From a virus: a stretch of 64,000 bases of DNA. The translations under genes and the position numbers were made by a program. Below are positions 1 to 64,000 of the stretch, piece by piece. The stretch is from positions 23,740 to 87,739 of IMG/VR virus record IMGVR_UViG_3300010399_000004, one strand, 5' to 3'. Positions within the stretch are counted from its first letter, which is position 1. Every line of letters starts with the position of its first letter. Below the pieces are notes generated by a model that saw only the letters and a program-made list of their open reading frames with translations, had not been told where the DNA came from and did no database searches.

Positions 1-212
1 AGAATAATAACTGACGTTTTTCGGTCGTCGTAGGCTTCTTGCATGGCCGCGATGTGATGATGGAAGAGGGTTAAAGCATTTTCCGCTGGAGGGACTGGAA
101 GCATTCTACGCTGATCCTCGTTGAAGGCCGACAGCAACGGCCAAGTAGAAAGGACCGGTGTATGCCGGACGGGGACAATGATGAGCCGGGAGAAGTCTGG
201 AAGTGTGTGCAT
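1..212 (-). CDS. N-terminus of an unrecognised leftward protein, cut by the window edge
   Basis: A minus-strand frame is open from an ATG at 212-210 to the window edge (70 codons). The product begins MHTLPDFSRL and has a polar HHH stretch near residue 50. An AGGA lies 6 nt before the ATG on that strand. I recognise no family. It diverges from the rightward gene at 307, and the gap between them holds the rightward promoter. The open frame and ribosome site are seen; that it is a gene is inferred. Confidence 0.45.
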   Translation of the reverse strand, partial: MHTLPDFSRLIIVPVRHTPVLSTWPLLSAFNEDQRRMLPVPPAENALTLFHHHIAAMQEAYDDRKTSVII

Positions 213-266
213 TCCCCATCCTACGAAAGATTTTTAGGGGATAAAAGGAAAAAGTGAAAATTTCGC

Positions 267-294
267 TTGCAAAAGAAGTATTTTGCCTTAGAAT
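267..294 (+). promoter_or_regulatory. Sigma70-like promoter, very short leader
   Basis: TTGCAA at 267-272 and TAGAAT at 289-294, 16-bp spacer. The ATG of the next gene is 13 nt after the -10, giving a leader of about 6 nt. The stretch CTTGCAAAAGAAGTATTTTG recurs at 46383. Confidence 0.6.
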
Positions 295-306
295 TCATTC
301 ATATTC

Positions 307-552
307 ATGAGCAAGCATAGAATCATACTCCGAACAGTAACAATATCTGAAATCGGTCATCTTGATGGATGGCTTTACAGAGAGCAGGGTATCAAGTATA
401 AAACGGCCATCGGAGCATTCATGGGGATTCGTCGCAGATTTACCAGCATGGCAAAGGATTGTCCTGATGCTGTCATCGTGACCGTTGTTTCTTGGGTGCC
501 GAGGACTTCCGCCGGAAGATTGCTTGTTCAAGCCATCACTGACAGATCGTAG
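307..552 (+). CDS. Small hypothetical protein, 81 aa
   Basis: Basic protein starting MSKHRIILRT with no recognisable domain. First gene after the promoter at 267-294 and head of a run of closely packed rightward genes. The stop TAG is followed directly by a palindrome. Function unknown. Confidence 0.55.
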   Translation: MSKHRIILRTVTISEIGHLDGWLYREQGIKYKTAIGAFMGIRRRFTSMAKDCPDAVIVTVVSWVPRTSAGRLLVQAITDRS

Positions 553-569
553 TTTGAAAACTTTTCAAA
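553..569 (+). repeat. 17-bp palindrome copy 1 (perfect, central C)
   Basis: TTTGAAAACTTTTCAAA fills the gap between a stop at 550-552 and the ATG at 571. Confidence 0.95.
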
Positions 570-570
570 A

Positions 571-843
571 ATGAAACCCGTCTTTTACATATTCACTCAA
601 GCATCGAAAAATGAATTTCGGATCAGAACGGATTCAAGGCAATATTATCCTTCTCTGAGTCATAGTAAAGGCAATACGGTAAAAACGCATCGGGCTGATG
701 TTATGATTGTTATGCAGAACGGGATGTTCATGGTGATCAAAGATAGGTCCGCTCATTTTCTTAGCAAAACAGGAGACGTAAGGGAAATACCCGCCCTTCT
801 TACTGAGATCAATGAATTCTATTTGAAAACTTTTCAAAAATGA
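571..843 (+). CDS. Small hypothetical protein, 90 aa
   Basis: Begins MKPVFYIFTQ. The C-terminal residues LKTFQK are encoded by a copy of the genome-wide palindrome. The TGA overlaps the ATG of the following gene (ATGA at 840-843). No domain recognised. Confidence 0.55.
   Translation: MKPVFYIFTQASKNEFRIRTDSRQYYPSLSHSKGNTVKTHRADVMIVMQNGMFMVIKDRSAHFLSKTGDVREIPALLTEINEFYLKTFQK
822..838 (+). repeat. Palindrome copy 2 (perfect, central C)
   Basis: Lies inside the 3' end of the 571-843 gene, encoding LKTFQ, and ends 1 nt before the next ATG at 840. Confidence 0.95.
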
Positions 844-1556
844 AACTGCTCAAAGCCCCCAATACTTATAAGCCCGGCACCTACGGGGGCTGGATTCTTT
901 CTATGTCGGAATCCAAGAGCAATCATATCCTGCCCAGCTACTACTCTGGAATGGTAAAGCCTAAAGGATTTATTCCCACGCTGCACGATAAGGATGGTCT
1001 GCTTTGGATGTCAGTAACGGTTATGGAGTTGGAGTCTCAGTTTCACCACAACGCAAATGCATTCGGAGACGTGATAGTTGCGGGGGCCGGACTATGCGTG
1101 CTCCCCTTCAACTTGCTCCAGAATCCCAAAGTGAATCACGTAACGATTCTGGAACGCTCTCCGGAGCTTTTTGATTCCTGGGGAGAACTTGTGGGTCTGT
1201 CGCAATGGAAACGGAGCGACAAGCTGACGCTAATCAATGTGGACGCTTTGCAGTGGGAGGGGAAATGTGATGTATTGCTGGCGGATATCTGGCTGGAAAT
1301 TGGGCATGAATCGTTGGAAGGGGATATGGAAACCTTTGTTCGCAGTATCAAGTTTAAGCGAATGATGTGCTGGGGAGCGGAGATTGCCTTTATTCATTGG
1401 GCCACGCAACGGGGTATTAACGCTTTCACGACTAAGGAGCATCACGCAAAGGAATGGAGCCGCCAGACCGGGCATTATGTTTGGCCAGGATTTCACATAG
1501 ACGCAACGAACGCAGCAACAACCGCCCTTACCGGCACAACTTATCCAAGAGCATGA
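840..1556 (+). CDS. Class I SAM-binding (methyltransferase-fold) protein
   Basis: 238 aa. The central part has a Rossmann-type SAM pocket: GDVIVAGAGLCVLPFNLL (near residue 80) resembles motif I, VTILERSPEL resembles the acidic end of strand 2, and CDVLLADIW the strand-4 motif. This is the spermidine-synthase/O-methyltransferase style of fold. There is no DPPY catalytic motif, so a DNA base N-methyltransferase is not indicated. Overlaps its upstream and downstream neighbours by 4 nt. Substrate unknown. Confidence 0.6.
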   Translation: MKLLKAPNTYKPGTYGGWILSMSESKSNHILPSYYSGMVKPKGFIPTLHDKDGLLWMSVTVMELESQFHHNANAFGDVIVAGAGLCVLPFNLLQNPKVNHVTILERSPELFDSWGELVGLSQWKRSDKLTLINVDALQWEGKCDVLLADIWLEIGHESLEGDMETFVRSIKFKRMMCWGAEIAFIHWATQRGINAFTTKEHHAKEWSRQTGHYVWPGFHIDATNAATTALTGTTYPRA

Positions 1557-1813
1557 TTCCAACAGAAGCACAACAGGAAGCCATCGAAGCAGAGGAAAAG
1601 CGGCAAAGAAGTTTGCCCCGAGGCTGGCATCCAATCAAAGAGCTTGTCATAAATAAAAAAGGCAATGGTAATTGGATTTGGTCTGTCTTTTGGTTCTATA
1701 GAAAAGGAGGGTCAAGCTGCGAGAGTGCTTTGGCCTGTAAATCCAAATTCGGGGCGGAAATTCTGGCATGCATGCTTAACGATTCGGGGGTTAAACCTTA
1801 TACATCCCATTAG
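1553..1813 (+). CDS. Hypothetical protein, 86 aa
   Basis: The ATG at 1553 overlaps the preceding TGA (ATGA). A longer reading from 1454 would lie inside the upstream gene and was not chosen. Begins MIPTEAQQEAIEAEEKRQ and has a Trp-rich centre (WIWSVFWFY). Family not recognised. Confidence 0.5.
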   Translation: MIPTEAQQEAIEAEEKRQRSLPRGWHPIKELVINKKGNGNWIWSVFWFYRKGGSSCESALACKSKFGAEILACMLNDSGVKPYTSH

Positions 1814-1814
1814 C

Positions 1815-2444
1815 ATGAAACAGTTCAACCCACCTTCCCTTCCAGATATAGATGTTGACTGTCTGAAAATCATTGCCAAGCGGGGCAATCAGACTTTCCA
1901 TTCATATCTGGACGATAGAATGTTTAGCGTGGCCGCGGCCTGGAATATTATTCTCAATGCACCCCGCCGACCGCTTTGGGCGGATATTGAACCCCTCCTT
2001 CCCGTTCTGCTGGAAGCGGACATTGACCGGGAGTATGCGGAAAATGAATTGCATCCCGGTATGGATACGGTTCCTGCTCTGGTGTATTTGGAAAAGAATG
2101 GGGAGGATCGCATCATTATTCTGGATGGCTGGCATCGTGTGTGGAATTGGTATAAACGGGGCGAGGATTGCTTACCCTGCTTTGTTTTGGAGCCGGGGGA
2201 AGCCGATGCTGCGGAGATTACAAGAGAACAGGGTGTAGCTCTTTGTTTGCCTTACCAGAAGGACTCAGAGACTCGTAATCATATGTCTCGTATCGTTTCT
2301 CGTAAGCTCAAAGCCGACCGCAGCGCGATTCATGAAATTATTTGCGGCGTTTTGGATGGGCAGGGAATATCCTGGGCAGCTACTACTGCAATCCGGAGAG
2401 GTATTGATCCCTATGCTTTGATTAATACATTGGCAAGCATCTAA
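1815..2444 (+). CDS. Protein with a ParB/sulfiredoxin-like DGxHR motif, 209 aa
   Basis: Start chosen at ATG 1815, just after the upstream stop. The segment IIILDGWHRVWNWYK resembles the DGxHR turn of the ParB/sulfiredoxin nuclease fold, in which a phage protein often reads a residue list before a Cys or His nucleophile. The rest is unrecognised. A degraded ParB-like fold is the best guess; another ParB-like gene lies at 11510. Confidence 0.5.
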   Translation: MKQFNPPSLPDIDVDCLKIIAKRGNQTFHSYLDDRMFSVAAAWNIILNAPRRPLWADIEPLLPVLLEADIDREYAENELHPGMDTVPALVYLEKNGEDRIIILDGWHRVWNWYKRGEDCLPCFVLEPGEADAAEITREQGVALCLPYQKDSETRNHMSRIVSRKLKADRSAIHEIICGVLDGQGISWAATTAIRRGIDPYALINTLASI

Positions 2445-2450
2445 ATTTTT

Positions 2451-2843
2451 ATGGCTGATATACCTGAACTCTACCGCCGAATGGCGGAGTTAACTCTGTC
2501 GCACTGTCTCAAGTGCCCCACTAGATGCGCAACCAAGTGTTGCGATCCTGACTACTGTGCAATGGTGCCCAAGATAGCCAATGAGCGGGGGGAGCCAGTG
2601 CCCGCTACTACAGGACACTCCACGTTGCCATATATGGGGCCGTCCGGTTGCGTAGCTCCCCCACACCTGCGCCCCCTTTGCACTCTGCATTTGTGCGATA
2701 TCAACAGCGTGGGCTTTATTCGTAAACCAGCAGACAAAACGGGCCGAAAGGGGCCGGTGGACCTTGATGCCACTAACGATTACTTTGCACTTCGAGAAGA
2801 AATCAATGACGCAGAGTGCGCTAATGTGGAAAATATTATCTAA
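2451..2843 (+). CDS. Cysteine-rich metal-binding protein, 130 aa
   Basis: The N-terminal third has a dense Cys cluster, HCLKCPTRCATKCC followed by DYC, and a second group CTLHLC near residue 78. At least eight cysteines in spaced pairs suggest a zinc or iron-sulfur site. No enzyme motif is visible. Confidence 0.5.
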   Translation: MADIPELYRRMAELTLSHCLKCPTRCATKCCDPDYCAMVPKIANERGEPVPATTGHSTLPYMGPSGCVAPPHLRPLCTLHLCDINSVGFIRKPADKTGRKGPVDLDATNDYFALREEINDAECANVENII

Positions 2844-2853
2844 GTTAAATATC

Positions 2854-3285
2854 ATGAAAATCGAATCCATTTGGTTCAAACCTTCGTTCAATATTTCTTT
2901 TTCGGGGGAGGAGTTGCGGGTAATGATTCACGTTGCGAGTAATCATTACGATGGCACATGCCGCCGGACTGTTATGGAAGAATGGCCGGATGCGTTTTTA
3001 TTGCAAGCTCAGAAAGCAGAGCAAAAGTTTCCTGGTGTGTCTTGTTCTTATTCCTGGAGAGACCTAGATTTGTTGGCCAAGATTCTTACAATTATAAATC
3101 ATGGATGCTTGGAAAGTGAAGCGGACCGTAGACTGGCGGGAGAGCTTTATGCTAAGATCAGCGGATTGATTCGGGAGCACAAAGTCATATCCGCTGAGGA
3201 TTTGAAAAGTTTTCAAATCAAAGCAATAAGGGGAACTCAGAACCCCGCCGAGGCTATACATATAATCAAAGGATTGAATCCATGA
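2854..3285 (+). CDS. Hypothetical protein, 143 aa
   Basis: ATG 2854 is chosen because upstream codons lie inside the preceding gene. Begins MKIESIWFKP. The palindrome at 3201 is read through in frame as DLKSFQIK. Ends in ATGA overlap with the next gene. No domain recognised. Confidence 0.5.
   Translation: MKIESIWFKPSFNISFSGEELRVMIHVASNHYDGTCRRTVMEEWPDAFLLQAQKAEQKFPGVSCSYSWRDLDLLAKILTIINHGCLESEADRRLAGELYAKISGLIREHKVISAEDLKSFQIKAIRGTQNPAEAIHIIKGLNP
3201..3217 (+). repeat. Palindrome copy 3 (perfect, central G)
   Basis: Located within a coding region about 70 nt before its stop; read as LKSFQ. Confidence 0.95.
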
Positions 3286-3818
3286 CTGAGCCAGAAGTAA
3301 GAGAACGATTACTGGCCGCTCGCCGGGCAGAACTTGAAAAGGCTGCTATCGCTTACGAGTTTCACGCTGCTTCTATTGACCGGGGAAAGCATTCCGTAAT
3401 ACTGGAGAAGCTTTTGGCCACGGCCTACGAATATGGGGCAGCGTATAGAACCCGATTGGGGACTCCGTGCGATAACTGTCCGTGGGTTAGCGAGGTGGGA
3501 AGGAAGGTATTTAATAAGGAGGTAAAGGAAGCGGCGCGGCGGGGGGATGACTTTGTATGCCAGGGGCAAATGACAAGATGCTGGGGGGCTTTCCTATATG
3601 GCTTGGAATTACCTGCCCCCGCTTCCAAAGGTATGAGCATACTGGACCTGGCCGGGGCCGCAGAGGCTATAGGCGCAGCGCATGGGGACTTGGAAGTAGA
3701 ATGCCGGGGAAGTGATGGAGAACCGGCCCCTCTTCTGGATATAAGAGCGGAGCGTAGAAAGGACGGGAAGAAGGGTGCAAAGGTTGTTTTGTTCCTGGAT
3801 AGCGAATTGCCCGATTAA
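3282..3818 (+). CDS. DUF6283-like CxxCPW protein, 178 aa
   Basis: Contains PCDNCPW near residue 63 and a later CQGQMTRCWG, the spaced Cys pattern typical of the DUF6283 phage proteins (HPCxxCPW, then C-rich elements). A clearer relative is encoded at 61959. Starts at an ATGA overlap. Probably binds zinc; role unknown. Confidence 0.55.
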   Translation: MTEPEVRERLLAARRAELEKAAIAYEFHAASIDRGKHSVILEKLLATAYEYGAAYRTRLGTPCDNCPWVSEVGRKVFNKEVKEAARRGDDFVCQGQMTRCWGAFLYGLELPAPASKGMSILDLAGAAEAIGAAHGDLEVECRGSDGEPAPLLDIRAERRKDGKKGAKVVLFLDSELPD

Positions 3819-3828
3819 AAATTTCCCC

Positions 3829-3856
3829 TTGCAAAAAATCCATTCTCACTTAATAT
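3829..3856 (+). promoter_or_regulatory. Sigma70-like promoter giving a leaderless mRNA
   Basis: TTGCAA at 3829-3834, 16-bp spacer, TAATAT at 3851-3856. The ATG at 3863 is 7 nt after the -10, so transcription should begin at or beside the start codon. Confidence 0.6.
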
Positions 3857-3862
3857 ATTCGT

Positions 3863-4141
3863 ATGTTTAAAGGATTCTATCACGGAGAAACAGAAAGCGG
3901 TCTGGCGCGGATACTTAGCCCGCGGGCCGATGGCCGTATTGTCTTTGTCCCTATTGATCGGACTTCACGATTCCGGAAGGTAGCAGTAAAGAATCCGGAG
4001 AAGGACGGAGCCGTATCCCTAAAAGAATGGAAGCCGGGGGGCAAACCATGTCATTGTATTTTCGATGTAGAGGGATGGCTCAAAAACAAGGATGATATGA
4101 AGGGGTTTGATGAAGCTGTTTTCGGAAAGGATTACGTTTGA
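3863..4141 (+). CDS. Hypothetical protein, 92 aa
   Basis: Begins MFKGFYHGET. Basic C-terminal half. Apparently translated from a leaderless transcript. Its TGA stop lies inside palindrome copy 4. Family not recognised. Confidence 0.5.
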   Translation: MFKGFYHGETESGLARILSPRADGRIVFVPIDRTSRFRKVAVKNPEKDGAVSLKEWKPGGKPCHCIFDVEGWLKNKDDMKGFDEAVFGKDYV

Positions 4142-4153
4142 AAACTTTTCAAA
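4137..4153 (+). repeat. Palindrome copy 4 (perfect, central C)
   Basis: Supplies the TGA stop (4139-4141) of the upstream gene and precedes the ATG at 4166. Confidence 0.95.
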
Positions 4154-4165
4154 AGACCAATCATT

Positions 4166-4600
4166 ATGAATGCAGCCCTACGTCCCCCCCGCCGAACTCC
4201 GCCAGCAGCTTTAGCCGCCCTTCCCAAACCACCGCGGAGGGGAAGCCCGATAGCGCTGGAAGTTTACGCAGAGGAGATTCAGCCTGACATACAGCAGGAA
4301 CCGGAACCGGGAATCTTCCCCCTTTGCGGGGGCCTTACGGTTTTTGTTCGCAGGAGTAACAGTCTGGTAGCCAACTTCTCCATGCAGGGGCAAATCGACT
4401 CCCCGGAGCACGCAGAATCGCTTGCAAAGGAAAAGCTGGGCGGGGAGATCAATCTTGTTTGCATCGCCGCGGTGCGCCCCGGAAACCCCAATCTGACGCT
4501 GCCCTACGTAGCCCGCCCTTCTGATCCTTTGGTTACAGAGTTGAAGGAATCGTTTCTACGAATCAATGCGGCCTGCAATGCTTTGGGGTTTAAGAAATAA
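4166..4600 (+). CDS. Hypothetical proline-rich protein, 144 aa
   Basis: The first 35 residues are rich in Pro, Ala and Arg (LRPPRRTPPA), so probably disordered. No recognisable fold afterwards. Confidence 0.45.
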   Translation: MNAALRPPRRTPPAALAALPKPPRRGSPIALEVYAEEIQPDIQQEPEPGIFPLCGGLTVFVRRSNSLVANFSMQGQIDSPEHAESLAKEKLGGEINLVCIAAVRPGNPNLTLPYVARPSDPLVTELKESFLRINAACNALGFKK

Positions 4601-4624
4601 GAGTGGCAAAAGAATGTCATTACA

Positions 4625-4861
4625 ATGAGTAATACAACATCAGACACACCACGCACCGATGCAGCCGCTGACTTTCCAGCAGGTCGGCATTGTGTTGATA
4701 TTAATGTATCAAGAGCGCTAGAAAGAGAACTCTCTAGTCTGCGGGACGCGACAATGGCTCTGATGGAGTGGGCTTCTGGGCCCGGTGGAGACTCATCTGT
4801 TTTACACCGCATCATCGCACAGGCTACTGCCGCTTTAGATAAAAATTCTTCTCCAAGGTAA
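4625..4861 (+). CDS. TPRTDA-family phage protein, 78 aa
   Basis: Starts MSNTTSDTPRTDAAAD and continues into a predicted helix containing ALERELSSLR. The TPRTDA...ARxLEREL pattern is a common small phage family of unknown function. A paralogue at 53652 shares both elements. Confidence 0.6.
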   Translation: MSNTTSDTPRTDAAADFPAGRHCVDINVSRALERELSSLRDATMALMEWASGPGGDSSVLHRIIAQATAALDKNSSPR

Positions 4862-4869
4862 AATGTAAA

Positions 4870-5373
4870 ATGAGTGTTTATGTTGATGGAGAAGAGAACA
4901 GCTTTCGTGGGATGAAAATGTCTCACATGGTTGCCGATACTCTGGACGAGTTACATACTACGGCGGGGTATTTTACGCTAGATGGATTCAACACCATTGC
5001 TTACGTGATGGATGAAGAAAAACTTCCTTTGGACAAGTGGATTCACATAAGCCAGGGGGGAGTATTCGGAGAAGTATGGGAAAAGTTGTTTCAAGGCAGG
5101 GTGCCTATACCCATTTCCCTTTTGCAACTTAGGAACGCTTCCAACGATGTGCGCCATGCGGCCGGGCTTATTATTCTCTTCTTTGAAAAGACGGTGGAAG
5201 AGCGGGTGCCTATTTTCCTAAGAGAACCGGAGACACATCTTCATCCTGCGGAAGCGCGGTGCATAATGGGTATGATAAAAAAACTTCAATATTTCTGCGG
5301 AATTGCTTGCCGCGGGCCAAAGTTCGTCCCTAAACCGGTCCCAAAAGGCAGAAGATTGAATCTTGAAGTTTGA
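4870..5373 (+). CDS. DUF4031-like protein, 167 aa
   Basis: The N-terminus MSVYVDGEENSF...KMSHMVADTLDELH matches the start of DUF4031 proteins (MxVYVD...MSHMxADTxxELH). The C-terminal half contains REPETHLHP, reminiscent of the Walker B region of OLD/RecF-type ATPases, but no P-loop is present. Stop codon TGA is inside palindrome copy 5. Confidence 0.5.
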   Translation: MSVYVDGEENSFRGMKMSHMVADTLDELHTTAGYFTLDGFNTIAYVMDEEKLPLDKWIHISQGGVFGEVWEKLFQGRVPIPISLLQLRNASNDVRHAAGLIILFFEKTVEERVPIFLREPETHLHPAEARCIMGMIKKLQYFCGIACRGPKFVPKPVPKGRRLNLEV

Positions 5374-5385
5374 AAACTTTTCAAA
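5369..5385 (+). repeat. Palindrome copy 5 (perfect, central C)
   Basis: Contains the TGA stop at 5371-5373; the next ATG follows 3 nt later at 5389. Confidence 0.95.
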
Positions 5386-5388
5386 TCT

Positions 5389-5820
5389 ATGAATAAAGAA
5401 GATTGCCCGGATTGCGGGGGGACTGGATATCAATTCTTCCCTACTGTGAATCCAAAAGTTTCGGGGACTCACGCGTGTAAAACCTGCAAAGGGCAATCAG
5501 GTAAGGATTCAGTAGTGAAGAATCAACTGGCCCCAGCCCCTTCTATAGGAGGATTGAATCCCGGCCGTGTTGCGCAGCTTGTTCATGAATTCAAAATAGA
5601 AGTATGGAGATTGAAAGGAAGCATTGAACTGGATACCTGCGGCTGGTATGCTCTTATCTTTGGATGGACTTTGGCGCAGGGGGAAGATTTTGACGATTGC
5701 ATAGCCCTGGCGGAATACATACATGAAAACCTATTAAAACAATGCTCTACTCCAAATCAGAATGCGCAGAAGCCAGGAAAGAATGGGAAACTTCCGGAGG
5801 GCGAGGCTGGAAGTCTATGA
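5389..5820 (+). CDS. DnaJ-type zinc-ribbon protein, 143 aa
   Basis: CPDCGGTGY at residues 6-14 and CKTCKG about 20 residues later form one CxxC pair of the DnaJ zinc-finger kind. The C-terminal two thirds are unrecognised. Small proteins of this kind often bind RNA or partner proteins. Confidence 0.5.
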   Translation: MNKEDCPDCGGTGYQFFPTVNPKVSGTHACKTCKGQSGKDSVVKNQLAPAPSIGGLNPGRVAQLVHEFKIEVWRLKGSIELDTCGWYALIFGWTLAQGEDFDDCIALAEYIHENLLKQCSTPNQNAQKPGKNGKLPEGEAGSL

Positions 5821-6335
5821 GCGCGGATGAACAATCCTTATTGGTTATGGCAACTAATGAAAGAAAGCGAAAACTCCGGGACAGCGTTTTGACGGAGGAA
5901 GTTTTGCGGTCTTTTTGGAATTTGGTCGATAAGAAATATTTCGATAACAAGGAAGGAATATGGGAGGAGAATCATCCCTACGGAACTTGCACCTGGGTAA
6001 ATTCCTCGCCCTTCCGATGGATAGAGAAAGGAGCCAGAACAGTTGAGATTTATGGCGGAGACGAGAAAGCCTGTTCAGATTGTGGATTGACTACTACGCT
6101 GGGAATGATTACCGGGCATGACTGGCTGTTTGTAAGCGGGAGATGGCTTATAGATATATGGGCCTGGGCTTATCTCGGTGCCCCGCAATGTCTATATGAT
6201 CTTTGGGAGCCAACTCACGTGGCATGGGTTGACGTTCTGTATCCAAAGCGATGGGAACGAAACGAGAATGCAGAGAAGTGGTCTGCGTGGTTTGATCTTG
6301 CGGAAAGAGACTGGAATGAGTTATTGTCGAAATGA
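5817..6335 (+). CDS. Hypothetical protein, 172 aa
   Basis: ATG 5817 gives the ATGA overlap used by neighbours; an alternative ATG at 5742 would overlap the upstream gene by 79 nt. Trp-rich, with one CSDCG pair near residue 90. No family recognised. Confidence 0.5.
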   Translation: MSADEQSLLVMATNERKRKLRDSVLTEEVLRSFWNLVDKKYFDNKEGIWEENHPYGTCTWVNSSPFRWIEKGARTVEIYGGDEKACSDCGLTTTLGMITGHDWLFVSGRWLIDIWAWAYLGAPQCLYDLWEPTHVAWVDVLYPKRWERNENAEKWSAWFDLAERDWNELLSK

Positions 6336-6766
6336 AAACCAAACCAAAATTACTAGCTGTTGATTTTGACGGCACTTGCGCGGTTTCCAGATTCCCGAAG
6401 ATAGGGGAACCAGTTCATCTGGCCATTGAATCCCTCCGATTTCTAAAGGAACGGGGCTGGAAGTTAATACTATGGACTGTTCGCAGCGGGCAGACTTTAG
6501 TGGAAGCAATGCAATGGGCATCGGATCGGGGAGTAGAATTCGACAGTGCCAATGTAAACCCGAATCAAGGCCGATGGTCTTCCAGCCAGAAAGCTTACGC
6601 CCCATTTTATGTAGATGACTCGGCGCTGGGCTGTCCCCTTCTTGAAGTCGGGAAAGACGTAATGGTTGATTGGTATTCTATAATGGAAATACTCAATATT
6701 CATTATCCGGAGGAAAGAATCGGGGCTTGGCTTACAAAGAAAATTATAGTGAAATCTAACGAATAA
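6332..6766 (+). CDS. HAD-superfamily hydrolase
   Basis: 144 aa. The N-terminal LLAVDFDGTCAV carries the catalytic DxDGT of HAD phosphatases. ILWTVRSGQ is motif II, and YVDDSALG supplies the acidic metal-binding pair of motif IV. Size and layout match the small phage HAD proteins that dephosphorylate nucleotides or polynucleotide ends. Substrate not determinable here. Confidence 0.7.
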   Translation: MKTKPKLLAVDFDGTCAVSRFPKIGEPVHLAIESLRFLKERGWKLILWTVRSGQTLVEAMQWASDRGVEFDSANVNPNQGRWSSSQKAYAPFYVDDSALGCPLLEVGKDVMVDWYSIMEILNIHYPEERIGAWLTKKIIVKSNE

Positions 6767-6770
6767 CATT

Positions 6771-7016
6771 ATGGGGCTCTATACAGAAAAAATGAAAGAA
6801 GAACAGAAGGCGAAGTCCGATGCCTTTCTCAAGAAGTTATCGGCCGCAGAGCATCCCTCTGCGAAGGTTCCGGACGCGGAAACAAAAAGGTGCATCGGGT
6901 GTTGGGGTAAGAAATGGAGAGTGGACCCGATAACTGGAATTTGTGGATTGTGTTCGCGCTGCAACGGCGCCGGATTCCTCTGCCTGCGGAACCCGTCCAC
7001 AGGGCAGAAGGAATAA
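6771..7016 (+). CDS. Small zinc-finger protein, 81 aa
   Basis: Helical basic N-terminus, then CIGCWGKKW and CGLCSRCNGAGFLC, giving five to six spaced cysteines. Likely a single zinc ribbon. Role unknown. Confidence 0.5.
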   Translation: MGLYTEKMKEEQKAKSDAFLKKLSAAEHPSAKVPDAETKRCIGCWGKKWRVDPITGICGLCSRCNGAGFLCLRNPSTGQKE

Positions 7017-7071
7017 GCTTGCTCCTTTCAGTTTAGTGATTTAGTCTGCGGGTCACTACACACTAATATTT

Positions 7072-7425
7072 ATGGACAGAGAAGAAGCACACCCCCTTCA
7101 TTTGCGTTGCGAAGCTCAGGCCAAAGAGAATTCTGATCTTTGGGTTATCATTGATATCTTGCAGGCCGCATTGCGGCGGACTGAACAATTCATGCCACAG
7201 GATGGAAGGCGGCAGGATGTATTTACCCCGCAAGTTGTATTGGCTTTGTTTGCTCGGCAAACCAGTGTTCCTGCGGGAATGTCTTCTCTGCGGATCAGCC
7301 GTAAGTTTTATAATGAAGAGGGGGATGTTGTAGGAACAGAGTTAAGTCGGGCTGGTTTGAATACACCTTTTGTTATTGGGATTGGCCCTGATTCTCCTTT
7401 GGTTACAAGAATAGAAATTTGTTGA
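7072..7425 (+). CDS. Hypothetical protein, 117 aa
   Basis: Begins MDREEAHPLH. No domain recognised. Separated by 1 nt from the following gene. Confidence 0.45.
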   Translation: MDREEAHPLHLRCEAQAKENSDLWVIIDILQAALRRTEQFMPQDGRRQDVFTPQVVLALFARQTSVPAGMSSLRISRKFYNEEGDVVGTELSRAGLNTPFVIGIGPDSPLVTRIEIC

Positions 7426-7426
7426 T

Positions 7427-7849
7427 ATGAAACTTTCTTCTTTGAATCCCCAATTTTACAGATACGACCGCCGTATGACGGATGTAGAATTATGCGTAGG
7501 GGATCAGGCTACGTGGAGGGAACGGGGATGTCCAACAGAGAAGAAAAAGGAACTGCGGGACTATCGAATTCCTGTAAATAATATAGAGGAAGCCCAATGC
7601 GTATGGTTTCAATGCCCTAAATGTGTGAGGGAAAAGGGAACCGTGGTTGGGTGTCATTTTGTTGAAGTTACTTTTGCTGACAGGGGAGTTCTGCCTGGGC
7701 AGGGAATCAAAAACAAATCGGGGGAGGATATTCGTTGGAACATAAGCGGAACAAACTATAACGATCTTACGGTTACCCCTTCGGTTCTAATCCAAGGAGG
7801 CTGCGGCTGGCATGGATTTATAACCGCGGGCGAGGTTTCCATAATCTGA
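7427..7849 (+). CDS. DUF6527-like protein, 140 aa
   Basis: WFQCPKC near residue 60 and, at the C-terminus, TPSVLIQGGCGWHGFITAGEV. The sequence order resembles DUF6527 phage proteins, where a metal-binding Cys/His end follows a PSI(L) strand. A second member is at 10998. Function unknown. Confidence 0.45.
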   Translation: MKLSSLNPQFYRYDRRMTDVELCVGDQATWRERGCPTEKKKELRDYRIPVNNIEEAQCVWFQCPKCVREKGTVVGCHFVEVTFADRGVLPGQGIKNKSGEDIRWNISGTNYNDLTVTPSVLIQGGCGWHGFITAGEVSII

Positions 7850-7905
7850 CGCTATGCAAAGAAAGTCTTTTAGCTTGAATAGCCGTATCTGTTGTGCTAA
7901 AAGCG

Positions 7906-7922
7906 TTTGAAAACTTTTCAAA
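7906..7922 (+). repeat. Palindrome copy 6 (perfect, central C)
   Basis: The last A of the palindrome is the A of the terS ATG at 7922. Confidence 0.95.
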
Positions 7923-8596
7923 TGTCGGACCGCTCTACAGAACGCATAGTGCCTCAAAGAAGATCGCAGCCCGCGGTCTGCCCCCCGCCTTCTGTTCCGG
8001 GGGGAGCATCCAAACGAATTATTGACGGCACTCCGGGGGGAGAAAAGAAAAAATCCGAGGGAGCGTTGCGTATAATAGCCGCAGAGAAGCAGTTTCTTTT
8101 AAAGACTCTGCGCAGCAGTTTGGGAAATATTTCTCTGGCTTGTTTGAAAGCCAATATTTCGCGGACAAAGTTTACCCGATATGTCGATGAAGACCCGGCA
8201 TTTGCGGAGGGGGTAATTGAAGTTAAAGAAATGGCGGTGGATTTTGCAGAGGGGTGTTTATTTAAGCAAATGCGTAACGGCTCCACTGCCGCAGCTATCT
8301 TCTATCTCAAGACGCAAGGGCGGCACCGGGGCTACATAGAGAGGATTCGACATGAGCTTCCGGACGCTCCGGATGTATCCGCACCGATCACTGCGCAATC
8401 TATTGAAGAGGAAGTTCCGGATGAGAGCATGGATGAAATCTTTGATGTAATTGCCGAGGGAGTAGCGGCGCAAAAACGATTCATCGAAAAACGTAAAGCG
8501 GATGCCCTGAGGGCCGCGGCAGAGAAAGCAAAAGCCATGCCCCCTTCCGGACCAAGACTAATAACGGTCAAATCAAAAGCGGGGGTTGGGGGATGA
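7922..8596 (+). CDS. terS: Terminase small subunit
   Basis: 224 aa from ATG 7922; a TTG 15 nt upstream lies in the palindrome and is not needed. Disordered Pro-rich N-terminus, then a helix-turn-helix segment (SLACLKANISRTKFTRYV) typical of DNA-recognition domains in small terminases, a long central helix, and a Lys/Ala-rich C-terminus. Overlaps the large subunit gene by 4 nt. Assignment rests on the HTH, size and position. Confidence 0.75.
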   Translation: MSDRSTERIVPQRRSQPAVCPPPSVPGGASKRIIDGTPGGEKKKSEGALRIIAAEKQFLLKTLRSSLGNISLACLKANISRTKFTRYVDEDPAFAEGVIEVKEMAVDFAEGCLFKQMRNGSTAAAIFYLKTQGRHRGYIERIRHELPDAPDVSAPITAQSIEEEVPDESMDEIFDVIAEGVAAQKRFIEKRKADALRAAAEKAKAMPPSGPRLITVKSKAGVGG

Positions 8597-10992
8597 ATCC
8601 TGCACACAGGCAGAAATTTGCTCTGCTTATCAAGAAGGCCAGGAAAAGTTTCCTGGCTTATTTGATGTTATTCAACAATCCGAAGACTTCTCAAATCAAG
8701 ATGGGGAAGTTGCACAAGTTTCTGGCTGATCTTGTGCAGGGGGTAGTTGATGGGACATATGGAGCCTATCAAGCAGTTTCAATCCCCCCGCAGCACGGTA
8801 AGGCTCTGCACGATGATACTTTGATTCCTACCCCGGACGGGTTTAAAAAAATTGCGGACCTTGAAGTAGGGGATCGGGTATTCACCCAGGATGGTTCTGT
8901 GACTTCTGTTTTATGCGTGAAACACTGGAAGCGCAGACCGATCTACAAACTGACAATGGATGACGGAACGTTTGTGAAGGCGGATGGCGAGCATTTGTGG
9001 TCAGTCCGTATGTGTCGAAAGCGGAAAACAACACACACGCTCTGGACCACTGAACGGCTTAGCAAAAGAACGTCCAGCCGCTCCCCCGCCCTTCCTGAGT
9101 CTGGAGCTTTGGTGTTGCCGGAAAAGCCTTTTGTGGTGGCTCCTTATGTGCTTGGCTGCTGGCTTGGGGATGGAAACTCTAATGGAAACTTATTCACGGC
9201 AACAGAGGAGGATCAAGAGCATTATGCTCAAAGGTTCTCTGCGATGGGATTTCCGGTAAGCAGAACAGCCTACGCGATGCGGTTTCGTTTGCAGGCTTCT
9301 TGGTATATTCGATGGCTGAAAGACTCTGGATTGCATGAAAACAAGCACATCCCAGAGAGATATATGAGGGGAAGCGCGGAGCAGAGGAGGGAACTGCTGA
9401 AAGGCCTAATTGACACTGACGGCTATGTTTCGTCTGATGGACAGGTTGAATTCTGCAATGTAAACTATCGCCTCGCCTGCGATGTTCGGCGATTAGTCCA
9501 TTCGCTTGGAATCAAGGCGGCCATGTCCGAAGGGCGGGCAACTATAAATGGAGTTGACTGTGGTCCAAAATACCGAATCTTATTTTATGCAGACAGAGTA
9601 GCCTCTCTTCCACGAAAAGTAGCCAGACTCCGCAATCCGCAGAAACGATGTCGTTACATAGAAAAAGTTGAACGATGCGGAACGGGCAATACTACCTGCA
9701 TCCAAGTAAATCATCCATCGGGTATGTTCCTTTGCGGGGAGGCTTGCATACCCACCCACAACAGCCTTATGCTGGCGGTTGAGACTGTTTCCTGGCTAAT
9801 GGGGCATTCTCCGGGAATCAGCATCGCTATCGCTGGACATAGGCATGATTTGATGACTGAGTTTTCTCAGCAGGTAAAAGCGAGGATAAGTAATCCTTTA
9901 TATGCTTTAGTGTTTCCTAAAGCGGGGGAGATTATTCGGGGTAGGGATAAAGCGGATTCGTGGATGCTTGGCAATAGGTCAACCTTGAGGGCAAAATCGG
10001 TAGGAAGTAAATTGACAGGGAACCGGGTGGACTGGCTTATTATTGACGATGCCCATGCAGGCCGGGCGGAAGCAGAAAGCGAGACTCAGCGAAATAGAGT
10101 GCATCAGTGGTATTTCGGAGATTGCGTTACTCGTTTGTCTCCGGGGGCTAAAGTATTCATCATTGGGACGCGTTGGCATCCAAAGGATTTGATAGGACAT
10201 TTAACTAGCAAGGAGTATGTTGATACGCTCAAAGCAGAAGGGCAGGAAGAGCGTATATTTGAAGTAACTAATCTCCCTGCCTTTGCGGGAGAAAATGATC
10301 CTTTAGGAAGAGAATCGGGGGAAGCGCTATTTCCGGAAGTTCGTAATGCTGCCTGGCTCATGGGGGTTAAAGCGTCTATCCCTTCTTACGAATGGGATTC
10401 TCAATACATGGGCAACCCCCGTTCTATTGCGGAGGGGCAGGCAGATATTAGCCGGCTTAGAAGAATTCCTATGGATCGTGTCCCTATCCATATTCCCAGA
10501 TTGCGGGGGTGGGACCTTGCTCTTACAGAGAAGAAAACATCGGACTATTCAGTAGGATCGCTTTGCGCATGGGATGCAGACAAAGAAGAGTTTTATATAC
10601 TTAACATGTTCCGGGTAAAACTGGCTTGGCCAAAGCTTGAGCCCCGTCTTCTTGCTTTATCTCTAAGGGATAAGCTGGAATGGAATTGTAACAAGATGGC
10701 TATGGAAGCCGTAAGTGGATTTGAAATTGGATTACAAAACATTCGCAAGGCTTTATCCGGTCAGGTAAAAGTGGTAAAAAGAAATCCAGGGGTCGGAGGG
10801 AAACTGATGCGGGCGCAGGGGTGGTTGAATGTTTTGGAAAAGGGCAGAATGTTTATGGTTGAAGGTCCCTGGAATAAGGATTTCTTAGATGAGCTTCTTG
10901 ATTTCCCTAACGGAAAAAATGATGATATTGAGGATTCGGTTAGTGTCGCATGGGAAGAGTTGACTTCCCCGCAGAAACTTCTATATGGTTAA
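8593..10992 (+). CDS. terL: Terminase large subunit, interrupted by an intein
   Basis: 799 aa precursor; the spliced protein would be 479 aa, normal for a TerL. The Walker A sequence IPPQHGK-S is split between Lys70 and Ser391 by the intein. After it come the Walker B strand VDWLIIDDAHAG and SAT motif IIGTRWHPKD, then the RNase H-like nuclease with RGWDLALTE, MAMEAVSG and a final DDIEDSVSVA. This is the packaging motor that cuts and pumps DNA into proheads. Splicing is required for ATPase activity. Confidence 0.92.
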   Translation: MNPAHRQKFALLIKKARKSFLAYLMLFNNPKTSQIKMGKLHKFLADLVQGVVDGTYGAYQAVSIPPQHGKALHDDTLIPTPDGFKKIADLEVGDRVFTQDGSVTSVLCVKHWKRRPIYKLTMDDGTFVKADGEHLWSVRMCRKRKTTHTLWTTERLSKRTSSRSPALPESGALVLPEKPFVVAPYVLGCWLGDGNSNGNLFTATEEDQEHYAQRFSAMGFPVSRTAYAMRFRLQASWYIRWLKDSGLHENKHIPERYMRGSAEQRRELLKGLIDTDGYVSSDGQVEFCNVNYRLACDVRRLVHSLGIKAAMSEGRATINGVDCGPKYRILFYADRVASLPRKVARLRNPQKRCRYIEKVERCGTGNTTCIQVNHPSGMFLCGEACIPTHNSLMLAVETVSWLMGHSPGISIAIAGHRHDLMTEFSQQVKARISNPLYALVFPKAGEIIRGRDKADSWMLGNRSTLRAKSVGSKLTGNRVDWLIIDDAHAGRAEAESETQRNRVHQWYFGDCVTRLSPGAKVFIIGTRWHPKDLIGHLTSKEYVDTLKAEGQEERIFEVTNLPAFAGENDPLGRESGEALFPEVRNAAWLMGVKASIPSYEWDSQYMGNPRSIAEGQADISRLRRIPMDRVPIHIPRLRGWDLALTEKKTSDYSVGSLCAWDADKEEFYILNMFRVKLAWPKLEPRLLALSLRDKLEWNCNKMAMEAVSGFEIGLQNIRKALSGQVKVVKRNPGVGGKLMRAQGWLNVLEKGRMFMVEGPWNKDFLDELLDFPNGKNDDIEDSVSVAWEELTSPQKLLYG
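8803..9762 (+). mobile_element. TerL intein with LAGLIDADG endonuclease
   Basis: 320 residues. Starts with Ala (ALHDDTLIPTPDG), so an Ala1-type intein rather than the common Cys1; block B is DGEHLWSV. Ends CIPTHN before the +1 Ser. Two LAGLIDADG helices, YVLGCWLGDGNSNG and LLKGLIDTDGYV, mark the homing endonuclease. Inserted inside the P-loop, a common intein site because it is conserved. Confidence 0.9.
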
Positions 10993-10997
10993 ATATT

Positions 10998-11255
10998 ATG
11001 AAAGGAACAAGAAAAGAACCTGATGCTGATGGAAACCTGAATCTCAAGCCAGGGGAGTATGGCAAGCACGGGCGGGACGGTAACTGGTATTGTTGCCCGC
11101 CGGGCCGGGAGGATTGGTTTATAGGAAACCTCCAAGCGCATCAGGTTACAGAGCATGAAGATGGAACCATTACCGCCGCTCCTTCTATCCTGATAAAATC
11201 CTGGAACGGAACTTGGCATGGTTATCTGGAGCGGGGCGTATTTCGTGAAGTCTAA
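10998..11255 (+). CDS. DUF6527-like protein, 85 aa
   Basis: ATG 10998 avoids overlap with terL. The pattern WYCCPPGRE, HEDGTITAAPSILI and WHGYLERGVFRE matches the C-terminal part of DUF6527 proteins, and echoes the gene at 7427. Role unknown. Confidence 0.5.
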   Translation: MKGTRKEPDADGNLNLKPGEYGKHGRDGNWYCCPPGREDWFIGNLQAHQVTEHEDGTITAAPSILIKSWNGTWHGYLERGVFREV

Positions 11256-11267
11256 AATATTTGTGCT

Positions 11268-11468
11268 ATGAACTTTGAAAACTTTTCAAACTGGATTTGG
11301 ATTCTGCTTGCTCTGATTCTCTGGGCATGGGCCGGGTATAGAGTTTTCCTTGCTTACGTAGCTTCCTCTATTGATCTTCGTAACGGATGGGAAAGAGCGC
11401 TGATGCTTCTATGTGGCCCGCGGGTATGGTTTATCACGTTAAGGCTTCGGAGGAAGTTCAGGAAATAA
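11268..11468 (+). CDS. Small membrane protein, 66 aa
   Basis: One strong transmembrane helix at residues 8-32 (WIWILLALILWAWAGYRVF), then a basic tail RLRRKFRK. The palindrome copy at 11274 encodes residues 3-8 (FENFSN). Could be a holin-like or inner-membrane accessory protein; context does not decide. Confidence 0.5.
   Translation: MNFENFSNWIWILLALILWAWAGYRVFLAYVASSIDLRNGWERALMLLCGPRVWFITLRLRRKFRK
11274..11290 (+). repeat. Palindrome copy 7 (perfect, central C)
   Basis: Begins 6 nt after the start of a small membrane-protein gene and is translated in frame. Confidence 0.95.
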
Positions 11469-11509
11469 GATTGACTGGCCCACGTCTTCATGTAAGACTC
11501 AACACTGCT

Positions 11510-12238
11510 ATGGCTACACTAAAGAAACACGAAGTAAAAAAAGAACAGACACTGCAATCGCTTAAAGCGAATGCAAAGAATCCCAGGAAGGAATGGAGCA
11601 GTGACGAAAAGAAAGCTGCATTCGTAAAATCACTTTCTGAATTTGGCGATCTTTCTGGAATCGTTTGGAATTCAAGAACAAAGCAGTTGGTGGGGGGACA
11701 TAAACGAATTGAAGAGTTCAAAAGTGATGATGCTGCTAAAATCGAATATACCAATAAACTGGAAACGGCGGATGTCTCGGGAACTACTGCATATGGTTAT
11801 GTGATGTTGACTTCCGGAGTGCGATTCGCTTATCGTGAAGTAAATTGGGACAAGAAGAAAGAGATGGCCGCTAATCTTGCGGCTAATCAATGGGCAGCAG
11901 AGTGGGATTGGGAAGGAGTATCGGATATGCTTAAAGAGCTTAATGATGGCGAGTTTGATCTGTCCTTGACGGGTTTCGATCATTCGGAATTCGAACCTTT
12001 ACTTGCAGCGGAGTGGGACCCCCCCGCAGCCGGGGATATGCCGGTTAATACTCCTTCCGAAGATCAGGAAGGAACTAATATTGCCAAGGGGATGAAGCAG
12101 TTGGTAATCAGCGATGCGGCGCATGATGCTTTGCAGCGATATAAGGAGGAAGGGAAATATCCTGATTACTCCGCGGCCATCCTTGCTTTGGTGCCTGTTG
12201 CTCCTAAAAAGGTTACTCCGCCCCGTCGGGGGGTTTGA
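11510..12238 (+). CDS. ParB/sulfiredoxin-like nuclease-fold protein, 242 aa
   Basis: Residues 20-55, NPRKEWSSDEKKAAFVKSL...LVGGHKRIE, follow the ParB-like pattern NPR...LxxSIxEFG...VGGHxR. Phage proteins with this domain often sit beside DNA-modification genes, as here just upstream of two DpdA-like genes. ATG 11510 was chosen over a longer frame from 11387, which lies inside the upstream gene. The acidic middle and Pro-rich tail are unassigned. Confidence 0.65.
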   Translation: MATLKKHEVKKEQTLQSLKANAKNPRKEWSSDEKKAAFVKSLSEFGDLSGIVWNSRTKQLVGGHKRIEEFKSDDAAKIEYTNKLETADVSGTTAYGYVMLTSGVRFAYREVNWDKKKEMAANLAANQWAAEWDWEGVSDMLKELNDGEFDLSLTGFDHSEFEPLLAAEWDPPAAGDMPVNTPSEDQEGTNIAKGMKQLVISDAAHDALQRYKEEGKYPDYSAAILALVPVAPKKVTPPRRGV

Positions 12239-12239
12239 T

Positions 12240-13280
12240 ATGGATGTTCGTTTGGCTTATCACCCCGAAGGGGGGAGGACTTTGAGTATGTTGAAATTTC
12301 CATCAGTGCGTTTGGCCGTTGCCCATAAAAGTCAAACAGGAGCTAACTCTGCGGAACATCATGTGAATGGTGCCGGGCTGGGTCACCCCACTATTCGTTT
12401 ATCTGCCGCCCCTAAAGGGGCGCAGGGAGATAACGTGTTGCAAGGAAAGCGGGGAGTAAAGCAATTAGGCAAAGAGAGCGCTCCCGCATTGTTGGTATCG
12501 TATTTCTATATCAAACCTTTTTTGGCTAATCAGGCGCAGTATTGTTATAGGGACTGGGTTCTAGACTCTGGCGCATTCTCTGCTTATATGAGCGGGGCTA
12601 CGATTGATTTGCAGGAATATATCAATCTCTGTATAAAGCTTCGCCGGGATGATCCTACTTTGACGGAAATATTTGCTCTGGATGTGATCGGCAACCATGA
12701 AGCCAGTTTGCATAACTGCGAAATAATGTGGGCGCAGGGAGTCGAAGCAATCCCTTGTTATCATTATGGTGAGCCGGCAGATGTCCTTATAACGATGGCT
12801 CAGAAATATCCAAAGATCGCTATCGGTGGTTGTGCGCGGATGCGGCTTGGAGCAAAAATGAAATTCGCAGAGCAGTGCTTTTCAAGGATATGGCCAAAGA
12901 AGATACACGGTTTTGGTTTCGGCAGTGAACAATCAATACTCGCCCTTCCCTTCTATAGCGTTGATGCTACTAATTGGGAAATGGGTCCTTGTGCATTTGG
13001 CAGGTGGAATAAGTTCGGGCAAATGAGTGTGCGGGGAAGCAGTCAGAATCTCAAACAGGAAGTTGAATATTATTTGGAAGTGGAAAGAAAAGCTCGTATC
13101 CGATGGAAAAGGGAGATGTTGCAATTGGAGGCACTTCCGAATAATAATCCCACTCTGCGACTCGCTATTGATGCTGCTTCGGGGGGAGGTAAAAGAGTAG
13201 GTAAAGCTTTGAAGAAATCCACACACACACACAGCACCAACTATAAGACTGGCCGCGGTTCCCTCCAGCGGACGCTCTGA
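12240..13280 (+). CDS. dpdA: DpdA-like TGT-family DNA transglycosylase, copy A
   Basis: 346 aa. Family signatures in order: DWVLDSGAFSAY, EIFALDVIGN, GVEAIPCYHYGEP, KIAIGGCARM, KKIHGFGFGS and FYSVDATNW. These match phage DpdA, related to bacterial tRNA-guanine transglycosylase, which swaps guanine in DNA for a 7-deazaguanine base. The first 90 residues are an extra, Gly/Ala-rich segment missing from copy B. Followed 16 nt later by a paralogue and the preQ0 pathway genes. A decayed palindrome relic overlaps its stop. Confidence 0.85.
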   Translation: MDVRLAYHPEGGRTLSMLKFPSVRLAVAHKSQTGANSAEHHVNGAGLGHPTIRLSAAPKGAQGDNVLQGKRGVKQLGKESAPALLVSYFYIKPFLANQAQYCYRDWVLDSGAFSAYMSGATIDLQEYINLCIKLRRDDPTLTEIFALDVIGNHEASLHNCEIMWAQGVEAIPCYHYGEPADVLITMAQKYPKIAIGGCARMRLGAKMKFAEQCFSRIWPKKIHGFGFGSEQSILALPFYSVDATNWEMGPCAFGRWNKFGQMSVRGSSQNLKQEVEYYLEVERKARIRWKREMLQLEALPNNNPTLRLAIDAASGGGKRVGKALKKSTHTHSTNYKTGRGSLQRTL

Positions 13281-13295
13281 AAGAACCTTTTCAAA

Positions 13296-14039
13296 ATGAA
13301 ACCTTCTGTGCTTATAGCTTTCCCTTTCTGGAAGGATGCGATGAGCACGCATTTGACAGGGAGGGATTGGGTAATGGATTCTGGTGCATATTCCGCATTT
13401 ACATCCGACAAGCATATAGCTTTAGGTGATTATATATCTTGTATAAAACGATTGCAGGACACTGCACATGCTCCGCGTCATGTATTTGCTTTAGATGTGA
13501 TTGGGGATGAATATGTAAGCTATAGCAATGCAATTGCTATGCGAACCGCTGGAATTGAGGTGATTCCTACTTGGCACGCAGGAAGTAGCCTGGAAGCATT
13601 GCGGAGAATTGCTGATGAGTTTTCACGAATTGCTATCGGGGGGCTAGTAGGTCGGCGTCCGAATCGTCGTTTAGTAATGGGTAAGAAAGCTCGAATTTAC
13701 TGGGTTTCCAAAGCATTTGAAACTGTATGGCCCAAATGGATTCATGGCTTTGGGTTGAGCTTCGTTGATCTTTTGCAATCATTTCCGTTTGCATCTGTGG
13801 ATAGTCTTGGATGGAGATTTACTCCCGAAGCTTTCGGTATATGGAAAACATTTGGAGGTAAATTGCCACTAAGAAAAGTTTCCTCCGTAGGGGTTGACTG
13901 TGAGATAAAGTGGTATCTTGAATTTCAAGAAAAGTTAAAACAGCAATGGAAACGTGAGCATGAGTCTGTTCAAGAATCTAATTTTTCAATCAAGTTTGCA
14001 TGTTGTAATAAGAAAGAAATAGTGCAACTTGATATATGA
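13296..14039 (+). CDS. dpdA: DpdA-like TGT-family DNA transglycosylase, copy B
   Basis: 247 aa paralogue of copy A with the same ordered motifs: DWVMDSGAYSAF, VFALDVIGDE, GIEVIPTWHAG, RIAIGGLVGRR, KWIHGFGLSF and FASVDSLGW. The conserved catalytic Asp regions DSGA and LDVIG are intact in both copies. Shorter because it lacks the N-terminal extension. Lower GC than copy A, so divergence is not recent. ATGA overlap with queC. The pair could act as a heterodimer, or use different bases or DNA motifs. Confidence 0.85.
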   Translation: MKPSVLIAFPFWKDAMSTHLTGRDWVMDSGAYSAFTSDKHIALGDYISCIKRLQDTAHAPRHVFALDVIGDEYVSYSNAIAMRTAGIEVIPTWHAGSSLEALRRIADEFSRIAIGGLVGRRPNRRLVMGKKARIYWVSKAFETVWPKWIHGFGLSFVDLLQSFPFASVDSLGWRFTPEAFGIWKTFGGKLPLRKVSSVGVDCEIKWYLEFQEKLKQQWKREHESVQESNFSIKFACCNKKEIVQLDI

Positions 14040-14812
14040 AAACTCATGTTGTTCAATCAATCAGTGGAGGTATGGATTCAACCTGCCTCCTTTTGCGTCA
14101 TTTGGCACAGAATCGCAGTATCCATCTCTTGTCTTTCGATTATGGGCAGAAGCATAAACTTGAATTGGAAAGATTGGATAAGAATTTGGAGTATCTGAAA
14201 GCACAGGATTTGGGCCATACTCGAATTTCGGTCCCATTCGGAGGCATTGCGTCCTCTGCATTGACTACTGCTGAACAGGATGTTCCGGAAGGTTTCTATG
14301 CTCAGGATAATATGAAGCAAACTGTGGTGCCGAATCGCAATGCTATTTTTTCAGCCATTGCCTATGCATCTGCTCTTTCTCTGGCTAATGAATTGCATCA
14401 GGAAGTATTGCTATCTCTGGGGGTGCATAGTGGAGATCATGCAATTTATCCTGATTGCAGGAGGGAATTCTTTGAAGCGCTGCACGCCGCATTTGTTTTG
14501 GGTAACTGGAACGGTCAAGCCGTCATACTTGATCTTCCTTATTTGGATTGGGATAAAGTAGATATTTTGCGGCAGGCAGTCAAGGATTGTGAAACTTTAG
14601 GGATTGAGTTCGATACAGTGCTTCGTAACACCAATACTAGTTACGCCCCAGACGTTTCGGGGAAAGCCAGTGGTCGCACGGGAAGTGATGTGGAGCGTAT
14701 CCTCGCTTTCCATGTTATAGGCCGGCGGGACCCAGTTGAATATATAGATGGATGGGAGAAAGCCCTTGAGTATGCTTTGCAATCGCAGAAAGATTTCAAT
14801 ATGAAAGGATAA
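14036..14812 (+). CDS. queC: QueC-like preQ0 synthase lacking its zinc cysteines
   Basis: 258 aa. The N-type ATP-pyrophosphatase loop SGGMDSTCLL is intact, as are FDYGQKHKLE and VPNRNAIF. QueC converts CDG through the amide ADG to preQ0. The C-terminal zinc site, normally SCYxGG...ACGxCGTCVER, reads TSYAPDVSGKASGRTGSDVER here: all four Cys ligands are replaced while the surrounding frame is kept. The enzyme may be metal-free, or altered so that it stops at ADG. Part of the dpdA-queC-queD-queE-folE cluster. Confidence 0.85.
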   Translation: MKTHVVQSISGGMDSTCLLLRHLAQNRSIHLLSFDYGQKHKLELERLDKNLEYLKAQDLGHTRISVPFGGIASSALTTAEQDVPEGFYAQDNMKQTVVPNRNAIFSAIAYASALSLANELHQEVLLSLGVHSGDHAIYPDCRREFFEALHAAFVLGNWNGQAVILDLPYLDWDKVDILRQAVKDCETLGIEFDTVLRNTNTSYAPDVSGKASGRTGSDVERILAFHVIGRRDPVEYIDGWEKALEYALQSQKDFNMKG

Positions 14813-14818
14813 AGGGAT

Positions 14819-15259
14819 ATGGCCGTGCCTACCTTAGTATTGATTGGATGCTCAAGCAGGAAAGCAAAGGAAGCTTGCGCAGTCAGAGATTTCTATTTGG
14901 GAACACTATTCAAAGCTTCGGTTGAGTGGACAGAATCTTGTAAATTGAAATGGGGGGTTATTTCCACGAAATATGGATTTGTCTTACCCGATCAAATTAT
15001 TGCTCCTTATAATGAAACCTTTGCCTCTTTCGCCAAAGGATCAGTAGGATATAGGAAAATAACTGATGGATGGCGACTTTTGGTGCGGAGACAGCTATTG
15101 CCTTATAAGGGAAGAAGAATGCTAAGTATCCTTGGAAAAGAATACGAAAATATTGGACTTCCTCTTTTTAATCCATTTAAGTATTTATGGTTGGGGGCTA
15201 GAGTTAAATGGTTATGGGGTCATTTAGGTATGCTTCCTTCTACTATTATAAAACCATGA
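14819..15259 (+). CDS. DUF6884-like protein, 146 aa
   Basis: The N-terminus VLIGCSSRKAKEACAVRDFYLGTLFKAS resembles DUF6884 proteins (LVGCxxxK...ARDLYxGxLFxxx), whose GVISTKYGFVLPD segment also fits. Embedded between queC and queD with an ATGA overlap to queD, so a part in the deazaguanine pathway is plausible but unproven. Confidence 0.6.
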   Translation: MAVPTLVLIGCSSRKAKEACAVRDFYLGTLFKASVEWTESCKLKWGVISTKYGFVLPDQIIAPYNETFASFAKGSVGYRKITDGWRLLVRRQLLPYKGRRMLSILGKEYENIGLPLFNPFKYLWLGARVKWLWGHLGMLPSTIIKP

Positions 15260-15681
15260 TTTCCTGCACCAAACGATATATTGATCTTCCATTCGCACAT
15301 CGTCAGCCCCACCATAATGGGCATTGCGCTATGATACATGGACATTCATGGGGCATTGAATTTGAATTCACTGCGCAACGGTTGGATGAATGTGGATTTG
15401 TAGTTGACTTCGGAAGTCTAAAATGGCTCAAGGAATGGATTGATGCTATGTTCGATCATACTTTGGTGCTGAATGCAGACGATCCATATTTGAAAAGTTT
15501 TCAAATTGCTCTGGAAGGCACTGCGAATATCAAAGTCGTTCCGGATTGTTCCAGCGAAGGATTGGCCATATTTATATTTCAAACGGTTGCAGATTTACTT
15601 TGGAAAACAGAACAAGGCCGAGTATCCCTGTTGCGCGTAACCGTATTTGAGGACTCAAAGAACTCTGCCACATATAAATGA
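15256..15681 (+). CDS. queD: QueD 6-carboxytetrahydropterin synthase
   Basis: 141 aa from ATG 15256 (ATGA overlap). Zinc histidines in FAHRQPHHNGHCAMIHGHSW, with the catalytic Cys in GHC. FVVDFGSLK and FDHTLVLN are further family motifs, and TVFEDSKN supplies the late Glu. Converts dihydroneopterin triphosphate from FolE to CPH4. Palindrome copy 9 is carried in frame as YLKSFQIA. Confidence 0.92.
   Translation: MISCTKRYIDLPFAHRQPHHNGHCAMIHGHSWGIEFEFTAQRLDECGFVVDFGSLKWLKEWIDAMFDHTLVLNADDPYLKSFQIALEGTANIKVVPDCSSEGLAIFIFQTVADLLWKTEQGRVSLLRVTVFEDSKNSATYK
15489..15505 (+). repeat. Palindrome copy 9 (perfect, central G)
   Basis: Inside queD and translated as LKSFQ. Confidence 0.95.
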
Positions 15682-16376
15682 AACGACCATTTCAATTACC
15701 CATCCACGAGCGTTTCGCTGCCTTCCAGGGGGAGGGTTGCCATATGGGGTTATCGGCATTCTTTATTCGCACGTATGGCTGTCCGGTAAAATGTAAATTT
15801 TGCGATTCTGCGGGCACTTGGCATAAGGATTTTGCCCCAAAGAAATCCTTACTTGTCGATGTTCCCGATCTTGTAAAGGAAGCAAAAGAAGCAAACCCCG
15901 TGTTTGTAGTATTGACCGGGGGGGAGCCCTGCATTCATCGGGAAGGGGTTCAGGCGCTCTCAGAATCGCTTTCCATTGCAAAGATAGCTCTACATGTTGA
16001 AACGTGTGGAGCATTCCCACTGCCCCCTTCCTGGTTCGATTGGATTACCGTTTCACCGAAGAGGGATGCTTTGCCTAAAGACGAAATGTTGCTTGCGGCC
16101 AATGAGTTGAAAATTATAGTGGATAATGTTGGTGCTATTGAGGAATGGATGAGTTTTATAAATGGAACACTTCCTAAAGTTCCGGTGTGGTTGCACCCAG
16201 AATGGTCCATGCGCAATGATCCATCTATTTTGAATTACATATCAGAATCTGTAAAATTGAGAGGGGGGAGATTCCGGGCCGGCTATCAGCTTCACAAACT
16301 TTATAACGTGGACAAGTTGGACAAGCGCTCTGCACCTTTAGTTCCGCTGGGTGGAAATCCCAAAAAAGGATTTTGA
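15678..16376 (+). CDS. queE: QueE 7-carboxy-7-deazaguanine synthase
   Basis: 232 aa radical SAM enzyme. CPVKCKFCDSAGTWH holds the CxxxCxxC cluster ligands; FAAFQGEGCHMG and VLTGGEPCIH are QueE hallmarks; WITVSPKRD and HPEWS follow as expected. Turns CPH4 into CDG. Overlaps queD by 4 nt; folE follows at 2 nt. Confidence 0.93.
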   Translation: MKRPFQLPIHERFAAFQGEGCHMGLSAFFIRTYGCPVKCKFCDSAGTWHKDFAPKKSLLVDVPDLVKEAKEANPVFVVLTGGEPCIHREGVQALSESLSIAKIALHVETCGAFPLPPSWFDWITVSPKRDALPKDEMLLAANELKIIVDNVGAIEEWMSFINGTLPKVPVWLHPEWSMRNDPSILNYISESVKLRGGRFRAGYQLHKLYNVDKLDKRSAPLVPLGGNPKKGF

Positions 16377-16377
16377 T

Positions 16378-16956
16378 ATGAATATGAAGGAGATAACCAT
16401 TGATGGTTTGAAAGCTCTGATTAGTTTGTCTGGGGATGATCCTACCCGCACAGGAATGGAAGAAACTCCAAACCGCTTTGTTAAAGCGTTCCTTGAGATG
16501 TGCAGCGGATATAAGGAGAATCCTTTAGATCATTTGCAGAAAGAATTTGATCTAAGTGATACTGGCGACGGCCATACGCCCTATGGGGGCATGATTATTT
16601 CTAAAGACATTCCCTTTGTCAGTCTTTGTGAGCATCATATGCTGCCGTTTCATGGAACAATTCATATGGGTTACATCCCCGGAGAATCAGGCAAAGTAGT
16701 GGGACTCTCAAAGCTGGCTCGTATGGCCGATGGTTATGCCAGGAGATTTCAAGTACAGGAAAGATTGACTCAGCAGATAGGTGACGGACTACAAAGTTTG
16801 AATCCACAGGGAGCTATCGTAGTGGTTCAAGCCCAGCACGCATGCCAATGTTTTCGTGGGGTTCGCAAATCGGGGAGCATGATCACTTCTGCGGTATATG
16901 GAGCTTTCAAAGAGCAACCTGCGAGGGAGGAATTCCTTACTTTGCTGCGTTTGTAG
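16378..16956 (+). CDS. folE: GTP cyclohydrolase I
   Basis: 192 aa from ATG 16378; a second ATG lies 6 nt later. Zinc ligands in SLCEHHMLPF and QHACQCFRGVR; GLSKLARMADGYARRFQVQE is the family signature. Makes dihydroneopterin triphosphate from GTP, the first step to preQ0. Last gene of the modification cluster, followed by a palindrome and the capsid operon promoter. Confidence 0.95.
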   Translation: MNMKEITIDGLKALISLSGDDPTRTGMEETPNRFVKAFLEMCSGYKENPLDHLQKEFDLSDTGDGHTPYGGMIISKDIPFVSLCEHHMLPFHGTIHMGYIPGESGKVVGLSKLARMADGYARRFQVQERLTQQIGDGLQSLNPQGAIVVVQAQHACQCFRGVRKSGSMITSAVYGAFKEQPAREEFLTLLRL

Positions 16957-16957
16957 A

Positions 16958-16974
16958 TTTGAAAACTTTTCAAA
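16958..16974 (+). repeat. Palindrome copy 10 (perfect, central C)
   Basis: Sits 1 nt after the folE stop and 30 nt upstream of the -35 of the structural operon promoter. Confidence 0.95.
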
Positions 16975-17003
16975 CTTGAAGGGAAATGCACAGTCAATGC
17001 AGA

Positions 17004-17032
17004 TTGACTTCCCCGCGTAACTGGTGAACAAT
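17004..17032 (+). promoter_or_regulatory. Candidate promoter of the head operon
   Basis: TTGACT at 17004-17009, 17-bp spacer, AACAAT at 17027-17032; portal ATG at 17047. Strong -35, weak -10. Confidence 0.45.
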
Positions 17033-17046
17033 CGCCCTGTTGCGTT

Positions 17047-18360
17047 ATGAAAAACATATTTCGCCGGAGTAATACCATATCCAAATCAAAGCGGGGGGAA
17101 GCTATTGCTGAAATGGCTATACCGGGACGCAAGGAACGCAGTTTCATTGAGAATCTGCTTCGCATCCCCATTCACGCTATGGGGGATTCCCGGTCCTATC
17201 TGGAAACGGGGAGTAAAAAAGTATGGGCTACCTTTCGGGCTTGCCACATTACTGCTTCTGCACTCCTGACTACGGTGTTCAAGGTTGTGGGCTCAAGCAC
17301 CGGGGCGGAGGTAAATAACCCCGAGATATCCCGCCTTCTCAAGTCCCCTAATCCTCACGATTCATGGGAGGAGATTCTTTATCAGTGGGTGTTTCATATG
17401 AAGCTCACAGGGATGGCTTTCTGGTATAAGGATCAGATGAACGGTAAAGGGCAGCCTTTGCATTTGTATCCTCTGATTCCGCAATATATCAGAATCATTC
17501 CCGATGAAAAGAAACGGATTGCGGGGTTTGAATATCAAATCAACGGCAGGAAGATTGAATTTGATGAAGAAGAGATTATCTTCTTTCGCCGCCCTCATCC
17601 TTCCAATATTATTTTGGGTATGGGGGACATTGAACCATCCACGGACCTTTACCGCAACTACATTACCCGTCAGACTCTGGAAAATCGCTTCCTGCAAAAC
17701 GGGGCTATGCCTTCCGGTATCCTGACTAAAGAGGAAGAGGTAGGAGATGAGGAGGAGTGGAGAAAGATCAAAGAATGGTGGCGGGCTGAATACGAAGGCT
17801 CCGGTAATGCCGCTAAGACGGCTTTTCTCAATGGGAAGTGGAACTATACCAAGATGGGACTAACGCATCAGGAGATGCAATCCATCGAAAGCGAGCGTTG
17901 GAGTGTATCTCAGATATTCAATAATCACGGAGTTCCTTTGTCATTAGCGGGGCTGGAGAAGGCGGCTAACTATGCGACCGCTCGGCTCGACGAGATGAAT
18001 TTTAAGCGCTATGAAGTAGTTCCCCTTCTCGATATCCTCGTAGGCAAGCTGAATGCTATGGGGTCGGACGGCCACGGGGTATTCATTCAGGCATATGCAA
18101 CGGCGTGGTGGCTGGTGTATGAGCTTTCTGGATTGATCGACATTGAACAGCGTGTCAGGGAATATAAACCGCTGGCTGAAATAGGGGCCATAACTTTGAA
18201 CGAACTTCGGGTGCTTTGTGGGCTAGAGAAGCTGAACAACGCTTTGTTGGATCAGCATTTTGTGGCTTCCGGAAGGCTGCCTATTGAGATGGCAGGACTG
18301 GCTAATAATCCTCCGTCTGACGAGATTCCAAAGGAACCGAATGATTCGGTAGAAGCTTGA
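17047..18360 (+). CDS. Portal protein, HK97 type
   Basis: 437 aa, the usual length. Features of the family: FRACHITASALLTTVF, GMAFWYKDQ, LYPLIPQYIRI, GMGDIEPSTDLYRNYI and the long NNHGVPLSLAGLEKAANYATARLDEMNFKRY segment. Forms the dodecameric DNA channel at one capsid vertex. Start ATG 17047 follows the candidate promoter. Confidence 0.88.
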   Translation: MKNIFRRSNTISKSKRGEAIAEMAIPGRKERSFIENLLRIPIHAMGDSRSYLETGSKKVWATFRACHITASALLTTVFKVVGSSTGAEVNNPEISRLLKSPNPHDSWEEILYQWVFHMKLTGMAFWYKDQMNGKGQPLHLYPLIPQYIRIIPDEKKRIAGFEYQINGRKIEFDEEEIIFFRRPHPSNIILGMGDIEPSTDLYRNYITRQTLENRFLQNGAMPSGILTKEEEVGDEEEWRKIKEWWRAEYEGSGNAAKTAFLNGKWNYTKMGLTHQEMQSIESERWSVSQIFNNHGVPLSLAGLEKAANYATARLDEMNFKRYEVVPLLDILVGKLNAMGSDGHGVFIQAYATAWWLVYELSGLIDIEQRVREYKPLAEIGAITLNELRVLCGLEKLNNALLDQHFVASGRLPIEMAGLANNPPSDEIPKEPNDSVEA

Positions 18361-18390
18361 CAGGGTCCTTAATCTGGACACCATGTTTAT

Positions 18391-18996
18391 ATGTCCGAAT
18401 CCGTTGTAAATACCCTTATCAATGGTCTTTTCAGTTTGGTTGCCCTGATCGCCGGATATTTTTTCCGAATACTGTTGGTGTGGTATAAGGGCAAAGATTC
18501 CCGAAAGTTTGCCCACGTTATCGGCAGGGTCAAGGACGTGTATGGTCATATCGGGATTCTCAGAAGGGAAACAAAAGCTTTGCGGGTCCTGGTAGTAAAA
18601 GCCCACAACGGAGGGGGAAAACCCAAGCTTTCCGGCCCTCTTTACGCGTCTGTTCTTTATGGAGACTGGGAGCAGAACATGACAGATGCATCCGAATGGG
18701 TTAATCAGAGGCTGGACGAGGGATATGTAACTACACTAAATGATATGCTTGCTGCGGGGGAAGGATGGGTAGATATGCGGACTGAGAATCTAAAAGACGG
18801 ACAACTAAAGGATATGCTGGCTGCTGATAACGTGGAGCACGCTATGTTTTTTTGCCTGGCCCAGCTTCACGATTCCTTGCTGTATCTCAGCATCAATTTT
18901 GGAAACGCCAACGTAATGCAGGCGCGCCAGCGTTCTATTATACGCGAGATCGTAAACAATATGCGTGCGTTGTTCAAAGCAGAGCCGGTATCATAA
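18391..18996 (+). CDS. Hypothetical protein with N-terminal membrane helix, 201 aa
   Basis: Transmembrane segment at residues 7-30 (NGLFSLVALIAGYFFRILLVWY), then a soluble helical domain. Placed between portal and MuF-like genes; may be a virion-associated or ejection protein. Family not recognised. Confidence 0.5.
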   Translation: MSESVVNTLINGLFSLVALIAGYFFRILLVWYKGKDSRKFAHVIGRVKDVYGHIGILRRETKALRVLVVKAHNGGGKPKLSGPLYASVLYGDWEQNMTDASEWVNQRLDEGYVTTLNDMLAAGEGWVDMRTENLKDGQLKDMLAADNVEHAMFFCLAQLHDSLLYLSINFGNANVMQARQRSIIREIVNNMRALFKAEPVS

Positions 18997-19005
18997 TGCA
19001 ATACT

Positions 19006-19464
19006 ATGCCTCCCCCCGGTTCATCCAACGATAGATGGAATGTGGAAACACTACACATTCATTTAATGTCGTTGATAAGTGCCGCGGAGACTCTTAACAG
19101 TCAGCGATTCGGAGCGCAGGAGACGCAGGTAGGCACGGCTATGGTTGCGGCAGAGAAGGCGGTAAATGCCGCTCTGGCTTCATCAGACAAGGCTATTTCT
19201 GTGGCCAGCGTCATTGCTGAAAAGTGGCGGGAGAATGCCAACGAATGGCGGGGGGCTATGGAGGATAAAGATAAAACCTACGCCACCCTAGTAATGTTCA
19301 TAGCTCTTACAAAAGAACTGGATGCACTGACTTCCAGATTCAATAAAGGGGAATCGACTGCGCAGGGGGCGCATCAGGGCACTAGTAGAATCGGAGCTAC
19401 TATTCTTTATATATTAACGGCTGCTTCTCTTATCCTATCCGTTTTTACTTTCTTCCGTAAATAG
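19006..19464 (+). CDS. Coiled-coil protein with C-terminal membrane helix, 152 aa
   Basis: Long Ala-rich helical body (residues 15-110) and a terminal hydrophobic helix GATILYILTAASLILSVFTFF with FRK end. This mirror-image layout of the upstream gene suggests they act together. Function unknown. Confidence 0.5.
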   Translation: MPPPGSSNDRWNVETLHIHLMSLISAAETLNSQRFGAQETQVGTAMVAAEKAVNAALASSDKAISVASVIAEKWRENANEWRGAMEDKDKTYATLVMFIALTKELDALTSRFNKGESTAQGAHQGTSRIGATILYILTAASLILSVFTFFRK

Positions 19465-19470
19465 CTTCCT

Positions 19471-20409
19471 ATGTCCCAATGGAACTACAGACCATGCATT
19501 TGCCCTCGGCATCCAATAACAAGGATTCCGGCCCCTTCTTTACTGTTGGATAAAGCAAGGGAAAGCACCCCATTTGATAATGACTGGAATCAGAAAAAGC
19601 TCTTGAAGCTTATAGCTGATATGATTCGTGCTCACAGGGTAGCCGTTGCCCGCGGTGTAAAAGCTTTGGTGTTAAAGCTTTCGTTATTCTTTTCCCGGCA
19701 GTCCACAATGATTGAGGATGGGTTTCGCCTTAGCTATTCAAATCACTCTGGCAACCATCATGGCGCAGTAGTGTTGTCGGCAGATACGCACGAAGCGTTA
19801 TGGAGAGGAAATATCGAAAGGGTATTCAGAGCTACGGCCCTGGAGTTTGATGCTTTGCTTTTGAAAATTTTTCAAAGCACCGCAGATATTTCCTATGCCG
19901 CAACTTTGTCTCTGCTTGGATTGATCGAATCCATGATAGGCCGGGCGCGAGTAAATCAGCGGGTAAGAAGACTGCTTCAATCCAGTCCCGGAATACTGGA
20001 GACTGCAAAAATTCGCTGGTATTCTTTGATCCATAAATTTGTGCGGGAGGATAAGCTGGATGTGGCCCAAACCTTGGCAGCAACGATTAGAAAAATAGAT
20101 GAAACTACTCGCGCACATATCCCTACGATTGCCCGCACGGAAGCAGGAAGGGCGGCTGACGAGGGGCGTAAACAGGGACTAATAGACTCACAAAAGGTGA
20201 AAACTATATCAGTAATTGGCTGTCAGGCCCGCGAAAGGAATTCTCCGCAGTATCGGGGGGAATCTACATGCAACATCGAACGAGTGCCTATCTACGATAT
20301 TGATTTACTAGAGTTCCATCCTAACCATACTGGCACAATAGTTCCCTCAGAGTTTGTGGACCGCATACAGCCTCCGATTCCTGGGCTGGAAAGAGAGCCG
20401 GGGGAGTAA
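19471..20409 (+). CDS. MuF-like head morphogenesis protein, 312 aa
   Basis: A helical N-terminal domain ends in ARTEAGRAADEGRKQGLIDS, the TExxxAxxxGxxxG signature of MuF-type minor head proteins, followed by CQARERNSPQY and FHPNHTGTIVP. It lies after the portal, as in many HK97-like phages. Palindrome copy 11 is translated in the middle (LKIFQS). Moderately sure. Confidence 0.55.
   Translation: MSQWNYRPCICPRHPITRIPAPSLLLDKARESTPFDNDWNQKKLLKLIADMIRAHRVAVARGVKALVLKLSLFFSRQSTMIEDGFRLSYSNHSGNHHGAVVLSADTHEALWRGNIERVFRATALEFDALLLKIFQSTADISYAATLSLLGLIESMIGRARVNQRVRRLLQSSPGILETAKIRWYSLIHKFVREDKLDVAQTLAATIRKIDETTRAHIPTIARTEAGRAADEGRKQGLIDSQKVKTISVIGCQARERNSPQYRGESTCNIERVPIYDIDLLEFHPNHTGTIVPSEFVDRIQPPIPGLEREPGE
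19860..19876 (+). repeat. Palindrome copy 11 (one change: central T)
   Basis: TTTGAAAATTTTTCAAA inside the MuF-like gene. Confidence 0.8.
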
Positions 20410-20418
20410 AAGATTTCC

Positions 20419-20446
20419 TTGCACCCCCTTCCTAATGTTGTAGATA
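20419..20446 (+). promoter_or_regulatory. Candidate promoter with short leader
   Basis: TTGCAC 20419-20424, 16-bp spacer, TAGATA 20441-20446; ATG at 20459. Confidence 0.45.
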
Positions 20447-20458
20447 TAGGGCAAACTT

Positions 20459-21046
20459 ATGAATGCTTTTGTCCGCGCTCGCTATACTGGCCCACCTACC
20501 CGTCTCGGTTCTTATGGGTTTCTGAAAACAGGCACAGAGGTTTCTATATCCTGGCGTGACTGGCAATACATGGAAGACCATAACAAGGATGGACAGCCGG
20601 ATAATTTCGAAAAGCTGGGGGAATCAGATGTTTCGGAAGATTTGGTTCATCCTGATGTGGCTTTGGATATTCCTGTTGAATCTGAGTCCATTGGGAAAGA
20701 AGGGGGCGACGATGGTGTGCCTATCCGATTGGTGGAAGGAGATGAAGAGGATGAAGAGGAACTTACCCAAGAAGTGGGAGGGACTGAGTCCCTTAAATTG
20801 GTAGAAGAAAAAGAAGATGGGGAAACTGATAATTCGGAATCGGAACAATCCGAAGAGAAGACCGACGTTATTGCGGAAGATTCGGAAGAGCAAACTGTTG
20901 ACTCTTACGACGAGCTTACCGTTGCGCAGTTGAAAGAACAGCTTTCCCTCCGCGATAAAGAAATCCCCCACCGCGCTACCAAGAAAGAGCTTATCGCTTT
21001 GATTCAGGCTGCGGATGCAGAATTAGATAAAGCAGAACCCGCTTAA
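20459..21046 (+). CDS. Acidic protein ending in a HeH/SAP-like domain, 195 aa
   Basis: Middle part is very rich in Glu and Asp (EGDEEDEEELTQE). The last 45 residues, YDELTVAQLKEQL...RATKKELIALIQAAD, form the helix-extended-helix (SAP/LEM-like) motif found in phage head proteins. Possibly a DNA-binding or scaffold-associated protein next to the protease. Confidence 0.55.
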   Translation: MNAFVRARYTGPPTRLGSYGFLKTGTEVSISWRDWQYMEDHNKDGQPDNFEKLGESDVSEDLVHPDVALDIPVESESIGKEGGDDGVPIRLVEGDEEDEEELTQEVGGTESLKLVEEKEDGETDNSESEQSEEKTDVIAEDSEEQTVDSYDELTVAQLKEQLSLRDKEIPHRATKKELIALIQAADAELDKAEPA

Positions 21047-21054
21047 CTGCGGAG

Positions 21055-21071
21055 TTTGAAAACTTTTCAAA
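21055..21071 (+). repeat. Palindrome copy 12 (perfect, central C)
   Basis: Intergenic, ends 10 nt before the protease ATG. TTGAAA within it is followed 16 nt later by CATAAT, a possible promoter. Confidence 0.95.
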
Positions 21072-21081
21072 ACATAACATA

Positions 21082-21921
21082 ATGAAGAAACTCTTTGTTG
21101 GCCCCCGGCGCAAAGCTGCTCCGGCCCCTTCCATGAAAGGACATCCCGTTTTTATTGAGCAGGATGGACAAAAGATAGTGGCCGTTATATCCGAGGAGCT
21201 TTCTGGGGATAGACTTAGCATTGAGTTGACTTTGCCGGACGCTGATGGGGTTCTGCACAAAACGGGTTCTTTCCTAGTAATCGAAAAGTCTGCGGTCCGG
21301 AAAGGAGAGGATGTAGTTATCTCCCCAAACGATTACAAAATCAAAGAGTGGAGCGCCCAAACGGATATCGTAATCCCTGCGGATGAAAAAGCTCCTACCC
21401 CCGTGCGGGAAGGCGGGGAGGCTAAGGGCCGCGTTGTGGATTATGAGAATGTGACCATTACTGGATTCCTTTCTACGTTTGCTTCTACGACGCCAAGGGA
21501 CCGCGACGGGGATTATGTTATGGACGGAGCTTTCAATGCCACTTTGGCAGAGTTTAAGCGTAACCCTGTTATGTTGATTGACCATCGCAACGCGGTGGAC
21601 CATCTGGCAGGGAGCTTTACCAAGATAGGGGCCAATGCTCAGGGGCTGGCTATTGAAGGCAAGATTTCCAATGCCCCCGGCCTTTGCGATCTTCGTTTCA
21701 AGGTAGCGGAGGGGCATCTGAAAGCCCTTTCGATGGGGGGAATCTTCTATTACGATGACGACGGCCGGGGTATCAAAGAGGTTAAGCTTTTTGAAGGCTC
21801 CATCGTTCCCGTTCCCGCCAATCAGGATGCTTTGTTTTCTGTTCGTGCTTTGACCGCGGTTACAGCGGCCAAGCAATTCAGAGCTTTTTCCGTCTCTGGC
21901 AAATCTTTGGCCGTTGCGTAA
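21082..21921 (+). CDS. Prohead maturation protease
   Basis: 279 aa. The N-terminal 120 residues are an unassigned extension. The HK97/S78-type core follows: ITGFLSTFASTTPRDRDGDYV, LIDHRNAVDHLAG with the catalytic His, LKALSMGG with the catalytic Ser, and EGSIVPVPANQDA. Cleaves capsid delta domains during maturation; the capsid gene lies two genes downstream. Confidence 0.85.
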   Translation: MKKLFVGPRRKAAPAPSMKGHPVFIEQDGQKIVAVISEELSGDRLSIELTLPDADGVLHKTGSFLVIEKSAVRKGEDVVISPNDYKIKEWSAQTDIVIPADEKAPTPVREGGEAKGRVVDYENVTITGFLSTFASTTPRDRDGDYVMDGAFNATLAEFKRNPVMLIDHRNAVDHLAGSFTKIGANAQGLAIEGKISNAPGLCDLRFKVAEGHLKALSMGGIFYYDDDGRGIKEVKLFEGSIVPVPANQDALFSVRALTAVTAAKQFRAFSVSGKSLAVA

Positions 21922-21955
21922 TTCATTTTCTTAACTACACCAATTTACTTTTTGT

Positions 21956-22939
21956 ATGACCATAGTTCCTTCTGTTTCTATCGACTTTCTGGCCAGAACT
22001 ACGGCTAATAACGTCAACATTTTGGATTCCTTCCGCGTGGGGATTACCAATGTAGTTCCAGAGTTTCCTGAATCCTGCAACCAGGTTGTAGCTAACGAAG
22101 TTGTCTTCGATGCGACAGATATAACCGATTGGGAGCTTTCTCTTTTGATGGGAGTCAGAAGTTCCTATACATCAGTTGAATCCGGGGCCGTGGTTAGTCC
22201 CTATTGGCGCAATGCCGACGGGGAAGTTGTTTTCCTTTCCAAGATATACGGCATTGTGGTTCAGTGCCTTGCCCACACCCCCACGGACGATGGAAGCCGG
22301 TCTGGGTGGACAGTGGCCATTCAGGATGCAGAAGTTCTTGATTTTGGAGAATTACTGACCCCCCTTCCTGATGTTGTAGGGTATGTGGACAGTGTAGGCA
22401 GCGTTTGGCTGCAAACGTTTCCTGACGGTCTGCTCATTACCTCCGCTACTCTTATAGCCATTACCCCTTTGCAGGATCAGATGGCTGGAAATTTTAGGAT
22501 TACCCTTTTAGGAGAATCTACAGAAAGCGAAGTATGGGCTCTGACCCCCTTCTTTAGTAGCATTACGGGAGTGCATGCTACAAACGTAATTACTGCAACG
22601 GGGCATACATTTGAAAACGATGACGCAGTTATGCTTCCTACTTTAACAGGGGGTGGACCGGAAATAGAGGTTGATACTATCTATTATATAGGAGACGTAT
22701 CCGGCGATACGTTCAAACTATACGACGCTCTGGGTGGAAGCATTATCAATTTTTCTGCCACGATTACAGATGGCTCTATAATGCTGGAAGCTGGAAGATA
22801 TCGTGTAGGGGATTTGGTTACTCAGGACGGTGTGTTATTTAAGCAATGGCTTTGCACCGTCGCGCACTACTCTTCTGCTGTATTTGAGCCAGGAGTTGGA
22901 GGAGACTGGGAAGATGTTTGGCAGGATGTAACCAATTGA
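21956..22939 (+). CDS. Putative virion structural protein, 327 aa
   Basis: Beta-rich composition, high in Thr, Val and Gly. The segment HATNVITATGHTFENDDAVMLPT...GDTFKLYDA is a phage structural repeat seen in tail and decoration proteins. Sits between protease and capsid genes. Could be a head decoration or fibre-like protein. Confidence 0.45.
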   Translation: MTIVPSVSIDFLARTTANNVNILDSFRVGITNVVPEFPESCNQVVANEVVFDATDITDWELSLLMGVRSSYTSVESGAVVSPYWRNADGEVVFLSKIYGIVVQCLAHTPTDDGSRSGWTVAIQDAEVLDFGELLTPLPDVVGYVDSVGSVWLQTFPDGLLITSATLIAITPLQDQMAGNFRITLLGESTESEVWALTPFFSSITGVHATNVITATGHTFENDDAVMLPTLTGGGPEIEVDTIYYIGDVSGDTFKLYDALGGSIINFSATITDGSIMLEAGRYRVGDLVTQDGVLFKQWLCTVAHYSSAVFEPGVGGDWEDVWQDVTN

Positions 22940-22953
22940 TTTTTACTGATTTT

Positions 22954-23574
22954 ATGACTAAAGACCAAGCCATTACAGAAGCGGTCAAGCTTCTAAAAGA
23001 AAAGCAAAGTGGGAATTTGTCTGACGATGAGTTTTCTTCGCAAATCGAATCTTTAGCTGCGGGGATTGGAATATCACCAAACTCCCGATTGGTGAAGCTG
23101 GCGGAATTGAGGATCAATAATGTGCAAGCTCCGAAGCAAAGAACGCAGAAACAAGACCTTGCTGTAAACTTTACGGCCCCGCCTTCTCAAGCTCGGGATG
23201 AAACTCCAAAGGTAGGACCTTTCTCGTTGATAAAAGAAGGAGTTTCCGACGAAGATGGGGGGCTTGTATTCTCTGATCTTCCCCCCGGAGAACGATTTGT
23301 TATTATCAATCTCCCATCAAACGGAGTTTCCTATGGTCCCCAGCCTGATGCCATAATGGGGGGAGGGACGGTGCGCAGAACCTTTACAGCGGTGGCAACT
23401 TTTTTTCCTGGTCAGGCACAGATACCTCTCTCGAAGGGGCCGGTTGGCCCTGTGCCGGATGCTCTCCTCATTGATACCAAAATTCACCCGGTTATTCGCA
23501 CAGGGAAGGCGCAGGAGCCTTCCGAAACGCAAAAGGAAGGAGAAGACCTTGCCGGGGAGGATGTCCCTTCTTAG
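22954..23574 (+). CDS. Hypothetical structural-operon protein, 206 aa
   Basis: Start at ATG 22954, after the upstream stop. Helical N-terminus with short linkers, then a Pro/Gly-rich body (DLPPGERFVII). Last gene before a strong terminator, so it ends the portal operon. No family recognised. Confidence 0.5.
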   Translation: MTKDQAITEAVKLLKEKQSGNLSDDEFSSQIESLAAGIGISPNSRLVKLAELRINNVQAPKQRTQKQDLAVNFTAPPSQARDETPKVGPFSLIKEGVSDEDGGLVFSDLPPGERFVIINLPSNGVSYGPQPDAIMGGGTVRRTFTAVATFFPGQAQIPLSKGPVGPVPDALLIDTKIHPVIRTGKAQEPSETQKEGEDLAGEDVPS

Positions 23575-23613
23575 AGGCTCCTACGCGTTCTTTTTTCCTG
23601 GGGTTGCAGAAAT

Positions 23614-23648
23614 AACCCGGTCCCGTTTTAAGCGGGACCGGGTTTTTT
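23614..23648 (+). terminator. Strong intrinsic terminator
   Basis: A 12-bp perfect stem AACCCGGTCCCG (23614-23625) with its complement at 23633-23644, 7-nt loop, then a T run to 23648. Separates the portal operon from the capsid gene. Confidence 0.95.
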
Positions 23649-23680
23649 ATTGTATTGGAATATAAAAAGGATAAAAAGGA

Positions 23681-23697
23681 TTTGAAAACTTTTCAAA
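23681..23697 (+). repeat. Palindrome copy 13 (perfect, central C)
   Basis: In the leader region between the terminator and the capsid gene, about 120 nt before its ATG. Confidence 0.95.
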
Positions 23698-23817
23698 TCG
23701 TGGTGTTGTAGGCGCGTCGGCCAGCTTCATGCAAAACAGAAACCGCCAGTGGGAGTAATGCCAGCCTGTCTGCCCGCCTTCCCAATAAACAACCAAAACA
23801 CAATCATACGTAACTAA

Positions 23818-25533
23818 ATGAAAACTGCACAGATTGCACGTCTCAAAGCTCTCCTGGCGAAGGGTGAAACTCTCACTGGCGATGAAGCCAAGGAATTGCT
23901 CAAACTCAAGACCCTCGCGGCCAAGAGTAAGTTCGATCCGGAAACCGGGGAGGCAATTGTTGGCGATGCCAACAAAGATAACAAGGATGAACCCGACGAA
24001 GGGCTTAGCGAGGAAGCCGTCAAAACGCTGGTAGCTGAATCCACTGCCAAGGCTTTTGAGGGCATCGGCTTGGACAAAGAAACAGTCAAAGCGCTCAAGG
24101 ATCGTCTTGAGCAGAATACGGTTTCCACCCCAGAAGAAATCCAAAAGGCCATCAAGGACGTTCTTGGTGGAGAGAATGTGGACATGAAGGCGCTGGCGGA
24201 AGCTATAAAAAAGGGCCTGCCCGCCTCTGCTCTAACGGAAGAAAAAGTCAAAGGTTTGCTTACGCAGATGTTTGATGAATTCAAGACTTCCCAGCGCAAG
24301 GAATCCAAGATGGCTTTTCCCAGTGGCGAAGCCAATTTCCCCATTGAGCATCGTTCCGGCAATATGACGGTTGCCGCCAAACAGCTTCTCAATATCTGCA
24401 TGATGCATGTAGGGGAGGAGGGTCTGGCCAAGTCCGATGGTGGCCGCGGCATCAAGCGTCCCACAAGCATGAATGATGGTATTACTGACGAACAAATCAA
24501 AGCCGCCGTTCGCAGCGGAGATATGTTCGCCAAGCAGGTGCGTCAGGAATGTGTCTATGGCCGCAAAACCGCTATCACTGCGGGCGGAACTGGAACCGGT
24601 GCCGAATTCGTCAATACGGACCTGTCCAGCGATTTGCAGGCTCGGATGTATATGGAATCTCAACTCGCCTCCTTCCTGGTGGCCAGTGAGATTACCATGC
24701 CGTCCAACCCGTTCAAGCTTCCGCTGAGCACTTCCCGGCCCACGTTCTATAAGGGGTCGGAAGGGGGCACCCCAACGGTTTCCAATCCAGGGACTGCGGC
24801 TATCACGCTGGATGCGCAAAAGCTCATTGGTTACTGCGAATACTCTTATGAAGCGGACGAGGATGCTATTATTGCTATCCTTCCCTGGATGCAGGAAATG
24901 CTTGCCAAAGCCGCCGCGGAAGCGCTTGAGGACGCCTTCATCAATGGGGATACTACTGGCTCCCACATGGACTCTGATGTGACCGGGGCCACGGATGCCC
25001 GCAAGCTCTTCAAGGGTCTGCGCTACTACGCCAAGGCCGTTGCAGCGCTCAAGGTGTCCTTCGCTACCGGCGGTATCACCAGCGCCAATATCGGGGCTCT
25101 CCGCAAGGCAATGGGTAAATACGGCATGAAACCGGCGGATATGTTCCTGCTATGCGGAACTTCCGGCTACAACGATATTGTTCTTCTGGCCGAAACCCTG
25201 ACCGCGGAGAAAGCGGGGGCAGCGGCCCGTATTCTTACGGGTAACGCTCCTCAAATATTTGGTATTCCGATCATCCCCTCTTCCAAGATGCGGGAAGACC
25301 TTAATGCCTCCGGGGTTTACGACGGGTCCACCGTTACCAAGGGTTCCCTCCTGCTAGTCCACCGGCCAGCATGGTATGTTGGCGTGAAGCGCGGACTGAT
25401 GATTGAAGTCGATACGAACAAACTCACTCAGGTCAACCAGGTGATCGCTTCGTTCCGTCGGGACTTCAAGCCCCGCGAAACACCTTCAGCTACTGAACAG
25501 ACAGTTGTGTTAGGATATAACTTCACAGCTTGA
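23818..25533 (+). CDS. Major capsid protein, HK97 fold, with delta domain
   Basis: 571 aa. Residues 1-160 are helical and charged, like the scaffolding delta domain removed by the protease. The capsid core contains LASEITMPSNPFKLPL, GYCEYSYEADEDAI, EMLAKAAAEALEDAFINGD, FGIPIIPSSKM and a final VASFRRDFKP-type strand. Codons are GC-rich and uniform, as for a highly expressed gene. It has its own leader of about 120 nt and own terminator. Confidence 0.9.
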   Translation: MKTAQIARLKALLAKGETLTGDEAKELLKLKTLAAKSKFDPETGEAIVGDANKDNKDEPDEGLSEEAVKTLVAESTAKAFEGIGLDKETVKALKDRLEQNTVSTPEEIQKAIKDVLGGENVDMKALAEAIKKGLPASALTEEKVKGLLTQMFDEFKTSQRKESKMAFPSGEANFPIEHRSGNMTVAAKQLLNICMMHVGEEGLAKSDGGRGIKRPTSMNDGITDEQIKAAVRSGDMFAKQVRQECVYGRKTAITAGGTGTGAEFVNTDLSSDLQARMYMESQLASFLVASEITMPSNPFKLPLSTSRPTFYKGSEGGTPTVSNPGTAAITLDAQKLIGYCEYSYEADEDAIIAILPWMQEMLAKAAAEALEDAFINGDTTGSHMDSDVTGATDARKLFKGLRYYAKAVAALKVSFATGGITSANIGALRKAMGKYGMKPADMFLLCGTSGYNDIVLLAETLTAEKAGAAARILTGNAPQIFGIPIIPSSKMREDLNASGVYDGSTVTKGSLLLVHRPAWYVGVKRGLMIEVDTNKLTQVNQVIASFRRDFKPRETPSATEQTVVLGYNFTA

Positions 25534-25604
25534 TCCTAAACTACTGGGCACTGACAGTTGAAAACTGTGTGGTGGTTCCAGTGTGTAGCACCACTACGCG
25601 ACAG

Positions 25605-25640
25605 CCCCCGCCTTCCATGAGAAGGCGGGGGTTTGTTGTT
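25605..25640 (+). terminator. Strong intrinsic terminator after the capsid gene
   Basis: An 11-bp GC-rich stem CCCCCGCCTTC (25605-25615) and complement (25621-25631), 5-nt loop, then a T-rich tail. A GTGGTGG/CACCAC hairpin precedes it. Confidence 0.9.
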
Positions 25641-25646
25641 TTGAGG

Positions 25647-25919
25647 TTATGGCCCAACTATACAGTCCCCCGGTTCGGTTTTGGCGAGAGCTTCCTCGAA
25701 GGTTCCAGCTTTTGCCTTGAGATTCCACCCCGGCCGGTTGCTTGTCGGAATCAGGTGTTCTTCCCAAATTTGATAAATTGGCGAGTCTTGAAATTGTATA
25801 TTGGCCTGAATTGAATAACAAAGCAGGCTTGAGCCAGGAGATTCCATCGCGGTTCCGGAACGCGATAGGTAGCCAATACTTACATCTGAGAGGGTTTTGA
25901 GTGACGGAAGAGCGTTCAT
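25647..25919 (-). CDS. Leftward single gene (moron), 90 aa
   Basis: Begins MNALPSLKTL; no family recognised. Its reality is supported by a good minus-strand promoter at 25948-25975 of the same type as the phage's rightward promoters and by its position between capsid terminator and a new promoter. Probably an accessory gene expressed independently. Confidence 0.6.
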   Translation of the reverse strand: MNALPSLKTLSDVSIGYLSRSGTAMESPGSSLLCYSIQANIQFQDSPIYQIWEEHLIPTSNRPGWNLKAKAGTFEEALAKTEPGDCIVGP

Positions 25920-25947
25920 TATTACTTTTAGTTTGGATTACGGGAAC

Positions 25948-25975
25948 AGAATACCAGAAATAGTTCTTTTGTAAA
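25948..25975 (-). promoter_or_regulatory. Leftward sigma70-like promoter
   Basis: On the minus strand TTTACA, 16-bp spacer, TATTCT, followed by CGTAATCCAAA just after the start site, the same initial sequence as other promoters here. Confidence 0.75.
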
Positions 25976-26010
25976 GTGAAATCTGAAACTTTTCGTCAAA
26001 TTTTCGCAGA

Positions 26011-26038
26011 TTGACTCCCGGAAGGGAACGTGTATGCT
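26011..26038 (+). promoter_or_regulatory. Sigma70-like promoter of the connector operon
   Basis: TTGACT 26011-26016, 16-bp spacer, TATGCT 26033-26038; ATG at 26063. Confidence 0.6.
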
Positions 26039-26062
26039 CTCGTTACACACATTCAGAACATC

Positions 26063-26449
26063 ATGATTCGCTGCAAATATAAAGGGAAGGAACCGCAAAA
26101 TCTGGCCGTCGGCCCCGTCGTTAAGGGGTCCATTATTATGCTTCATGAGGAAGAAGCATTTACTCTGCGGGAGGATGCGCAGTGGGAATTGATGCCAGAA
26201 GCTTTTCCTCCCGGAGTTCCTGAGAATCTGCGGCCGATTCGTGGGAAGCATTTCGATTTGACTTCCCTTCCCTGGAAGAACAAAAGGTTATTCAATGCGG
26301 TCAAAACTTTGGGCCGTTCTGTTCTTGTAAAGGGGTTGGCACAGATGGAAGCTTTGGGGTTGCCGGTCCCTCCAATCAGTAATACCAACGATACCGCAGA
26401 TTTGCGGGAAACGTTTCTTGAGTTGGGGAGGAAAGCTGCCTGGATTTGA
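26063..26449 (+). CDS. Hypothetical head-region protein, 128 aa
   Basis: ATG 26063 is the first start after the promoter. Begins MIRCKYKGKE; no family recognised. TGA stop lies in palindrome copy 14. Confidence 0.5.
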   Translation: MIRCKYKGKEPQNLAVGPVVKGSIIMLHEEEAFTLREDAQWELMPEAFPPGVPENLRPIRGKHFDLTSLPWKNKRLFNAVKTLGRSVLVKGLAQMEALGLPVPPISNTNDTADLRETFLELGRKAAWI

Positions 26450-26461
26450 AAACTTTTCAAA
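26445..26461 (+). repeat. Palindrome copy 14 (perfect, central C)
   Basis: Supplies the TGA at 26447-26449; next ATG at 26475. Confidence 0.95.
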
Positions 26462-26474
26462 ATAAATAACTAAA

Positions 26475-26669
26475 ATGAACGTAAACAAAGCAACCGCGGA
26501 GCGGGCTATTGAATTCCTCCCTTCCGAAGATCAGGCAGAATTTCGCAAGAGGCTTCAACGCTGCAATACTCCGCTTTCTTTGGAGGAGTTACATAAGGAC
26601 GTGCTCCGCCGTCTCAAGCAAAGCGGAACGCAGCAACACAAAGGCTCCCGCCCTTCTGCGGTGAAGTAA
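26475..26669 (+). CDS. Small hypothetical protein, 64 aa
   Basis: Charged helical protein MNVNKATAERAIEFL... ending in a Lys/Ser-rich tail. Directly abuts the connector gene (stop then ATG). Unknown function. Confidence 0.5.
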   Translation: MNVNKATAERAIEFLPSEDQAEFRKRLQRCNTPLSLEELHKDVLRRLKQSGTQQHKGSRPSAVK

Positions 26670-27362
26670 ATGGCTACAACCTTATTTTATCCTTACACGT
26701 CTTTGGCTGCGGTGCAGCAGGAGACAAAGAACCGGGACTCTGATAAAGAGGACTGGTTTAAGGAATGCATCAATAATGCTTCACGCATTATTGAAGAGGA
26801 GTTGCGCCGGGATTTTCGATTTCACGATCATACCTCTTCTGCCCTTACTGTAAAATCATCGTGGTTTGCCGGACAGGAAATATTTCTCCCCTGGCCAATC
26901 TTAACTTTGACGGAGGTTAAAATCAATGAAGATGATGCTCTATCTTCGGACGATTATATTTATGAAAATGGAGCGTTGAATAAAGGAAATGCCGTTATTC
27001 GGAGGCGGGGGGCAGGCTGGGGCAGCGATGCTGATGTAATAATTATCGGTGGAAGTTTATTTGATTCCGAGGAGTATGGTTCTCTTGATAGACCAACGAA
27101 AGCCTATCCCGATAGAACACTTACCAAGGTTTATTTGAAAGGAACCTTTGGCTATGCGTTGGTTAGTTCAAGCACAGCAGTTACTCCTGTGGATATCCCA
27201 GAGAAAGTAAAACGAGCCGCTACGCTAACCGCTGCCGCAATTTCAGGTTACATGAGAAAGGAAATCATGGGAATGGATGGGGAGCGTCAAAGCCTTATGG
27301 ATACCCGTATTCCTCCCGCGGCATGGGCCTTGATAAAAAATCTAAAGGTTACAGTTTTGTGA
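26670..27362 (+). CDS. Head-tail connector (gp6/adaptor-like), 230 aa
   Basis: N-terminal helices with WFKECINNASRIIEEELRRDF and the later LPWPILTLTEVKINED and VYLKGTFGYA are the pattern of phage gp6-like adaptor proteins, which sit under the portal. The C-terminal KVKRAATLTAAAISGYMRKEI helix fits. Position after the capsid gene agrees. Confidence 0.7.
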   Translation: MATTLFYPYTSLAAVQQETKNRDSDKEDWFKECINNASRIIEEELRRDFRFHDHTSSALTVKSSWFAGQEIFLPWPILTLTEVKINEDDALSSDDYIYENGALNKGNAVIRRRGAGWGSDADVIIIGGSLFDSEEYGSLDRPTKAYPDRTLTKVYLKGTFGYALVSSSTAVTPVDIPEKVKRAATLTAAAISGYMRKEIMGMDGERQSLMDTRIPPAAWALIKNLKVTVL

Positions 27363-27844
27363 ATATCAGTGTAAAGGTGTCTGCGGGGAAACTTTTAGGC
27401 AAGATTGCCAGATTACGAGATACTCTGCAAACAACTACACAAAAAACGGTATTGGAAAAGGAAGCCAAGCTTTCCTTGCGCAGATTGAAATATGCCACTC
27501 CCGTTCGATGGACTGGGAAGACCCGCAAGGCGTGGAGAATAGAACATGCTTCTCGTGCCCGCAGTTATGGGTTTCGGATTATAAACGATACCAAGGAAAT
27601 GCTGTTTCTTGAAAAAGGAACAAAAGCGCATGGACCAAAGCGGGCCAAGTTTCTCTATATACCGCTTAATCGCCGGGCGGCCCGAGGCTGGTCCCCTTCC
27701 CTGAAAATAGGCAGAGACTACATTCTCAAGAAATGGGTTCGCGGAATTCGTGCTATGCATATCGTAGAGAAAGAGCGTAAAAAGACCAAAGCGAGGTTGA
27801 AGGATTCCATGAGGGAGTATATTAGCTTTGTAATCAAATCCTGA
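27359..27844 (+). CDS. Neck/tail-completion protein, HK97 gp10-like, 161 aa
   Basis: GTG 27359 overlaps the previous TGA (GTGA); the ATG at 27323 would overlap by 40 nt. Contains FLEKGTKAHGPKRAKFLYIPL, the conserved gp10-like element (YGTxxHxPxPFL). Highly basic. Likely joins head and tail. Confidence 0.6.
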   Translation: MNISVKVSAGKLLGKIARLRDTLQTTTQKTVLEKEAKLSLRRLKYATPVRWTGKTRKAWRIEHASRARSYGFRIINDTKEMLFLEKGTKAHGPKRAKFLYIPLNRRAARGWSPSLKIGRDYILKKWVRGIRAMHIVEKERKKTKARLKDSMREYISFVIKS

Positions 27845-27854
27845 TTAAACGCTG

Positions 27855-28388
27855 ATGCCTGCTACTCTATCAGATATTCCATTTTCGATCCGCCCACTTT
27901 GGGTTATCGACAAGCGGCTTACTTTCCATACAGGAACTAGCCGAATGTTGGATGGATTGACTTTCAAAAGAGAAGGAAATTTTGAAGCGAAAGGTAAACA
28001 GGATTTGCCTTATGTGCAATGGTATGGATTGGAGGACGAGGAAGATTGGACCGCGGGGGCAGGCACCCCTGTTAAAAGCGAAAGGAAGCTGCTGCTGGAA
28101 ATATGTGCTTTTCGGGCCTATGGAATGTTTCGCAGGGACCCTACTGCCGCACTGGCCGACTCTGATACGATGGGGGGAGGTAAGGGGGTTCTGGAGTGGG
28201 TGGAGCTTGTCCGGGATGCCATCGAAACCAAGACTACGGGAGAAACTGATCCGCTATTGGATGGAACACAAAGTCGCCCCATATTAACAGCTATAAGAGA
28301 ACAAACTCCTTCCGATCTGGGATGGTCATTTCTATTGGAAGTAACCGTAACCATTGATTCCATGTGCCGGGGGATGCGATCCTTATAG
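27855..28388 (+). CDS. Putative tail terminator protein, 177 aa
   Basis: Order in the operon and size suggest a tail terminator. Sequence features: VRDAIETKTTGETDPLLDG and SFLLEVTVTIDSMCR near the end. No strong motif, so placement is mainly from synteny. Confidence 0.45.
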   Translation: MPATLSDIPFSIRPLWVIDKRLTFHTGTSRMLDGLTFKREGNFEAKGKQDLPYVQWYGLEDEEDWTAGAGTPVKSERKLLLEICAFRAYGMFRRDPTAALADSDTMGGGKGVLEWVELVRDAIETKTTGETDPLLDGTQSRPILTAIREQTPSDLGWSFLLEVTVTIDSMCRGMRSL

Positions 28389-28389
28389 C

Positions 28390-28842
28390 TTAGTCTATCC
28401 AGTCAAATACGACTAGGTCGCAATAAAGTTCTCCATCGTCTCTATGAAAATGAGTAGAATCTCTTCCCCTTGTATCCACATATTTGTAGGGGGCGTAATC
28501 TTTTTGAGTTTTTGCAGTTTTACTAAACTGAGATAGAAAATCTGCCTTCCTTGGATCGTTTCTACGGTAGTTGATTAAGCGTCCAACTTCTTTCTGTTTG
28601 TGAAATGTAATTTCGGGTGGACCGTAAGCTTCGGTCATATCCTTCATCCATTTTCGGAAATAGAATAGTTTTAAGATATCCCTGCTTAGCTCACTTCGTA
28701 AATCTGGTTTTGCTCCGGAAAAGGTTCCCAGAGAGTAACCGAATGGAACGCTGAGTCGCATTAACCACGTAAGGCATGTTCCCGTGTTTCGGGTTTCAGT
28801 GCTTGGGATGATTTGGTTTGTGAGTTGGATTTGATTTTTCAT
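28390..28842 (-). CDS. Leftward accessory gene (moron), 150 aa
   Basis: Begins MKNQIQLTNQ, ends against the tail operon with a 1-nt gap. Basic, with HFHRDDGELYCDLVVFDW near the C-terminus. Family unknown. Own minus-strand promoter at 28870-28897. Lower GC than neighbours, so probably acquired separately. Confidence 0.65.
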   Translation of the reverse strand: MKNQIQLTNQIIPSTETRNTGTCLTWLMRLSVPFGYSLGTFSGAKPDLRSELSRDILKLFYFRKWMKDMTEAYGPPEITFHKQKEVGRLINYRRNDPRKADFLSQFSKTAKTQKDYAPYKYVDTRGRDSTHFHRDDGELYCDLVVFDWID

Positions 28843-28869
28843 AAGTAGATGGATTTGGATTACGACTCA

Positions 28870-28897
28870 AGAATACCCCATCTAGATGTTTTGTAAA
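28870..28897 (-). promoter_or_regulatory. Leftward sigma70-like promoter
   Basis: Minus-strand TTTACA, 16-bp spacer, TATTCT, then CGTAATCCAAA in the initial transcribed region. Confidence 0.75.
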
Positions 28898-28946
28898 GTG
28901 AAATTTTTAGGGCAAAAATTTTTCAGCTTCCCGGCTCAAAGTCGGG

Positions 28947-28963
28947 TTTGAAAAGTTTTCAAA
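28947..28963 (+). repeat. Palindrome copy 15 (perfect, central G)
   Basis: Lies between two divergent promoters (28870-28897 leftward, 28990 rightward). Confidence 0.95.
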
Positions 28964-28989
28964 TCTGACAAAATCTCGGAAGAAACGCG

Positions 28990-29017
28990 TTGACGCCCCC
29001 TTCTTTAGTGGCACAAT
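28990..29017 (+). promoter_or_regulatory. Candidate promoter of the tail operon
   Basis: TTGACG 28990-28995, 16-bp spacer, CACAAT 29012-29017; ATG at 29050. Confidence 0.45.
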
Positions 29018-29049
29018 CTACCTTAATCACTTTAATCCTTTTCATTATT

Positions 29050-29397
29050 ATGGCCTGCGGCACTATTGTTGGATCAGCACTCCAGTTTGGGGTATCTGTT
29101 GACGAAGCTTCTCTCGTTACGCAAAGCGTTCGGGCCACTCGAAAAAATGACAAAAAGGAAGCCCGCGATAAATGCGGCATCGTGGTGTCTGTAGCATACT
29201 ACAACCCTACGGCAGACATTGAAATCGAGGGATTGGGAACGTCGGCAGCGGAAGTGGGGGCTGCTTTAGCCCTGAGCGGTGCATTTGGGCTTGGAAGTGG
29301 AAAAATCTGCATTGATGAAATTTCTGTGGAAAAAGGAAATGAGGAATTTACCAAGTCCAGTATCAAAGCTACGCAATATGGCGGCATTGCTGCATAA
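29050..29397 (+). CDS. Putative major tail (tube) protein, 115 aa
   Basis: ATG 29050 is preferred to an upstream frame because the promoter overlaps that extension. The protein is Gly/Ala-rich and contains alternating hydrophobic strands (VVSVAYYNPTADIEIEG). Followed by two genes and the tape measure, the usual order tube, chaperones, tape. Assignment from synteny and composition. Confidence 0.5.
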   Translation: MACGTIVGSALQFGVSVDEASLVTQSVRATRKNDKKEARDKCGIVVSVAYYNPTADIEIEGLGTSAAEVGAALALSGAFGLGSGKICIDEISVEKGNEEFTKSSIKATQYGGIAA

Positions 29398-29413
29398 TTG
29401 AAAACTTTTCAAA
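29397..29413 (+). repeat. Palindrome copy 16 (one change: first base A)
   Basis: ATTGAAAACTTTTCAAA, overlapping the last base of the upstream TAA stop. Confidence 0.85.
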
Positions 29414-29482
29414 CTCTGTGCCGTCGCATTCTTTGTGGTGCGACAGACGCCTGGCTCTCTTATATGTGTCCGGGTAATTCAA

Positions 29483-29959
29483 ATGAACAGACAATCTACT
29501 ACAACGAATCCGCAGCCCCTTCCTGATACCTACGGCGATACGCTGGAGCCAGGAACCGAGGTTATATTCGTGGGAGATAAAAGACTGGCGGCTGCGCTTA
29601 TCGCTGTTGGGGTTCATCTTCGGAAGGACCCTCCATATGTTCAGGTAATACGTCCGGACGGTTCCACGCAGACGATATTTCATTTTCTACCATTGGATTC
29701 GGACGGAGTTCTTAACACAACGGAGCTTATCAAAGCGTGGGGGCAGGACCTTGATTTTATCCAAGCCAACCCCCTTCACCCCTTTACCTTTGCAATGTGT
29801 GCTCTGCGCAATTACCAGAGTATATTGGAGCATTTGCAAAACGATGTTCCCTGGGTCCAATTTGAAGGTATGAAGGATGGAAAGAAAGTGAACCTTCTCG
29901 TTAAGAAGGGGAGCAGGAAAGAGGAAGCCGCCCGCAAACGTGGGTTGCGCCAATTTTGA
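29483..29959 (+). CDS. Putative tail assembly protein, 158 aa
   Basis: ATG 29483 chosen; the preceding 49 nt contain a GTCGCA/TGCGAC hairpin. Contains LIKAWGQDLDFIQANPLHPF. With the next gene it occupies the place of the G/GT tail chaperones, but they are separated by a palindrome and no slippery site was seen. TGA stop lies in copy 17. Confidence 0.45.
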   Translation: MNRQSTTTNPQPLPDTYGDTLEPGTEVIFVGDKRLAAALIAVGVHLRKDPPYVQVIRPDGSTQTIFHFLPLDSDGVLNTTELIKAWGQDLDFIQANPLHPFTFAMCALRNYQSILEHLQNDVPWVQFEGMKDGKKVNLLVKKGSRKEEAARKRGLRQF

Positions 29960-29971
29960 AAACTTTTCAAA
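29955..29971 (+). repeat. Palindrome copy 17 (perfect, central C)
   Basis: Contains the TGA at 29957-29959; next ATG at 29987. Confidence 0.95.
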
Positions 29972-29986
29972 TATACACCTATACCT

Positions 29987-30490
29987 ATGAGTAAATCTAC
30001 CATAAAAAAACTTTCCCCCGCTGAAAGTGAATTGAACGAAATAGTTGCTGGGTCGGCTTATCCTGAGCAGTCCGAACAAAGCATTCACGACTCCCGAGTT
30101 GAGGATGCCATGTTGCCGGGGTTTGAGGATACGTTAAGTATGGCAGGAATTGATTTGGAGCATATGAGCTTGACCACTATGACCTGGTTGCGCCGGGCCG
30201 GGTCTTGTTTTGTTACAGGTGTCAATACTTCGGAGGAAGGAGTAATTGTGCGGGATACCGGGATGTTCCTCTTGGCACATAATAAAAGAATTCCATTTAA
30301 GGACCGCTCCCGCCTTTTCCGAAAAGCGGGGGATGAATTGGAAGATGCTATTGATGAGCTTTTGCACCGTGTTCGCATCAGCGATGCCTCCCCGCTGTTT
30401 AAGGCTTTGGCTGAATATGTAAGAACCGAAACAGCTACTCTGGCTACCCCAGAAAAAGAAGATGGGGATAATGAAATGGGAAACGGATAG
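29987..30490 (+). CDS. Putative tail assembly protein, 167 aa
   Basis: Acidic helical protein with MTWLRRAGSCFVTG and RLFRKAGDELEDAIDELL. Immediately precedes the tape measure region, the place of tail chaperones. No definitive motif. Confidence 0.45.
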   Translation: MSKSTIKKLSPAESELNEIVAGSAYPEQSEQSIHDSRVEDAMLPGFEDTLSMAGIDLEHMSLTTMTWLRRAGSCFVTGVNTSEEGVIVRDTGMFLLAHNKRIPFKDRSRLFRKAGDELEDAIDELLHRVRISDASPLFKALAEYVRTETATLATPEKEDGDNEMGNG

Positions 30491-30691
30491 GACCTCCCTT
30501 CCTGACCTGGATTTCATCCATTGTGGCGGGGGAGGCCAGAGTATCCATCGAAGAAGCTATGAGTATGCGCCTCCTTCTTGTATTCTCTTATCATCATTGC
30601 TGGATGGCTAAACAGGGGATAAAATGTAAGTTGTCGCGAGGTTCGGAATCCCTTGAAGAGTTCATGTTTTTGAAGTAATAAACTTACACAA

Positions 30692-32566
30692 ATGGCCGAC
30701 AGCATACTCATATCCGTTCTTGGCGATATTACCGATGTTCGGAGAAAGTTTGCTCTGCTTCATCGGGACATAGCTGGATTGGGGGATGGGATATCTGAGA
30801 GGTTGAAATCTTCTTTTACGGGGGTAGGGGTAGCGGTTACGGCTATCGCTACGGGGGTTGCTGGAATAGTGGGCAGCGTTCTTCTAATCAAGCGGGGGCT
30901 CTCCGAAGCCGCGCAGGCAGAAACCCTTACGGCGCAGTTTGAAACGCTTCTGGGAAGCGCGGAGGCGGCAAAGAAACGCTTTGCTGACTTAGTTCAGTTT
31001 TCCCAGCAGACTCCCTTCAATCTTATTCAGGTTGCCGAGGGAAATCGGACATTGGAAACTCTTACTAGGGGGGCGTTGTCAGGCAAGCAGGGAATGCAGT
31101 TGGTAGCGGATGCCGCTACTATAACAGGAGAGCCTTTTCAGCGTTTAGCTTTGCATATCGGCCGCGTTTACGACGGTTTGATGAATGGTCGCCCAGTTGG
31201 GGCATCTATTCGACGTTTGCAGGTTCTTGGTATTGTTTCTTCGGAGACTAGAAATAAGATCGAAGATTTACAGAAAGCCGGCAAATCGGGTAATGTCGTA
31301 TGGCAGGTAGCTGCAAAAGAGATAGGAAAATTTTCCGGTAATACAGAACGACAATTCCATACCTGGTCGGGGCAAGCAGAAGCTTTAGGAGAAAATATAT
31401 CTGCTTTGTTCCGGGCATTCGGGGAACCGATTATGAATGTGCTCAAGCCCATTCTTGGTGACGCTGTAAAGACTACGGATGGGTTGGTGCCTGCCGCTAA
31501 GGCTGCGGGGGAAGCTGTGGCTGTAGCGATAGGACGTTTGATGCAGGCTGGGAAAATGATGATTGATCTTTTCCGGTCCGGGGATTTGGCCGGTGTGGCA
31601 TTTACTGCTCTGTCTTTGGGATTCAAGAAAGCGATTAATGTTCTTGTAAATGGTTTAGCTCTCGCGGTTGATTTATTCAAAGCGCATGTTGTAGGAGTAT
31701 TTAATACATTCTCTGATCCGGAAGCCTGGATGGCTATGTGGGAAATATTCCGCGGGGCCGGAGCAATATTGGTAGGGGCGGGGGCTACATTAATAGCGGG
31801 ATTGATAGAAGGGGGCCGACTGTTTGTTGATCCTGTTGTTACTGCTTTTGTATTTGTAGGAAACAAGCTCATCGCCTCCTTTGAAATAGCGGTAGCTACT
31901 TTGAAAGCGGGTATGCTGGGGGCAGCTAAAGAGTTTTTGGAATTCATCAATGACGCTCCTTTGATTGGGGGAAATGATGAAACTATTGAGAGTCTTGATA
32001 ATGGATTGCAGACGGCTCTCTTTGATTTAGATAAAGCCTTTAATAAGATAACGGAATCGTGGGGGGATACCATGAATGGTGTAACTAAAACTATAGACAG
32101 TTCGATTCCAAAATTGAAAACATTCGGCAACGATGTTTTTGATATGGGAAAAGATGATCTAAACGAAGGTTATAATAACCTCGGAAAGATTAATGGAAAT
32201 GCTTATTTGAAAAGCATGGCCGATGCTATTAATTCCCATAAAAAGGTAACCTTGTTTGATGAGAGTCGGGAGAAAAACATTCTGTCTGAACGGCTTGGTA
32301 AATTTTTTGGTGATATAGATACAAGCTCCAAAGGATTGCCTGGAGTAAAAAAAGGAAATGCTCTTGGAGATGAAATAGATGATATGGTTTCAGGGATGTT
32401 TGAAGCCGTTGGGGATTCTATTACTTCTGTTGGCGGAGGCGGAGGAATCTTCGGTGGAAGCAATATCGCTGCGGATCAACTGACTGTGCAGCGCAGTATG
32501 GATACTCGTCTTGCATCAATTCAGGGCATGCTTGAGAAACAACAACCTTTAACCGTTCGCGTCTAA
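30692..32566 (+). CDS. Tape measure protein, 624 aa
   Basis: Starts with a short coiled segment, then a hydrophobic helix VAVTAIATGVAGIVGSVLLI, a TP901-type tape measure core (AQAETLTAQFETLLGSAEAAKKRFADL...TPFNL), and several further long hydrophobic helices at residues 300-430. The C-terminus is Gly-rich. The length fits a short siphovirus tail. The 200 nt before it hold no gene, only GC-rich hairpins. Confidence 0.85.
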   Translation: MADSILISVLGDITDVRRKFALLHRDIAGLGDGISERLKSSFTGVGVAVTAIATGVAGIVGSVLLIKRGLSEAAQAETLTAQFETLLGSAEAAKKRFADLVQFSQQTPFNLIQVAEGNRTLETLTRGALSGKQGMQLVADAATITGEPFQRLALHIGRVYDGLMNGRPVGASIRRLQVLGIVSSETRNKIEDLQKAGKSGNVVWQVAAKEIGKFSGNTERQFHTWSGQAEALGENISALFRAFGEPIMNVLKPILGDAVKTTDGLVPAAKAAGEAVAVAIGRLMQAGKMMIDLFRSGDLAGVAFTALSLGFKKAINVLVNGLALAVDLFKAHVVGVFNTFSDPEAWMAMWEIFRGAGAILVGAGATLIAGLIEGGRLFVDPVVTAFVFVGNKLIASFEIAVATLKAGMLGAAKEFLEFINDAPLIGGNDETIESLDNGLQTALFDLDKAFNKITESWGDTMNGVTKTIDSSIPKLKTFGNDVFDMGKDDLNEGYNNLGKINGNAYLKSMADAINSHKKVTLFDESREKNILSERLGKFFGDIDTSSKGLPGVKKGNALGDEIDDMVSGMFEAVGDSITSVGGGGGIFGGSNIAADQLTVQRSMDTRLASIQGMLEKQQPLTVRV

Positions 32567-33357
32567 TGTCTGTCTTATATATAACGGTTGGCAATCAGCT
32601 TACTACGCTTATTGAAGGTCCGGATTCTTCTTTGGACCTGGATGAGAATGGAAAAGTGACCGCTATCGTAAATTACAAAACAAAACGTCAGATGGCACTT
32701 ATAGTTGCTTTGCGTTCTGCCCGGCATCCGGATTATCCCATGCTGGTGCGCAAAACTATCAATATACAATTTGAGCCTCCTGATTGGGCTAACGTATCGG
32801 TGAAATTTGAGGGGGCTGTTACGTCCAGCGCAGAGACAGAGCCTGGGGTAAAAAAAACCTATTCAATATCAGGAACCACTGGCAATGAGCCTATCGAAAC
32901 GCATGAACAATTTCCCACCTTCGGAGGAAAACCACCTACAGGTAAAAAAGGCACAAACGATAAAGGAGCTACATTTGATGATGCCGGAAAGTTCACTGGA
33001 TTTGCGGTTCAGGATATAGATAATGATTTAGATTATTACGGCACTGATCCAAATTTGAATCTGGCGGGGGTTCGATCTTATTTAGCTCCCGGAGTTATAT
33101 ATACAGAAACAGCAACATATAACGGAGCGGGGAGAGCAGATGCTCCCTCTAATCTGGATAATTTAGGAAAGATAGATACGCCGCCCAGCAGTCCCCTTCT
33201 CCCTTCTTTATCTGGCCCTGCAAACTGGTTACTAGTTTCCTTTGAAGCGGGGGATGTGGGGGATGGTGTGCAGGTAAGACGTTCCTGGAGAGCTTCCGGC
33301 CCTCGGGGATGGAATGCATTAATTTATGCCCCTGGGCTTGGTATTCCTACTCCGTAA
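32566..33357 (+). CDS. Putative minor tail protein, 263 aa
   Basis: Overlaps the tape measure stop by one base. Beta-rich, with DWANVSVKFEGAVTSSAETEPG and a linker region of Gly/Asp/Pro. Position suggests distal tail or baseplate. Confidence 0.5.
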   Translation: MSVLYITVGNQLTTLIEGPDSSLDLDENGKVTAIVNYKTKRQMALIVALRSARHPDYPMLVRKTINIQFEPPDWANVSVKFEGAVTSSAETEPGVKKTYSISGTTGNEPIETHEQFPTFGGKPPTGKKGTNDKGATFDDAGKFTGFAVQDIDNDLDYYGTDPNLNLAGVRSYLAPGVIYTETATYNGAGRADAPSNLDNLGKIDTPPSSPLLPSLSGPANWLLVSFEAGDVGDGVQVRRSWRASGPRGWNALIYAPGLGIPTP

Positions 33358-33363
33358 TTCTTT

Positions 33364-34992
33364 ATGCCTGCCCCCCGCATACAAATCAATCACGATGGGC
33401 TGCAAAAAGCATTCAATGCTTTAGCGGATTATTTGGATTCTAAAGAAAAAGGAGGGGGAAGTATATCGCTTACCGGAGATGATGTAATTGAAGGTCTGCC
33501 TGGTAAATTTTCTATTGCTTCACAAGCTAAAGATTCTGAACTTGGAGGCATATGGCAGCTTAGGAGAAATAAAGACAAACTCTATATTTCTCCTGGATAT
33601 GTGCATGTCTATACGTCGGGGGGTTCAAAACTTGCGGCGGTTTATCCACCTGATCTTGAAAACGTATCTGTATTTAACTCAATCCGCCCCTTCTGGAATC
33701 TTCCTTTAGCCGAGGAAGAAACATATAAAGTGTATTTGGTAGTTGCTCCGGAAGAGGATGACGGGAATCCTACGGAGGAGACAGGAACCGTTACGGGGGC
33801 TGATCCCAACACAGGTGCGGGTCCATCCAGTTCAGCTACCGCGGCATGGCTGGAGCTTATGCTATCTTCTGTTTCTACGGAAGATGTATTTCCGGAAGAT
33901 GCCAAGGTTATTCTGCTTCATAAGTTTTCTACGAATGCGGAGGGGTATCCAATTTTTTCTGATTCAACCCAAAAACTGTTTTCAGAGCCAGTCATTGTGC
34001 CTGATGTGATACGCTGGTGTCATATTACACAAGCGAGCGTGGACACAGTCACAGAGGAGGAAGGAAGCGGAACGACGGGGACTGTAAATATAGCGGAGGG
34101 GTGTGTTATGGTAGGTGATGCGGGGGCAGTAGATGAAACAGACCCAGTCCCTTCTAAAGTCTTAACGAGATTAATTGTAGATGATGTTTTTTTGCCCGCG
34201 GAGCTGGAAGATGCGGAAGTTGTTCACGAAGATAAAATCTATGTTAAGTTAACCTATACAGTAAATGAATATGGCGATACTTCGACAGTTCGACTTTTGG
34301 AATGCACCAGTGCAGAATACTTAATTACTAGTTCTGCGCCGGAAGACGATGATACCGCGTCTCACATTCTAATAGGGGAGATTTCTATTGTGGATGGAGT
34401 AATGACAATTGAGCATCATTGGCCGGGTGTTATTACTGCGCCAACGTTAACCCTGCCTGTCGAGGGCACGGATGATGCAGCGATTTCTCAATCTTGTTAT
34501 TGGGCAGCGGAGATTATTGCCCCAGGAGCTATTAGCATAGGAAGAGGTCTTTTGATCTATTGGGAATACTATTGGGTTACAGAAACACTTTCTTCTGTAA
34601 CTCAGGGTTTGATAACGTCTTTCGCAGAAACCGGAGGCACTCCAAGTGCATCTGATATTCAGGTAGGAGTGGCAGTAGACCCTATAGCAGATGGAGATTT
34701 TGTATGGCTGTCGGTGCCCGTAGGCTGGGCGTCTCGACAGGTTCTTACCAGTGAATATACCGCGGCTGAACCAAATCACCATCATGAATACTACGAAGAT
34801 TACAGTCGGATAAATTTAAGCGGTGATGCTCCTTTTCTTGATTTTGGGGATGAATTACCTGCTCCCGTTGAGGGTGGGGATACCATATACCCGATAGGGC
34901 AATATGTTAATTCTACTACTTGGGTTCAATTTCATATAGGTGCTCTTATTATTCCGTCGTTCGCTACGAATAATAGCACACCCAATGAGTAG
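33364..34992 (+). CDS. Putative tail tip or receptor-binding protein, 542 aa
   Basis: A helical N-terminus, then long beta-rich, Thr/Glu-rich sequence with three HHHEYYE-like metal-binding or charged segments near the end. AT-rich in contrast to the fibre gene downstream. No catalytic motif recognised. Confidence 0.5.
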   Translation: MPAPRIQINHDGLQKAFNALADYLDSKEKGGGSISLTGDDVIEGLPGKFSIASQAKDSELGGIWQLRRNKDKLYISPGYVHVYTSGGSKLAAVYPPDLENVSVFNSIRPFWNLPLAEEETYKVYLVVAPEEDDGNPTEETGTVTGADPNTGAGPSSSATAAWLELMLSSVSTEDVFPEDAKVILLHKFSTNAEGYPIFSDSTQKLFSEPVIVPDVIRWCHITQASVDTVTEEEGSGTTGTVNIAEGCVMVGDAGAVDETDPVPSKVLTRLIVDDVFLPAELEDAEVVHEDKIYVKLTYTVNEYGDTSTVRLLECTSAEYLITSSAPEDDDTASHILIGEISIVDGVMTIEHHWPGVITAPTLTLPVEGTDDAAISQSCYWAAEIIAPGAISIGRGLLIYWEYYWVTETLSSVTQGLITSFAETGGTPSASDIQVGVAVDPIADGDFVWLSVPVGWASRQVLTSEYTAAEPNHHHEYYEDYSRINLSGDAPFLDFGDELPAPVEGGDTIYPIGQYVNSTTWVQFHIGALIIPSFATNNSTPNE

Positions 34993-35037
34993 AAGGCGGC
35001 GCAACGATGCAAACTTGACCCCTTGGTAGAGCGTATA

Positions 35038-35412
35038 ATGATTGATAATATATCTCACCTTTGGACGGTTCTCCATGTAAAGGCTGCGGGTTGGTTAGAT
35101 GTTCCGGAGTCGGAGGATATTTTAGAGATGCAACAATGGTTGATCTACTTTGAGAGTAAGTTTCCTGTCGGCTGTCCATGTAAAAAAGAATGGCGGGAAG
35201 CCATCGAATTATGCCCACCTCCTTTACAGGAAGGGCGGGAAGCTTTTTTCCAATGGACTATAGCGTTACATGATCGAATCAATGTTCTGTTGGGGAAACC
35301 GATTTGGGTAGAAACTTCAAAGCAACATATTCTTTTGACTTCTCTATTTGCTGACCCCCGATTTGCGCATAGAGAAGCAGACTCGGCGGTGCATAAAGAA
35401 ATTGGGATTTGA
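35038..35412 (+). CDS. Erv1/Alr-like sulfhydryl oxidase, 124 aa
   Basis: ATG 35038. The order LWTVLHVKAAGW, LIYFESKFPVGCPCKKEW, CPPPLQEGREAFFQWTIALHDRINVLLGKP follows the Erv/ALR fold: a Trp-His pair, the redox Cys helix, then WxxxxHxxVNxxLGKP that grips FAD. The redox pair is spaced CxC here rather than CxxC. Would form disulfides in virion or secreted proteins. Fits the nearby secreted proteins. Confidence 0.6.
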   Translation: MIDNISHLWTVLHVKAAGWLDVPESEDILEMQQWLIYFESKFPVGCPCKKEWREAIELCPPPLQEGREAFFQWTIALHDRINVLLGKPIWVETSKQHILLTSLFADPRFAHREADSAVHKEIGI

Positions 35413-35447
35413 CGCCCCGCCTTCCCGTTGTAGGATGCTTAAACAAA

Positions 35448-35750
35448 ATGGCATTCTTTAATTCACTTTCTGCGGCCATTACGGCGGTTGCCAACGCCCT
35501 TGCAGCCCGCGAGCATAATGTATCATTGAGAATGTTAACTGAAATTGGAAATTCTTTATATGAAGCCAAAAAGGAAATACTCAATCTTCATGATGGTGCT
35601 GCTAATGAGCGGGATATTGATCTTGCAGAGTTGCGCCTCCAAGCTCTCGAAGAGCAAGAGCGACGCATTCTCTCCGCCGCCGCCCGCACCGCGTCTGTTG
35701 ACGCTCCCGGAGTCGTTCCGCCCAAAGCCATACCAGTCAGTGATCAGTGA
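35448..35750 (+). CDS. Coiled-coil protein overlapping the spanin gene, 100 aa
   Basis: ATG 35448. Helical throughout: FNSLSAAITAVANALAAREH then ERDIDLAELRLQALEEQERR. An inner-membrane spanin (Rz) is a possibility because a lipoprotein gene is nested in another frame of its 3' half, but it lacks a clear N-terminal membrane helix. Confidence 0.5.
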   Translation: MAFFNSLSAAITAVANALAAREHNVSLRMLTEIGNSLYEAKKEILNLHDGAANERDIDLAELRLQALEEQERRILSAAARTASVDAPGVVPPKAIPVSDQ

Positions 35751-35838
35751 AGAAGGGGAGTGGATAACGCAGCCGGGAGAAGTTTGGTGGAGCCACAAGG
35801 CCTACATGGATCAGGTTGCTAAAAGATTCATTCCCTGA
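35560..35838 (+). CDS. Outer-membrane spanin-like lipoprotein (Rz1 type), 92 aa
   Basis: Basic start MKPKRKYS, hydrophobic helix and lipobox LQSC at residues 19-22, then a proline run SPPPPAPR: the signature of Rz1 o-spanins. It is encoded in a different frame and overlaps the upstream gene by 190 nt, the typical nested Rz/Rz1 layout. Implies a host with an outer membrane. Confidence 0.65.
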   Translation: MKPKRKYSIFMMVLLMSGILILQSCASKLSKSKSDAFSPPPPAPRLLTLPESFRPKPYQSVISEEGEWITQPGEVWWSHKAYMDQVAKRFIP

Positions 35839-35874
35839 GTGATTGACTTTATCCCCCGCGGAATGTAATCTCGG

Positions 35875-35891
35875 TTTGAAAACTTTTCAAA
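35875..35891 (+). repeat. Palindrome copy 18 (perfect, central C)
   Basis: Intergenic, ends 1 nt before the ATG at 35893. Confidence 0.95.
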
Positions 35892-35892
35892 C

Positions 35893-36018
35893 ATGAATGC
35901 CAATGCTTTGACCCTGGAAGAATTGAATACGAGCGTAGCTGCTGGCAATGAACCGGAAGCCAACGACTCTATTGCCGTCCTGCTGGCTAAACTGATAAAT
36001 GCTCTTCTTGCCGTATGA
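35893..36018 (+). CDS. Small duplicated protein, 41 aa
   Basis: MNANALTLEELNTSVAAGNE...AVLLAKLINALLAV resembles the first 40 residues of the next protein (MNHLTANELATQVETN...PVLLGKVLLAVAE), so the two arose by duplication. Overlaps it by 4 nt. Function unknown. Confidence 0.55.
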   Translation: MNANALTLEELNTSVAAGNEPEANDSIAVLLAKLINALLAV

Positions 36019-36446
36019 ATCACCTTACCGCAAATGAATTGGCTACGCAGGTAGAGACTAATGCTACCCCGCAAGCGCTGGATTCTATACCCGTTCTTTT
36101 GGGGAAAGTATTGCTTGCAGTTGCAGAAATTGAAACTGCCTCCCCTTCCTGGGATGATCAGGAAATAACTACCCTTGCGGCAGTTAATCAAGGCGATCCA
36201 ATTACTGCTACGGGATTGTCTCATACCCCTATCGGAAGGATTGATGTATATAATACCGGGGGTCAACGGTGGAGAATAGGGGATGGGGTAAAAACCAAAG
36301 ATATTTACTTTTCAGGAAATGGAGGGACAACAGCCCGCGCTCATGCGGCTATTGTTTTGGGGGATATTCCATATCTCGGAACAACAGGAGCAGACGCTGG
36401 CGGGGTCCCTTCCGGAGAAGCAATTTCAATATGTTACAATCAATGA
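36015..36446 (+). CDS. Hypothetical tail-region protein, 143 aa
   Basis: Short helical N-terminus shared with the upstream mini-gene, then beta-rich, GQRWRIGDG and GNGGTTARAHAAI. Perhaps an adaptor for the fibre gene, whose ATG overlaps its stop. Confidence 0.5.
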   Translation: MNHLTANELATQVETNATPQALDSIPVLLGKVLLAVAEIETASPSWDDQEITTLAAVNQGDPITATGLSHTPIGRIDVYNTGGQRWRIGDGVKTKDIYFSGNGGTTARAHAAIVLGDIPYLGTTGADAGGVPSGEAISICYNQ

Positions 36447-39343
36447 AAAACGCGCGTAAGTTTATTTTTCTTTTTTTATTAACGACTTCTGTTGTATTTG
36501 GGCAGCAGACTGTCACAGGTAATAAGCTACAGATAGGTTCTGGAGCCAGTAGTATCGCTGGAAATATAACTTTTGGCGGGAGTGCTAATATCGGCGGAGT
36601 TGAGATTCTGAGCGATACCGCTGTTATTTCCTATCATCGACCAACAGAGGACACCAATGCAGCCCGCGGAACTGCAATACTGGCAGCGGCAGCAGCCGCC
36701 ACATCCGGTCAGACGATCAGGGTCGGCCCTGGCACGTTCTCTCTCGTCAACGATGTCCTTGTCCTCGCGGACGGCGTCAATCTTTCGATGGACCCGGCGA
36801 CGGTCATCACGTCCGATCATGATAATTTTTTGGGCGTGGACGCTGTGATTCTCGCCCCCGGCACCGGGTCCGTGATTACTGGCGGAACCCTTCAGGGGAC
36901 CGGACAAGTCGGCGCTTATCAGGCGCCAATCGGAGTGTTTAGTGGGGCAGCAAAGACGGGAGTGAAGGTGATTGGAACCAAATTCATCGCCGACACGGAT
37001 GGGCTTTATATTGTTATCGCCGGGTCAACCTTCGAGCTTTGGAACTGCGTATTCGAGCAGAAGTATGACTCCATCGTTTCCAGCGGCGCGGCAACAATGG
37101 TGACGTGTCATAGCTGCAAGATCACTATCGCCGGGCCGTCATTGGCTGGCACGGGCGAGTCCCGCGGTATTCAGGCGCTGGCAGGTGGCGGCATTCGCTA
37201 CTACGGCGGCAGCATCACTGTCAACGACGGGGGTAACGACACGAACGCGTGCGTCAGAACGACGGGGGCAAATTCGACAATTGAACTACACGACGTAGCG
37301 CTGCGTCAAAGCAATGCAAGTGAGCCCCTCGCCAGCAACTTCGACATACTGGTTCTCGCGACCGGATCGCCATCAGTAAAGGTTTTTGGGGGCTCTGGCA
37401 GCAACACGGACGGCAGCTACATGACCAGCGGGACGGTGGTCCTGAACAGCGAGACGTTCTCTAAAGTAGGCGTCGGGCTGTCAGGAACCGATGCGGTAAC
37501 TAACTTGACCGTGGGCGACACGGTTACAACAAGTCCGCGCGGGATCATGTCATGGCAGTCGAACACCGGCACGGATGGCGCTCGGCTGCACCTGCGCAAG
37601 TCCCGTGGATCATTTTCAGGCCCGACGACCGTATTGACGGGGGATACACTCGGCCGCCTTATTGCATCCGGCTTCGTGGGAGCTACGAACGGATTCATCG
37701 AGATGGCGTCCATCGACATGAAGGCGGCAGGGACTGTGGCTGACACTTCAACGGGGCGGCTACCGACGGACATGGAATTTTGGACGGCGACGAACGCCAG
37801 CCCATCGGTGTTGACGAAAAGGCTAACGATTGACAGCGCGGGGCTTTCGACGTTCACGGGCGGCGTTTCTTGCACGACGCTCTCCGCGAGCGGGGTGGTG
37901 ACGCTCAGTTCAACATTGGGTATGGGCGGCACCGCCATAACCTTTGGCGCGCTGCCGTCCGGAGCCACTACTGCCGGTGCGCTCGCGACGTATGCGGCGC
38001 AGACCTATACTGTTACAGGGACTAATACAGCCACTGCGTTTCAAGCTATTTATCATGGCGTCCCGACATTTACGGACGCGTCAGCAGGAACAGTGACGGA
38101 CTTATTTAGTGAAGTGTGGGCAGGGCCAGCCGCGGTCGCGGGATCGCTTGTCGGCACCCGCAAGCACACACTTGGAATCGTCGATTCCACGGCGGCGACG
38201 TCTCCTATCACGGGTGCGCTTGTGGTTGCCGCGACCCTCGGCACTCAAGCAACCTCCGTCGGAATCGGGGGTGGCAATATTCAGGCGGGGGGCTCGATTT
38301 TGGCGAACGGAGATATTAACGCGGGATCGGGCAGGGCCATTTATTGGGGGGGTGGGGCCAGTATGATTTCCTCGGTTAACAGTAAAATAAAAACAGGCAG
38401 TAATAACGGAACGACTGGCGTGACGTGGGATTATTCCACCGACGGCACGGCGAAGCTGCGCAATTATGCCGACAACGCAGATGGCAACCTTACCGCCGCC
38501 GCCGGCACGTTCAGCGGTGTGATCGGACTCGCAAATGGCTCGGTTACTTCTCCGGCAGTGGCACCGACCAGCGATCCGGACACAGGATTTTACTGGACTA
38601 ACTCGGGGTATTGGGATTTTACTTCAAATGGGGTGGCTGCGACGGAGTTTGGGTCGCGGGGAGATAACATTCGTCTTGGGAGCACCGGCACCATAGGATT
38701 CGTGTCAAATGTGAGCCCGCTTATCGGATCGGCGGATACAAACTTATCTCGCATTTCTGCTGGGGTTATTGGCATTGGCACTGGCGCGCCCGGCAGCACT
38801 GCCGGAGGCATTTCTACGGCGACGGGAACGTTCAGCGGTTCTGTTTCGGTTGTCCCCGGCACTGCCGCCGACACAGCCAAAGTCGGAGGCGTCCTGTCCA
38901 CCATCACCACCGGAGTTGGCAACAACGGCGCAGGGGAAGACGACCTCATCACCTATTCAGTTCCTGCCAACTCACTGGCAGTGGATGGTGATTACATCGA
39001 ATTTTCCGGCGCGGGCGTGATTGCTTCCAGTGTCAACGCCAAGCGGGTTAAGATTTACTTTGGGGCCGCTGTCATCTTTGACACCGGGGCCGCCGGCATC
39101 CCCATCAGCGCAGCGATTGATTTTACCGTCACAGGGAAAATCTTTCGGACCGGAGCGGCGACGCAGAAATGCATGTGCCACATGAACACGAACAACGCCA
39201 CGCTGGCCAGCTACGCGGATTACTCTACGGCGGCGGAAACGCTGTCTGGGGCAGTTACCTTCAAGGCCACCGGGGAGGCGGTGGCGACCGACGATGTGAG
39301 GCTGGAGCTTTTGACTGTTAGTTGGAAACCGAACAATTCATGA
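36443..39343 (+). CDS. Secreted or fibre-like beta-helix protein, 966 aa
   Basis: Starts at an ATGA overlap; a longer frame from 36269 would lie antiparallel to coding logic of the upstream gene. Signal peptide MKNARKFIFLFLLTTSVVFGQQ. Residues 60-350 look like a right-handed beta-helix (GQTIRVGPGTFSLVNDVLVL, GVNLSMDPATVIT), followed by long Thr/Gly/Ala repeats and a tail-fibre-like C-terminus. Codons from about 36650 are much GC-richer than the phage average, so the body looks imported. Confidence 0.65.
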   Translation: MKNARKFIFLFLLTTSVVFGQQTVTGNKLQIGSGASSIAGNITFGGSANIGGVEILSDTAVISYHRPTEDTNAARGTAILAAAAAATSGQTIRVGPGTFSLVNDVLVLADGVNLSMDPATVITSDHDNFLGVDAVILAPGTGSVITGGTLQGTGQVGAYQAPIGVFSGAAKTGVKVIGTKFIADTDGLYIVIAGSTFELWNCVFEQKYDSIVSSGAATMVTCHSCKITIAGPSLAGTGESRGIQALAGGGIRYYGGSITVNDGGNDTNACVRTTGANSTIELHDVALRQSNASEPLASNFDILVLATGSPSVKVFGGSGSNTDGSYMTSGTVVLNSETFSKVGVGLSGTDAVTNLTVGDTVTTSPRGIMSWQSNTGTDGARLHLRKSRGSFSGPTTVLTGDTLGRLIASGFVGATNGFIEMASIDMKAAGTVADTSTGRLPTDMEFWTATNASPSVLTKRLTIDSAGLSTFTGGVSCTTLSASGVVTLSSTLGMGGTAITFGALPSGATTAGALATYAAQTYTVTGTNTATAFQAIYHGVPTFTDASAGTVTDLFSEVWAGPAAVAGSLVGTRKHTLGIVDSTAATSPITGALVVAATLGTQATSVGIGGGNIQAGGSILANGDINAGSGRAIYWGGGASMISSVNSKIKTGSNNGTTGVTWDYSTDGTAKLRNYADNADGNLTAAAGTFSGVIGLANGSVTSPAVAPTSDPDTGFYWTNSGYWDFTSNGVAATEFGSRGDNIRLGSTGTIGFVSNVSPLIGSADTNLSRISAGVIGIGTGAPGSTAGGISTATGTFSGSVSVVPGTAADTAKVGGVLSTITTGVGNNGAGEDDLITYSVPANSLAVDGDYIEFSGAGVIASSVNAKRVKIYFGAAVIFDTGAAGIPISAAIDFTVTGKIFRTGAATQKCMCHMNTNNATLASYADYSTAAETLSGAVTFKATGEAVATDDVRLELLTVSWKPNNS

Positions 39344-40164
39344 CAACCACCCGCAAACACTGGACTCTCTTTTGGCTCGCTTGGGCCGCGTGGCTCATCG
39401 CGAGCGTGACACTCTCGCGAGGCTCTGATATCGTGATCGAATACGACGATCCGGGGAACGTGCTCACCCTGGAGCAGAAGCAGAAGATCGGGACCGCAGC
39501 GTCACTGTGGGACCATGTTTTGCTGGACAACGGGCTCACCGGACCCTCGTCCGTTATTACGTTCAAGATCAAACCGGAGCCGCTGCCGGGCGGACTGGCG
39601 TGGACACCAGTTTCCAAGTATGCCGAGAACTCCCGCGGCATCGTCACTGTGGACGGACAATATCCGATCATCGTAATGGTCAACACGAATGCCGCCCCGG
39701 CAACGTGGGACCCGTTTTACACCGCAATCGTTCTGTTCCACGAATTTGGCCACGGACTCGGTTTTGGAGTCGGCGGGTGGAAGTCCAACGGATACGTTGA
39801 TGGCTACATGACCACTGTCGGCGGCATCCCGACGTTCGTGTTGAACAACCGCTACGTCGGCCCGGCACTGGCCACTTACCGTGCTGAGCGAGATCCTCTG
39901 GCAGAGTGGATTCCGATGGCGGATGACCACTATAAAGAGCCACCGTGGCTCGGGGCGACAAACACCGATCCGTGGTATTACGAAATCATGACGACGGGGA
40001 TTTCCTCGTCAGGCTGGATGAATACGTTTATTGATCCGACTACGTGGGCCGTTGCTGGCGACAACGGATGGACGCTGAATTCCAATCCGCCAACAGGACG
40101 GATCATTGACATGCTTAAAATCCGCCGATGGAAGGACGAGGATATAGTTATAATTTCACAATAA
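39340..40164 (+). CDS. Secreted zinc metalloprotease, 274 aa
   Basis: Signal peptide to about residue 28, then a metzincin-like active site VLFHEFGHGLGFGVGG with the HExxHxxG zinc motif; the usual third His is not obvious. Overlaps the fibre gene (ATGA) and shares its high GC. Related bacterial proteases with HELGHGLGF degrade surface proteins. Could help cross host surface layers or process the fibre. Confidence 0.7.
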   Translation: MTTTRKHWTLFWLAWAAWLIASVTLSRGSDIVIEYDDPGNVLTLEQKQKIGTAASLWDHVLLDNGLTGPSSVITFKIKPEPLPGGLAWTPVSKYAENSRGIVTVDGQYPIIVMVNTNAAPATWDPFYTAIVLFHEFGHGLGFGVGGWKSNGYVDGYMTTVGGIPTFVLNNRYVGPALATYRAERDPLAEWIPMADDHYKEPPWLGATNTDPWYYEIMTTGISSSGWMNTFIDPTTWAVAGDNGWTLNSNPPTGRIIDMLKIRRWKDEDIVIISQ

Positions 40165-40165
40165 T

Positions 40166-40555
40166 ATGAAATCTCTTTTTATTAAACTTCTCACAGGCCA
40201 CGGAGGACGAATCAAATCTGCTTTAACGGCGGGACTCGTATGGTTGATTACCTGGACTATAACCAAATTCGGAATAAAAGCAGGAGAAGATTGGGCATCT
40301 GAAATTGCTACTATTTCTGCTCTCGCCGTTGGATGGGCTTTAGAATCTATCGCGGCTAAGATAGGGGTGGATGGTGTAAAAGCTATCCAAGCAGAAATGC
40401 CCCAAGCTCGCGTAAGCGCAGATGGTCACGCAGGACCGATTACTATCGGGGCGATTAAAGAGCTTGTAACAGAATCAGGCATGATGGCTCCGGAAACCGC
40501 TGCAATAGTTACGCCAGAAATTGTAAAGGGGATGTCGGCCCCGCCTTCTATATGA
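40166..40555 (+). CDS. Holin-like membrane protein, 129 aa
   Basis: Membrane helix at residues 15-36 (IKSALTAGLVWLITWTITKFG) and a second weaker one at 47-64. Back to AT-rich phage codons. Overlaps the next membrane protein gene by 4 nt; a lysis role is the best guess. Confidence 0.5.
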   Translation: MKSLFIKLLTGHGGRIKSALTAGLVWLITWTITKFGIKAGEDWASEIATISALAVGWALESIAAKIGVDGVKAIQAEMPQARVSADGHAGPITIGAIKELVTESGMMAPETAAIVTPEIVKGMSAPPSI

Positions 40556-40809
40556 AAGTAACTCCCCGCCTTGTAGTTGTTGGCTTGGTTTGTTATCTTT
40601 TAGGCGGGGGTCTCATAAAATATTGCCCCTACCAACAAATCTGGTGGGTAGCGAATATGGCACAGGATTTTGGAAGCGGTTTATTGGGGTTGTTGGGAAT
40701 AACGAATCTGGGAAGGATGCGCGCAATCCTTGAACTTCTTTCTGAATCTGAAAAAACAAGAAGTTCAGGAGAAGTTCAACGTAGCGATCCTCCCCCACCT
40801 TCTTCCTGA
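40552..40809 (+). CDS. Small membrane protein, 85 aa
   Basis: N-terminal helix LVVVGLVCYLLGGGLI and a second hydrophobic stretch GSGLLGLLGI, then a charged tail with PPPPSS. Possibly a holin/antiholin partner. Confidence 0.5.
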   Translation: MKVTPRLVVVGLVCYLLGGGLIKYCPYQQIWWVANMAQDFGSGLLGLLGITNLGRMRAILELLSESEKTRSSGEVQRSDPPPPSS

Positions 40810-40818
40810 TCCGGGAGT

Positions 40819-40835
40819 TTGAAAAGTTTTCAAAT
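40819..40835 (+). repeat. Palindrome copy 19 (perfect, central G)
   Basis: Ends 63 nt before the -35 of the AAA ATPase promoter. Confidence 0.95.
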
Positions 40836-40898
40836 CTGAGTTTGAACCGGGTTCTGAATCGGAAAAGGGAAAATTTTCCCTGAAACCAAAAATTTCGT

Positions 40899-40927
40899 TT
40901 GCAAAATAAGTATTTCCGCTTTAGATT
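40899..40927 (+). promoter_or_regulatory. Promoter of the AAA ATPase operon
   Basis: TTGCAA at 40899-40904, spacer 16-17, TAGATT at 40922-40927. The TTGCAAAAtAAGTATTT stretch matches the 267 and 46384 promoters. Confidence 0.55.
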
Positions 40928-40960
40928 TGCAGTGCTCTCAGATCAAGGAGCACCGAAAAC

Positions 40961-43441
40961 ATGCAAATCAAAAACACCGCCGGCTTCAATGCCGCAATCC
41001 GCACACTCACGAACGCCGCCGTAGGCGTCATAATCGTTCAAACCAGGGAGCCCCACCGCACCCAGCAGGTTCTCCGGGAATTCACTTTCTCTGTCCGCAA
41101 AGCATTCCGCGTATGGGACTGCGTTTATGGATGGAGGCGATTTCCGGATTCCCCTGCCGGAAAAATCGAGCAGGACAAAACTCTGGACGCCTATGCGGCC
41201 CTCCGCAAGATCGCTGACTTGGACGGGGACGGACAGGCGCAATGGAATGATTGCATCTGCGTGATGCACTATCCGCACTGGGCACTGCCGAAGAATTTGG
41301 CGTTCATGCAGCTTCTCAAACATTACGTTCGACTGTTTACGGAATCCCAGCAGCGGCTGATTCTTTTGGTTCCAGAAGGATTTGAGCCTCCCGTCGAAAT
41401 CGCCAACGACGTTACCCTGGTGGACTTCCCCCTTCCTTCCCCGGAGGAACTTGGAGAGAGTTTGGGAAACGTTATTACTTCCTCCTTGGCGGAAGGGAGC
41501 AAAGGGGAGGTATATGGTGAAACAGAGCGGACCATTCTTGTCGGGAATGCCAGCGGGATGACGCAACTGGAAGCGGAGAATGCTTTCAGTCAGGCTATCG
41601 TCGCCAACAAAAAAACCTGGCCCCAAACCCCCTTCCAGGATTTCAATGATGTGCTCTTGGAGTGTAAGACTAACGTAGTCAAGCGCTCCAACGTTCTTGA
41701 GATGATGGACCCAGTGAATATTGATGAAGTTGGGGGGCTTGATTTATTCAAGTCATACATTAGGGTAAGGCATAAAGCGTTCACGCTAGAAGCCAAAGCT
41801 TTTGGGGTTGATATTCCTAACGGAGTTTTACTGGCCGGGCCGCCGGGATGTCTTTCGGCGGATACGCCGATGTTATATCTCCGGGGAATTCGTAATTCTG
41901 GACGCCATATACGTCTTGATGATTTGTTTGAAAAATTTAATGGGATAGCTTCAAACAATACTTGGGATCGTAGGATTCCAACCTATCTTCATTCTTTTGA
42001 TGCAAATACTGGCAAGGTATTTTATAACCGAGTTGTATCTGTAATTAACTCGGGGGTTAAAACAGTTATCCTATTAACTACGAAAGACGGCAGGCAACTT
42101 AAGCTCACTAATGATCATCCAGTTCTCACTACGGATGGATTTGTTGCTGCGGAACAACTTCAACCTGGAACAGAGATAATTGTTCGGGGGAGTATGAAAG
42201 CATCTCCTTCTGCTATGCGGTATGGCAGAAAACCTCGTGTAGTTATTGAGGGTTTGAAATACTATGCTTCTGGATGGAAAAAAATAGTAGAACACAATGG
42301 AATCATATACGAGTATCAACGGCAAAATCGCGCTCGGTTGGTAGTAGAAGCTCATATGAATAATCTTAGCTACGATGATTATATTTGGAGACTCAAAACC
42401 GATATGGAAGCCATCTGCCTTAAATACCTACCATCGGAAATGGTAGTTCATCACATAGACGAAAACCCGATGAATGATGAATTATCAAATCTTCAAATTA
42501 TGTTCAAACCAGACCATGATCGGTTACATATGGATGAGGAAAACTTCAACATAGAATATACTACGCTTGACTATGTTACTAATGTTATTTCTTATGGCGA
42601 GGTTCAAACCTATGATATTCAAATGGAATCTCCCGGAAACAACTTCGCCACTGCGGACGGGCTAATAGTCCACAATACCGGTAAGAGTTTAGTAGCTAAA
42701 GCTGTGGCAGGTGTCCTCCGCCTTCCGCTTATCAAGCTGGATATAGGCAAAGTATTTGCTGGTATCGTCGGTGAATCCGAATCCCGTATTCGCTCCGCAC
42801 TGAAACAAATTGAAGCTATGGAGCCGGCCGTTGTATTGATAGACGAGATTGACAAAGGGTTAGGGGGAGCGCATCAGAACGGGGGAGACTCTGGAGTGTC
42901 CAAGCGGGTTCTCGGAACCATCTTGACGCACATGCAGGAGTCAACCTCCAGAATTTATTGGATATTCACCGCTAACCGTGTAGAGGGACTTCCCCCCGAA
43001 CTTGTGAGGAAGGGGCGATTGGATGATGTGTTTTGTGTCTCCCTCCCCAACATTGTTGAGCGAATGGAAGTGCTCAAGATTCATCTTCGGAAACGCAAGC
43101 AGGACCCCGCAAAGATTCCAGACCTGAACAAAGCGGCGGTGGAATCGAAAGGCTATGTCTCCGCAGAAATTGAATCCGCAGTAGCGCAGGCTGTGCTTGC
43201 CGCTTTCAATGATAACATTCCCGTCACCGGTAATTTGATCGTGGCTCAACTGAAAAACATGAAGCCGCTGAGTGAAGCGTTCAAGGCTGATTTCGAGCGC
43301 ATGATGGAATGGGCACAGGATAATGCCCGAATGACATCCACCCCGCAGGAGGAACCCGCAGCGCTGCGGAACGCGGGCATCCCCCTTCCCGGCAAGCCCT
43401 CCCGCCGCGGAATGAACATGGACAAATCCAACAACAACTAA
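40961..43441 (+). CDS. Ycf46-like AAA ATPase, interrupted by an intein
   Basis: 826 aa precursor, 550 aa after splicing. The N-terminal half (VIIVQTREPHRTQQVLREF, VRKAFRVWDCVYGWRR) is the Ycf46-type regulatory region. The AAA core begins DEVGGLDLFKSYIRV; Walker A is GPPG-TGKS split by the intein, Walker B VVLIDEIDKGL, sensor FTANRVEGLPPELVRKGR with the arginine finger. Followed by DUF1257 and DUF2997 genes as in the cyanobacterial Ycf46 set. GC-rich codons suggest strong expression. Cellular role of the family is unclear. Confidence 0.8.
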   Translation: MQIKNTAGFNAAIRTLTNAAVGVIIVQTREPHRTQQVLREFTFSVRKAFRVWDCVYGWRRFPDSPAGKIEQDKTLDAYAALRKIADLDGDGQAQWNDCICVMHYPHWALPKNLAFMQLLKHYVRLFTESQQRLILLVPEGFEPPVEIANDVTLVDFPLPSPEELGESLGNVITSSLAEGSKGEVYGETERTILVGNASGMTQLEAENAFSQAIVANKKTWPQTPFQDFNDVLLECKTNVVKRSNVLEMMDPVNIDEVGGLDLFKSYIRVRHKAFTLEAKAFGVDIPNGVLLAGPPGCLSADTPMLYLRGIRNSGRHIRLDDLFEKFNGIASNNTWDRRIPTYLHSFDANTGKVFYNRVVSVINSGVKTVILLTTKDGRQLKLTNDHPVLTTDGFVAAEQLQPGTEIIVRGSMKASPSAMRYGRKPRVVIEGLKYYASGWKKIVEHNGIIYEYQRQNRARLVVEAHMNNLSYDDYIWRLKTDMEAICLKYLPSEMVVHHIDENPMNDELSNLQIMFKPDHDRLHMDEENFNIEYTTLDYVTNVISYGEVQTYDIQMESPGNNFATADGLIVHNTGKSLVAKAVAGVLRLPLIKLDIGKVFAGIVGESESRIRSALKQIEAMEPAVVLIDEIDKGLGGAHQNGGDSGVSKRVLGTILTHMQESTSRIYWIFTANRVEGLPPELVRKGRLDDVFCVSLPNIVERMEVLKIHLRKRKQDPAKIPDLNKAAVESKGYVSAEIESAVAQAVLAAFNDNIPVTGNLIVAQLKNMKPLSEAFKADFERMMEWAQDNARMTSTPQEEPAALRNAGIPLPGKPSRRGMNMDKSNNN
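41849..42676 (+). mobile_element. AAA ATPase intein with HNH endonuclease
   Basis: 276 residues from Cys1 (CLSADTPMLYLRG) to VHN before +1 Thr, inside the P-loop. Block B is TNDHPVLTTDG. An HNH motif (VVHHIDENPMNDELSNLQIM...HDRLH) makes up the endonuclease. The DNA is visibly AT-richer than the flanking gene, so it arrived recently. Confidence 0.9.
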
Positions 43442-43464
43442 TTGAAGGAAAGGAAATTTATACT

Positions 43465-44133
43465 ATGAAATCTGACTCACCTACGGTCCCCATTGAAACC
43501 GTTCTTGGAGCTATCAATGCTTCGGAAGGGAGCGGGAAGGCTTACCTGTTCCATTCTCCCCACGCACTTTCTGTGCGGGCGGGGGAAAAGGAAACTTACG
43601 CATCTACCGCGATGTCTGAATGCCCTTCTCTGGGCATCAAGGGTAGCGTTATCAAGCTTCCTGCCAGGAAAAATATTCGCACGGATATTGGCAAGGAGGT
43701 TTTTCAAACCACTCTGGTGCTAAAGGAAGGGGAGGTGTTCAAGGTGTTCGCGCAATCCTCCGCGCTGGGCGAACGTTGGAATCAGCGGGCACGGACCGCT
43801 TGCCAGTTCATTCGAGTGCGGGCTGATGCCCCGCTTAACAAGCTCCTGGTCAAGGTTCCGGGGACCATCAAAGATTCTACCTTTGAGCACTGGTTTATCC
43901 GCGGGCGGTTTGATGTTTTGACTTTGGCGCAAGCCGAAGAAATAGGTATCAATGTGCCCGAAGGGGTGCGGGATCATTTTCTCTCTATTCCGGTGGAAGC
44001 CTTGTTTGAGGTTGAAGAAATCGAAAAAGAGCGCCGGCCCGCAGCCGTAGCGGAAACTATCGTAAAGAAAGTAGGGGATCGTGCTATGACGATTGCCCGC
44101 CCTCGTCGTTCTCTTAATCTGGAACAGCATTAA
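43465..44133 (+). CDS. Hypothetical protein of the Ycf46-like operon, 222 aa
   Basis: Preceded by AAGGAAAGGAAAT at a usable ribosome-site distance. Beta-rich middle (VFQTTLVLKEGEVFKVFAQ) and an acidic helical C-terminus. No known family; GC-rich codons like the ATPase suggest co-expression. Confidence 0.6.
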   Translation: MKSDSPTVPIETVLGAINASEGSGKAYLFHSPHALSVRAGEKETYASTAMSECPSLGIKGSVIKLPARKNIRTDIGKEVFQTTLVLKEGEVFKVFAQSSALGERWNQRARTACQFIRVRADAPLNKLLVKVPGTIKDSTFEHWFIRGRFDVLTLAQAEEIGINVPEGVRDHFLSIPVEALFEVEEIEKERRPAAVAETIVKKVGDRAMTIARPRRSLNLEQH

Positions 44134-44160
44134 CGTTTGTAACCGGGGGAAACTTTGAGA

Positions 44161-44177
44161 ATTGAAAAGTTTTCAAA
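44161..44177 (+). repeat. Palindrome copy 20 (one change: first base A)
   Basis: Ends 8 nt before the -35 of the promoter at 44186. Confidence 0.85.
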
Positions 44178-44185
44178 GTTTTCCC

Positions 44186-44213
44186 TTTACAAAATATTCC
44201 TTTCGAGTATTCT
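44186..44213 (+). promoter_or_regulatory. Sigma70-like promoter of the DUF1257 gene
   Basis: TTTACA 44186-44191, 16-bp spacer ending CTTTCGAG, TATTCT 44208-44213. Nearly identical boxes occur at 48533 and 60983, each just after a palindrome. Confidence 0.75.
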
Positions 44214-44257
44214 TTCCCCGCAACCAAGAAGATCAACCTTTAACCTAAAATAAGCCA

Positions 44258-44776
44258 GTGTCGCACACAACTACGGTCCGTTCAGTCCCCATCAAATCCC
44301 GATCCGCTTTGCGGGCTGCGGTTGATGCCCTCCGCGCCAGCGGGGTGAATTGCGAACTTCTGCAAAATGCAGTCCCCCGGATGTTTTACCAGAATCAGAT
44401 TCGGGATCATATCCAAGCCAAGGCCCCGAACGCCTATCGGTTCCACAAAAATGCAGACGAATGCGATTTCGTTTTGCGCCTTCCCGGTTCTCGTTACGAT
44501 GTTGGATTTCTTACTGATGCCAAAACCGGTGACCTGGTTGCTCAGTTTGATGATTGGAGTAAATCCGTCAGCAGTATTCTCGGGGCCAAATTCAACGGTC
44601 CAGTGGAGCACTGGAGCGGCATGAAGGAAGATACAGAGCAGACCTTGCACAGCATCGGGAGGCTGCTCCAGGAATACACCAAGGCCGCAGTTATCGAAAG
44701 CGCAGCGCAGGAAGGCGTAAGCCTCCAATCCTGCGAGGTTGACAAGGAAGGGCGGCTGCAAATGGTTTTCGTCTGA
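44258..44776 (+). CDS. DUF1257 (Ycf35) family protein, 172 aa
   Basis: GTG start at 44258. MSHTTTVRSVPIKSRSALRAAVDAL matches the Ycf35 N-terminus (MSHxxTIKTxIxDxxxLxxAL), and RYDVGFLTDAKTGDLVAQFDDW is the family's YDIGFxxxxxGxYxLVxDWW core. C-terminus QSCEVDKEGRLQMVF also fits. With Ycf46 and DUF2997 genes it forms a known chromosomal trio of unknown function. Confidence 0.75.
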   Translation: MSHTTTVRSVPIKSRSALRAAVDALRASGVNCELLQNAVPRMFYQNQIRDHIQAKAPNAYRFHKNADECDFVLRLPGSRYDVGFLTDAKTGDLVAQFDDWSKSVSSILGAKFNGPVEHWSGMKEDTEQTLHSIGRLLQEYTKAAVIESAAQEGVSLQSCEVDKEGRLQMVFV

Positions 44777-44812
44777 GTCCCCGCATTTCAATTTAACCGA
44801 AACAAAATTATT

Positions 44813-45004
44813 ATGGACGGACAATTCAAAGTTACCATCGACCAGTGCGGGCGCATGACCTGGGAAGGCCAAAACTTCACCGGGCATTCCTGCAAGGAAT
44901 CTGCCGCCTTCCTGCGCCGTGTAGTCGAGGGGGCCAACCAAGTCACGGAAGACAAGCCGGAGCTTTACGCAGAGGAGCAGGAATCAATGGTGCAAACCAT
45001 CTGA
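44813..45004 (+). CDS. DUF2997 family protein, 63 aa
   Basis: FKVTIDQCGRMTWEGQNFTGHSCKESAAFL follows the DUF2997 pattern IxxxGxxxxEVxGxxGxSCxxxTxxLE. Acidic C-terminal tail. Third member of the Ycf46-Ycf35-DUF2997 set. Last protein gene before the RNA region. Confidence 0.7.
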   Translation: MDGQFKVTIDQCGRMTWEGQNFTGHSCKESAAFLRRVVEGANQVTEDKPELYAEEQESMVQTI

Positions 45005-45099
45005 TATTACTGATCCTCTTGACAAAATGCGGTCCGGGCCGCAGATTCAAATAAATCCGGAAGCCTGCGAGCAAAGCCGCAGGTAATGTTCTTTCTCAG

Positions 45100-45116
45100 T
45101 TTGAAAAGTTTTCAAA
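45100..45116 (+). repeat. Palindrome copy 21 (perfect, central G)
   Basis: Immediately upstream (6 nt) of the first tRNA-like element of the RNA cluster. Confidence 0.95.
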
Positions 45117-45122
45117 ATCAAT

Positions 45123-45195
45123 GCCAGTGAACAGTCACTGCTGTATTCAGCCGAGGCTGGACAGCAGGCAGGGTGCAAATCCCTGGCTGGCTCCA
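45123..45195 (+). tRNA. tRNA-like element with encoded CCA, anticodon arm replaced
   Basis: GCCAGT pairs with GCTGGC to make a 6-bp acceptor stem, followed by U73 and CCA at 45193-45195. The T arm is complete: 5-bp stem CAGGG/CCCTG with loop TGCAAAT. In place of the anticodon arm is a longer hairpin, GCTGT...ACAGC closing CAGC-CGAG-GCTG, and no D arm fits. Two nucleotides later the rRNA-like RNA starts, so it may act as a processing tag. Not a conventional tRNA by eye. Confidence 0.45.
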
Positions 45196-45196
45196 A

Positions 45197-45550
45197 TTTC
45201 TGGAATGTTGGCCTAGAAGCAGCCATCATCTAAGGAGTGACCCGTTGGGGTAACTATGTAAAACACCGAGTCGAGCGCACATTGGCTATTTATTAGCTTT
45301 AGATCGGTAGCGTGTCTGAAAAGATCACGTTGTAGTAAACAACCCACTAAGAAGCGCCTTGTCAAGTTGCGAGTGTCCGACGGCTGCGGCACTCAAGGTC
45401 TTTAGCGTAACAGCACACCAGAATTCGCCTTCCCGTTCTGTCCTTGCGCAGGGTAATCCTTGAGGATATCTCGGCAGCATCGAAACCTGTTAAGGTATGC
45501 CTGACAACGGTCAACTCGGCTTAGGAAATGCAGAACGGGGGGGGGGACAA
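45197..45550 (+). ncRNA. Structured RNA mimicking the 23S rRNA GTPase-associated centre
   Basis: 45201-45236 aligns with E. coli 23S 1055-1088: GGAATGTTGGC then TAGAAGCAGCCATCAT (16 identical). 45404-45418 (AGCGTAACAGCACAC) aligns with 1090-1104, including the loop of helix 44. Helix 42 is rebuilt by TTCTGG (45198-45203) with CCAGAA (45418-45423), using base pairs that differ from E. coli but still pair. The three-way junction is thus complete, with a ~165-nt hairpin-rich domain inserted before helix 44. A second domain follows, closed by CCCGTTCTG (45432) and CAGAACGGG (45531). Lies between tRNA-like elements; no protein gene overlaps. Confidence 0.85.
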
Positions 45551-45552
45551 TT

Positions 45553-45625
45553 GGTTGGGTAGTGTAATTAACACACCGCGGCTTAGTCCCGGAGATTGCT
45601 GGTTTAAGTCCAGCCCTGACCGCCA
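45553..45625 (+). tRNA. tRNA with encoded CCA; anticodon uncertain (TTA or TAG)
   Basis: Acceptor GGTTGGG/CCTGACC (7 bp with G-T pairs), D stem GTGT/ACAC with a 5-nt loop, T arm GCTGG-TTTAAGT-CCAGC, discriminator G and CCA at 45623-45625. The anticodon arm (576-592 in the 45 kb block) has one C-C mismatch and loop GCTTAGT. Taken at standard positions the anticodon is TTA with C33; a one-base shift gives TAG with U33. Confidence 0.65.
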
Positions 45626-45690
45626 ATTGCTATGGGTTTTACACCGTGAAACAGACCAGCTTGGCTACAAGCTGCATAGCGCAATTTTTT
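45626..45690 (+). terminator. Branched (three-way junction) terminator-like RNA
   Basis: ATTGCTATG (45626-45634) pairs with CATA-GC-GCAAT (45675-45685), enclosing two hairpins GTTT...AAAC and CAGCTT-GGCTAC-AAGCTG; a run of T follows directly to 45690. Begins one base after the CCA of the preceding tRNA. Confidence 0.5.
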
Positions 45691-45770
45691 GATATGAGGC
45701 GGGCACGGGGGATGGGTATCCCCGCCGATAGTGATATAGGAGTAAAGGGGTTCGAGTCCCCGCTAGTCTC
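45691..45770 (+). tRNA. tRNA-like element, cloverleaf unresolved
   Basis: A T-arm consensus GGGG-TTCGAGT-CCCC (45747-45761) and a hairpin GGGGAT-GGGT-ATCCCC (45708-45723) that could be an anticodon arm with GGG. I could not place a convincing acceptor stem or CCA, and the variable region would be about 22 nt. A degenerate or class II tRNA is possible. Confidence 0.3.
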
Positions 45771-45774
45771 TCAT

Positions 45775-45849
45775 TACAGGGAAGTGTAACGGATGCACAA
45801 AAGGCCCATAACCTTTAAGTAGCGAGTTCAATTCTCGCCCCTGTAACCA
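45775..45849 (+). tRNA. tRNA-Met (CAT), CCA encoded
   Basis: Complete cloverleaf: acceptor TACAGGG/CCCTGTA (7 bp, U1-A72), D stem GTGT/GCAC with loop AACGGAT, anticodon stem AAAGG/CCTTT with loop CCCATAA (anticodon CAT at 45807-45809), T arm GCGAG-TTCAATT-CTCGC, discriminator A, CCA. Position 33 is C instead of the near-universal U. Confidence 0.85.
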
Positions 45850-45852
45850 ATT

Positions 45853-45940
45853 TCGCAGTCTGCCGGGATTCAGGCAATGCGGTCCATAACCGCTTCCCGA
45901 TAGTTGGTTCCGTTACGCGGGACGCGCAGACTGCGAGCCA
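45853..45940 (+). tRNA. tRNA-like element with CAT loop but no normal T arm
   Basis: Acceptor TCGCAGT/ACTGCGA, extendable to 9-10 bp, ends GCCA. D stem TGCC/GGCA with a GG-containing loop. GCGG-TCCATAA-CCGC gives an anticodon arm with CAT and again C33. The T arm is missing: instead TCCCG and CGGGA enclose 18 nt. Possibly a decayed or specialised Met tRNA. Confidence 0.5.
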
Positions 45941-45944
45941 ATGC

Positions 45945-46115
45945 CCTGGGACGAAATAGGCCCAGGGGAAAACCAGGGGGAAATGCATGGTGCAAATCCG
46001 GCCGGAGGAGAAATCCTCCGTCGTCTAATCAGATAGGACACCCCCGCTAATTTGTTGGTAACGAGGAACAGTCCACCGCGGTTTGGTTACTCAGGTGGAC
46101 ACCACAAAGGCGGGG
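45945..46115 (+). promoter_or_regulatory. Cobalamin-riboswitch-like element
   Basis: The hallmark order AGGGGGAAA...GGTGCAAATCCGGC...GGACACCCCCGCTAAT resembles the AdoCbl riboswitch core (AGGGAA..GGTGxAAxxCC..CCCCGCxAC). A GAAA-capped hairpin CGGAGGA/TCCTCCG separates the two halves. Later, CAGGTGGACACC resembles the CAGgAgACC element, GTCCACC/GGTGGAC form a helix, and GTAAC (46058) can pair with GTTAC (46086) as a loop contact. CCCCGC at 46042 can also pair with GCGGGG of the terminator, allowing a switch. The regulated gene is unclear. Confidence 0.45.
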
Positions 46116-46156
46116 CTTCGTAGCCTGTTTGCGCGAAGTCCCGCCCCTTATTTTTT
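46109..46156 (+). terminator. Strong intrinsic terminator, possible switch partner
   Basis: GGCGGGGCTTCG (46109-46120) pairs with CGAAGTCCCGCC (46134-46145, one G-U), then a T run 46151-46156. Its 5' arm can alternatively pair with CCCCGC upstream. Confidence 0.85.
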
Positions 46157-46159
46157 AAT

Positions 46160-46242
46160 GGCCGGTTAGAAAGCCGGGGCGATTGCAACGTCTTCGGACA
46201 ACTCATGGATGGTTTGGGGTTCGACTCCCTGACCGGCCACCA
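46160..46242 (+). tRNA. tRNA-like element with encoded CCA, anticodon unresolved
   Basis: Acceptor GGCCGGT/ACCGGCC (7 bp perfect), discriminator A, CCA at 46240-46242; T arm TGGGG-TTCGACT-CCCTG; T8 present. The 47 nt between do not form a normal D or anticodon arm; they contain a GTC-TTCG-GAC tetraloop hairpin. 83 nt in all. Confidence 0.5.
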
Positions 46243-46252
46243 AACATTATTT

Positions 46253-46355
46253 GCGCACCCTGCCCGCCCTTCCTATTCTTGGTTTTCTTCTTGAGGAAGG
46301 AAACGGGCTAAGACCCCGAGCCGGCGGCGAACGCCGCGGGGTGCGCCCTATTTTT
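46253..46355 (+). ncRNA. Branched GC-rich RNA ending in a T run
   Basis: GCGCACCC (46253) pairs with GGGTGCGC (46339), enclosing hairpin GCCCG-n-CCTTCCT/AGGAAGG-n-CGGGC and hairpin CGGCG-GCGAA-CGCCG; TATTTTT follows. Same branched-stem-plus-T layout as 45626-45690, so either a terminator or a small stable RNA. Confidence 0.5.
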
Positions 46356-46359
46356 CATC

Positions 46360-46376
46360 TTTGAAAACTTTTCAAA
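46360..46376 (+). repeat. Palindrome copy 22 (perfect, central C)
   Basis: Ends 7 nt before the -35 of the promoter at 46384. Confidence 0.95.
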
Positions 46377-46383
46377 CTTTGGC

Positions 46384-46411
46384 TTGCAAAAGAAGTATTT
46401 TGTCTTATGGT
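46384..46411 (+). promoter_or_regulatory. Sigma70-like promoter of the groES leader
   Basis: TTGCAA 46384-46389, 16-bp spacer, TATGGT 46406-46411. Shares CTTGCAAAAGAAGTATTTTG with the promoter at 267. Confidence 0.6.
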
Positions 46412-46753
46412 AAGATTGCCTTCAATGGCTTCATTCCATTTCTACCATGAAGTAATTCCTAGAGAACCAAGTCGCGATTACCTTGGAACAGGGTACAACG
46501 GAGTCCTGCCTAAACCAAAGGCTCCAGATTAAAATATACTCACGGTCATACTCCCGAAAATGAACAAGCTTTGTATCCGAGGACCGGCGGCCCATGATCC
46601 GCCGGAAAGGCGATTGGTAAGTCCTTACAAGATTCGATAGGCTTATGACAAACGATGGAGCCAAACGCGGGCAGGTAATGGGATTTGGGCAGTAGGCGTG
46701 ACTTTGCTGGAGTTCAGAGAAAACCAGCACACTTTCCAGTTAACATACACACA
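46412..46753 (+). other. Long structured leader or small RNA upstream of groES
   Basis: About 340 nt without a credible gene. Hairpins: AATGG/CCATT, CCAAG/CTTGG, CAGG/CCTG, a perfect CCGGCGG (46584-46590) with CCGCCGG (46599-46605), GTAAG/CTTAC, and GCTGG/CCAGC just before the groES start. A minus-strand frame (46431-46730) is probably chance. Confidence 0.5.
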
Positions 46754-47026
46754 ATGAATACAGCACAAATTATCCCGCTATCCAACCGCCTTCTAATCGA
46801 AATGCTTCCCCGCGAATCTGTTTCTGCCGGGGGTATTCATTTTCCTGAAATGGCGCAAGTAACCGCAGAGTGGGGGAAAGTTTTGGCAACAGGATCGGAG
46901 GTTGAAGAGATTCAGGAAGGGGAGTTAGTATATTTAGCCCCCCGCAGCGGCACCCATTTCATTCTCGGGGGAGTGGATTACTTGGTAGTTCGGGAACATG
47001 AATGTCTGGCGCGCATTGTTGCTTAA
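46754..47026 (+). CDS. groES: GroES-type co-chaperonin, 90 aa
   Basis: PLSNRLLIEMLPRESVSAGGIHFP is the conserved GroES start, with the mobile-loop region, then EWGKVLATGSEVEEIQEGELVYLA and DYLVVREHECLARI. Full length. No groEL lies in the window, so it would cap the host GroEL to fold capsid proteins, as phage T4 gp31 does. Confidence 0.85.
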   Translation: MNTAQIIPLSNRLLIEMLPRESVSAGGIHFPEMAQVTAEWGKVLATGSEVEEIQEGELVYLAPRSGTHFILGGVDYLVVREHECLARIVA

Positions 47027-47044
47027 TCTCTGAAACAAACGAAT

Positions 47045-47371
47045 ATGAAACCAATCAAGTTTCCGGAGGCTTACGTAATTTTTGCTGAAAATCAGCCCGA
47101 ATATCAGCCCCTCCCTTCCTGGCAGAAACCCAACGATCCGCAGGGGGAAACTATTTTTTGTTGGAAGCTGACTTGGTGGGAAAGGATCAAGCTTCTGTTC
47201 ACCGGGAAGATATGGCACCGGGTTTATACTTTCAACAAACCTTTGCAGCCTCAGTTGTTGCAAGTTGAATATCCTTTTCTAAAGCAATCTACAGGGGGAC
47301 GTGTTAAGCCGTCAAATATTGAGCCTCCCCCACCAAGAAAAGCTTCCAGCCCATTCAAGAAAGCAGGTTAG
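47045..47371 (+). CDS. Hypothetical phage protein of the QPEYxPLP family, 108 aa
   Basis: NQPEYQPLPSWQ, FCWKLTWWERIKLLFTGKIWHRVYTFNKPLQPQLL follow a widely seen small phage family (QPEYxPLP..CWxLxxxERLxLLFTGRIW..PLQP). Basic Pro-rich tail. Function unknown. Confidence 0.6.
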   Translation: MKPIKFPEAYVIFAENQPEYQPLPSWQKPNDPQGETIFCWKLTWWERIKLLFTGKIWHRVYTFNKPLQPQLLQVEYPFLKQSTGGRVKPSNIEPPPPRKASSPFKKAG

Positions 47372-47374
47372 TGC

Positions 47375-47391
47375 TTTGAAAAGATTTCAAA
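47375..47391 (+). repeat. Palindrome copy 23 (one change)
   Basis: TTTGAAAAGATTTCAAA, 7 nt before the -35 of the next promoter. Confidence 0.85.
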
Positions 47392-47398
47392 CTGCGGC

Positions 47399-47426
47399 TT
47401 GACCTGAGGAAGACGAAGGGTATTTT
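47399..47426 (+). promoter_or_regulatory. Sigma70-like promoter
   Basis: TTGACC 47399-47404, 16-bp spacer, TATTTT 47421-47426; ATG at 47437. Confidence 0.6.
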
Positions 47427-47436
47427 TTCAGTCACT

Positions 47437-48408
47437 ATGAATCTGAAAAAACTATCCATCCTCGCTTTGTTGTTTTGGTTCCTACCTCTAGCCAGAGCGC
47501 AGGATCAAAAGGTATCAATGTCCGCCGACACTGGTGATTTCTCTGTAACGGTTAAAAACGTTGACATTGAAACTACGCAGACAATCGACATTCTTCTCCC
47601 CAAGAACTACAATTATCGGATTGATGCTGTTGAATCCGTTGTGGTTACTTCCCCGTCCGCGATTACTACGAGGGGGCGTATTGGACTCTCCAGCTATGAT
47701 GGCTCTACCGCTACAATTCTGCGTGGCACGGTTCCGGTTTACGCTACAGCGGCTACCCTAAGCGATTCTCTTTTTTCTGGCCGTGGTGGAAATGGTTATG
47801 CTTACCTGCAAAACATCGCTGCCGCTACTACATCTGGATTGATTACCCAGGTAGCTACACTGAACACTCCCGGCACTGCTACTATTACGGCGGCCATTAT
47901 TGCGGTTCCTCGAAAGCTGCGATTGGTCCTGGTGGATAACGCTGGGGCCAATCTGGCCGGCACGGTTACTCTTGTGGGAACGAATCAGCTTGGAGAAGTT
48001 ATTACTGAGATCATTACCGTGGTTGCCGGCACTGTGGCTTACGATACGGTTAACGCTTTTGCTTCACTTTCTTCCGTGGCTCACAACTTCGGGGTGTTGG
48101 GCCAGGTGACCGTGGACACGATGGACTTGGGTATGGATACCTCCCTTGCCTTGCCGGGCCGAAACGCGGAAGTGGTTAAGCTGGTCAGTGCGGGGACTGT
48201 AGAAGCCGCGGGAGCTTCTGACCCCGCAGTGGGCACGTTCGATCCCACCACGGCCCCGGACGGCTCTAAAGATTTTGAGGTTTGGTATCGTGTGGGGGGC
48301 AGTCCGCCCGTTATTCCTGGAGGAAGTTACGCCCGTCTTGTTATTACAGGTGCTACAGTCACAGGAGATGATGTTAGGACTTTGATTGTCAGAGGAACCC
48401 GATACTGA
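47437..48408 (+). CDS. Secreted beta-rich protein with own promoter and terminator, 323 aa
   Basis: Clear signal peptide (KKLSILALLFWFLPLARAQ) and then Thr/Val/Ala-rich sequence with no cysteine in the mature part, typical of beta-sandwich surface or virion proteins. Codon use is uniform and GC-rich like the capsid gene, so probably abundant. Monocistronic between promoter 47399 and terminator 48429. Could be an exported decoration or surface-exclusion protein. No family recognised. Confidence 0.65.
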   Translation: MNLKKLSILALLFWFLPLARAQDQKVSMSADTGDFSVTVKNVDIETTQTIDILLPKNYNYRIDAVESVVVTSPSAITTRGRIGLSSYDGSTATILRGTVPVYATAATLSDSLFSGRGGNGYAYLQNIAAATTSGLITQVATLNTPGTATITAAIIAVPRKLRLVLVDNAGANLAGTVTLVGTNQLGEVITEIITVVAGTVAYDTVNAFASLSSVAHNFGVLGQVTVDTMDLGMDTSLALPGRNAEVVKLVSAGTVEAAGASDPAVGTFDPTTAPDGSKDFEVWYRVGGSPPVIPGGSYARLVITGATVTGDDVRTLIVRGTRY

Positions 48409-48428
48409 TTCACTGCTGAAAAACCTTG

Positions 48429-48467
48429 AAACCCGGAGACTGCTGAAAGGCGGTTTCCGGGTTTTTT
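48429..48467 (+). terminator. Strong intrinsic terminator
   Basis: AAACCCGGA (48429-48437) with TCCGGGTTT (48456-48464), then T run. Confidence 0.9.
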
Positions 48468-48509
48468 GCGTCCAGGAATCGACGATTTGAACCGGGAAAT
48501 CGAAAAAAG

Positions 48510-48526
48510 TTTGAAAACTTTTCAAA
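48510..48526 (+). repeat. Palindrome copy 24 (perfect, central C)
   Basis: Ends 6 nt before the -35 of the promoter at 48533. Confidence 0.95.
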
Positions 48527-48532
48527 TTTCAC

Positions 48533-48560
48533 TTTACAAAAGAAGCCTTTCGAGTATTCT
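48533..48560 (+). promoter_or_regulatory. Sigma70-like promoter
   Basis: TTTACA 48533-48538, 16-bp spacer ending CTTTCGAG, TATTCT 48555-48560, then CGTAATCCAAA. Confidence 0.75.
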
Positions 48561-48593
48561 ATTCTCGTAATCCAAACCTCAATTCCAAAGCAA

Positions 48594-48839
48594 ATGAAAA
48601 AGATCGCTTACAGAACCCGCACTGGCCTTAATCAATTTCGCCCCGCTCCCATGAGCGAGGCTGCTTTCACCCGCCGTTCCGATGAATCGAAAGGCTTCTG
48701 CTTGGCTTGCGGCAAGACTGTGGAAGGGGTTGAGCCTGATGCCCGCAAATATACTTGCGAGTTTTGCAAGGCTCCCAAAGTTTACGGGCTGGAAGAATTG
48801 CTGATGATGGGATTGGTCAAAGTTTCTACCCACGCTTGA
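48594..48839 (+). CDS. Zinc-ribbon protein, 81 aa
   Basis: CLACGKTVEG and CEFCKAP form a two-knuckle zinc ribbon at residues 36-62, followed by a C-terminal helix GLEELLMMGLV. First gene of an operon that includes a DNA methyltransferase. Confidence 0.6.
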   Translation: MKKIAYRTRTGLNQFRPAPMSEAAFTRRSDESKGFCLACGKTVEGVEPDARKYTCEFCKAPKVYGLEELLMMGLVKVSTHA

Positions 48840-48842
48840 TCC

Positions 48843-49040
48843 ATGAACACACTTTCTGATCTTTCCAATGAACAAATTTGCTCCGAATGGATGCAGCAGG
48901 TTCTCCGGACAACCCGCCGAGAAGTAACTTTGGTTTACCGCCGAGGATGGTTTACGAGCAATTCAGGCGACAAAGATAGGCGAGCATTGATTGAAAATGC
49001 AATATTGGTCCTGCGAACCCGCCCAGACTGTGCAGATTGA
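48843..49040 (+). CDS. Small hypothetical protein, 65 aa
   Basis: Begins MNTLSDLSNEQICSEWM; basic, helical. 3 nt after the upstream stop. Unknown. Confidence 0.5.
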   Translation: MNTLSDLSNEQICSEWMQQVLRTTRREVTLVYRRGWFTSNSGDKDRRALIENAILVLRTRPDCAD

Positions 49041-49052
49041 TTCCCTTCTTCC

Positions 49053-49319
49053 ATGAATACCAAACACCCTGAACTTCTCGCAGCAGCTATTGTTTTTCAC
49101 GCCAAGGGGATGAGTCCTGATACTGCGGTTGAAGCCGCAATTGGCCAGCTTTACCGGAAGCGGTGTCGTGTATCAGACCGGGCTAAAGAAGCCCAAACTC
49201 TGAACGAAAAGATTTTGTATCAGCGGGCCGCAGCTTTACTTGAGGAAGAAAGGCGTGATTGCCGCGCTGATTATTTTAAGCTTGTCGACTGTGTTAAAGC
49301 CGCAGCAGTCCAAATCTAG
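49053..49319 (+). CDS. Small hypothetical protein, 88 aa
   Basis: Helical; begins MNTKHPELLAAAIVFHA, an Ala/Arg-rich protein. Unknown. Confidence 0.5.
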   Translation: MNTKHPELLAAAIVFHAKGMSPDTAVEAAIGQLYRKRCRVSDRAKEAQTLNEKILYQRAAALLEEERRDCRADYFKLVDCVKAAAVQI

Positions 49320-49333
49320 CCCCGCCCCTTCCC

Positions 49334-49693
49334 ATGAAAACACAACTCATCACTGTCCATCCGGACGGCTCCCTTTCTGGACTGCAATTCAAGAAGGGCG
49401 GGGTTAATCTCCAAAAGTTTGGTCCCGCCCGAACGGTCCGCATATCAGACGTTGAGTGGAGCGAGGAGCGTCAGTGCTGGCAAATAAAGTTTCTCCTGGG
49501 CACTCTGGTCGGCACTTACATGCGTTCGGTGGAAGCTCTGGACGTTGGAATGTCCCCGGCTAATTATGGGGCTCCGGACCCCCGAAATGGGGTGTTTGGA
49601 TTTGAAGATTACGATGCTGCCGTTGCGGCGGAGGTTGCATTCATTCAGGCAGCCCGCCTTCACGGAATGGAATATTTGGTCGGGGAAGCTTGA
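49334..49693 (+). CDS. Hypothetical protein, 119 aa
   Basis: Begins MKTQLITVHPDGSLSGLQFKK; beta-rich N-terminal half with WSEERQCWQIKFLLG. Unknown. Confidence 0.5.
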   Translation: MKTQLITVHPDGSLSGLQFKKGGVNLQKFGPARTVRISDVEWSEERQCWQIKFLLGTLVGTYMRSVEALDVGMSPANYGAPDPRNGVFGFEDYDAAVAAEVAFIQAARLHGMEYLVGEA

Positions 49694-49698
49694 AAAAC

Positions 49699-49715
49699 TT
49701 TGAAATCTTTTCAAA
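49699..49715 (+). repeat. Palindrome copy 25 (one change)
   Basis: TTTGAAATCTTTTCAAA, 3 nt before the methyltransferase ATG. Confidence 0.85.
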
Positions 49716-49718
49716 AAT

Positions 49719-51356
49719 ATGTCTGTCTCCTCTATTGTAAATCGCTTGAAGTCCGAAGATCAGGATTACGAATGGTATCCCACTACCAACGAAATAATCG
49801 AAGTCGTTCTGCGGGATATAAAGCTGGCGGAATACCCGCGGTGGAGAAGCCGACAATACAGCACAACCCTGGACAGCGTGTTGGATATCGGGGCTGGGAA
49901 TGGAAAGGTTCTATCCGCCTTCAAAGCCGCTGGATTCGGTTCCCTTTATGCTATCGAAAAGAGCACCATTCTTTGTGGTCTGCTCCCTTCTGATGTTTGC
50001 ATTATCGGAATGGATTTTCATGAGCAGACTTTTTACTCCAAGAATGTTGATTTGATTTTCTGCAATCCGCCTTACTCAGAATATGAAGCATGGGCGGTAA
50101 AGATCATTCGGGAAAACAATGCAATCGTTGTTTACCTGGTAATCCCCGAGCGCTGGAAAGATTCTGTGCCTATTCAGGATGCTTTGCGATTCCGGAATGC
50201 AAAGGCGAAGACTATTGGTTCCTTTGATTTCCTGTCATCGGAGGATCGCAGCGCAAGGGCCAAGGTCAATATCGTAAAGATAACGGGAAACGAAAGCAAG
50301 CAGGACGCTTTTGAACGGTTCTTTGAAGAGCAGTTTGCCCCGCTCTGTGATAAGTTCAAAAGCGGAGTAATTGAGCCCATAGAACGGAAGGGGGCCTTTG
50401 ATAAACTGGTTCCAGGAGAAAATTACCCAGCAATGTTGGTAGCTATCTATATGGATGAACTTGAACATATACGCCAGCAATACGAAAAGATAGGAGAGTT
50501 GGACCCCGTTCTGTTGAAGGAATTGAATGTCAGTCTTCCAATGGTTCGTGATGGTTTGAAGCTGAGGCTGGATGGCTTGCGCAATGATTATTGGCAGGAG
50601 TTGTTTTCCCGGCTTGAACCAATCACAGATCGTTTGACCGTTAAGAGCAGGGATCAAATCTTGAAACGATTGAATGCACACATCCAGGTTGATTTCACAG
50701 TTTCCAATATCCACGGAGTTTTGATATGGGTAATTAAGAACGCCAATGAGTATTTTGATGCTCAGTTATTGGATACCTATGAGTTGATGATCGACAAAGC
50801 GAACGTCTATCTTTACAAATCGAACGACAAGGTATTTGAGAAGCAGGGGTGGCGTTATCTTCGCAGCGAATCAACGGCTTCCCATTTTGCTTTGGATTAT
50901 CGAATCGTGATGCATACCTGCGGAGGGATGGCGCAGGAATACGAGCGATACTCCTGTCATAATACACATGGGCTTTCTCAGACCGCTTTCGATTTCATAC
51001 AGGACCTGGTTACGATTGCAAACAACCTCGGATACGCTGTGCGAAGATCACCCTACCTAATGTCCAGAGCCCCGGCTTGGAAGGGCGGGAAGCCTTATGT
51101 GTTCAATTATTCCAAGGATGGAGTTACAAAGGTTCTGTTTGAAGTGCGGGCTTTCAAAAACAGAAACATGCATTTTCGATTGTCTCAGGAGTTTGCACTA
51201 TCGTTGAATGTGGAATACGGCCGTCTGCGGGGATGGCTCAAGACCCCCGCGGAAGCCGCAGAGGAATTGAAAGACGAACGGGCAGTATCTGCTTTCAAGA
51301 GTAACAAACTCCTCCCCTTCTCCGCGGAGGAGAATCCAGCCCGATTGCTTCAATAA
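49719..51356 (+). CDS. Adenine-specific-type DNA methyltransferase with DUF4942 domain, 545 aa
   Basis: N-terminal MTase domain: motif I VLDIGAGNGKVL, motif IV FCNPPYSEYE (NPPY, N6-adenine or N4-cytosine type), VYLVIPERW. The C-terminal half is DUF4942 (DAQLLDTYELMIDKAN, EVRAFKNRNMHFRLSQEF, LNVEYGRLRGW). Such fusions are common in phages and plasmids and may methylate phage DNA against restriction. Its target site cannot be read from sequence. Confidence 0.85.
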   Translation: MSVSSIVNRLKSEDQDYEWYPTTNEIIEVVLRDIKLAEYPRWRSRQYSTTLDSVLDIGAGNGKVLSAFKAAGFGSLYAIEKSTILCGLLPSDVCIIGMDFHEQTFYSKNVDLIFCNPPYSEYEAWAVKIIRENNAIVVYLVIPERWKDSVPIQDALRFRNAKAKTIGSFDFLSSEDRSARAKVNIVKITGNESKQDAFERFFEEQFAPLCDKFKSGVIEPIERKGAFDKLVPGENYPAMLVAIYMDELEHIRQQYEKIGELDPVLLKELNVSLPMVRDGLKLRLDGLRNDYWQELFSRLEPITDRLTVKSRDQILKRLNAHIQVDFTVSNIHGVLIWVIKNANEYFDAQLLDTYELMIDKANVYLYKSNDKVFEKQGWRYLRSESTASHFALDYRIVMHTCGGMAQEYERYSCHNTHGLSQTAFDFIQDLVTIANNLGYAVRRSPYLMSRAPAWKGGKPYVFNYSKDGVTKVLFEVRAFKNRNMHFRLSQEFALSLNVEYGRLRGWLKTPAEAAEELKDERAVSAFKSNKLLPFSAEENPARLLQ

Positions 51357-51360
51357 TTTT

Positions 51361-51585
51361 ATGTCTAATTTGAGACACAGGAAATATCATCCTTTGAAGG
51401 AGCAGGGTATTTTATCGCGTGTTGAAGAATGGGAAACAATTAATTGGTTGAATACAGATCATGCGATTGCAAGATTTCTGGGAATTACACACAAGGCAGT
51501 TCATTATCAGAGGAAAAAACGCGGAATTGCCCGGTATTGCGGGAGGGGAGGGAATACTATTAAGCAATCAGTTTATCGGCCATAG
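51361..51585 (+). CDS. Small HTH protein, 74 aa
   Basis: TDHAIARFLGITHKAVHYQRKKRGI is a compact helix-turn-helix, flanked by basic residues. Probably binds DNA; a candidate regulator located beside the divergent control region. Its 3' end overlaps the leftward gene by 26 nt. Confidence 0.55.
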   Translation: MSNLRHRKYHPLKEQGILSRVEEWETINWLNTDHAIARFLGITHKAVHYQRKKRGIARYCGRGGNTIKQSVYRP

Positions 51586-51877
51586 GGCAACCCTGTAGAA
51601 TGTGCCCTCTAACATCAGCTAACAGCGTTGTAGGCTCTCTAGGCGCTTCGGGGGTAGAAAGGTGCACAGAAAGATGCTCCGCAAGGCGGGCAGCGTAGAA
51701 CGCAAGCTTTTCAGCATCCCGCGGCCCGGCCCCTTTATGGTTCAATCGCAGTCCATATTTGAGAGAATTTCCCAGCAGGAATCCTGCATACTGTTCGGGT
51801 GTCAGCTTGGCTTTGATTACGTCCAGGGTATCTATTCCCCAGGCATCATAGTAGGTGGCTTGTCCATCCTTAGCCAT
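51560..51877 (-). CDS. DUF3310 (SaV-like) protein, 105 aa
   Basis: YYDAWGIDTLDVIKAKLTPEQYAGFLLGNSLKYGLRLNHKG matches DUF3310 (YDxxGIDTxDxIxxxLxxEQxxGFxxGNxIKYxxRxxxK). Common small phage protein, function not established. Last gene of a short leftward operon started at about 52050. Confidence 0.8.
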   Translation of the reverse strand: MAKDGQATYYDAWGIDTLDVIKAKLTPEQYAGFLLGNSLKYGLRLNHKGAGPRDAEKLAFYAARLAEHLSVHLSTPEAPREPTTLLADVRGHILQGCPMADKLIA

Positions 51878-51881
51878 ATTA

Positions 51882-51995
51882 TTAACGGCAATGGCGGAAT
51901 CCCCAAATCAATACGCACAGGATGGCTATTCCCAGCCAGGTAGGATCACCGGCCTGTAAGCTCATGGCTGCTACAGAAGACGGTTTATCACCCAT
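51882..51995 (-). CDS. Micro membrane protein, 37 aa
   Basis: MGDKPSSVAAMSLQ then a hydrophobic helix WLGIAILCVLIWGF and a basic end RHCR. Overlaps the next micro-gene out of frame by 25 nt and precedes DUF3310 closely. Possible small holin or regulator. Confidence 0.45.
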   Translation of the reverse strand: MGDKPSSVAAMSLQAGDPTWLGIAILCVLIWGFRHCR

Positions 51996-52045
51996 ATAAC
52001 GATAACCGCCAACAGGAGGATGCAGAGAACGCGTTCAATGGTCAT
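51971..52045 (-). CDS. Micro membrane protein, 24 aa
   Basis: MTIERVLCILLLAVIVIWVI plus NRLL: essentially one membrane helix. First codon is 6 nt after the -10 of the leftward promoter, so likely leaderless. Confidence 0.4.
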   Translation of the reverse strand: MTIERVLCILLLAVIVIWVINRLL

Positions 52046-52050
52046 GATTC

Positions 52051-52078
52051 ATTATATAGAATTTGAAAAGTTTTCAAA
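52051..52078 (-). promoter_or_regulatory. Leftward promoter overlapped by a palindrome
   Basis: Minus-strand TATAAT at 52056-52051; TTGAAA of the palindrome at 52077-52072 serves as the -35 with a 15-bp spacer. A bound regulator would block it. Confidence 0.6.
52062..52078 (+). repeat. Palindrome copy 26 (perfect, central G)
   Basis: Covers the -35 box of the leftward promoter, between two divergent promoters. Confidence 0.95.
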
Positions 52079-52100
52079 TCAAAAATAAATGAAAATAAAT

Positions 52101-52128
52101 ATTGCAAAATATCAATTTTGGGTATTAT
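52101..52128 (+). promoter_or_regulatory. Rightward promoter of the replication operon
   Basis: TTGCAA 52102-52107, 15-bp spacer, TATTAT 52123-52128; the first hairpin of the leader begins at 52138. Confidence 0.5.
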
Positions 52129-52137
52129 TGCAATAGA

Positions 52138-52294
52138 TTCGTAGAACTGAAAGCCCTACGAATCAACTAAGCTATTTATCTATGCGAACATCAATCAAAA
52201 CCCCAGTCGGGTTATTCCTCCGGTCCTTCGGGACAGCCCTCTCGCATACGGGGCAAGCTTTCAGCGGCGGGATGATCCGACTGGGTTTTTCGTT
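52138..52294 (+). promoter_or_regulatory. Attenuator-like leader of the initiator gene
   Basis: GATTCGTAG (52138) and CTACGAATC form a perfect 9-bp hairpin. CCCAGTCGG (52203) pairs with CCGACTGGG (52277) around a 65-nt insert containing GTCC-TTCG-GGAC, and is followed by TTTTT: a terminator before the initiator start codon. Confidence 0.55.
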
Positions 52295-52325
52295 TCGATG
52301 TTATGCAGACTCAAAAACTGAATGA
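52182..52325 (+). CDS. Possible leader peptide, 47 aa
   Basis: ATG 52182, MRTSIKTPVGLFLRSFG..., runs through the attenuator hairpin and ends inside the initiator gene. Translation could change the fold of the leader. May be chance. Confidence 0.3.
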   Translation: MRTSIKTPVGLFLRSFGTALSHTGQAFSGGMIRLGFSFRCYADSKTE

Positions 52326-53655
52326 AATATCGGTAGCCTGCGGGGAAGGGGAGTCCCCGCTTCGGTCCATTCTATACGTAAGGGATTGGTCCCGAAAAAT
52401 TGAACGTGAATGGGGAGCATATATGCGACCCGCGGCCAGAGCGCTGGTAAGGATGATCTTTGATCGAACGATGGAATGGGGTAAGGCGATGGAGGTTATT
52501 AGCCTATCTCATTTCGAGCGAGGACTTAGGGATCGGCACGGGAATACGATTCATCCCGGAACGGGGCTGACCCGGCCAACAGTCAAAGCCTGGCTCAATG
52601 CTCTGGAGAACGCGGGGGCCATTATTCGGGAAGGTTCCTGCTACGGAATCAACCGGGAATGGAACCCGGTTCCTGTTGATTTGAAAAGTTTTCAAACGAA
52701 CAATAATGACATGCTGCGCCAACCCAAAAACCCAACTAATATCCCCCGCCGGGGCATGGCTGTCCCCATGAAGGACAATAATCTTCATAAAAAAGGGGGG
52801 AAAGAAATTTACCCCAGGGGGGGAAAGAAATTTTCAGAGGGGGGGAAAGAAATTTACCCCCTTAAAGGAGAAGAAGTAAAAGAGGAAAATGAAAGGACCG
52901 CAGCGGCTGCGCCGCAGCGATTCTCGGGGGAAGGGGAGTCGGAGTTGGAAAGGAATATCCAGCAAGCAGAAACTCGCTCCGCCTTCCGGAAAGAAAGGAT
53001 TGCGGCGGAAACCAAGATACCCCCTTCTCAGAAGCTGGGGAGATTGTTTGATTCCATTTGTGCAGAATCCTTTCCGAAAGATACGATGCCTATAACTTTA
53101 GTCGATTCCACAATTCTCCGCAAGTTTGCTCAGCGGTTTTGCCGGATTGGGGAAAAAGAGAGAGAACAGCCTTTCTCCGCTTTCTATGAATTCCTGACTT
53201 GGTGCATTGCAAACTGGGGATTGCTGATGGACAATGCATTCCATTGGGCCAAGGATGCCCCGCCTTCTCCGCAGGTTCGGTTCTTCGTCGGAATGAGTGA
53301 GTATTTTATTCGGGCCTGGCAGAGCAGAAAGGCAATAGAAGCCAGGGCCGGTATGACTCCGAAAGAAAAGTATATCGCGGTGTTGCGAGCAAAGGGATCG
53401 ACGCAGGAAACCGCGGAGCGGGCCGCGGATCAAAAGTTTGGCGATGGGCAGAAAGAGCAAATGAAGAAGGAACGGTTATTGTTGCAACGAGAACGCACCC
53501 AAATTGACTTGACCGGGGCGGAAAGGGAAAAGGCCCGGCAGCGGGCAGAAGCCAGCAGAGACGTTGCTGAGCGCATCAAAAAACACGAAGCCGCAGCGGC
53601 TCTGGCCCCCTTCCAAGGGTTTGGAGAAATTCAAAAATGGAGGGATGACAAATGA
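52303..53655 (+). CDS. Replication initiator-like protein, 450 aa
   Basis: N-terminal winged-helix part (residues 25-120: RPAARALVRMIFDRTMEWG, GLTRPTVKAWLNALENAGAI), as in phage O-type initiators. A central low-complexity linker is coded by three 22-bp direct repeats, the layout of origins inside initiator genes (lambda O). The C-terminus is a long charged helix. Directly upstream of the helicase loader-like and helicase genes. Confidence 0.6.
   Translation: MQTQKLNEISVACGEGESPLRSILYVRDWSRKIEREWGAYMRPAARALVRMIFDRTMEWGKAMEVISLSHFERGLRDRHGNTIHPGTGLTRPTVKAWLNALENAGAIIREGSCYGINREWNPVPVDLKSFQTNNNDMLRQPKNPTNIPRRGMAVPMKDNNLHKKGGKEIYPRGGKKFSEGGKEIYPLKGEEVKEENERTAAAAPQRFSGEGESELERNIQQAETRSAFRKERIAAETKIPPSQKLGRLFDSICAESFPKDTMPITLVDSTILRKFAQRFCRIGEKEREQPFSAFYEFLTWCIANWGLLMDNAFHWAKDAPPSPQVRFFVGMSEYFIRAWQSRKAIEARAGMTPKEKYIAVLRAKGSTQETAERAADQKFGDGQKEQMKKERLLLQRERTQIDLTGAEREKARQRAEASRDVAERIKKHEAAAALAPFQGFGEIQKWRDDK
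52680..52696 (+). repeat. Palindrome copy 27 (perfect, central G)
   Basis: In the initiator gene, 100 bp before its direct repeats; read as LKSFQ. Confidence 0.95.
52795..52861 (+). repeat. Three 22-bp direct repeats (putative iterons)
   Basis: GGGGGGAAAGAAATTTACCCC-type units start at 52795, 52817 and 52839, exactly 22 bp apart (two helical turns). The middle copy ends differently (TTCAGA). Each unit has GGGG...CCCC dyad ends. Candidate origin. Confidence 0.85.
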
Positions 53656-54050
53656 GCAATATTTCTAATGGCGATACTCCCAGAACAGATGCAGAGTCTT
53701 TCGATTATGGATACAATGCTTCGTGGGACTCTATGTATACCAAAGGCGGTAAAGACGGAAAATTTGTAAAGGCTGAATTTGCTAGAAAATTGGAAAGGGA
53801 AATTATCAGTTTGCGGGCCGAATTAGCTAAGGCAAAAGAATGGACAAGTGAAGATGAACCCATAAAGGAGGATAAGGAGATTGAGGCAGTGCATCCTGTA
53901 AATGTGGAAGATGAAAAGGTTCACAAGGTTTACGAGGAAGCGCTTAGGATGGTTGGAGCAAAGCGCAGTAAGTATGCTCTGGTTGATTTGGTTCATTGGC
54001 TGCTATGGAGAATAGAAGGATTAGAGAAAGAACGTGATGGAGCAGTTTGA
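53652..54050 (+). CDS. TPRTDA-family phage protein, 132 aa
   Basis: SNGDTPRTDAESFDYG and EFARKLEREIISLRAEL identify the same family as the gene at 4625, here with a longer helical tail. ATGA overlap with the initiator gene. TGA stop is in palindrome copy 28. Confidence 0.6.
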   Translation: MSNISNGDTPRTDAESFDYGYNASWDSMYTKGGKDGKFVKAEFARKLEREIISLRAELAKAKEWTSEDEPIKEDKEIEAVHPVNVEDEKVHKVYEEALRMVGAKRSKYALVDLVHWLLWRIEGLEKERDGAV

Positions 54051-54062
54051 AAAGTTTTCAAA
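54046..54062 (+). repeat. Palindrome copy 28 (perfect, central G)
   Basis: Contains the TGA at 54048-54050; next ATG at 54071. Confidence 0.95.
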
Positions 54063-54070
54063 ACAGTAAC

Positions 54071-54301
54071 ATGAATACACATACCCGAAAACTGGTTCGG
54101 CTGCGTTCTGAGATATTGAGACTACGGCGCGTAATTGATTGTGCGTGCAATGCCCTCACGGATTCGATTTTAACGAGCGGCAATGATCCAGAGACTAATA
54201 TTCATTTTGTGCGCAAGCTTCGGAATTCTATTCATGTAGAATCTTCGCTTGCGGGAACAAACACAAACACAAATTGTGCTAACGGGGAGGAAATCTACTA
54301 A
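54071..54301 (+). CDS. Small hypothetical protein, 76 aa
   Basis: Basic helix MNTHTRKLVRLRSEILRLRR then polar tail. An earlier TTG at 54047 lies in the palindrome and was not used. Unknown. Confidence 0.45.
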   Translation: MNTHTRKLVRLRSEILRLRRVIDCACNALTDSILTSGNDPETNIHFVRKLRNSIHVESSLAGTNTNTNCANGEEIY

Positions 54302-54303
54302 AT

Positions 54304-54867
54304 ATGAATAAGGATGAACGAATTAAATGTGCTTTGGGTGCCGCGGGTATTCCATCCAAATATCATCGTCGGGATTGTTCTCTGGCAAGCCTGCCGGAGA
54401 AGCCGTTTAAGCTTCTTCAAGGCAGTGTAAAATCTATTGCTGCAATCGCATGGGAGAAATCAGATGCTCAATGGGATGGGGATTTTATTCGCTGGTGTTT
54501 CTCTGGAGAGCGTGGGCTGGAAGCCATGTATCTATTTGCCAGGGCTTTGGTATTAAATGACGTTGGGGTTCGCATATTCACTGTTCCGGAAGTCTTTTCT
54601 TTGGTCCTGGAAGGAAACGAAGATATTGAAGAGTGGCAGCAGGCCCCCGTTGTAATCGTTATTGGATTAACGGAAAAGGGCGGCCCCCGCCTTCCCGGTC
54701 CGGAGGAGTCCATTTTGCGGGTGCAGTGGTTTCTTAGAAAACAAATGGACAGTGATAAACTCGTTATGTTTCATTGTGAGGTTGCACCTAAAGCAGATTC
54801 GTTAAACTGGTGGGGAGCTTCCTTTATGCGGGAAGTCCAGAAAGCTACAACTTTGATTATTGTATGA
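54304..54867 (+). CDS. Degenerate DnaC-type helicase loader, 187 aa
   Basis: LGAAGIPSKYHRRDCSLASL resembles the DnaC/IstB entry (GIPxRY..sF). In the place of Walker A is FSGERGLEAMYLFARAL, without GKT, and the Walker B strand VVIVIGLTE lacks the acidic pair. The following FARALVLNDVGVRIFTVPE keeps the DnaC helix-strand order. Sits directly before dnaB. A loader that no longer needs ATP is the inference. Confidence 0.5.
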   Translation: MNKDERIKCALGAAGIPSKYHRRDCSLASLPEKPFKLLQGSVKSIAAIAWEKSDAQWDGDFIRWCFSGERGLEAMYLFARALVLNDVGVRIFTVPEVFSLVLEGNEDIEEWQQAPVVIVIGLTEKGGPRLPGPEESILRVQWFLRKQMDSDKLVMFHCEVAPKADSLNWWGASFMREVQKATTLIIV

Positions 54868-55073
54868 ATACTTTACTTTTACTTAGAAAGCCAAGAATTC
54901 ATGTAGGGGTTACATTTTCGGAGAATGGAAATCATATACGTAAATATGAAGAATTTGATAGTAGAGATTCGGCTGCCAAAGGAATACGGGATGCAAGACA
55001 AAGGGGGGGATCGTTTATAGTAGTCTTAGTTCCCTCCGATTCATCATATGATAAAGTTACAAAATCTGTATGA
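54864..55073 (+). CDS. Small hypothetical protein, 69 aa
   Basis: ATGA overlap upstream and downstream. Begins MNTLLLLRKPRIHVG; compact alpha/beta look with SFIVVLVPSD. Unknown. Confidence 0.5.
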   Translation: MNTLLLLRKPRIHVGVTFSENGNHIRKYEEFDSRDSAAKGIRDARQRGGSFIVVLVPSDSSYDKVTKSV

Positions 55074-56350
55074 GCCTTGGCCGTCAATTTATTCAAGCGG
55101 TCATAAGGGATTCTACTCCCACGCTGCTTAGGCAGTCCGGGGTGGGATTGTTTCTGGAAGAGGAATTGGCTTTGTATCAATTCGTGGAAATGCATTATCT
55201 TGCACATCACGCATTGCCCGATTCTTCTGTGCTATCGGGGGCCGGGTTTCATTTACCCGCGCTTACCTCCTCGCAGCCTGTATCCTATTTCCTGACCAGA
55301 CTGCGGCAGCGGTTTATATACAATACGGTAGCTGGAAAGTTAACAACTCTTACAACGGCCCTGGCTTCTCAGGATACGGAGGCAATGGTTGATCTTTTGC
55401 GGGGGACGTTATCGGAGATTGGTTCCGCGGCGCATTCTCACTCTGTGGTTTTGATCGGGGATGAAATGGATGGAGTGCTTGATGACTTTGAGATAGCCAG
55501 AACCCACTTCGGTTTGCGGGGAATAACGATGGGTTGGCCTACGCTGGATGCGGCTACGCTGGGAGCTTCTGGGGGGGACTTGATAGTAATAGCCGGCCGG
55601 CCTGGGCTCGGAAAGTCATATGCGCTACAGGAGATGGCATATGCAGCGTGGCTCAACTCTCACCGCCTTCTATTTCTTTCGATGGAAATGGGTAAAAGGC
55701 AGATGAGTATAAGATGGTTGGGAAGACATACAAGATTGAACCCAAAGCTGATACGTTCTGGACAGCTTTCTCCCTGGGGCCGGCAAATGCTGCATGAAGG
55801 CGTTGCGCAGATAAAAGGAGCTACAGGGAGAATGTATTTGGAGAGCGGACAGGATACCCGCAAGGTATCGCAATTGGAGGCACTGGTGTTGCAGTATGGT
55901 CCGGAAGCCCTTTATGTGGATGCTGCTTACCTGATGAGTTCCGAGGGAAAGAAAAAGGGATATGTCAGCAGGTGGGAATCCCTTGCCGAAGTTATTGGAG
56001 AGTTGAAGGCGTTGGCTATCCGATTCAATATTCCTATCTTCATTACGGTTCAGTTTAACAGGAATCAAAAAAACCGCAGTATGCGTGGGGAGCCTGATCT
56101 ATCCGATATTGCAGGGACGGATTCCATTCCGCAGGATGCTTCTATTGTGTTGGGAATTCAGAAACCCCCTGCTCCCCATGCGGATAACAGAAGGATCATG
56201 ACCATGATGAAAAATCGGGAGGGCGATCTATGTCGCTTTCTTTATAGGTATGAATTCCAGCCCGTAAACTTTGAAGAGCTTCCCTGGGAGGCTATGGAAC
56301 CTGATGAAGAAACGGAAGCAGAGGAAGCCGGAACTGCTTGGCAGCAATAA
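55070..56350 (+). CDS. dnaB: DnaB-like replicative helicase, 426 aa
   Basis: N-terminal helical domain, then RecA-type motor: Walker A VIAGRPGLGKSYAL, FLSMEMGKRQM (H1a), ALYVDAAYLMS (Walker B area), IPIFITVQFNRN (H3) and DASIVLGIQKP. Unwinds DNA at the fork; loaded by the preceding gene product. Confidence 0.88.
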   Translation: MSLGRQFIQAVIRDSTPTLLRQSGVGLFLEEELALYQFVEMHYLAHHALPDSSVLSGAGFHLPALTSSQPVSYFLTRLRQRFIYNTVAGKLTTLTTALASQDTEAMVDLLRGTLSEIGSAAHSHSVVLIGDEMDGVLDDFEIARTHFGLRGITMGWPTLDAATLGASGGDLIVIAGRPGLGKSYALQEMAYAAWLNSHRLLFLSMEMGKRQMSIRWLGRHTRLNPKLIRSGQLSPWGRQMLHEGVAQIKGATGRMYLESGQDTRKVSQLEALVLQYGPEALYVDAAYLMSSEGKKKGYVSRWESLAEVIGELKALAIRFNIPIFITVQFNRNQKNRSMRGEPDLSDIAGTDSIPQDASIVLGIQKPPAPHADNRRIMTMMKNREGDLCRFLYRYEFQPVNFEELPWEAMEPDEETEAEEAGTAWQQ

Positions 56351-56354
56351 AAAT

Positions 56355-57104
56355 ATGAAACTTTTTTGTGGAGATTGTTTGCAGCAGATGAATCATTTGG
56401 CTCCGAGATCGGTTGATCTTGTATTGAGCGATCTTCCTTACGGGACTACACAGTGTAAATGGGATTCTATAATTCCATTGATTCCACTATGGAAGGGTAT
56501 TTTGCGCATACTAAAGCCTGCGGGGGCGGTCGTATTGACTTCGGCGCAGCCCTTTACTTCTATATTAGTGTGTAGCAATCTTAAAATGTTTCGATATGAT
56601 TGTGTATGGGTAAAGGATAGGGCCACCGGGCATCTCAATGCTGGCAGAAGTCCAATGAGAAGGCATGAAAGCATTCTTGTCTTTGCACATAGAAGAGAGA
56701 AGATAACATTCAATCCTCAGCTTATTGCGGGGGCTGCTTCTACGGCTATAGGAGCATTTCGGGGGTATGGCGGGCATAAAAATAAGGCATCGCAGATTTA
56801 TGGTGTAGCTGGCGGACATAAGAGCAAGCAGTGGAATGCAAAGATAAATCCACACTCGGTGTTATATTTCAATTCTGTCCCTTCCAGACCTATACGACTT
56901 CATCCGACACAGAAACCAGTTGATTTGGCTCGCTATCTGATTAGGACTTACAGTAATAGTGGGGATGTTGTTTTGGATGTTGCTATGGGATCAGGTTCAT
57001 TCGGAGAAGCCGCTCTTCTTGAAGACAGAGGGTTTATTGGGATAGAAAAAGATCAGGCTATATTCGATATAGCTTGCAATCGTTTGAAAACTTTTCAAAA
57101 CTGA
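56355..57104 (+). CDS. DNA N-methyltransferase, beta-type order, 249 aa
   Basis: ATG 56355. Motif IV is SDLPYG (a DPPY variant) at residues 25-30; after a target region, HPTQKPVDLARYLIR and motif I VLDVAMGSGSFGEAAL follow, the beta class order of N6-adenine or N4-cytosine enzymes. C-terminus RLKTFQN is encoded by palindrome copy 29. Probably protects phage DNA; no cognate nuclease gene adjoins it. Confidence 0.85.
   Translation: MKLFCGDCLQQMNHLAPRSVDLVLSDLPYGTTQCKWDSIIPLIPLWKGILRILKPAGAVVLTSAQPFTSILVCSNLKMFRYDCVWVKDRATGHLNAGRSPMRRHESILVFAHRREKITFNPQLIAGAASTAIGAFRGYGGHKNKASQIYGVAGGHKSKQWNAKINPHSVLYFNSVPSRPIRLHPTQKPVDLARYLIRTYSNSGDVVLDVAMGSGSFGEAALLEDRGFIGIEKDQAIFDIACNRLKTFQN
57083..57099 (+). 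repeat. Palindrome copy 29 (perfect, central C)
   Basis: Overlaps the 3' end of the methyltransferase gene, 25 nt before the -35 of the next promoter. Confidence 0.95.
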
Positions 57105-57124
57105 GGATGCGGGCAAGATTTTAC

Positions 57125-57152
57125 TTTACAGAGTATCTATTTTGTGTATAAT
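57125..57152 (+). promoter_or_regulatory. Strong sigma70-like promoter, short leader
   Basis: TTTACA 57125-57130, 16-bp spacer, TATAAT 57147-57152; ATG 9 nt later at 57161. Confidence 0.8.
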
Positions 57153-57160
57153 TCCATTAT

Positions 57161-57298
57161 ATGAAGACCAAACTTAAGAAAGAACCATTCATCAGTGACC
57201 CTGTTTATGCATTTTTGGCAAGTAAGTGTCCTGCGTTTGCAAGGGACCTTAAACGGGTGCTTGCAAACCAAAAAAAGCGGACTGAAAAAGCAGACTAA
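57161..57298 (+). CDS. Small basic protein, 45 aa
   Basis: MKTKLKKEPFISDPVYAFL... ending KKRTEKAD. Very basic, single helix. Its TAA overlaps the polymerase ATG (TAATG). Possibly translationally couples the polymerase. Unknown family. Confidence 0.5.
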   Translation: MKTKLKKEPFISDPVYAFLASKCPAFARDLKRVLANQKKRTEKAD

Positions 57299-60200
57299 TG
57301 AGCGTTATATATTCAACGGGTAATCTTAGGAATCCAAAGGTTGTAGTTGTCTGCGATATTCCAACGGTCAAGGCTTATGCCGCGGGCCATGCAATGTCAG
57401 TGGCCTGCATGGATAAGTTCCGGGAGGAAGCGGAGCGGAGTGGATTCGTGAAGGATGACTTTGCATTCGTTATTCCGGCCCCGCCGATGTCAGAGCACGA
57501 TGCAACTTCGGAAGCACGGACTAATGCATTCCTGGATGGCCACCGGCCGCTATTTATGGCTACGCTGAATGGGCTCCTTTCTAAAGGTCCGGCCCTGTTG
57601 ATGTATTGCGGGAAGCACGCGGGGAGGCAGGTAATGGGCAAGACAATCCAGATAACAAAAAAGCGGGGGCAGATTCATAATGAAGAAGGATTCAACATCC
57701 CCGTCCTTCCTATGTTATCGCCGGGGAATGTTCTGCGCCGTCCCGAGGTTGCAGAAACCTTTGAGACGGATTTCCGGCTGGCGGGAGCATTTAAGGAAGC
57801 GGGATGGAGTCTCCGGGGCTACAGCAACAGCAGATTGCGGGGGGAGTATAAATGGTGCCTTGATTTAGAGGAAGAGATTGATTTAGATAATCCTCCCGAA
57901 GCTATAGCTTTGGATGTTGAAACAAAGGGATTGAAGTGGTATGATCCTTCCTTCCGGGTTTTGACTATACAACTTTCCTGGGCTCACGGACAGGGAATCA
58001 TTCTGCCGATAGATATCAATTATTTCAACGATGATTCGTTGCGGGGGGTTTCTACTATCGGTATGCCAAAGATAGGCAGGAGGGACCGGGAACGAATGCT
58101 AAAACAAGTGCGCAGATTATTGGCAGATAAAAGAGTAAAGGTATGCGGCGCGAACCTCAAGTTTGATCTTCATGCATTGAAAAACCTGGATATTGAAGTT
58201 GCTTGTTGGCAGCATGATACTGTTCAATTGGCTTTCGTCTGTGACGATAACATGCAGCAGAAAGCTTTGTCCGAATGCGTTAGGCGATGGATACCCAGCA
58301 TGGCCGGATATAGTGATAATTTTGATAGGGAAATTGACAAGTCCATGATGGATAAAGTTCCTCATGACAAGATGCTCCCATACGCAGCCGGCGATACGGA
58401 CGTAGCGCGGAGGTTGACTTTGATACTTGTAAAGCTGGCAAAAGAGGACCCGCAGAATTATCGCTGCTATACAAGGATTCAGATGCCGGCCCTTCGACAA
58501 TTCTTTAGAATAGAGCGGGAGGGATTATATACCGATCAACCTGATTTGCTGACGCTTGGGAATGTAATTGGAGAACAGATAGAGGAAATCAACAATGCTC
58601 TATTGAATACCGGAAGGTTGAATGAGGATGGAACGGTTCTATATGCTCCTGTGTCAGCCAAAGTAAAAAGGAGGCAATTGGAATTGACCGAAAATAAACT
58701 TGATCCGGAGGATGCTTTGAGTTTTACGCGGGCGGATTTCATTATTGATGTTTTATTCTCCCCAAAGCGGGAAGGGGGTCGGGGGCACGTTCCGGTTGTA
58801 TTCACAGACACGACCGCGGCCCTTGATCCATCGGAACGGGTCCCTTCCACTTCTGCCAAACACCATCTTATCTATTTTGATGAAGACCCATTTGTAGGAG
58901 ACTTAACGGATTTGATCCGTCTCCGTAAGCTGCAATCTACTTATGTAGGATTGCCGGAAGGATATGAATATCGCCCGGTTAAGTTATTGAAGAATGGAAA
59001 GTTTCAGAAAGCTGCGCAGGATATTATAACGGCTAAGGAATTGAATGTAACCTATCAGGAAGCTCCGGGGGGAGAACCGGAAGCGGAGCACATGGCTTTC
59101 GATGTAAAGGAAAACGTGGCTTTCGTTCTTGATCTTCATGGAAGACCGCTATGGAGAGATTACCGCCCCCCTTCTGGATTCTGGCAGCATTTGGCCCCGG
59201 ATTCAAAGATTCACCCTGGATTCTATCTGGACAGAACTGTCACTGGAAGATCCGCTAGTAAAGATCCTAACGGACAGAACATACCAAAGCGCGGTAGGAC
59301 TCCTAGACTTAAAATCTTGGTATCATCATATAGGAAAATATTCAAAGCAAGGCCGGGGTGGATATTGCTGGAAGTGGATTTAAGTCAGGCGGAGCTTAGA
59401 CTAGTTGCATGGATGGCCAGAGAAAGAACTATGCTCAAGGTTTATAAGGATGGGGGGGATATTCATGCTACAACTGCTGCCAATGCATTAAAGATTACTA
59501 TGGCACAGTTCAATGCCTTATCTAAGGATGATCGCTTTATGTATCGCTATCACTCTAAGGCTAGGAACTTTGGTCTATGCATAGCTGAGGGGCAGAGTGT
59601 TCTTACTCAAGTAGGAGAAATACCTATTGAAAAAGTTAAGGATTGGCATTTATTATGGGATGGACAAGAATGGATCAAACACGAAGGAGTCATATTCAAA
59701 GGTTATAAGAAGGTCATTACCTGGGACGGAGTTACTGCTACCCCAGACCATAAAGTCTGGGCAGAGGAAGGGAGGATGCTTTCCCTGCGGGAAGCTTCAT
59801 CCGAAGTATGTCCCCTTGCAAGAACGGCGACGGCAGATGGCATCCCTGTCCGTTGGAACGCTGACTTTAAGACTGAGAACTTTGAAAAGGGAAGGAAGCT
59901 ATTGGGTAATAAATGGAAAATGCAAAGCTTGTGGAAACGTATGGGTGTTGTCTTGCAACAATCTATATTCAGGAAAAACAAAAAATTGTCGTTGTCAGAG
60001 GCACAGGAAATATCCACAGGACGGGAGAGCGGAAACTCTCGGGCAAAGATACGATTCTATGATTCAGCGTTGCAGACGGGATACGCACGTATCGTCTCAC
60101 AATTACAAAGGGAGAGGGATAAAAGTATTGTTCGAGAGCAGAGAGGATTTCATATGGTGGGCATTAAAGAAGTTCCCGGAGACAGATTTCAAGGGGTTGG

Positions 60201-60963
60201 ACTTCGACAGGGAGAACAACGATGGTCATTATTCCAAGGAGAATCTCAGGCTAGTTACTCGGAAGGAAAATCTAGCGAATACACGACCAAGGAAGAAGCG
60301 GGAGCGGTGCGCGTTTACGATATAATTAACGCTGGCCCCAGAAGGCGATTTACATGTCAGGGTAGGTTAGTATCCAATTGTTACGGAATGTGGTGGAAAT
60401 CCTATCGCACATATGCAAGGACTGACTACGGTATTCATATATCAGAATCTCAGGCTAAACAAGAATGGGATGATTTCTTTGAGCTTTACAGCGATCTTCC
60501 CCGGTGGCACACAAAGATGAAAAACATTGCTAAACAGCATGGATTTGTGCGGGCATTGCACGGGGCTTTGCGCCGCCTTCCCGCGATTAATTCTAACGAT
60601 GAAAAGGTGCAGAGGGATGCGGAACGTATGGCAATCAACAGCCCCATCCAGCGCTTTGCTTCGGACCTTGGATTGATGGGAATGAGCATATTTGCAGAGC
60701 ACTGCCCCTGGGAGATTATGCACCCGCTGGGATTCATTCACGACGCCACGGTAATCGAAGCGCGGGAGGAGTATGCAGACGAAGCGATGGGGGCGATGAA
60801 ATGGATTTTGGAAAACCTCCCCCTTCTGGAGTGGTTTGACCTTGACCCCCCGCTTCCGATTCTGGCGGATGTATCCTGTGGCCCATCCCTCGGGGAGTTG
60901 GAGGAACGTCCTGATATTCAGGCAGTTCGGCCGGAGTGGCTGCCGGAAAATTGGAAGGTTTGA
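57298..60963 (+). CDS. polA: DNA polymerase I with UDG-like domain, interrupted by an intein
   Basis: 1221 aa precursor, 954 aa after splicing. Residues 1-190 resemble family IV/V uracil-DNA glycosylases (MYCGKHAGRQVMGKTIQITKKRG, LPMLSPGNVLRRPE). The 3'-5' exonuclease begins IALDVETKGLKWYD. The A-family polymerase follows: LLEVDLSQAELR (motif A), RARNFGL-C-YGMWW with the intein in motif B, and FIHDATVIEA (motif C, HD). Replicates the phage genome. TGA stop lies in palindrome copy 30. Confidence 0.9.
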   Translation: MSVIYSTGNLRNPKVVVVCDIPTVKAYAAGHAMSVACMDKFREEAERSGFVKDDFAFVIPAPPMSEHDATSEARTNAFLDGHRPLFMATLNGLLSKGPALLMYCGKHAGRQVMGKTIQITKKRGQIHNEEGFNIPVLPMLSPGNVLRRPEVAETFETDFRLAGAFKEAGWSLRGYSNSRLRGEYKWCLDLEEEIDLDNPPEAIALDVETKGLKWYDPSFRVLTIQLSWAHGQGIILPIDINYFNDDSLRGVSTIGMPKIGRRDRERMLKQVRRLLADKRVKVCGANLKFDLHALKNLDIEVACWQHDTVQLAFVCDDNMQQKALSECVRRWIPSMAGYSDNFDREIDKSMMDKVPHDKMLPYAAGDTDVARRLTLILVKLAKEDPQNYRCYTRIQMPALRQFFRIEREGLYTDQPDLLTLGNVIGEQIEEINNALLNTGRLNEDGTVLYAPVSAKVKRRQLELTENKLDPEDALSFTRADFIIDVLFSPKREGGRGHVPVVFTDTTAALDPSERVPSTSAKHHLIYFDEDPFVGDLTDLIRLRKLQSTYVGLPEGYEYRPVKLLKNGKFQKAAQDIITAKELNVTYQEAPGGEPEAEHMAFDVKENVAFVLDLHGRPLWRDYRPPSGFWQHLAPDSKIHPGFYLDRTVTGRSASKDPNGQNIPKRGRTPRLKILVSSYRKIFKARPGWILLEVDLSQAELRLVAWMARERTMLKVYKDGGDIHATTAANALKITMAQFNALSKDDRFMYRYHSKARNFGLCIAEGQSVLTQVGEIPIEKVKDWHLLWDGQEWIKHEGVIFKGYKKVITWDGVTATPDHKVWAEEGRMLSLREASSEVCPLARTATADGIPVRWNADFKTENFEKGRKLLGNKWKMQSLWKRMGVVLQQSIFRKNKKLSLSEAQEISTGRESGNSRAKIRFYDSALQTGYARIVSQLQRERDKSIVREQRGFHMVGIKEVPGDRFQGVGLRQGEQRWSLFQGESQASYSEGKSSEYTTKEEAGAVRVYDIINAGPRRRFTCQGRLVSNCYGMWWKSYRTYARTDYGIHISESQAKQEWDDFFELYSDLPRWHTKMKNIAKQHGFVRALHGALRRLPAINSNDEKVQRDAERMAINSPIQRFASDLGLMGMSIFAEHCPWEIMHPLGFIHDATVIEAREEYADEAMGAMKWILENLPLLEWFDLDPPLPILADVSCGPSLGELEERPDIQAVRPEWLPENWKV
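59578..60378 (+). mobile_element. PolA intein with an out-of-frame endonuclease
   Basis: 267 residues in the polymerase frame. Block A CIAEGQSVLTQVGEIPIEKV, block B GVTATPDHKVW, then a featureless middle, block F VRVYDIINAGPRRRFTCQ and end LVSN before +1 Cys. The penultimate His of block G is replaced by Ser. Interrupts motif B of the active site. The central 490 nt encode an HNH protein in the +1 frame. Confidence 0.85.
59837..60325 (+). CDS. HNH homing endonuclease nested in +1 frame of the intein, 162 aa
   Basis: Begins MASLSVGTLT. Zinc ribbon GKCKACGNVW and CRCQ, TLGQRYDSMIQRC, NYKGRGIKV and DFDRENNDGHYSKENLRLV, then TRKENLANTRPRKK: the full order of the HNH/AP2-type free-standing homing endonucleases. 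The frame is +1 to polA and shares no codons with it. Open ORF extends upstream to 59627; ATG 59837 is the likely start. Dual coding is maintained since the polA frame stays open. Confidence 0.8.
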   Translation: MASLSVGTLTLRLRTLKREGSYWVINGKCKACGNVWVLSCNNLYSGKTKNCRCQRHRKYPQDGRAETLGQRYDSMIQRCRRDTHVSSHNYKGRGIKVLFESREDFIWWALKKFPETDFKGLDFDRENNDGHYSKENLRLVTRKENLANTRPRKKRERCAFTI

Positions 60964-60975
60964 AAAGATTTCAAA
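60959..60975 (+). repeat. Palindrome copy 30 (one change)
   Basis: TTTGAAAAGATTTCAAA; contains the polA TGA (60961-60963) and ends 7 nt before the next -35. Confidence 0.85.
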
Positions 60976-60982
60976 ATTTCAC

Positions 60983-61010
60983 TTTACAAAGTATCCCTTT
61001 CGAGTATTCT
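60983..61010 (+). promoter_or_regulatory. Sigma70-like promoter
   Basis: TTTACA 60983-60988, 16-bp spacer ending CTTTCGAG, TATTCT 61005-61010, then CGTAATCCAAA. Confidence 0.75.
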
Positions 61011-61031
61011 TGATCCGTAATCCAAATTCAA

Positions 61032-61190
61032 ATGAACACTTCAAAGATTTACAAATTCTGCCGCCACATCGGACCGGGGGGCGTGACTTGCCCTTGCTGC
61101 GCCCTCGGACCCCTCAAGAAGACTAAGACGGCGCTGAATCGCGCTTTCCGCCGCAAGACTCGCCAAGAGCTTCGGGGAGATGATTCCTAA
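61032..61190 (+). CDS. Small basic CPCC protein, 52 aa
   Basis: MNTSKIYKFCRHIG then TCPCCALG and a Lys/Arg-rich helix (LNRAFRRKTRQEL). Four cysteines and one His could hold one zinc ion. Looks like a nucleic-acid binder. Too short to place in a family. Confidence 0.5.
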   Translation: MNTSKIYKFCRHIGPGGVTCPCCALGPLKKTKTALNRAFRRKTRQELRGDDS

Positions 61191-61237
61191 TCGCCCATTT
61201 GGGCACAACAAAAACACAAACAGAAAATCAAAATACC

Positions 61238-61675
61238 ATGAGCACTGCTACAACCAAGCCAGCCCGCCGGGCCATCAATACAGACTCCAAACTCAACGTC
61301 CCGGAGGACGTTCTCAATGACGCACGGGAATTTTATCTGGCCAACAAATTGGCCAACGAAGCCTCCCGGAAAGCGGAAGCTGCTCGTGCCCGTCTTTTCA
61401 AAGGCATGAGGGATGCCGGGGTTACATCCTTCGACGTTGGGGCCAATACCGATTCCGGGGCCATCATTCTCCAGGCGGTTATCAAGCCGGGCCGGAGCAC
61501 GACGGTGATTGATGTGGTAAAGCTCCGTAAGGAGTTGAAGGATGACGCCGCATTCCTAAAGGTTGTGTCCGCGACTAAGACTTCCGTGGAAACTCATTGC
61601 GGAACGGCGATGGTTGATTTGTGCGGGTCTGTGGTGCCGGGGGATGAAGCGGTTTACGTCAATCCCAAAAAGTGA
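61238..61675 (+). CDS. Hypothetical helical protein, 145 aa
   Basis: ATG 61238 chosen. Residues 20-60 form a coiled coil (EFYLANKLANEASRKAEAARARLF), then alpha/beta sequence. GC-rich codons. Followed by a palindrome and a terminator, closing the transcription unit. Unknown. Confidence 0.5.
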   Translation: MSTATTKPARRAINTDSKLNVPEDVLNDAREFYLANKLANEASRKAEAARARLFKGMRDAGVTSFDVGANTDSGAIILQAVIKPGRSTTVIDVVKLRKELKDDAAFLKVVSATKTSVETHCGTAMVDLCGSVVPGDEAVYVNPKK

Positions 61676-61692
61676 TTTGAAGACTTTTCAAA
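61676..61692 (+). repeat. Palindrome copy 31 (one change)
   Basis: TTTGAAGACTTTTCAAA, directly between the stop and the terminator. Confidence 0.85.
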
Positions 61693-61694
61693 AC

Positions 61695-61730
61695 GGGGCG
61701 GAGTCTCAACAAGGCTCCGCCCCTTCTTTT
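61695..61730 (+). terminator. Intrinsic terminator
   Basis: GGGGCGGAG (61695-61703) with CTCCGCCCC (61715-61723) and a T-rich tail. Confidence 0.9.
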
Positions 61731-61818
61731 CCAATAGCGGGGCTGGAAGATTTCACGAAACGCAGAGAAACACACCCATGAATACCCCCTAACACACCAC
61801 ACCCCACATCCCTTCTTT

Positions 61819-61962
61819 ATGAGCTTTGACATTTATGACATTAACTCGCATACTTCCGCTACTAAGAGGAAGGAACGGTTGCGCAGGGGCCGGAATATCC
61901 TTTTAGCTTTGGCTGTAATGTGGGGCCTGGTCTTCTTAATTGCTTGGCTGATTTTTCGATGA
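61819..61962 (+). CDS. Small membrane protein, 47 aa
   Basis: Polar, basic N-terminus (TKRKERLRRGRN) then one membrane helix LLALAVMWGLVFLIAWLIF. Overlaps the next gene by ATGA. Unknown. Confidence 0.5.
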   Translation: MSFDIYDINSHTSATKRKERLRRGRNILLALAVMWGLVFLIAWLIFR

Positions 61963-62489
61963 GCGCATGTCTTAAACCATGTAAGAGTTGCCCCTGGCGC
62001 AGAGATAGCCGGGCCGGGGCAATCGCGGGGCCGGAAGGACCTGGGCTTACTCCGTTGGAAGGAGATACGTGGACAGGAATGGTAGCTCAGGCCCACGCCG
62101 CCTTTTGGCTCCCATGTCACTCCCGCATGGACCCCGATAAGGGCAAAGATCAGGACCCTGAAAAAGTAACCCCTTGTGTGGGGGCGGGGATTTACCGCAC
62201 GCATATAAACAGGGACCCGCGGCTGGCCAACGATAAATGCCCTCATTATCCGGCCAATAAGGAATTGGTATTCTCGGACCCTGTTGAATTTCTGATGCAC
62301 CATGCAGGTATGATAAAGGAGTGTGCGCAGAAAGAAACCAGTCCAATGAGGATGAGGCTATATATCGAAGCCGAGTTTCGCCGGGCTCAGGGAAAATTGA
62401 TAGCCGTGGACAGGGTTACTGGTAAGGTTTTGGAACTTGGCAGGGATATGAGTGAGGAGCTTTTGAAATCTTTTCAAAATGGCCAGTAA
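61959..62489 (+). CDS. DUF6283 protein, 176 aa
   Basis: CLKPCKSCPWRRDSRAG at the N-terminus, then LPCHSRMDP, VTPCVGAG and DKCPHYP: the ordered Cys pairs of DUF6283. Relative of the gene at 3282. Palindrome copy 32 encodes LLKSFQN at the end. Probably zinc-binding. Confidence 0.75.
   Translation: MSACLKPCKSCPWRRDSRAGAIAGPEGPGLTPLEGDTWTGMVAQAHAAFWLPCHSRMDPDKGKDQDPEKVTPCVGAGIYRTHINRDPRLANDKCPHYPANKELVFSDPVEFLMHHAGMIKECAQKETSPMRMRLYIEAEFRRAQGKLIAVDRVTGKVLELGRDMSEELLKSFQNGQ
62462..62478 (+). repeat. Palindrome copy 32 (one change)
   Basis: TTTGAAATCTTTTCAAA; ends at the base before the next ATG (62479). Confidence 0.85.
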
Positions 62490-62793
62490 ATCACAGCGCA
62501 GGGCAAGATGCAGGGAGCGGCGGAAACGTTACTTTAAAAGGGGACATGTTCCGAATGGATGGGGCAGGAGAATACAGATTGCTCGTAATAGGGATTGGTT
62601 TTATGAGCGTAAGGAATCTCTTGAAGGGAGGCATTGGCCGATGGTCGCCCGCCTTCACCGGAGACATACGCAGTGCATCAATCATATTTTGCGTTTGAGC
62701 ATATTAGAGGAACGTATGCGGTGTCGAAAAGATGGAAGTTCTGAGAGATGGCTTGATTATTGGAATTGGAAACTACAGCATAAAAATGACTGA
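62479..62793 (+). CDS. Very basic hypothetical protein, 104 aa
   Basis: N-terminus SKSQRRARCRERRKRYFKRG and Arg/His/Trp-rich throughout, so likely nucleic-acid binding. Overlaps the upstream gene by 11 nt. No family recognised. Confidence 0.5.
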   Translation: MASKSQRRARCRERRKRYFKRGHVPNGWGRRIQIARNRDWFYERKESLEGRHWPMVARLHRRHTQCINHILRLSILEERMRCRKDGSSERWLDYWNWKLQHKND

Positions 62794-62798
62794 CTAAC

Positions 62799-63023
62799 AT
62801 GAGTATTCCTAGATTCAAACCGATGGCGGAAATAATTGACGAGTTACAACCATCTGATACGGTTCTTGCGGCTTGGTTATGGATGAGCAGAAATACAATA
62901 GTCAATCCGGAAGGAGCTAGAGATTGCGCAAAGACGATATGTCCTAATATGGAGACTGAGGAGGATATCCGCGCTTTGATGGCAACGGAGTCGAAGATAA
63001 GGGAGATTGATTCCGATGAATGA
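62799..63023 (+). CDS. Small acidic protein, 74 aa
   Basis: Begins MSIPRFKPMAEIIDEL. Acidic; overlaps the primase gene by 8 nt. Unknown. Confidence 0.5.
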   Translation: MSIPRFKPMAEIIDELQPSDTVLAAWLWMSRNTIVNPEGARDCAKTICPNMETEEDIRALMATESKIREIDSDE

Positions 63024-64000
63024 ACCCAATCTTAGAGAGATACTTACTGAATTGGGGGTTGAAATGATTGCTACAAATAGCAGCGGGTGGATAGTTTGCC
63101 GCTGCCCTCTAGCTTCACTAGGATTTCACGCAAAAAATTACGACAGGGAACCCTCTTTCTTTGTTCATATAAACAATAAAGGCCCCAGCGGGTATAACTG
63201 TTATGCTTGCAAGTCTAAGGGTAATATACCCTCTTTGATCCAAAAGGTTCTGCATTTCTCCGGCCTACCGATGGGAAACCTTGCCCATAGGGCAAGGATG
63301 AAAGAGATAGCTGTGGATTTTGGGGAGTTTGGGAAATGGGATGAATCCGAGGAACCCCCCGAGCCTTTGAACGAATCTCAGTTTGAAGGCGTATATCCCC
63401 CCGCATGGGAACAGCCTCCTGCCCGCGAATACCTGGAAGGCCGGGAAGTAACGGAAGAAGCAGCGGAGACAATGGGCTTGCTTTATGATCCGGAGGGGAT
63501 GCGGGTTATGTTTCCTATCCGAGATTACCAGCATAGGTTATTTGGGTTTTCCGGCCGCTCTATTTTACCAGATGACGAAAGGAGAATGGCCAAGGTAAAG
63601 GATTATGCGGGGCTGAAAAAAACCTGGCATTTGCTTGGGGAGAATCTTATAGCGGAATCAGACAAAGCAATAGAATCCGCTGCGCAGTATTCCGGCAAAG
63701 CAACAAAGCCCCGCCCCCTTCTTGTAGTCGAAGGATTATTTGCTTATGCACGGATGATTTCCATTGGAGCATTGGACTGGATTACCCCTGTTGCTACTTT
63801 AGGAAGTTTTCTTTCTGTTCATCAGAAAGATGCTCTCGCTTCTTTTAATCGTCCTGTCTATTTTCTTTATGATGATGATCTGGCGGGGGACATAGGGCTT
63901 TATGGAAAGTTAAATAAGGCTACGAGGGAGCATGAAGGCGGGGGGGCTATAGATCAGCTAAAGAAACATGTCCCCGTTTACGTTTGCAGTTATCCGGAAG
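63016..64000 (+). CDS. DnaG-like primase, cut by the right edge
   Basis: 328 codons seen, frame open to the end. The N-terminal zinc ribbon reads CRCPLASLGFHAK...NCYACKSKG, a CHC2-type variant. A linker follows, then RVMFPIRDYQHRLFGFSGRS and the TOPRIM fold with LLVVEGLFAYARM (catalytic Glu) and YFLYDDDLAG (acidic triad). Would make RNA primers for PolA at the fork next to DnaB. The 3' end lies outside the window. Confidence 0.8.
   Translation, partial: MNEPNLREILTELGVEMIATNSSGWIVCRCPLASLGFHAKNYDREPSFFVHINNKGPSGYNCYACKSKGNIPSLIQKVLHFSGLPMGNLAHRARMKEIAVDFGEFGKWDESEEPPEPLNESQFEGVYPPAWEQPPAREYLEGREVTEEAAETMGLLYDPEGMRVMFPIRDYQHRLFGFSGRSILPDDERRMAKVKDYAGLKKTWHLLGENLIAESDKAIESAAQYSGKATKPRPLLVVEGLFAYARMISIGALDWITPVATLGSFLSVHQKDALASFNRPVYFLYDDDLAGDIGLYGKLNKATREHEGGGAIDQLKKHVPVYVCSYPE

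What the first reader, a model, noticed from the sequence alone, without database searches (positions are those of the whole stretch)
14036..14812. QueC without its zinc-binding cysteines
At the C-terminus the four Cys of SCYxGG...ACGxCGTCVER are S, S, T and D, while A-GR-G--VER is retained. QueC makes ADG and then preQ0. Known: some phages carry ADG rather than preQ0 in DNA. Inference: this enzyme may have lost the second step or use another stabilisation.
Basis: partly seen in the sequence, partly recalled or inferred. Interest (0 to 1): 0.8.

Follow-up and report, generated by a model that had tools for sequence, protein, structure and literature searches.

The report
Zinc-free QueC of a phage
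A phage enzyme that makes the modified DNA base preQ0 has lost the zinc-holding cysteines thought to mark its family, and the same zinc-free form is the only copy in many marine archaea and some planctomycetes whose next pathway enzymes need the finished product, so zinc is probably dispensable rather than the enzyme being half-broken.

Summary
The 258-aa QueC at 14036-14812 has Ser202, Ser212, Thr215 and Asp218 where QueC's four zinc cysteines lie, and keeps every catalytic motif. It is not a quirk of one phage. Of 320 related rows readable at these positions, 246 lack all four Cys, 73 keep all four and one keeps one. Catalytic residues are essentially invariant in both sets. On a tree built without the knuckle, at least 8 changes separate the states.

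The suggestion that the enzyme stops at ADG is not supported. Cys-less QueC is the only full-length QueC in a Pirellulaceae genus (25 of 28 genomes), where QueF (28 of 28), which reduces the nitrile preQ0, and TGT (27 of 28) follow. It is also the only one in Poseidoniales archaea (50 of 58), which have arcTGT and an ArcS-type protein. Viral clusters place it beside QueF. The Campylobacter phage reported as fully dADG-modified keeps all four cysteines.

Best reading: a zinc-independent QueC that performs both steps (CDG to ADG to preQ0), with a metal-free, ordered knuckle. With FolE, QueD, QueE and DpdA-type proteins it predicts dPreQ0 DNA. This is comparative inference; activity and zinc content were not measured.

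The parts
14036..14812 (+). queC, zinc-cysteine-less 7-cyano-7-deazaguanine synthase (258 aa)
14063..14080 (+). SGGMDS phosphate-binding loop (residues 10-15), intact
14639..14641 (+). position of zinc cysteine 1: Ser202, followed by the retained Tyr203 (E. coli Y189 equivalent)
14669..14671 (+). position of zinc cysteine 2: Ser212
14678..14680 (+). position of zinc cysteine 3: Thr215
14687..14689 (+). position of zinc cysteine 4: Asp218, before the retained VER
11387..12238 (+). ParB-like protein at the head of the cluster
12114..13280 (+). DpdA-like transglycosylase, copy a (true start uncertain; homology from about residue 121)
13296..14039 (+). DpdA-like transglycosylase, copy b
14819..15259 (+). 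DUF6884 protein of unknown role inside the cluster
15208..15681 (+). queD, 6-carboxytetrahydropterin synthase
15678..16376 (+). queE, 7-carboxy-7-deazaguanine synthase (radical SAM CxxxCxxC kept)
16351..16956 (+). folE, GTP cyclohydrolase I with its zinc motifs CEHH and HAC kept

Best explanation
This is a working preQ0 synthase that has dispensed with its structural zinc. GTP is turned by FolE, QueD and QueE into CDG. This QueC activates CDG with ATP, adds ammonia to give ADG, then activates and dehydrates the amide to preQ0, using the intact active site. The C-terminal knuckle that zinc pins in canonical QueC is held instead by packing and hydrogen bonds of Ser/Thr/Asp side chains. The two DpdA-like enzymes would then exchange guanine for preQ0 in phage DNA. 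Shown here: the substitutions, their clade-wide occurrence, the conserved active site and the genomic contexts. Inferred: both chemical steps, absence of metal, and dPreQ0 in the DNA.
For: Active-site residues, including those shown essential in E. coli (Y35, R99, Y131, Y189; PMC13329287), are essentially invariant in 246 Cys-less rows. In a Pirellulaceae genus, 25 of 28 genomes have one Cys-less QueC, 28 of 28 have QueF and 27 of 28 TGT, while most other Pirellulales sampled keep Cys4 QueC. In Poseidoniales, 50 of 58 genomes have exactly one full-length QueC; all 30 read are Cys-less. TGT is in 54 of 58 and the ArcS-linked DUF5591 in 56 of 58, with FolE, QueE and QueD in the operon. Facilibium subflavum (L213, a named strain) has one Cys-less QueC with QueD and QueE next to it, plus TGT and QueF. 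Viral L155 (Cys-less) and its sister L146 (Cys4, support 97) share the same DpdA-QueF-QueC-FolE-QueD-QueE cluster. The QueF proteins next to viral Cys-less QueC keep the catalytic Cys and Asp and a QueF-like ESKSLKLYL/IYL motif. The model has mean pLDDT 93.9, knuckle 92-97, and matches QueC 3BL5 at Z 18.6 over 190 residues.
Against: No activity or metal content was measured. Most cellular genomes are MAGs, so a second QueC or a preQ0 importer could be missed; queD and queE were not sought in the Pirellulaceae genomes outside the flanks. The window protein falls under the NCBIfam QueC cut-off (112.6 versus 150.3 bits). AlphaFold can draw a metal site without metal, so a confident knuckle is weak evidence. 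His/Asp at these positions in some Pirellulaceae could bind another metal.
Confidence: 0.8

Rival explanations
1. The enzyme stops after the first step and delivers ADG, which DpdA inserts, so the phage DNA holds dADG.
For: dADG is known in phage DNA (PMC8306585, PMC6884629). The zinc knuckle lies in the region of Tyr189, which is essential in E. coli (PMC13329287). No QueF was found in this record, so nothing in the phage itself shows that a nitrile is needed.
Against: Close Cys-less relatives are the only QueC in genomes with QueF plus TGT, or arcTGT plus an ArcS-type protein. Viral Cys-less QueC sits beside QueF. CPt10, reported as fully dADG, keeps four Cys.
Confidence: 0.08
2. The site still binds a metal, but a different or weaker one through Ser/Thr/Asp/His ligands.
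For: One Asp is nearly always kept at position C4 or C2, and many Pirellulaceae have His at C2 (S-H-T-D).
Against: Position C2 varies freely (S, H, N, D, L, A) in the window's clade, and other Cys-less clades have A-V-D-S or D-V-N-T, which is unlike a metal site.
Confidence: 0.07
3. The protein is a repurposed ligase that joins CDG to another amine, as Cap9 and QatC are thought to do with protein N-termini.
For: QueC-family proteins have been repurposed that way (PMC13329287, PMC13279940), and Cap9 (9NTO) is the top structural match (Z 19.1, tied with QueC).
Against: Cap9 and QatC keep their zinc cysteines according to those papers. Here the gene sits with queD, queE, folE and dpdA, with no CD-NTase or QatB seen among the genes checked, and in cells it is the only QueC beside the queuosine or archaeosine pathway.
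Confidence: 0.04

Closest known systems
Canonical QueC (B. subtilis 3BL5, Pectobacterium/Erwinia 2PG3, E. coli QueC)
   Same: Fold (Z 18.6 and 17.7), SGGxDS, YxQxH, VPxRN, YPDC, Tyr189, Lys165, and linkage to queD, queE and folE.
   Different: None of the four zinc cysteines; about 30 residues longer; 23-29% identity.
QueC of Mycobacterium phage Rosebush relatives (ItsyBitsy1; Rosebush DNA holds dPreQ0 per PMC6884629)
   Same: Same gene set (DpdA, QueC, QueD, QueE, FolE, then terminase), shared GHYxxDNM and VHxGDHA(I/V)YPDCRPEF-like motifs, 38% identity.
   Different: Rosebush-type QueC keeps all four cysteines.
QueC of Flavobacterium phage vB_FspM_immuto_2-6A
   Same: Closest isolate phage (44%), also Cys-less (S-D-S-S).
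   Different: The other Cys-less motif type (SDYKSASSVER); no DpdA annotated within the stretch read.
Cap9 (type IV CBASS) and QatC (qatABCD)
   Same: QueC fold and ATP loop.
   Different: Both keep zinc cysteines (PMC13329287, PMC13279940), act with protein partners, and QatC lost the QueC substrate motifs kept here.
Gat-QueC of phage 9g
   Same: QueC-family enzyme in a phage 7-deazaguanine cluster.
   Different: It carries a glutamine amidotransferase domain and gives dG+; the window protein has a QueC domain only.

Membership tests
Canonical QueC (PF06508, cluster 1 of PMC13329287) | Match to the family profile | tested here: met
   PF06508 2e-36, 125.9 bits against cut-off 22
Canonical QueC (PF06508, cluster 1 of PMC13329287) | SGGxDS phosphate loop | tested here: met
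   SGGMDS, residues 10-15
Canonical QueC (PF06508, cluster 1 of PMC13329287) | YxQxHxxE, VPxRN, YPDC, Lys165, Tyr189 | tested here: met
   YGQKHKLE, VPNRN, YPDC, K174, Y203 all present; essentially invariant in 246 Cys-less rows
Canonical QueC (PF06508, cluster 1 of PMC13329287) | Zinc motif C(x)8CxxCxxC (so named in PMC13329287) | tested here: not met
   S202, S212, T215, D218
Canonical QueC (PF06508, cluster 1 of PMC13329287) | NCBIfam equivalog TIGR00364 cut-off (150.3 bits) | tested here: not met
   112.6 bits; Pirellulaceae, Poseidoniales and Facilibium proteins also fall short at 121-132 bits
Canonical QueC (PF06508, cluster 1 of PMC13329287) | Linkage to queD, queE, folE | tested here: met
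   all three just downstream
Canonical QueC (PF06508, cluster 1 of PMC13329287) | Converts CDG to preQ0 | not testable with these tools
   inferred from co-occurrence with QueF/TGT and arcTGT/ArcS
ADG synthase (QueC arrested at the amide) | Downstream enzymes that do not need a nitrile | tested here: not met
   for close relatives, not the window phage: QueF in 28 of 28 Pirellulaceae genomes; QueF beside viral Cys-less QueC
Cap9 / QatC protein deazaguanylation | Partner gene (CD-NTase or QatB) and retained zinc motif | tested here: not met
   zinc motif absent; neighbouring genes are dpdA, DUF6884, queD, queE, folE
Gat-QueC | Fused glutamine amidotransferase domain | tested here: not met
   one domain, QueC residues 6-226 of 258

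The most novel reading that the evidence does not exclude
The Cys-less QueC proteins form several independent lineages that stop at the amide or use another nucleophile, and another enzyme, not yet recognised in phages, planctomycetes and Poseidoniales, finishes the nitrile.
Probability: 0.06. Interest if true: 0.85.

Novelty: new variant of a known kind. Interest (0 to 1): 0.5.

Why it matters
The zinc motif is one of two motifs by which QueC has been characterised, and a 2026 family analysis does not mention its absence from otherwise canonical QueC (parts read). Here it is absent, in an all-or-nothing way, from several viral lineages and from the only QueC of many marine archaea and some planctomycetes, so it should not be used to call function. 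If confirmed, it shows that the rare carboxylate-to-nitrile conversion does not depend on the zinc knuckle, gives metal-free versions for biocatalysis, and corrects predictions of phage DNA chemistry that read cysteine loss as ADG. NCBI's equivalog model currently misses these proteins.

Tried and rejected
ADG-only reading: rejected on the QueF/TGT and arcTGT/ArcS co-occurrence and on CPt10 keeping its cysteines. Decaying gene: rejected because the active site is essentially invariant and the Cys-less form is widespread. General zinc saving in the cluster: not supported, since FolE and QueD in the window keep their metal motifs (read by eye). Zinc supplied by the fused or adjacent MsrB domain in Poseidoniales: rejected as a general answer, since none of the fused ORFs is from Pirellulaceae or phage loci. 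A paper on further phage 7-deazaguanines (NAR 2023) was looked up by DOI but is not held. No paper describing Cys-less QueC was found. The direction of change (loss or regain) within the window's clade could not be resolved: four Cys4 proteins (L013, L207, L214, L223) lie inside it.

Full report
Observation. The ORF at 14036-14812 (+) gives a 258-aa QueC (PF06508 2e-36; PHROG 1550; nearest solved structures QueC 2PG3 and 3BL5). Its C-terminus NTNTSYAPDVSGKASGRTGSDVERILAF aligns with Cys-bearing QueC so that the four zinc cysteines are Ser202, Ser212, Thr215 and Asp218. Every other canonical motif is present.

Surroundings. The gene lies in a cluster of one direction: a ParB-like gene, two DpdA-like genes, queC, a DUF6884 gene, queD, queE and folE, followed by the portal gene. 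This is the minimal set that gave dPreQ0 in phages Rosebush and CAjan (PMC6884629), plus a second DpdA-like gene and DUF6884. No QueF was found in the 87.7-kb record.

It is a clade-wide trait. Of the 80 best viral relatives, 79 lack all four cysteines. There are two main types: S-x-S/T-D as in the window, and S-D-S-S (SDYKSASSVER), the latter also in the isolate Flavobacterium phage immuto. L013 keeps four cysteines with the same spacing. Other Cys-less forms occur in Rhizobium phages (L091, L153 and environmental kin), in L147-L149, L151 and L152, and in L139-L144. Counted by alignment column, 320 rows are readable at these positions: 246 have no Cys (one of them with masked residues), 73 have four and one (L197) has one. 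The sample was chosen by similarity and holds some near-copies, so these are not natural frequencies, but the gap between all and none is what one expects if a metal site is kept or lost whole. In both sets the phosphate-loop Asp and Ser, Tyr35, Arg99, Asn, Asp133, Lys165, Tyr189 and the final Arg are invariant, and the remaining motif positions nearly so (E. coli numbering). Tyr35, Arg99, Tyr131 and Tyr189 are residues whose alanine mutants were inactive in E. coli (PMC13329287).

Tree. With the knuckle columns removed, 115 rows need at least 8 changes between Cys4 and the rest; starred branches alone force 5. It is a quick tree with some long branches, so the exact number is unsure. The window groups with planctomycete proteins (nearest L158, 56-58% identity, weak support).

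Cellular relatives decide the question. The best hits in bacterial and archaeal genomes are Poseidoniales archaea and Pirellulaceae, at about 47-59% identity, nearly all Cys-less. Flanking genes read for L162, L194 and L213 are ordinary chromosomal ones. Twelve genomes were searched whole: each has one full-length QueC, and the other PF06508 hits are short PP-loop stretches. In the Pirellulaceae genus, 25 of 28 genomes carry the Cys-less QueC, 28 of 28 QueF, and 27 of 28 TGT. Most other Pirellulales sampled have a more distant QueC, Cys4 in all those read, so the Cys-less form appears to have taken its place. QueF reduces the nitrile of preQ0 (established knowledge), so a QueC that stopped at ADG would leave this pathway without its substrate. 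In Poseidoniales, 50 of 58 genomes have one full-length QueC, all 30 read being Cys-less; 54 of 58 have a TGT-family protein; 56 of 58 have DUF5591, which among control genomes rang only in three euryarchaea and which I take from memory to be part of ArcS. folE, queE and queD lie in the same operon. ArcTGT inserts preQ0 and ArcS acts on it (PMC6884629). Facilibium subflavum, a named bacterial strain, has one QueC of the S-D-S-S type next to queD and queE, with TGT and QueF.

Viral contexts agree. QueF lies within the queC cluster in L002, L005, L006, L007 and L011 (window-like type) and in L155 (Rhizobium-phage type), with the catalytic Cys, Asp and a QueF-like ESKSLKLYL/IYL motif or close variant. 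L155 and L146 are sisters (97) in the same gene order, one Cys-less and one Cys4: a natural comparison that suggests the same job with and without the cysteines. Conversely, Campylobacter phage CPt10, reported to have dADG in place of all dG (PMC8306585, citing earlier work), has a Cys4 QueC.

Structure. The window QueC is predicted with mean pLDDT 93.9, 92-97 across the knuckle, with the same secondary structure as the Cys4 relative L013. It matches QueC 3BL5 (Z 18.6, rmsd 3.0, 190 residues) and Cap9 9NTO (Z 19.1, rmsd 2.1, 178 residues), which are tied. AlphaFold was run without metals and its alignment included Cys4 rows, so this shows a compatible fold, not an empty site.

Conclusion. The most likely explanation is a zinc-independent QueC that completes both ATP-dependent steps. 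Membership: it fails the zinc motif and the NCBI equivalog cut-off and meets all other tested features, so I call it a new variant that works like QueC. Shown: sequence, distribution, context, predicted fold. Inferred: both reactions, lack of metal, dPreQ0 in the phage.

Noticed in passing
window 12114-13280 and 13296-14039: Two tandem DpdA-like genes, both with DSGA(F/Y)SA, FALDVIG and SVD motifs; perhaps a heterodimer or two specificities.
   Followed up: partly
window 14819-15259; L136; L060: A DUF6884 gene sits inside the 7-deazaguanine cluster, and similar genes lie near queC in two other viral loci; a possible unrecognised step.
   Followed up: no
window 8593-10992: The terminase large subunit carries an intein-like insert with Hint and LAGLIDADG homing endonuclease matches.
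   Followed up: no
L168, L175, L192, L194, L200 and 33 other loci: In Poseidoniales the Cys-less QueC is often fused at its C-terminus to MsrB (38 ORFs read), and in 16 more loci an MsrB gene lies close by; the link of methionine sulfoxide reductase to QueC is unexplained.
   Followed up: partly
L091, L153-L157, L150; L147-L149, L151, L152; L139-L144: Further viral QueC groups without the zinc cysteines (HT[SA]YDG..., TDYNG...NDNHATELR, IADSSNPTSQER), apparently of separate origin.
   Followed up: partly
L165, L190: Records titled Rhodobiaceae and Phycisphaerae carry the Poseidoniales-type folE-queE-queC-queD operon; probably binning errors.
   Followed up: no
L083:5989-6648: QueC of Campylobacter phage CPt10, whose DNA is reported as fully dADG, keeps all four zinc cysteines, so how that phage stops at the amide stays open.
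   Followed up: no

What the first reader, a model, noticed from the sequence alone, without database searches (positions are those of the whole stretch)
40961..45004. Phage copy of the Ycf46-Ycf35-DUF2997 gene set
AAA ATPase with Ycf46-like N-terminal part, a DUF1257 (Ycf35) protein and a DUF2997 protein occur in order, with one unknown gene between. This trio is known from cyanobacteria and other bacterial genomes without firm function. High GC codon use in the ATPase and the two genes after it suggests strong expression. It lies next to the rRNA-mimic cluster.
Basis: partly seen in the sequence, partly recalled or inferred. Interest (0 to 1): 0.7.

Follow-up and report, generated by a model that had tools for sequence, protein, structure and literature searches.

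The report
Phage Ycf46-type ATPase cassette with intein
This phage carries a conserved five-gene set, built around a protein-remodelling motor related to poorly understood chloroplast and cyanobacterial genes, beside its DNA-copying genes; the motor gene is split at its ATP-binding site by a self-splicing element, and bacteria related to known hosts of such phages lack the set.

Summary
In detail: ORFs at 40961-43441 (AAA ATPase), 43465-44133 (unknown), 44258-44776 (DUF1257) and 44813-45004 (DUF2997).

The ATPase contains a 276-aa HNH intein (41849-42676) that splits the Walker A motif (GPPG^TGKS), so ATPase activity should depend on protein splicing. Inteins sit at the same site in three other relatives of this ATPase, and a group I intron interrupts Walker B in another. 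Intein and extein relationships conflict, which indicates lateral homing.

The set is larger than a trio. ATPase, unknown G2, DUF1257, DUF2997 and G5 (49334-49693) occur in the same order in 17 of 17 phage lineages, followed by DnaB in 16 of 16 and PolA in 15 of 15 that could be checked. These ATPases form one clade (100/99). DUF1257 was absent from 240 sampled genomes of two host groups, so this is not a recent host copy. In Planctomycetota and other phages the same families occur with DUF3150.

Best reading: an AAA+ protein-remodelling machine with dedicated small partners, probably serving replication; the mechanism is inferred. Adjacency to the RNA cluster is a 4.3-kb insertion peculiar to this phage. 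Codon GC is not exceptional. Verdict: new variant of a known, functionally uncharacterised gene set.

The parts
40961..43441 (+). Ycf46-type AAA+ ATPase precursor (826 aa): degenerate N-terminal AAA-like half, then the catalytic AAA module interrupted by an intein
   Evidence: Pfam AAA 2.9e-24; N-half homology to bacterial ATPases beside DUF1257; catalytic motifs intact
40961..41848 (+). N-extein (296 aa), ending in the first half of Walker A (GPPG)
   Evidence: alignment with intein-free ATPases of other phages; GC3 0.60
41849..42676 (+). Intein, 276 aa: Cys1, block-B TNDH, C-terminal His-Asn, +1 Thr; splits Walker A
   Evidence: TIGR01445 intein_Nterm above cut-off; Pfam Intein_splicing 1.6e-8, 35.0 bits, just below the 35.8 cut-off; matches solved inteins; exact insertion in alignment; GC3 0.33
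42407..42544 (+). HNH homing-endonuclease motif inside the intein
   Evidence: PHROG HNH 2.2e-9; Pfam HNH_3 2.9e-4, below cut-off
42677..43441 (+). C-extein: rest of Walker A (TGKS), Walker B DE, sensor 1 N, two arginine fingers
43465..44133 (+). G2, 222 aa, mostly beta-strand in the predicted model, no known family; conserved second gene of the phage cassette
   Evidence: present in 17 of 17 lineages; no Pfam, PHROG or NCBIfam match; model pLDDT 80 without PDB match
44258..44776 (+). DUF1257 (Ycf35-type) protein, 172 aa, GTG start, near-invariant M-S-H N-terminus
   Evidence: PF06868 24.6 bits vs 22.2; alignment A5; start codons; model pLDDT 84
44813..45004 (+). DUF2997 protein, 63 aa, with the invariant Cys of the family
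   Evidence: PF11211 18.8 bits, below cut-off; homologues above cut-off; invariant Cys
49334..49693 (+). G5, 119 aa, fifth member of the cassette, displaced by a 4.3-kb insertion
   Evidence: phrog_38408 7e-17; adjacent to DUF2997 in the 16 other lineages; homologues in Planctomycetota
45005..49333 (+). Insertion peculiar to this genome between DUF2997 and G5: tRNA-like RNA cluster, Cpn10-like gene and others
   Evidence: gap 4330 bp here, 219 bp or less elsewhere; Rfam tRNA x2; Cpn10 3e-12
40818..40834 (.). TTTGAAAAGTTTTCAAA palindrome upstream of the ATPase (one of 31 in the window)
44161..44177 (.). Same palindrome (1 mismatch) upstream of the DUF1257 gene
55070..56350 (+). DnaB-type replicative helicase; conserved downstream neighbour, with PolA at 57298-60963
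   Evidence: synteny

Best explanation
This is a phage-owned, vertically maintained five-gene module (ATPase, G2, DUF1257, DUF2997, G5). How it most likely works: (1) The 826-aa precursor excises its intein by ordinary class-1 protein splicing, which rebuilds Walker A (GPPG-TGKS); only the spliced protein can bind ATP. (2) The spliced ATPase forms an AAA ring of the Cdc48/FtsH type, with a catalytically dead AAA-like N-terminal half. (3) DUF1257, DUF2997, G2 and G5 are dedicated partners (adaptors or regulatory subunits, perhaps a first substrate). The near-invariant but flexible M-S-H N-terminus of DUF1257 is a candidate handle for the ATPase or a target, and the invariant Cys of DUF2997 a candidate thiol or metal site. 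(4) The machine remodels or disassembles a protein complex during phage DNA replication. (5) The intein is a separate selfish passenger that homes into P-loops with its HNH nuclease. Shown by sequence: gene identities, conserved order, splice-junction residues, intact catalytic motifs, intein mobility signature, and synteny with DnaB/PolA. Inferred: that splicing occurs, ring formation, physical partnership, and the replication role. The stated confidence is for an ATP-driven remodelling machine with these partners; the replication target alone I put near 0.3.
For: Order and strand conserved in 17 of 17 phage lineages; DnaB downstream in 16 of 16 and PolA in 15 of 15 that could be checked. One clade of ATPases, 100/99. 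In group-A phages G-x-[PS]-G-[TS]-G-K-S, Walker B DE, sensor-1 N and both arginine fingers are invariant, 19 of 19. Invariant Cys of DUF2997; M-S-H start of DUF1257 in nearly all homologues, in a low-confidence stretch of the model. Intein: removal restores Walker A exactly; inteins at the same site in L031, L053 and L098; incongruent identities (window/L031 inteins 49%, exteins 35%; L031/L053 inteins 38%, exteins 52%); GC3 0.33 vs 0.58-0.60. Related inteins enter the P-loop of other phage ATPases. Replication link outside group A: in a 316-kb phage a Ycf46-type ATPase precedes, by sequence, a DnaC-like ORF, then DnaB; group-B sets lie near ParB and a sliding clamp in L054.
Against: No direct evidence for complex formation, for a substrate, or for when the genes are expressed. 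Neighbourhood beside replication genes could reflect module order (between lysis and replication) rather than function. Pore-loop 1 mostly has Leu/Val, not the aromatic residue of strong unfoldases. In cyanobacteria DUF2997-DUF1257 sit with a ferredoxin instead of the ATPase, which points to redox or Fe-S. Neither DUF1257 nor G2 resembles a solved structure. The degenerate-AAA reading of the N half rests on weak signals (hhalign E 0.01).
Confidence: 0.5

Rival explanations
1. Fe-S or redox machine: the set supports assembly, repair or electron delivery to an iron-sulphur or radical enzyme; in cyanobacteria a ferredoxin completes it, and the phage borrows a host ferredoxin.
For: DUF2997-DUF1257-ferredoxin in the seven cyanobacterial loci with E about 1e-45 examined and in the literature (PMC4284462); a radical-SAM 4Fe-4S gene beside the trio in L071; invariant Cys in DUF2997; ycf35/ycf46 retention linked to marine, iron-poor red algae (PMC5940233); glutaredoxin and ribonucleotide reductase genes in phage RHph_I4.
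Against: No ferredoxin or radical-SAM gene beside the set in the phage loci inspected; only one conserved Cys; DUF1257 has no conserved Cys.
Confidence: 0.2
2. Host-takeover or counter-defence segregase: the ATPase and its adaptors pull apart a host complex (defence, transcription or replication).
For: AAA segregase architecture; the sampled host groups lack DUF1257, so the set gives the phage something its host lacks.
Against: Cassette is core and syntenic in all 17 lineages, whereas anti-defence genes usually vary; PADLOC matches are only generic AAA similarity to IetA.
Confidence: 0.15
3. Host-derived auxiliary genes that support photosynthesis or carbon metabolism.
For: Ycf46/Ycf35 names come from plastids and cyanobacteria.
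Against: Known hosts are Rhizobium, Pseudomonas and Aeromonas; the phage ATPases are a separate clade; DUF1257 absent from 240 sampled relatives of two host groups.
Confidence: 0.03
4. Ribosome- or RNA-linked machine together with the neighbouring RNA cluster.
For: The RNA cluster starts about 100 bp after DUF2997, and the same palindrome precedes the ATPase, DUF1257, the cluster and the Cpn10-like gene.
Against: The RNA cluster is in an insertion found only here; the other 16 lineages have no such gap and ARAGORN finds no tRNA in their fetched flanks (note that ARAGORN also misses the window's own tRNAs). Rfam finds tRNA, not rRNA. The palindrome occurs 31 times.
Confidence: 0.05

Closest known systems
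Ycf46-type AAA ATPases of cyanobacteria, Myxococcota and Planctomycetota (loci L061-L068)
   Same: Full-length homology including the non-catalytic N-terminal half; same AAA motifs; DUF1257 next door in L061-L063, L065, L067
   Different: Phage ATPases form their own clade; this one carries an intein; none of the bacterial relatives has the G2 gene
DUF1257 (PF06868, Ycf35) and DUF2997 (PF11211)
   Same: Family matches, M-S-H N-terminus, invariant Cys
   Different: Cyanobacteria pair them with a ferredoxin; the window DUF1257 has an extra internal stretch of about 25 aa
Phage cassette in Rhizobium phages L338C and RHph_I4, Aeromonas phage HJ05, Pseudomonas phages SM1 and PaMx31
   Same: Same five genes, order and position before DnaB and PolA
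   Different: Intein-free ATPase; no 4.3-kb RNA-bearing insertion; SM1 has an extra gene before DUF1257
Group-B phage and Planctomycetota sets: ATPase, DUF1257, DUF2997, DUF3150 (some with G5)
   Same: Shared core of ATPase, DUF1257, DUF2997 and in some G5
   Different: Have DUF3150 and lack G2; DUF3150 is absent from the window genome
HNH-containing P-loop inteins of phages; HNH inteins of mycobacteriophage ThyX
   Same: Same intein blocks and HNH region; P-loop insertion as known for phage TerL (PMC5050341)
   Different: Insertion between GPPG and TGKS of a Ycf46-type AAA ATPase; I found no report of this host protein

Membership tests
DUF1257 (PF06868) | Pfam score above gathering cut-off | tested here: met
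   24.6 vs 22.2 bits
DUF1257 (PF06868) | M-S-H N-terminus shared by phage and bacterial homologues | tested here: met
   GTG-coded M-S-H-T in the window; nearly all homologues share M-S-H
DUF2997 (PF11211) | Pfam score above gathering cut-off | tested here: not met
   18.8 vs 24.1 bits. Syntenic homologues score 24.5, 34.9 and 33.2, so homology is clear while the formal cut-off is missed
DUF2997 (PF11211) | Invariant Cys after G-[FY]-x-G | tested here: met
   window NFTGHSC; 39 of 39 rows, one of them a spurious frame
Ycf46-type AAA ATPase | Catalytic AAA domain with Walker A/B, sensor 1, arginine fingers | tested here: met
   (after intein removal)
Ycf46-type AAA ATPase | Homologous N-terminal half | tested here: met
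Ycf46-type AAA ATPase | Direct match to plastid Ycf46 itself | not tested
Class 1 intein | Cys1, block-B TxxH, C-terminal His-Asn, +1 Cys/Ser/Thr | tested here: met
   C1, TNDH, HN, +1 T; TIGR01445 35 vs 24.5 bits
Class 1 intein | Clean insertion relative to intein-free homologues | tested here: met
Class 1 intein | Actual protein splicing | not testable with these tools
   needs expression
AAA-DUF1257-DUF2997-DUF3150 gene set | DUF3150 gene present | tested here: not met
   0 matches at E <= 1 in the 87.7-kb record; the record may be incomplete
Known anti-phage defence system | Specific PADLOC match | tested here: not met
   only generic AAA similarity to IetA/TRIP13

The most novel reading that the evidence does not exclude
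Ycf46, Ycf35 (DUF1257) and DUF2997 are parts of one ancient ATP-driven remodelling machine. In phages it is a core, replication-linked module of five genes, switched on in this phage only after protein splicing rebuilds the motor's P-loop; the same biochemistry would explain the plastid and cyanobacterial genes.
Probability: 0.25. Interest if true: 0.8.

Novelty: new variant of a known kind. Interest (0 to 1): 0.6.

Why it matters
Ycf46 and Ycf35 have been carried as unexplained reading frames in plastid genomes, and DUF1257/DUF2997 still have no assigned function; the open full-text search found three papers that name either DUF and none on phages. Finding the set as a core, syntenic module of phages of Pseudomonas, Rhizobium and Aeromonas, in host groups where sampled genomes lack DUF1257, gives simple systems in which single genes can be removed and the target found. 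The P-loop intein adds a second test: activity of the motor should depend on splicing, and four related ATPases with inteins at one site plus a group I intron at Walker B mark this gene as a preferred homing target, as conserved phage genes often are.

Tried and rejected
- Structure route: AlphaFold models of DUF1257 (pLDDT 84) and G2 (pLDDT 80) gave no convincing PDB match (best VIA Z 4.6 and 3.5).
- NCBIfam, PHROGs and PADLOC give no function for G2, DUF1257, DUF2997 or G5.
- Single-sequence DUF1257 viral scan found nothing; the alignment query worked.
- DUF3150 as a missing member in this phage: not found.
- Start codons ATC (L007) and ATA (L031) at the DUF1257 start, GTG in the window: most others use ATG, so I dropped a translational-control idea.
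- Promoter scan gave one weak sigma-70-like site, fewer than shuffles.
- 'Strong expression' from GC3: many genes are equal or higher.
- Chance adjacency: rejected by synteny.
Full report
Observation. Pfam gives AAA for 40961-43441 (2.9e-24), DUF1257 for 44258-44776 (24.6 bits, cut-off 22.2) and a sub-threshold DUF2997 match for 44813-45004 (18.8 bits, cut-off 24.1); 43465-44133 has no family. Homologues at the same positions in other phages pass both DUF cut-offs. The window is 23740-87739 of an 87.7-kb IMG/VR virus record.

The missed intein. Aligned with ATPases of other phages, the window protein has one clean insertion of 276 aa (41849-42676) between GPPG and TGKS; removing it restores GPPGTGKS. 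It starts with Cys, has TNDH in block B, ends VHN before Thr, passes the TIGR01445 intein cut-off, matches solved inteins, and contains an HNH motif. Its GC3 is 0.33 against 0.60 and 0.58 for the flanking exteins. Two other cassette phages (L031, L053) have inteins at the same site, and a group-B relative (L098) a fourth. Window and L031 inteins are 49% identical although their exteins are 35%; L031 and L053 exteins are 52% identical but their inteins 38%. The sister of the window ATPase (L007) and that of L031 (L024) have none. This is the signature of lateral homing. Relatives of the intein interrupt the P-loops of other phage ATPases, including RecA-like proteins. In L052 the ATPase gene is instead cut at Walker B by a group I intron with an HNH gene (sub-threshold Rfam match, E 1e-8). 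P-loop inteins as such are well known in phages (PMC5050341).

The cassette. DUF1257 homologues occur in 17 records of cultured phages (Pseudomonas, Rhizobium, Aeromonas). Annotated neighbourhoods and viral-contig scans show the order ATPase, G2, DUF1257, DUF2997, G5 in 17 distinct lineages (window included), with DnaB downstream in the 16 where the fetched DNA reaches that far, and PolA in the 15 where it reaches PolA. The fifth gene in the window is 49334-49693. ATPase-to-DnaB distance is 3.7-5.7 kb elsewhere and 11.6 kb here, largely because a 4.3-kb stretch with the tRNA-like cluster and a Cpn10-like gene lies between DUF2997 and G5. A free-standing HNH-like ORF sits between DUF1257 and DUF2997 in L007 (by sequence).

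Not a host copy. In a maximum-likelihood tree of 68 ATPases the 19 group-A phage rows form one clade (100/99); bacterial and group-B phage rows lie outside it. PF06868 has no match in 119 genomes of the Pseudomonas family and 121 of the order of a Beijerinckiaceae genome (which should include Rhizobium), but matches 26 of 112 Myxococcota and 50 of 98 Cyanobacteriota genomes. The sampled group names follow from the loci used as centres, as the tool does not print them.

Bacterial and other-phage counterparts. Myxococcota have ATPase-DUF1257-DUF2997. Cyanobacterial loci have DUF2997-DUF1257-ferredoxin, as reported (PMC4284462), or ATPase-DUF1257. Planctomycetota (L064, L066) have DUF1257, DUF2997, ATPase, a DUF3150 relative (hhalign 2.8e-14) and G5. 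Group-B phages have ATPase-DUF1257-DUF2997-DUF3150 and some also G5. DUF3150 is not found in the window genome. One Myxococcota locus adds a radical-SAM 4Fe-4S gene.

Mechanism. Walker A (G-x-[PS]-G-[TS]-G-K-S), Walker B DE, sensor-1 Asn and both arginine fingers are invariant in the 19 group-A rows, so the spliced protein should be an active ATPase of the Cdc48/FtsH kind. The N-terminal half is homologous to that of the bacterial enzymes and shows weak, collinear similarity to the catalytic half, consistent with a dead AAA domain. DUF1257 keeps an M-S-H start that the model leaves flexible; DUF2997 keeps one Cys. ATPase and G2 genes overlap in SM1, and DUF1257 and DUF2997 genes in HJ05, which suggests coupled expression. 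I infer a remodelling machine with dedicated partners, most likely serving DNA replication because of the constant place before DnaB and PolA and because in L027 a Ycf46-type ATPase precedes a DnaC-like ORF (by sequence) and DnaB. The redox rival rests on the ferredoxin and radical-SAM neighbours in bacteria. Neither is shown.

Literature. Three papers in the open library name either DUF, none about phages; ycf35 and ycf46 appear in plastid papers, one linking them to marine, iron-limited habitats. The genome record of RHph_I4 already labels DUF1257 and DUF2997 genes, so the occurrence in phages is in the databases, but I found no description of the module or of its intein. Searches were limited to open-access papers.

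Noticed in passing
window, 31 sites, e.g. 40818-40834, 44161-44177, 45100-45116, 46360-46376: Palindrome TTTGAAAASTTTTCAAA occurs 31 times (0.5 matches expected by chance), often near gene boundaries; looks like a genome-wide operator or similar element.
   Followed up: partly
window 8593-10992: Terminase large subunit gene carries an intein with a LAGLIDADG endonuclease (GK^A...THN^S); it lacks Cys1 and shows Trp/Cys/Thr residues suggestive of a class 3 intein (class not tested).
   Followed up: partly
window 57298-60963: Family A DNA polymerase has an intein-like insertion (NFGL^CIAEGQ...LVSN^CYGM) absent from relatives; with TerL and the ATPase this would make three inteins in one phage.
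   Followed up: partly
window 45100-46260: Cluster of tRNA-like sequences: Rfam finds two tRNAs (45553-45622, 45775-45846) and a weak third (45696-45770), ARAGORN none; further tRNA-like halves by eye, e.g. 46161-46241. No rRNA family match.
   Followed up: partly
window 46685-47026: Cpn10 (GroES)-like protein beside the RNA cluster, Pfam 3e-12.
   Followed up: no
window 13296-16956: QueC (2e-36), with QueE- and FolE-like neighbours by eye: suggests a 7-deazaguanine DNA or RNA modification pathway.
   Followed up: no
window 49719-51356: Possible DNA methyltransferase with a DUF4942 domain (5e-9) directly after G5.
   Followed up: no
L052 8898-9829: Group I intron with HNH gene inside a Ycf46-type ATPase gene at Walker B.
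   Followed up: yes
L097, L100, L101, L102, L105, L106: Relatives of this HNH intein inserted at or next to the P-loop of unrelated phage ATPases (RecA-like, helicase-like, another AAA): an intein family that appears to target P-loops.
   Followed up: partly
L007 8507-9047: Free-standing HNH-like ORF inserted between DUF1257 and DUF2997; the DUF1257 ORF there appears to start at ATC (ATA in L031).
   Followed up: partly
L044 11954-13471, L047 9610-11241: Reverse-transcriptase gene next to the DUF3150 gene in group-B phages (Pfam-tested in L047 only).
   Followed up: no
L071 7265-10506: Bacterial trio followed by a radical-SAM 4Fe-4S gene and an Hsp70-like gene.
   Followed up: no
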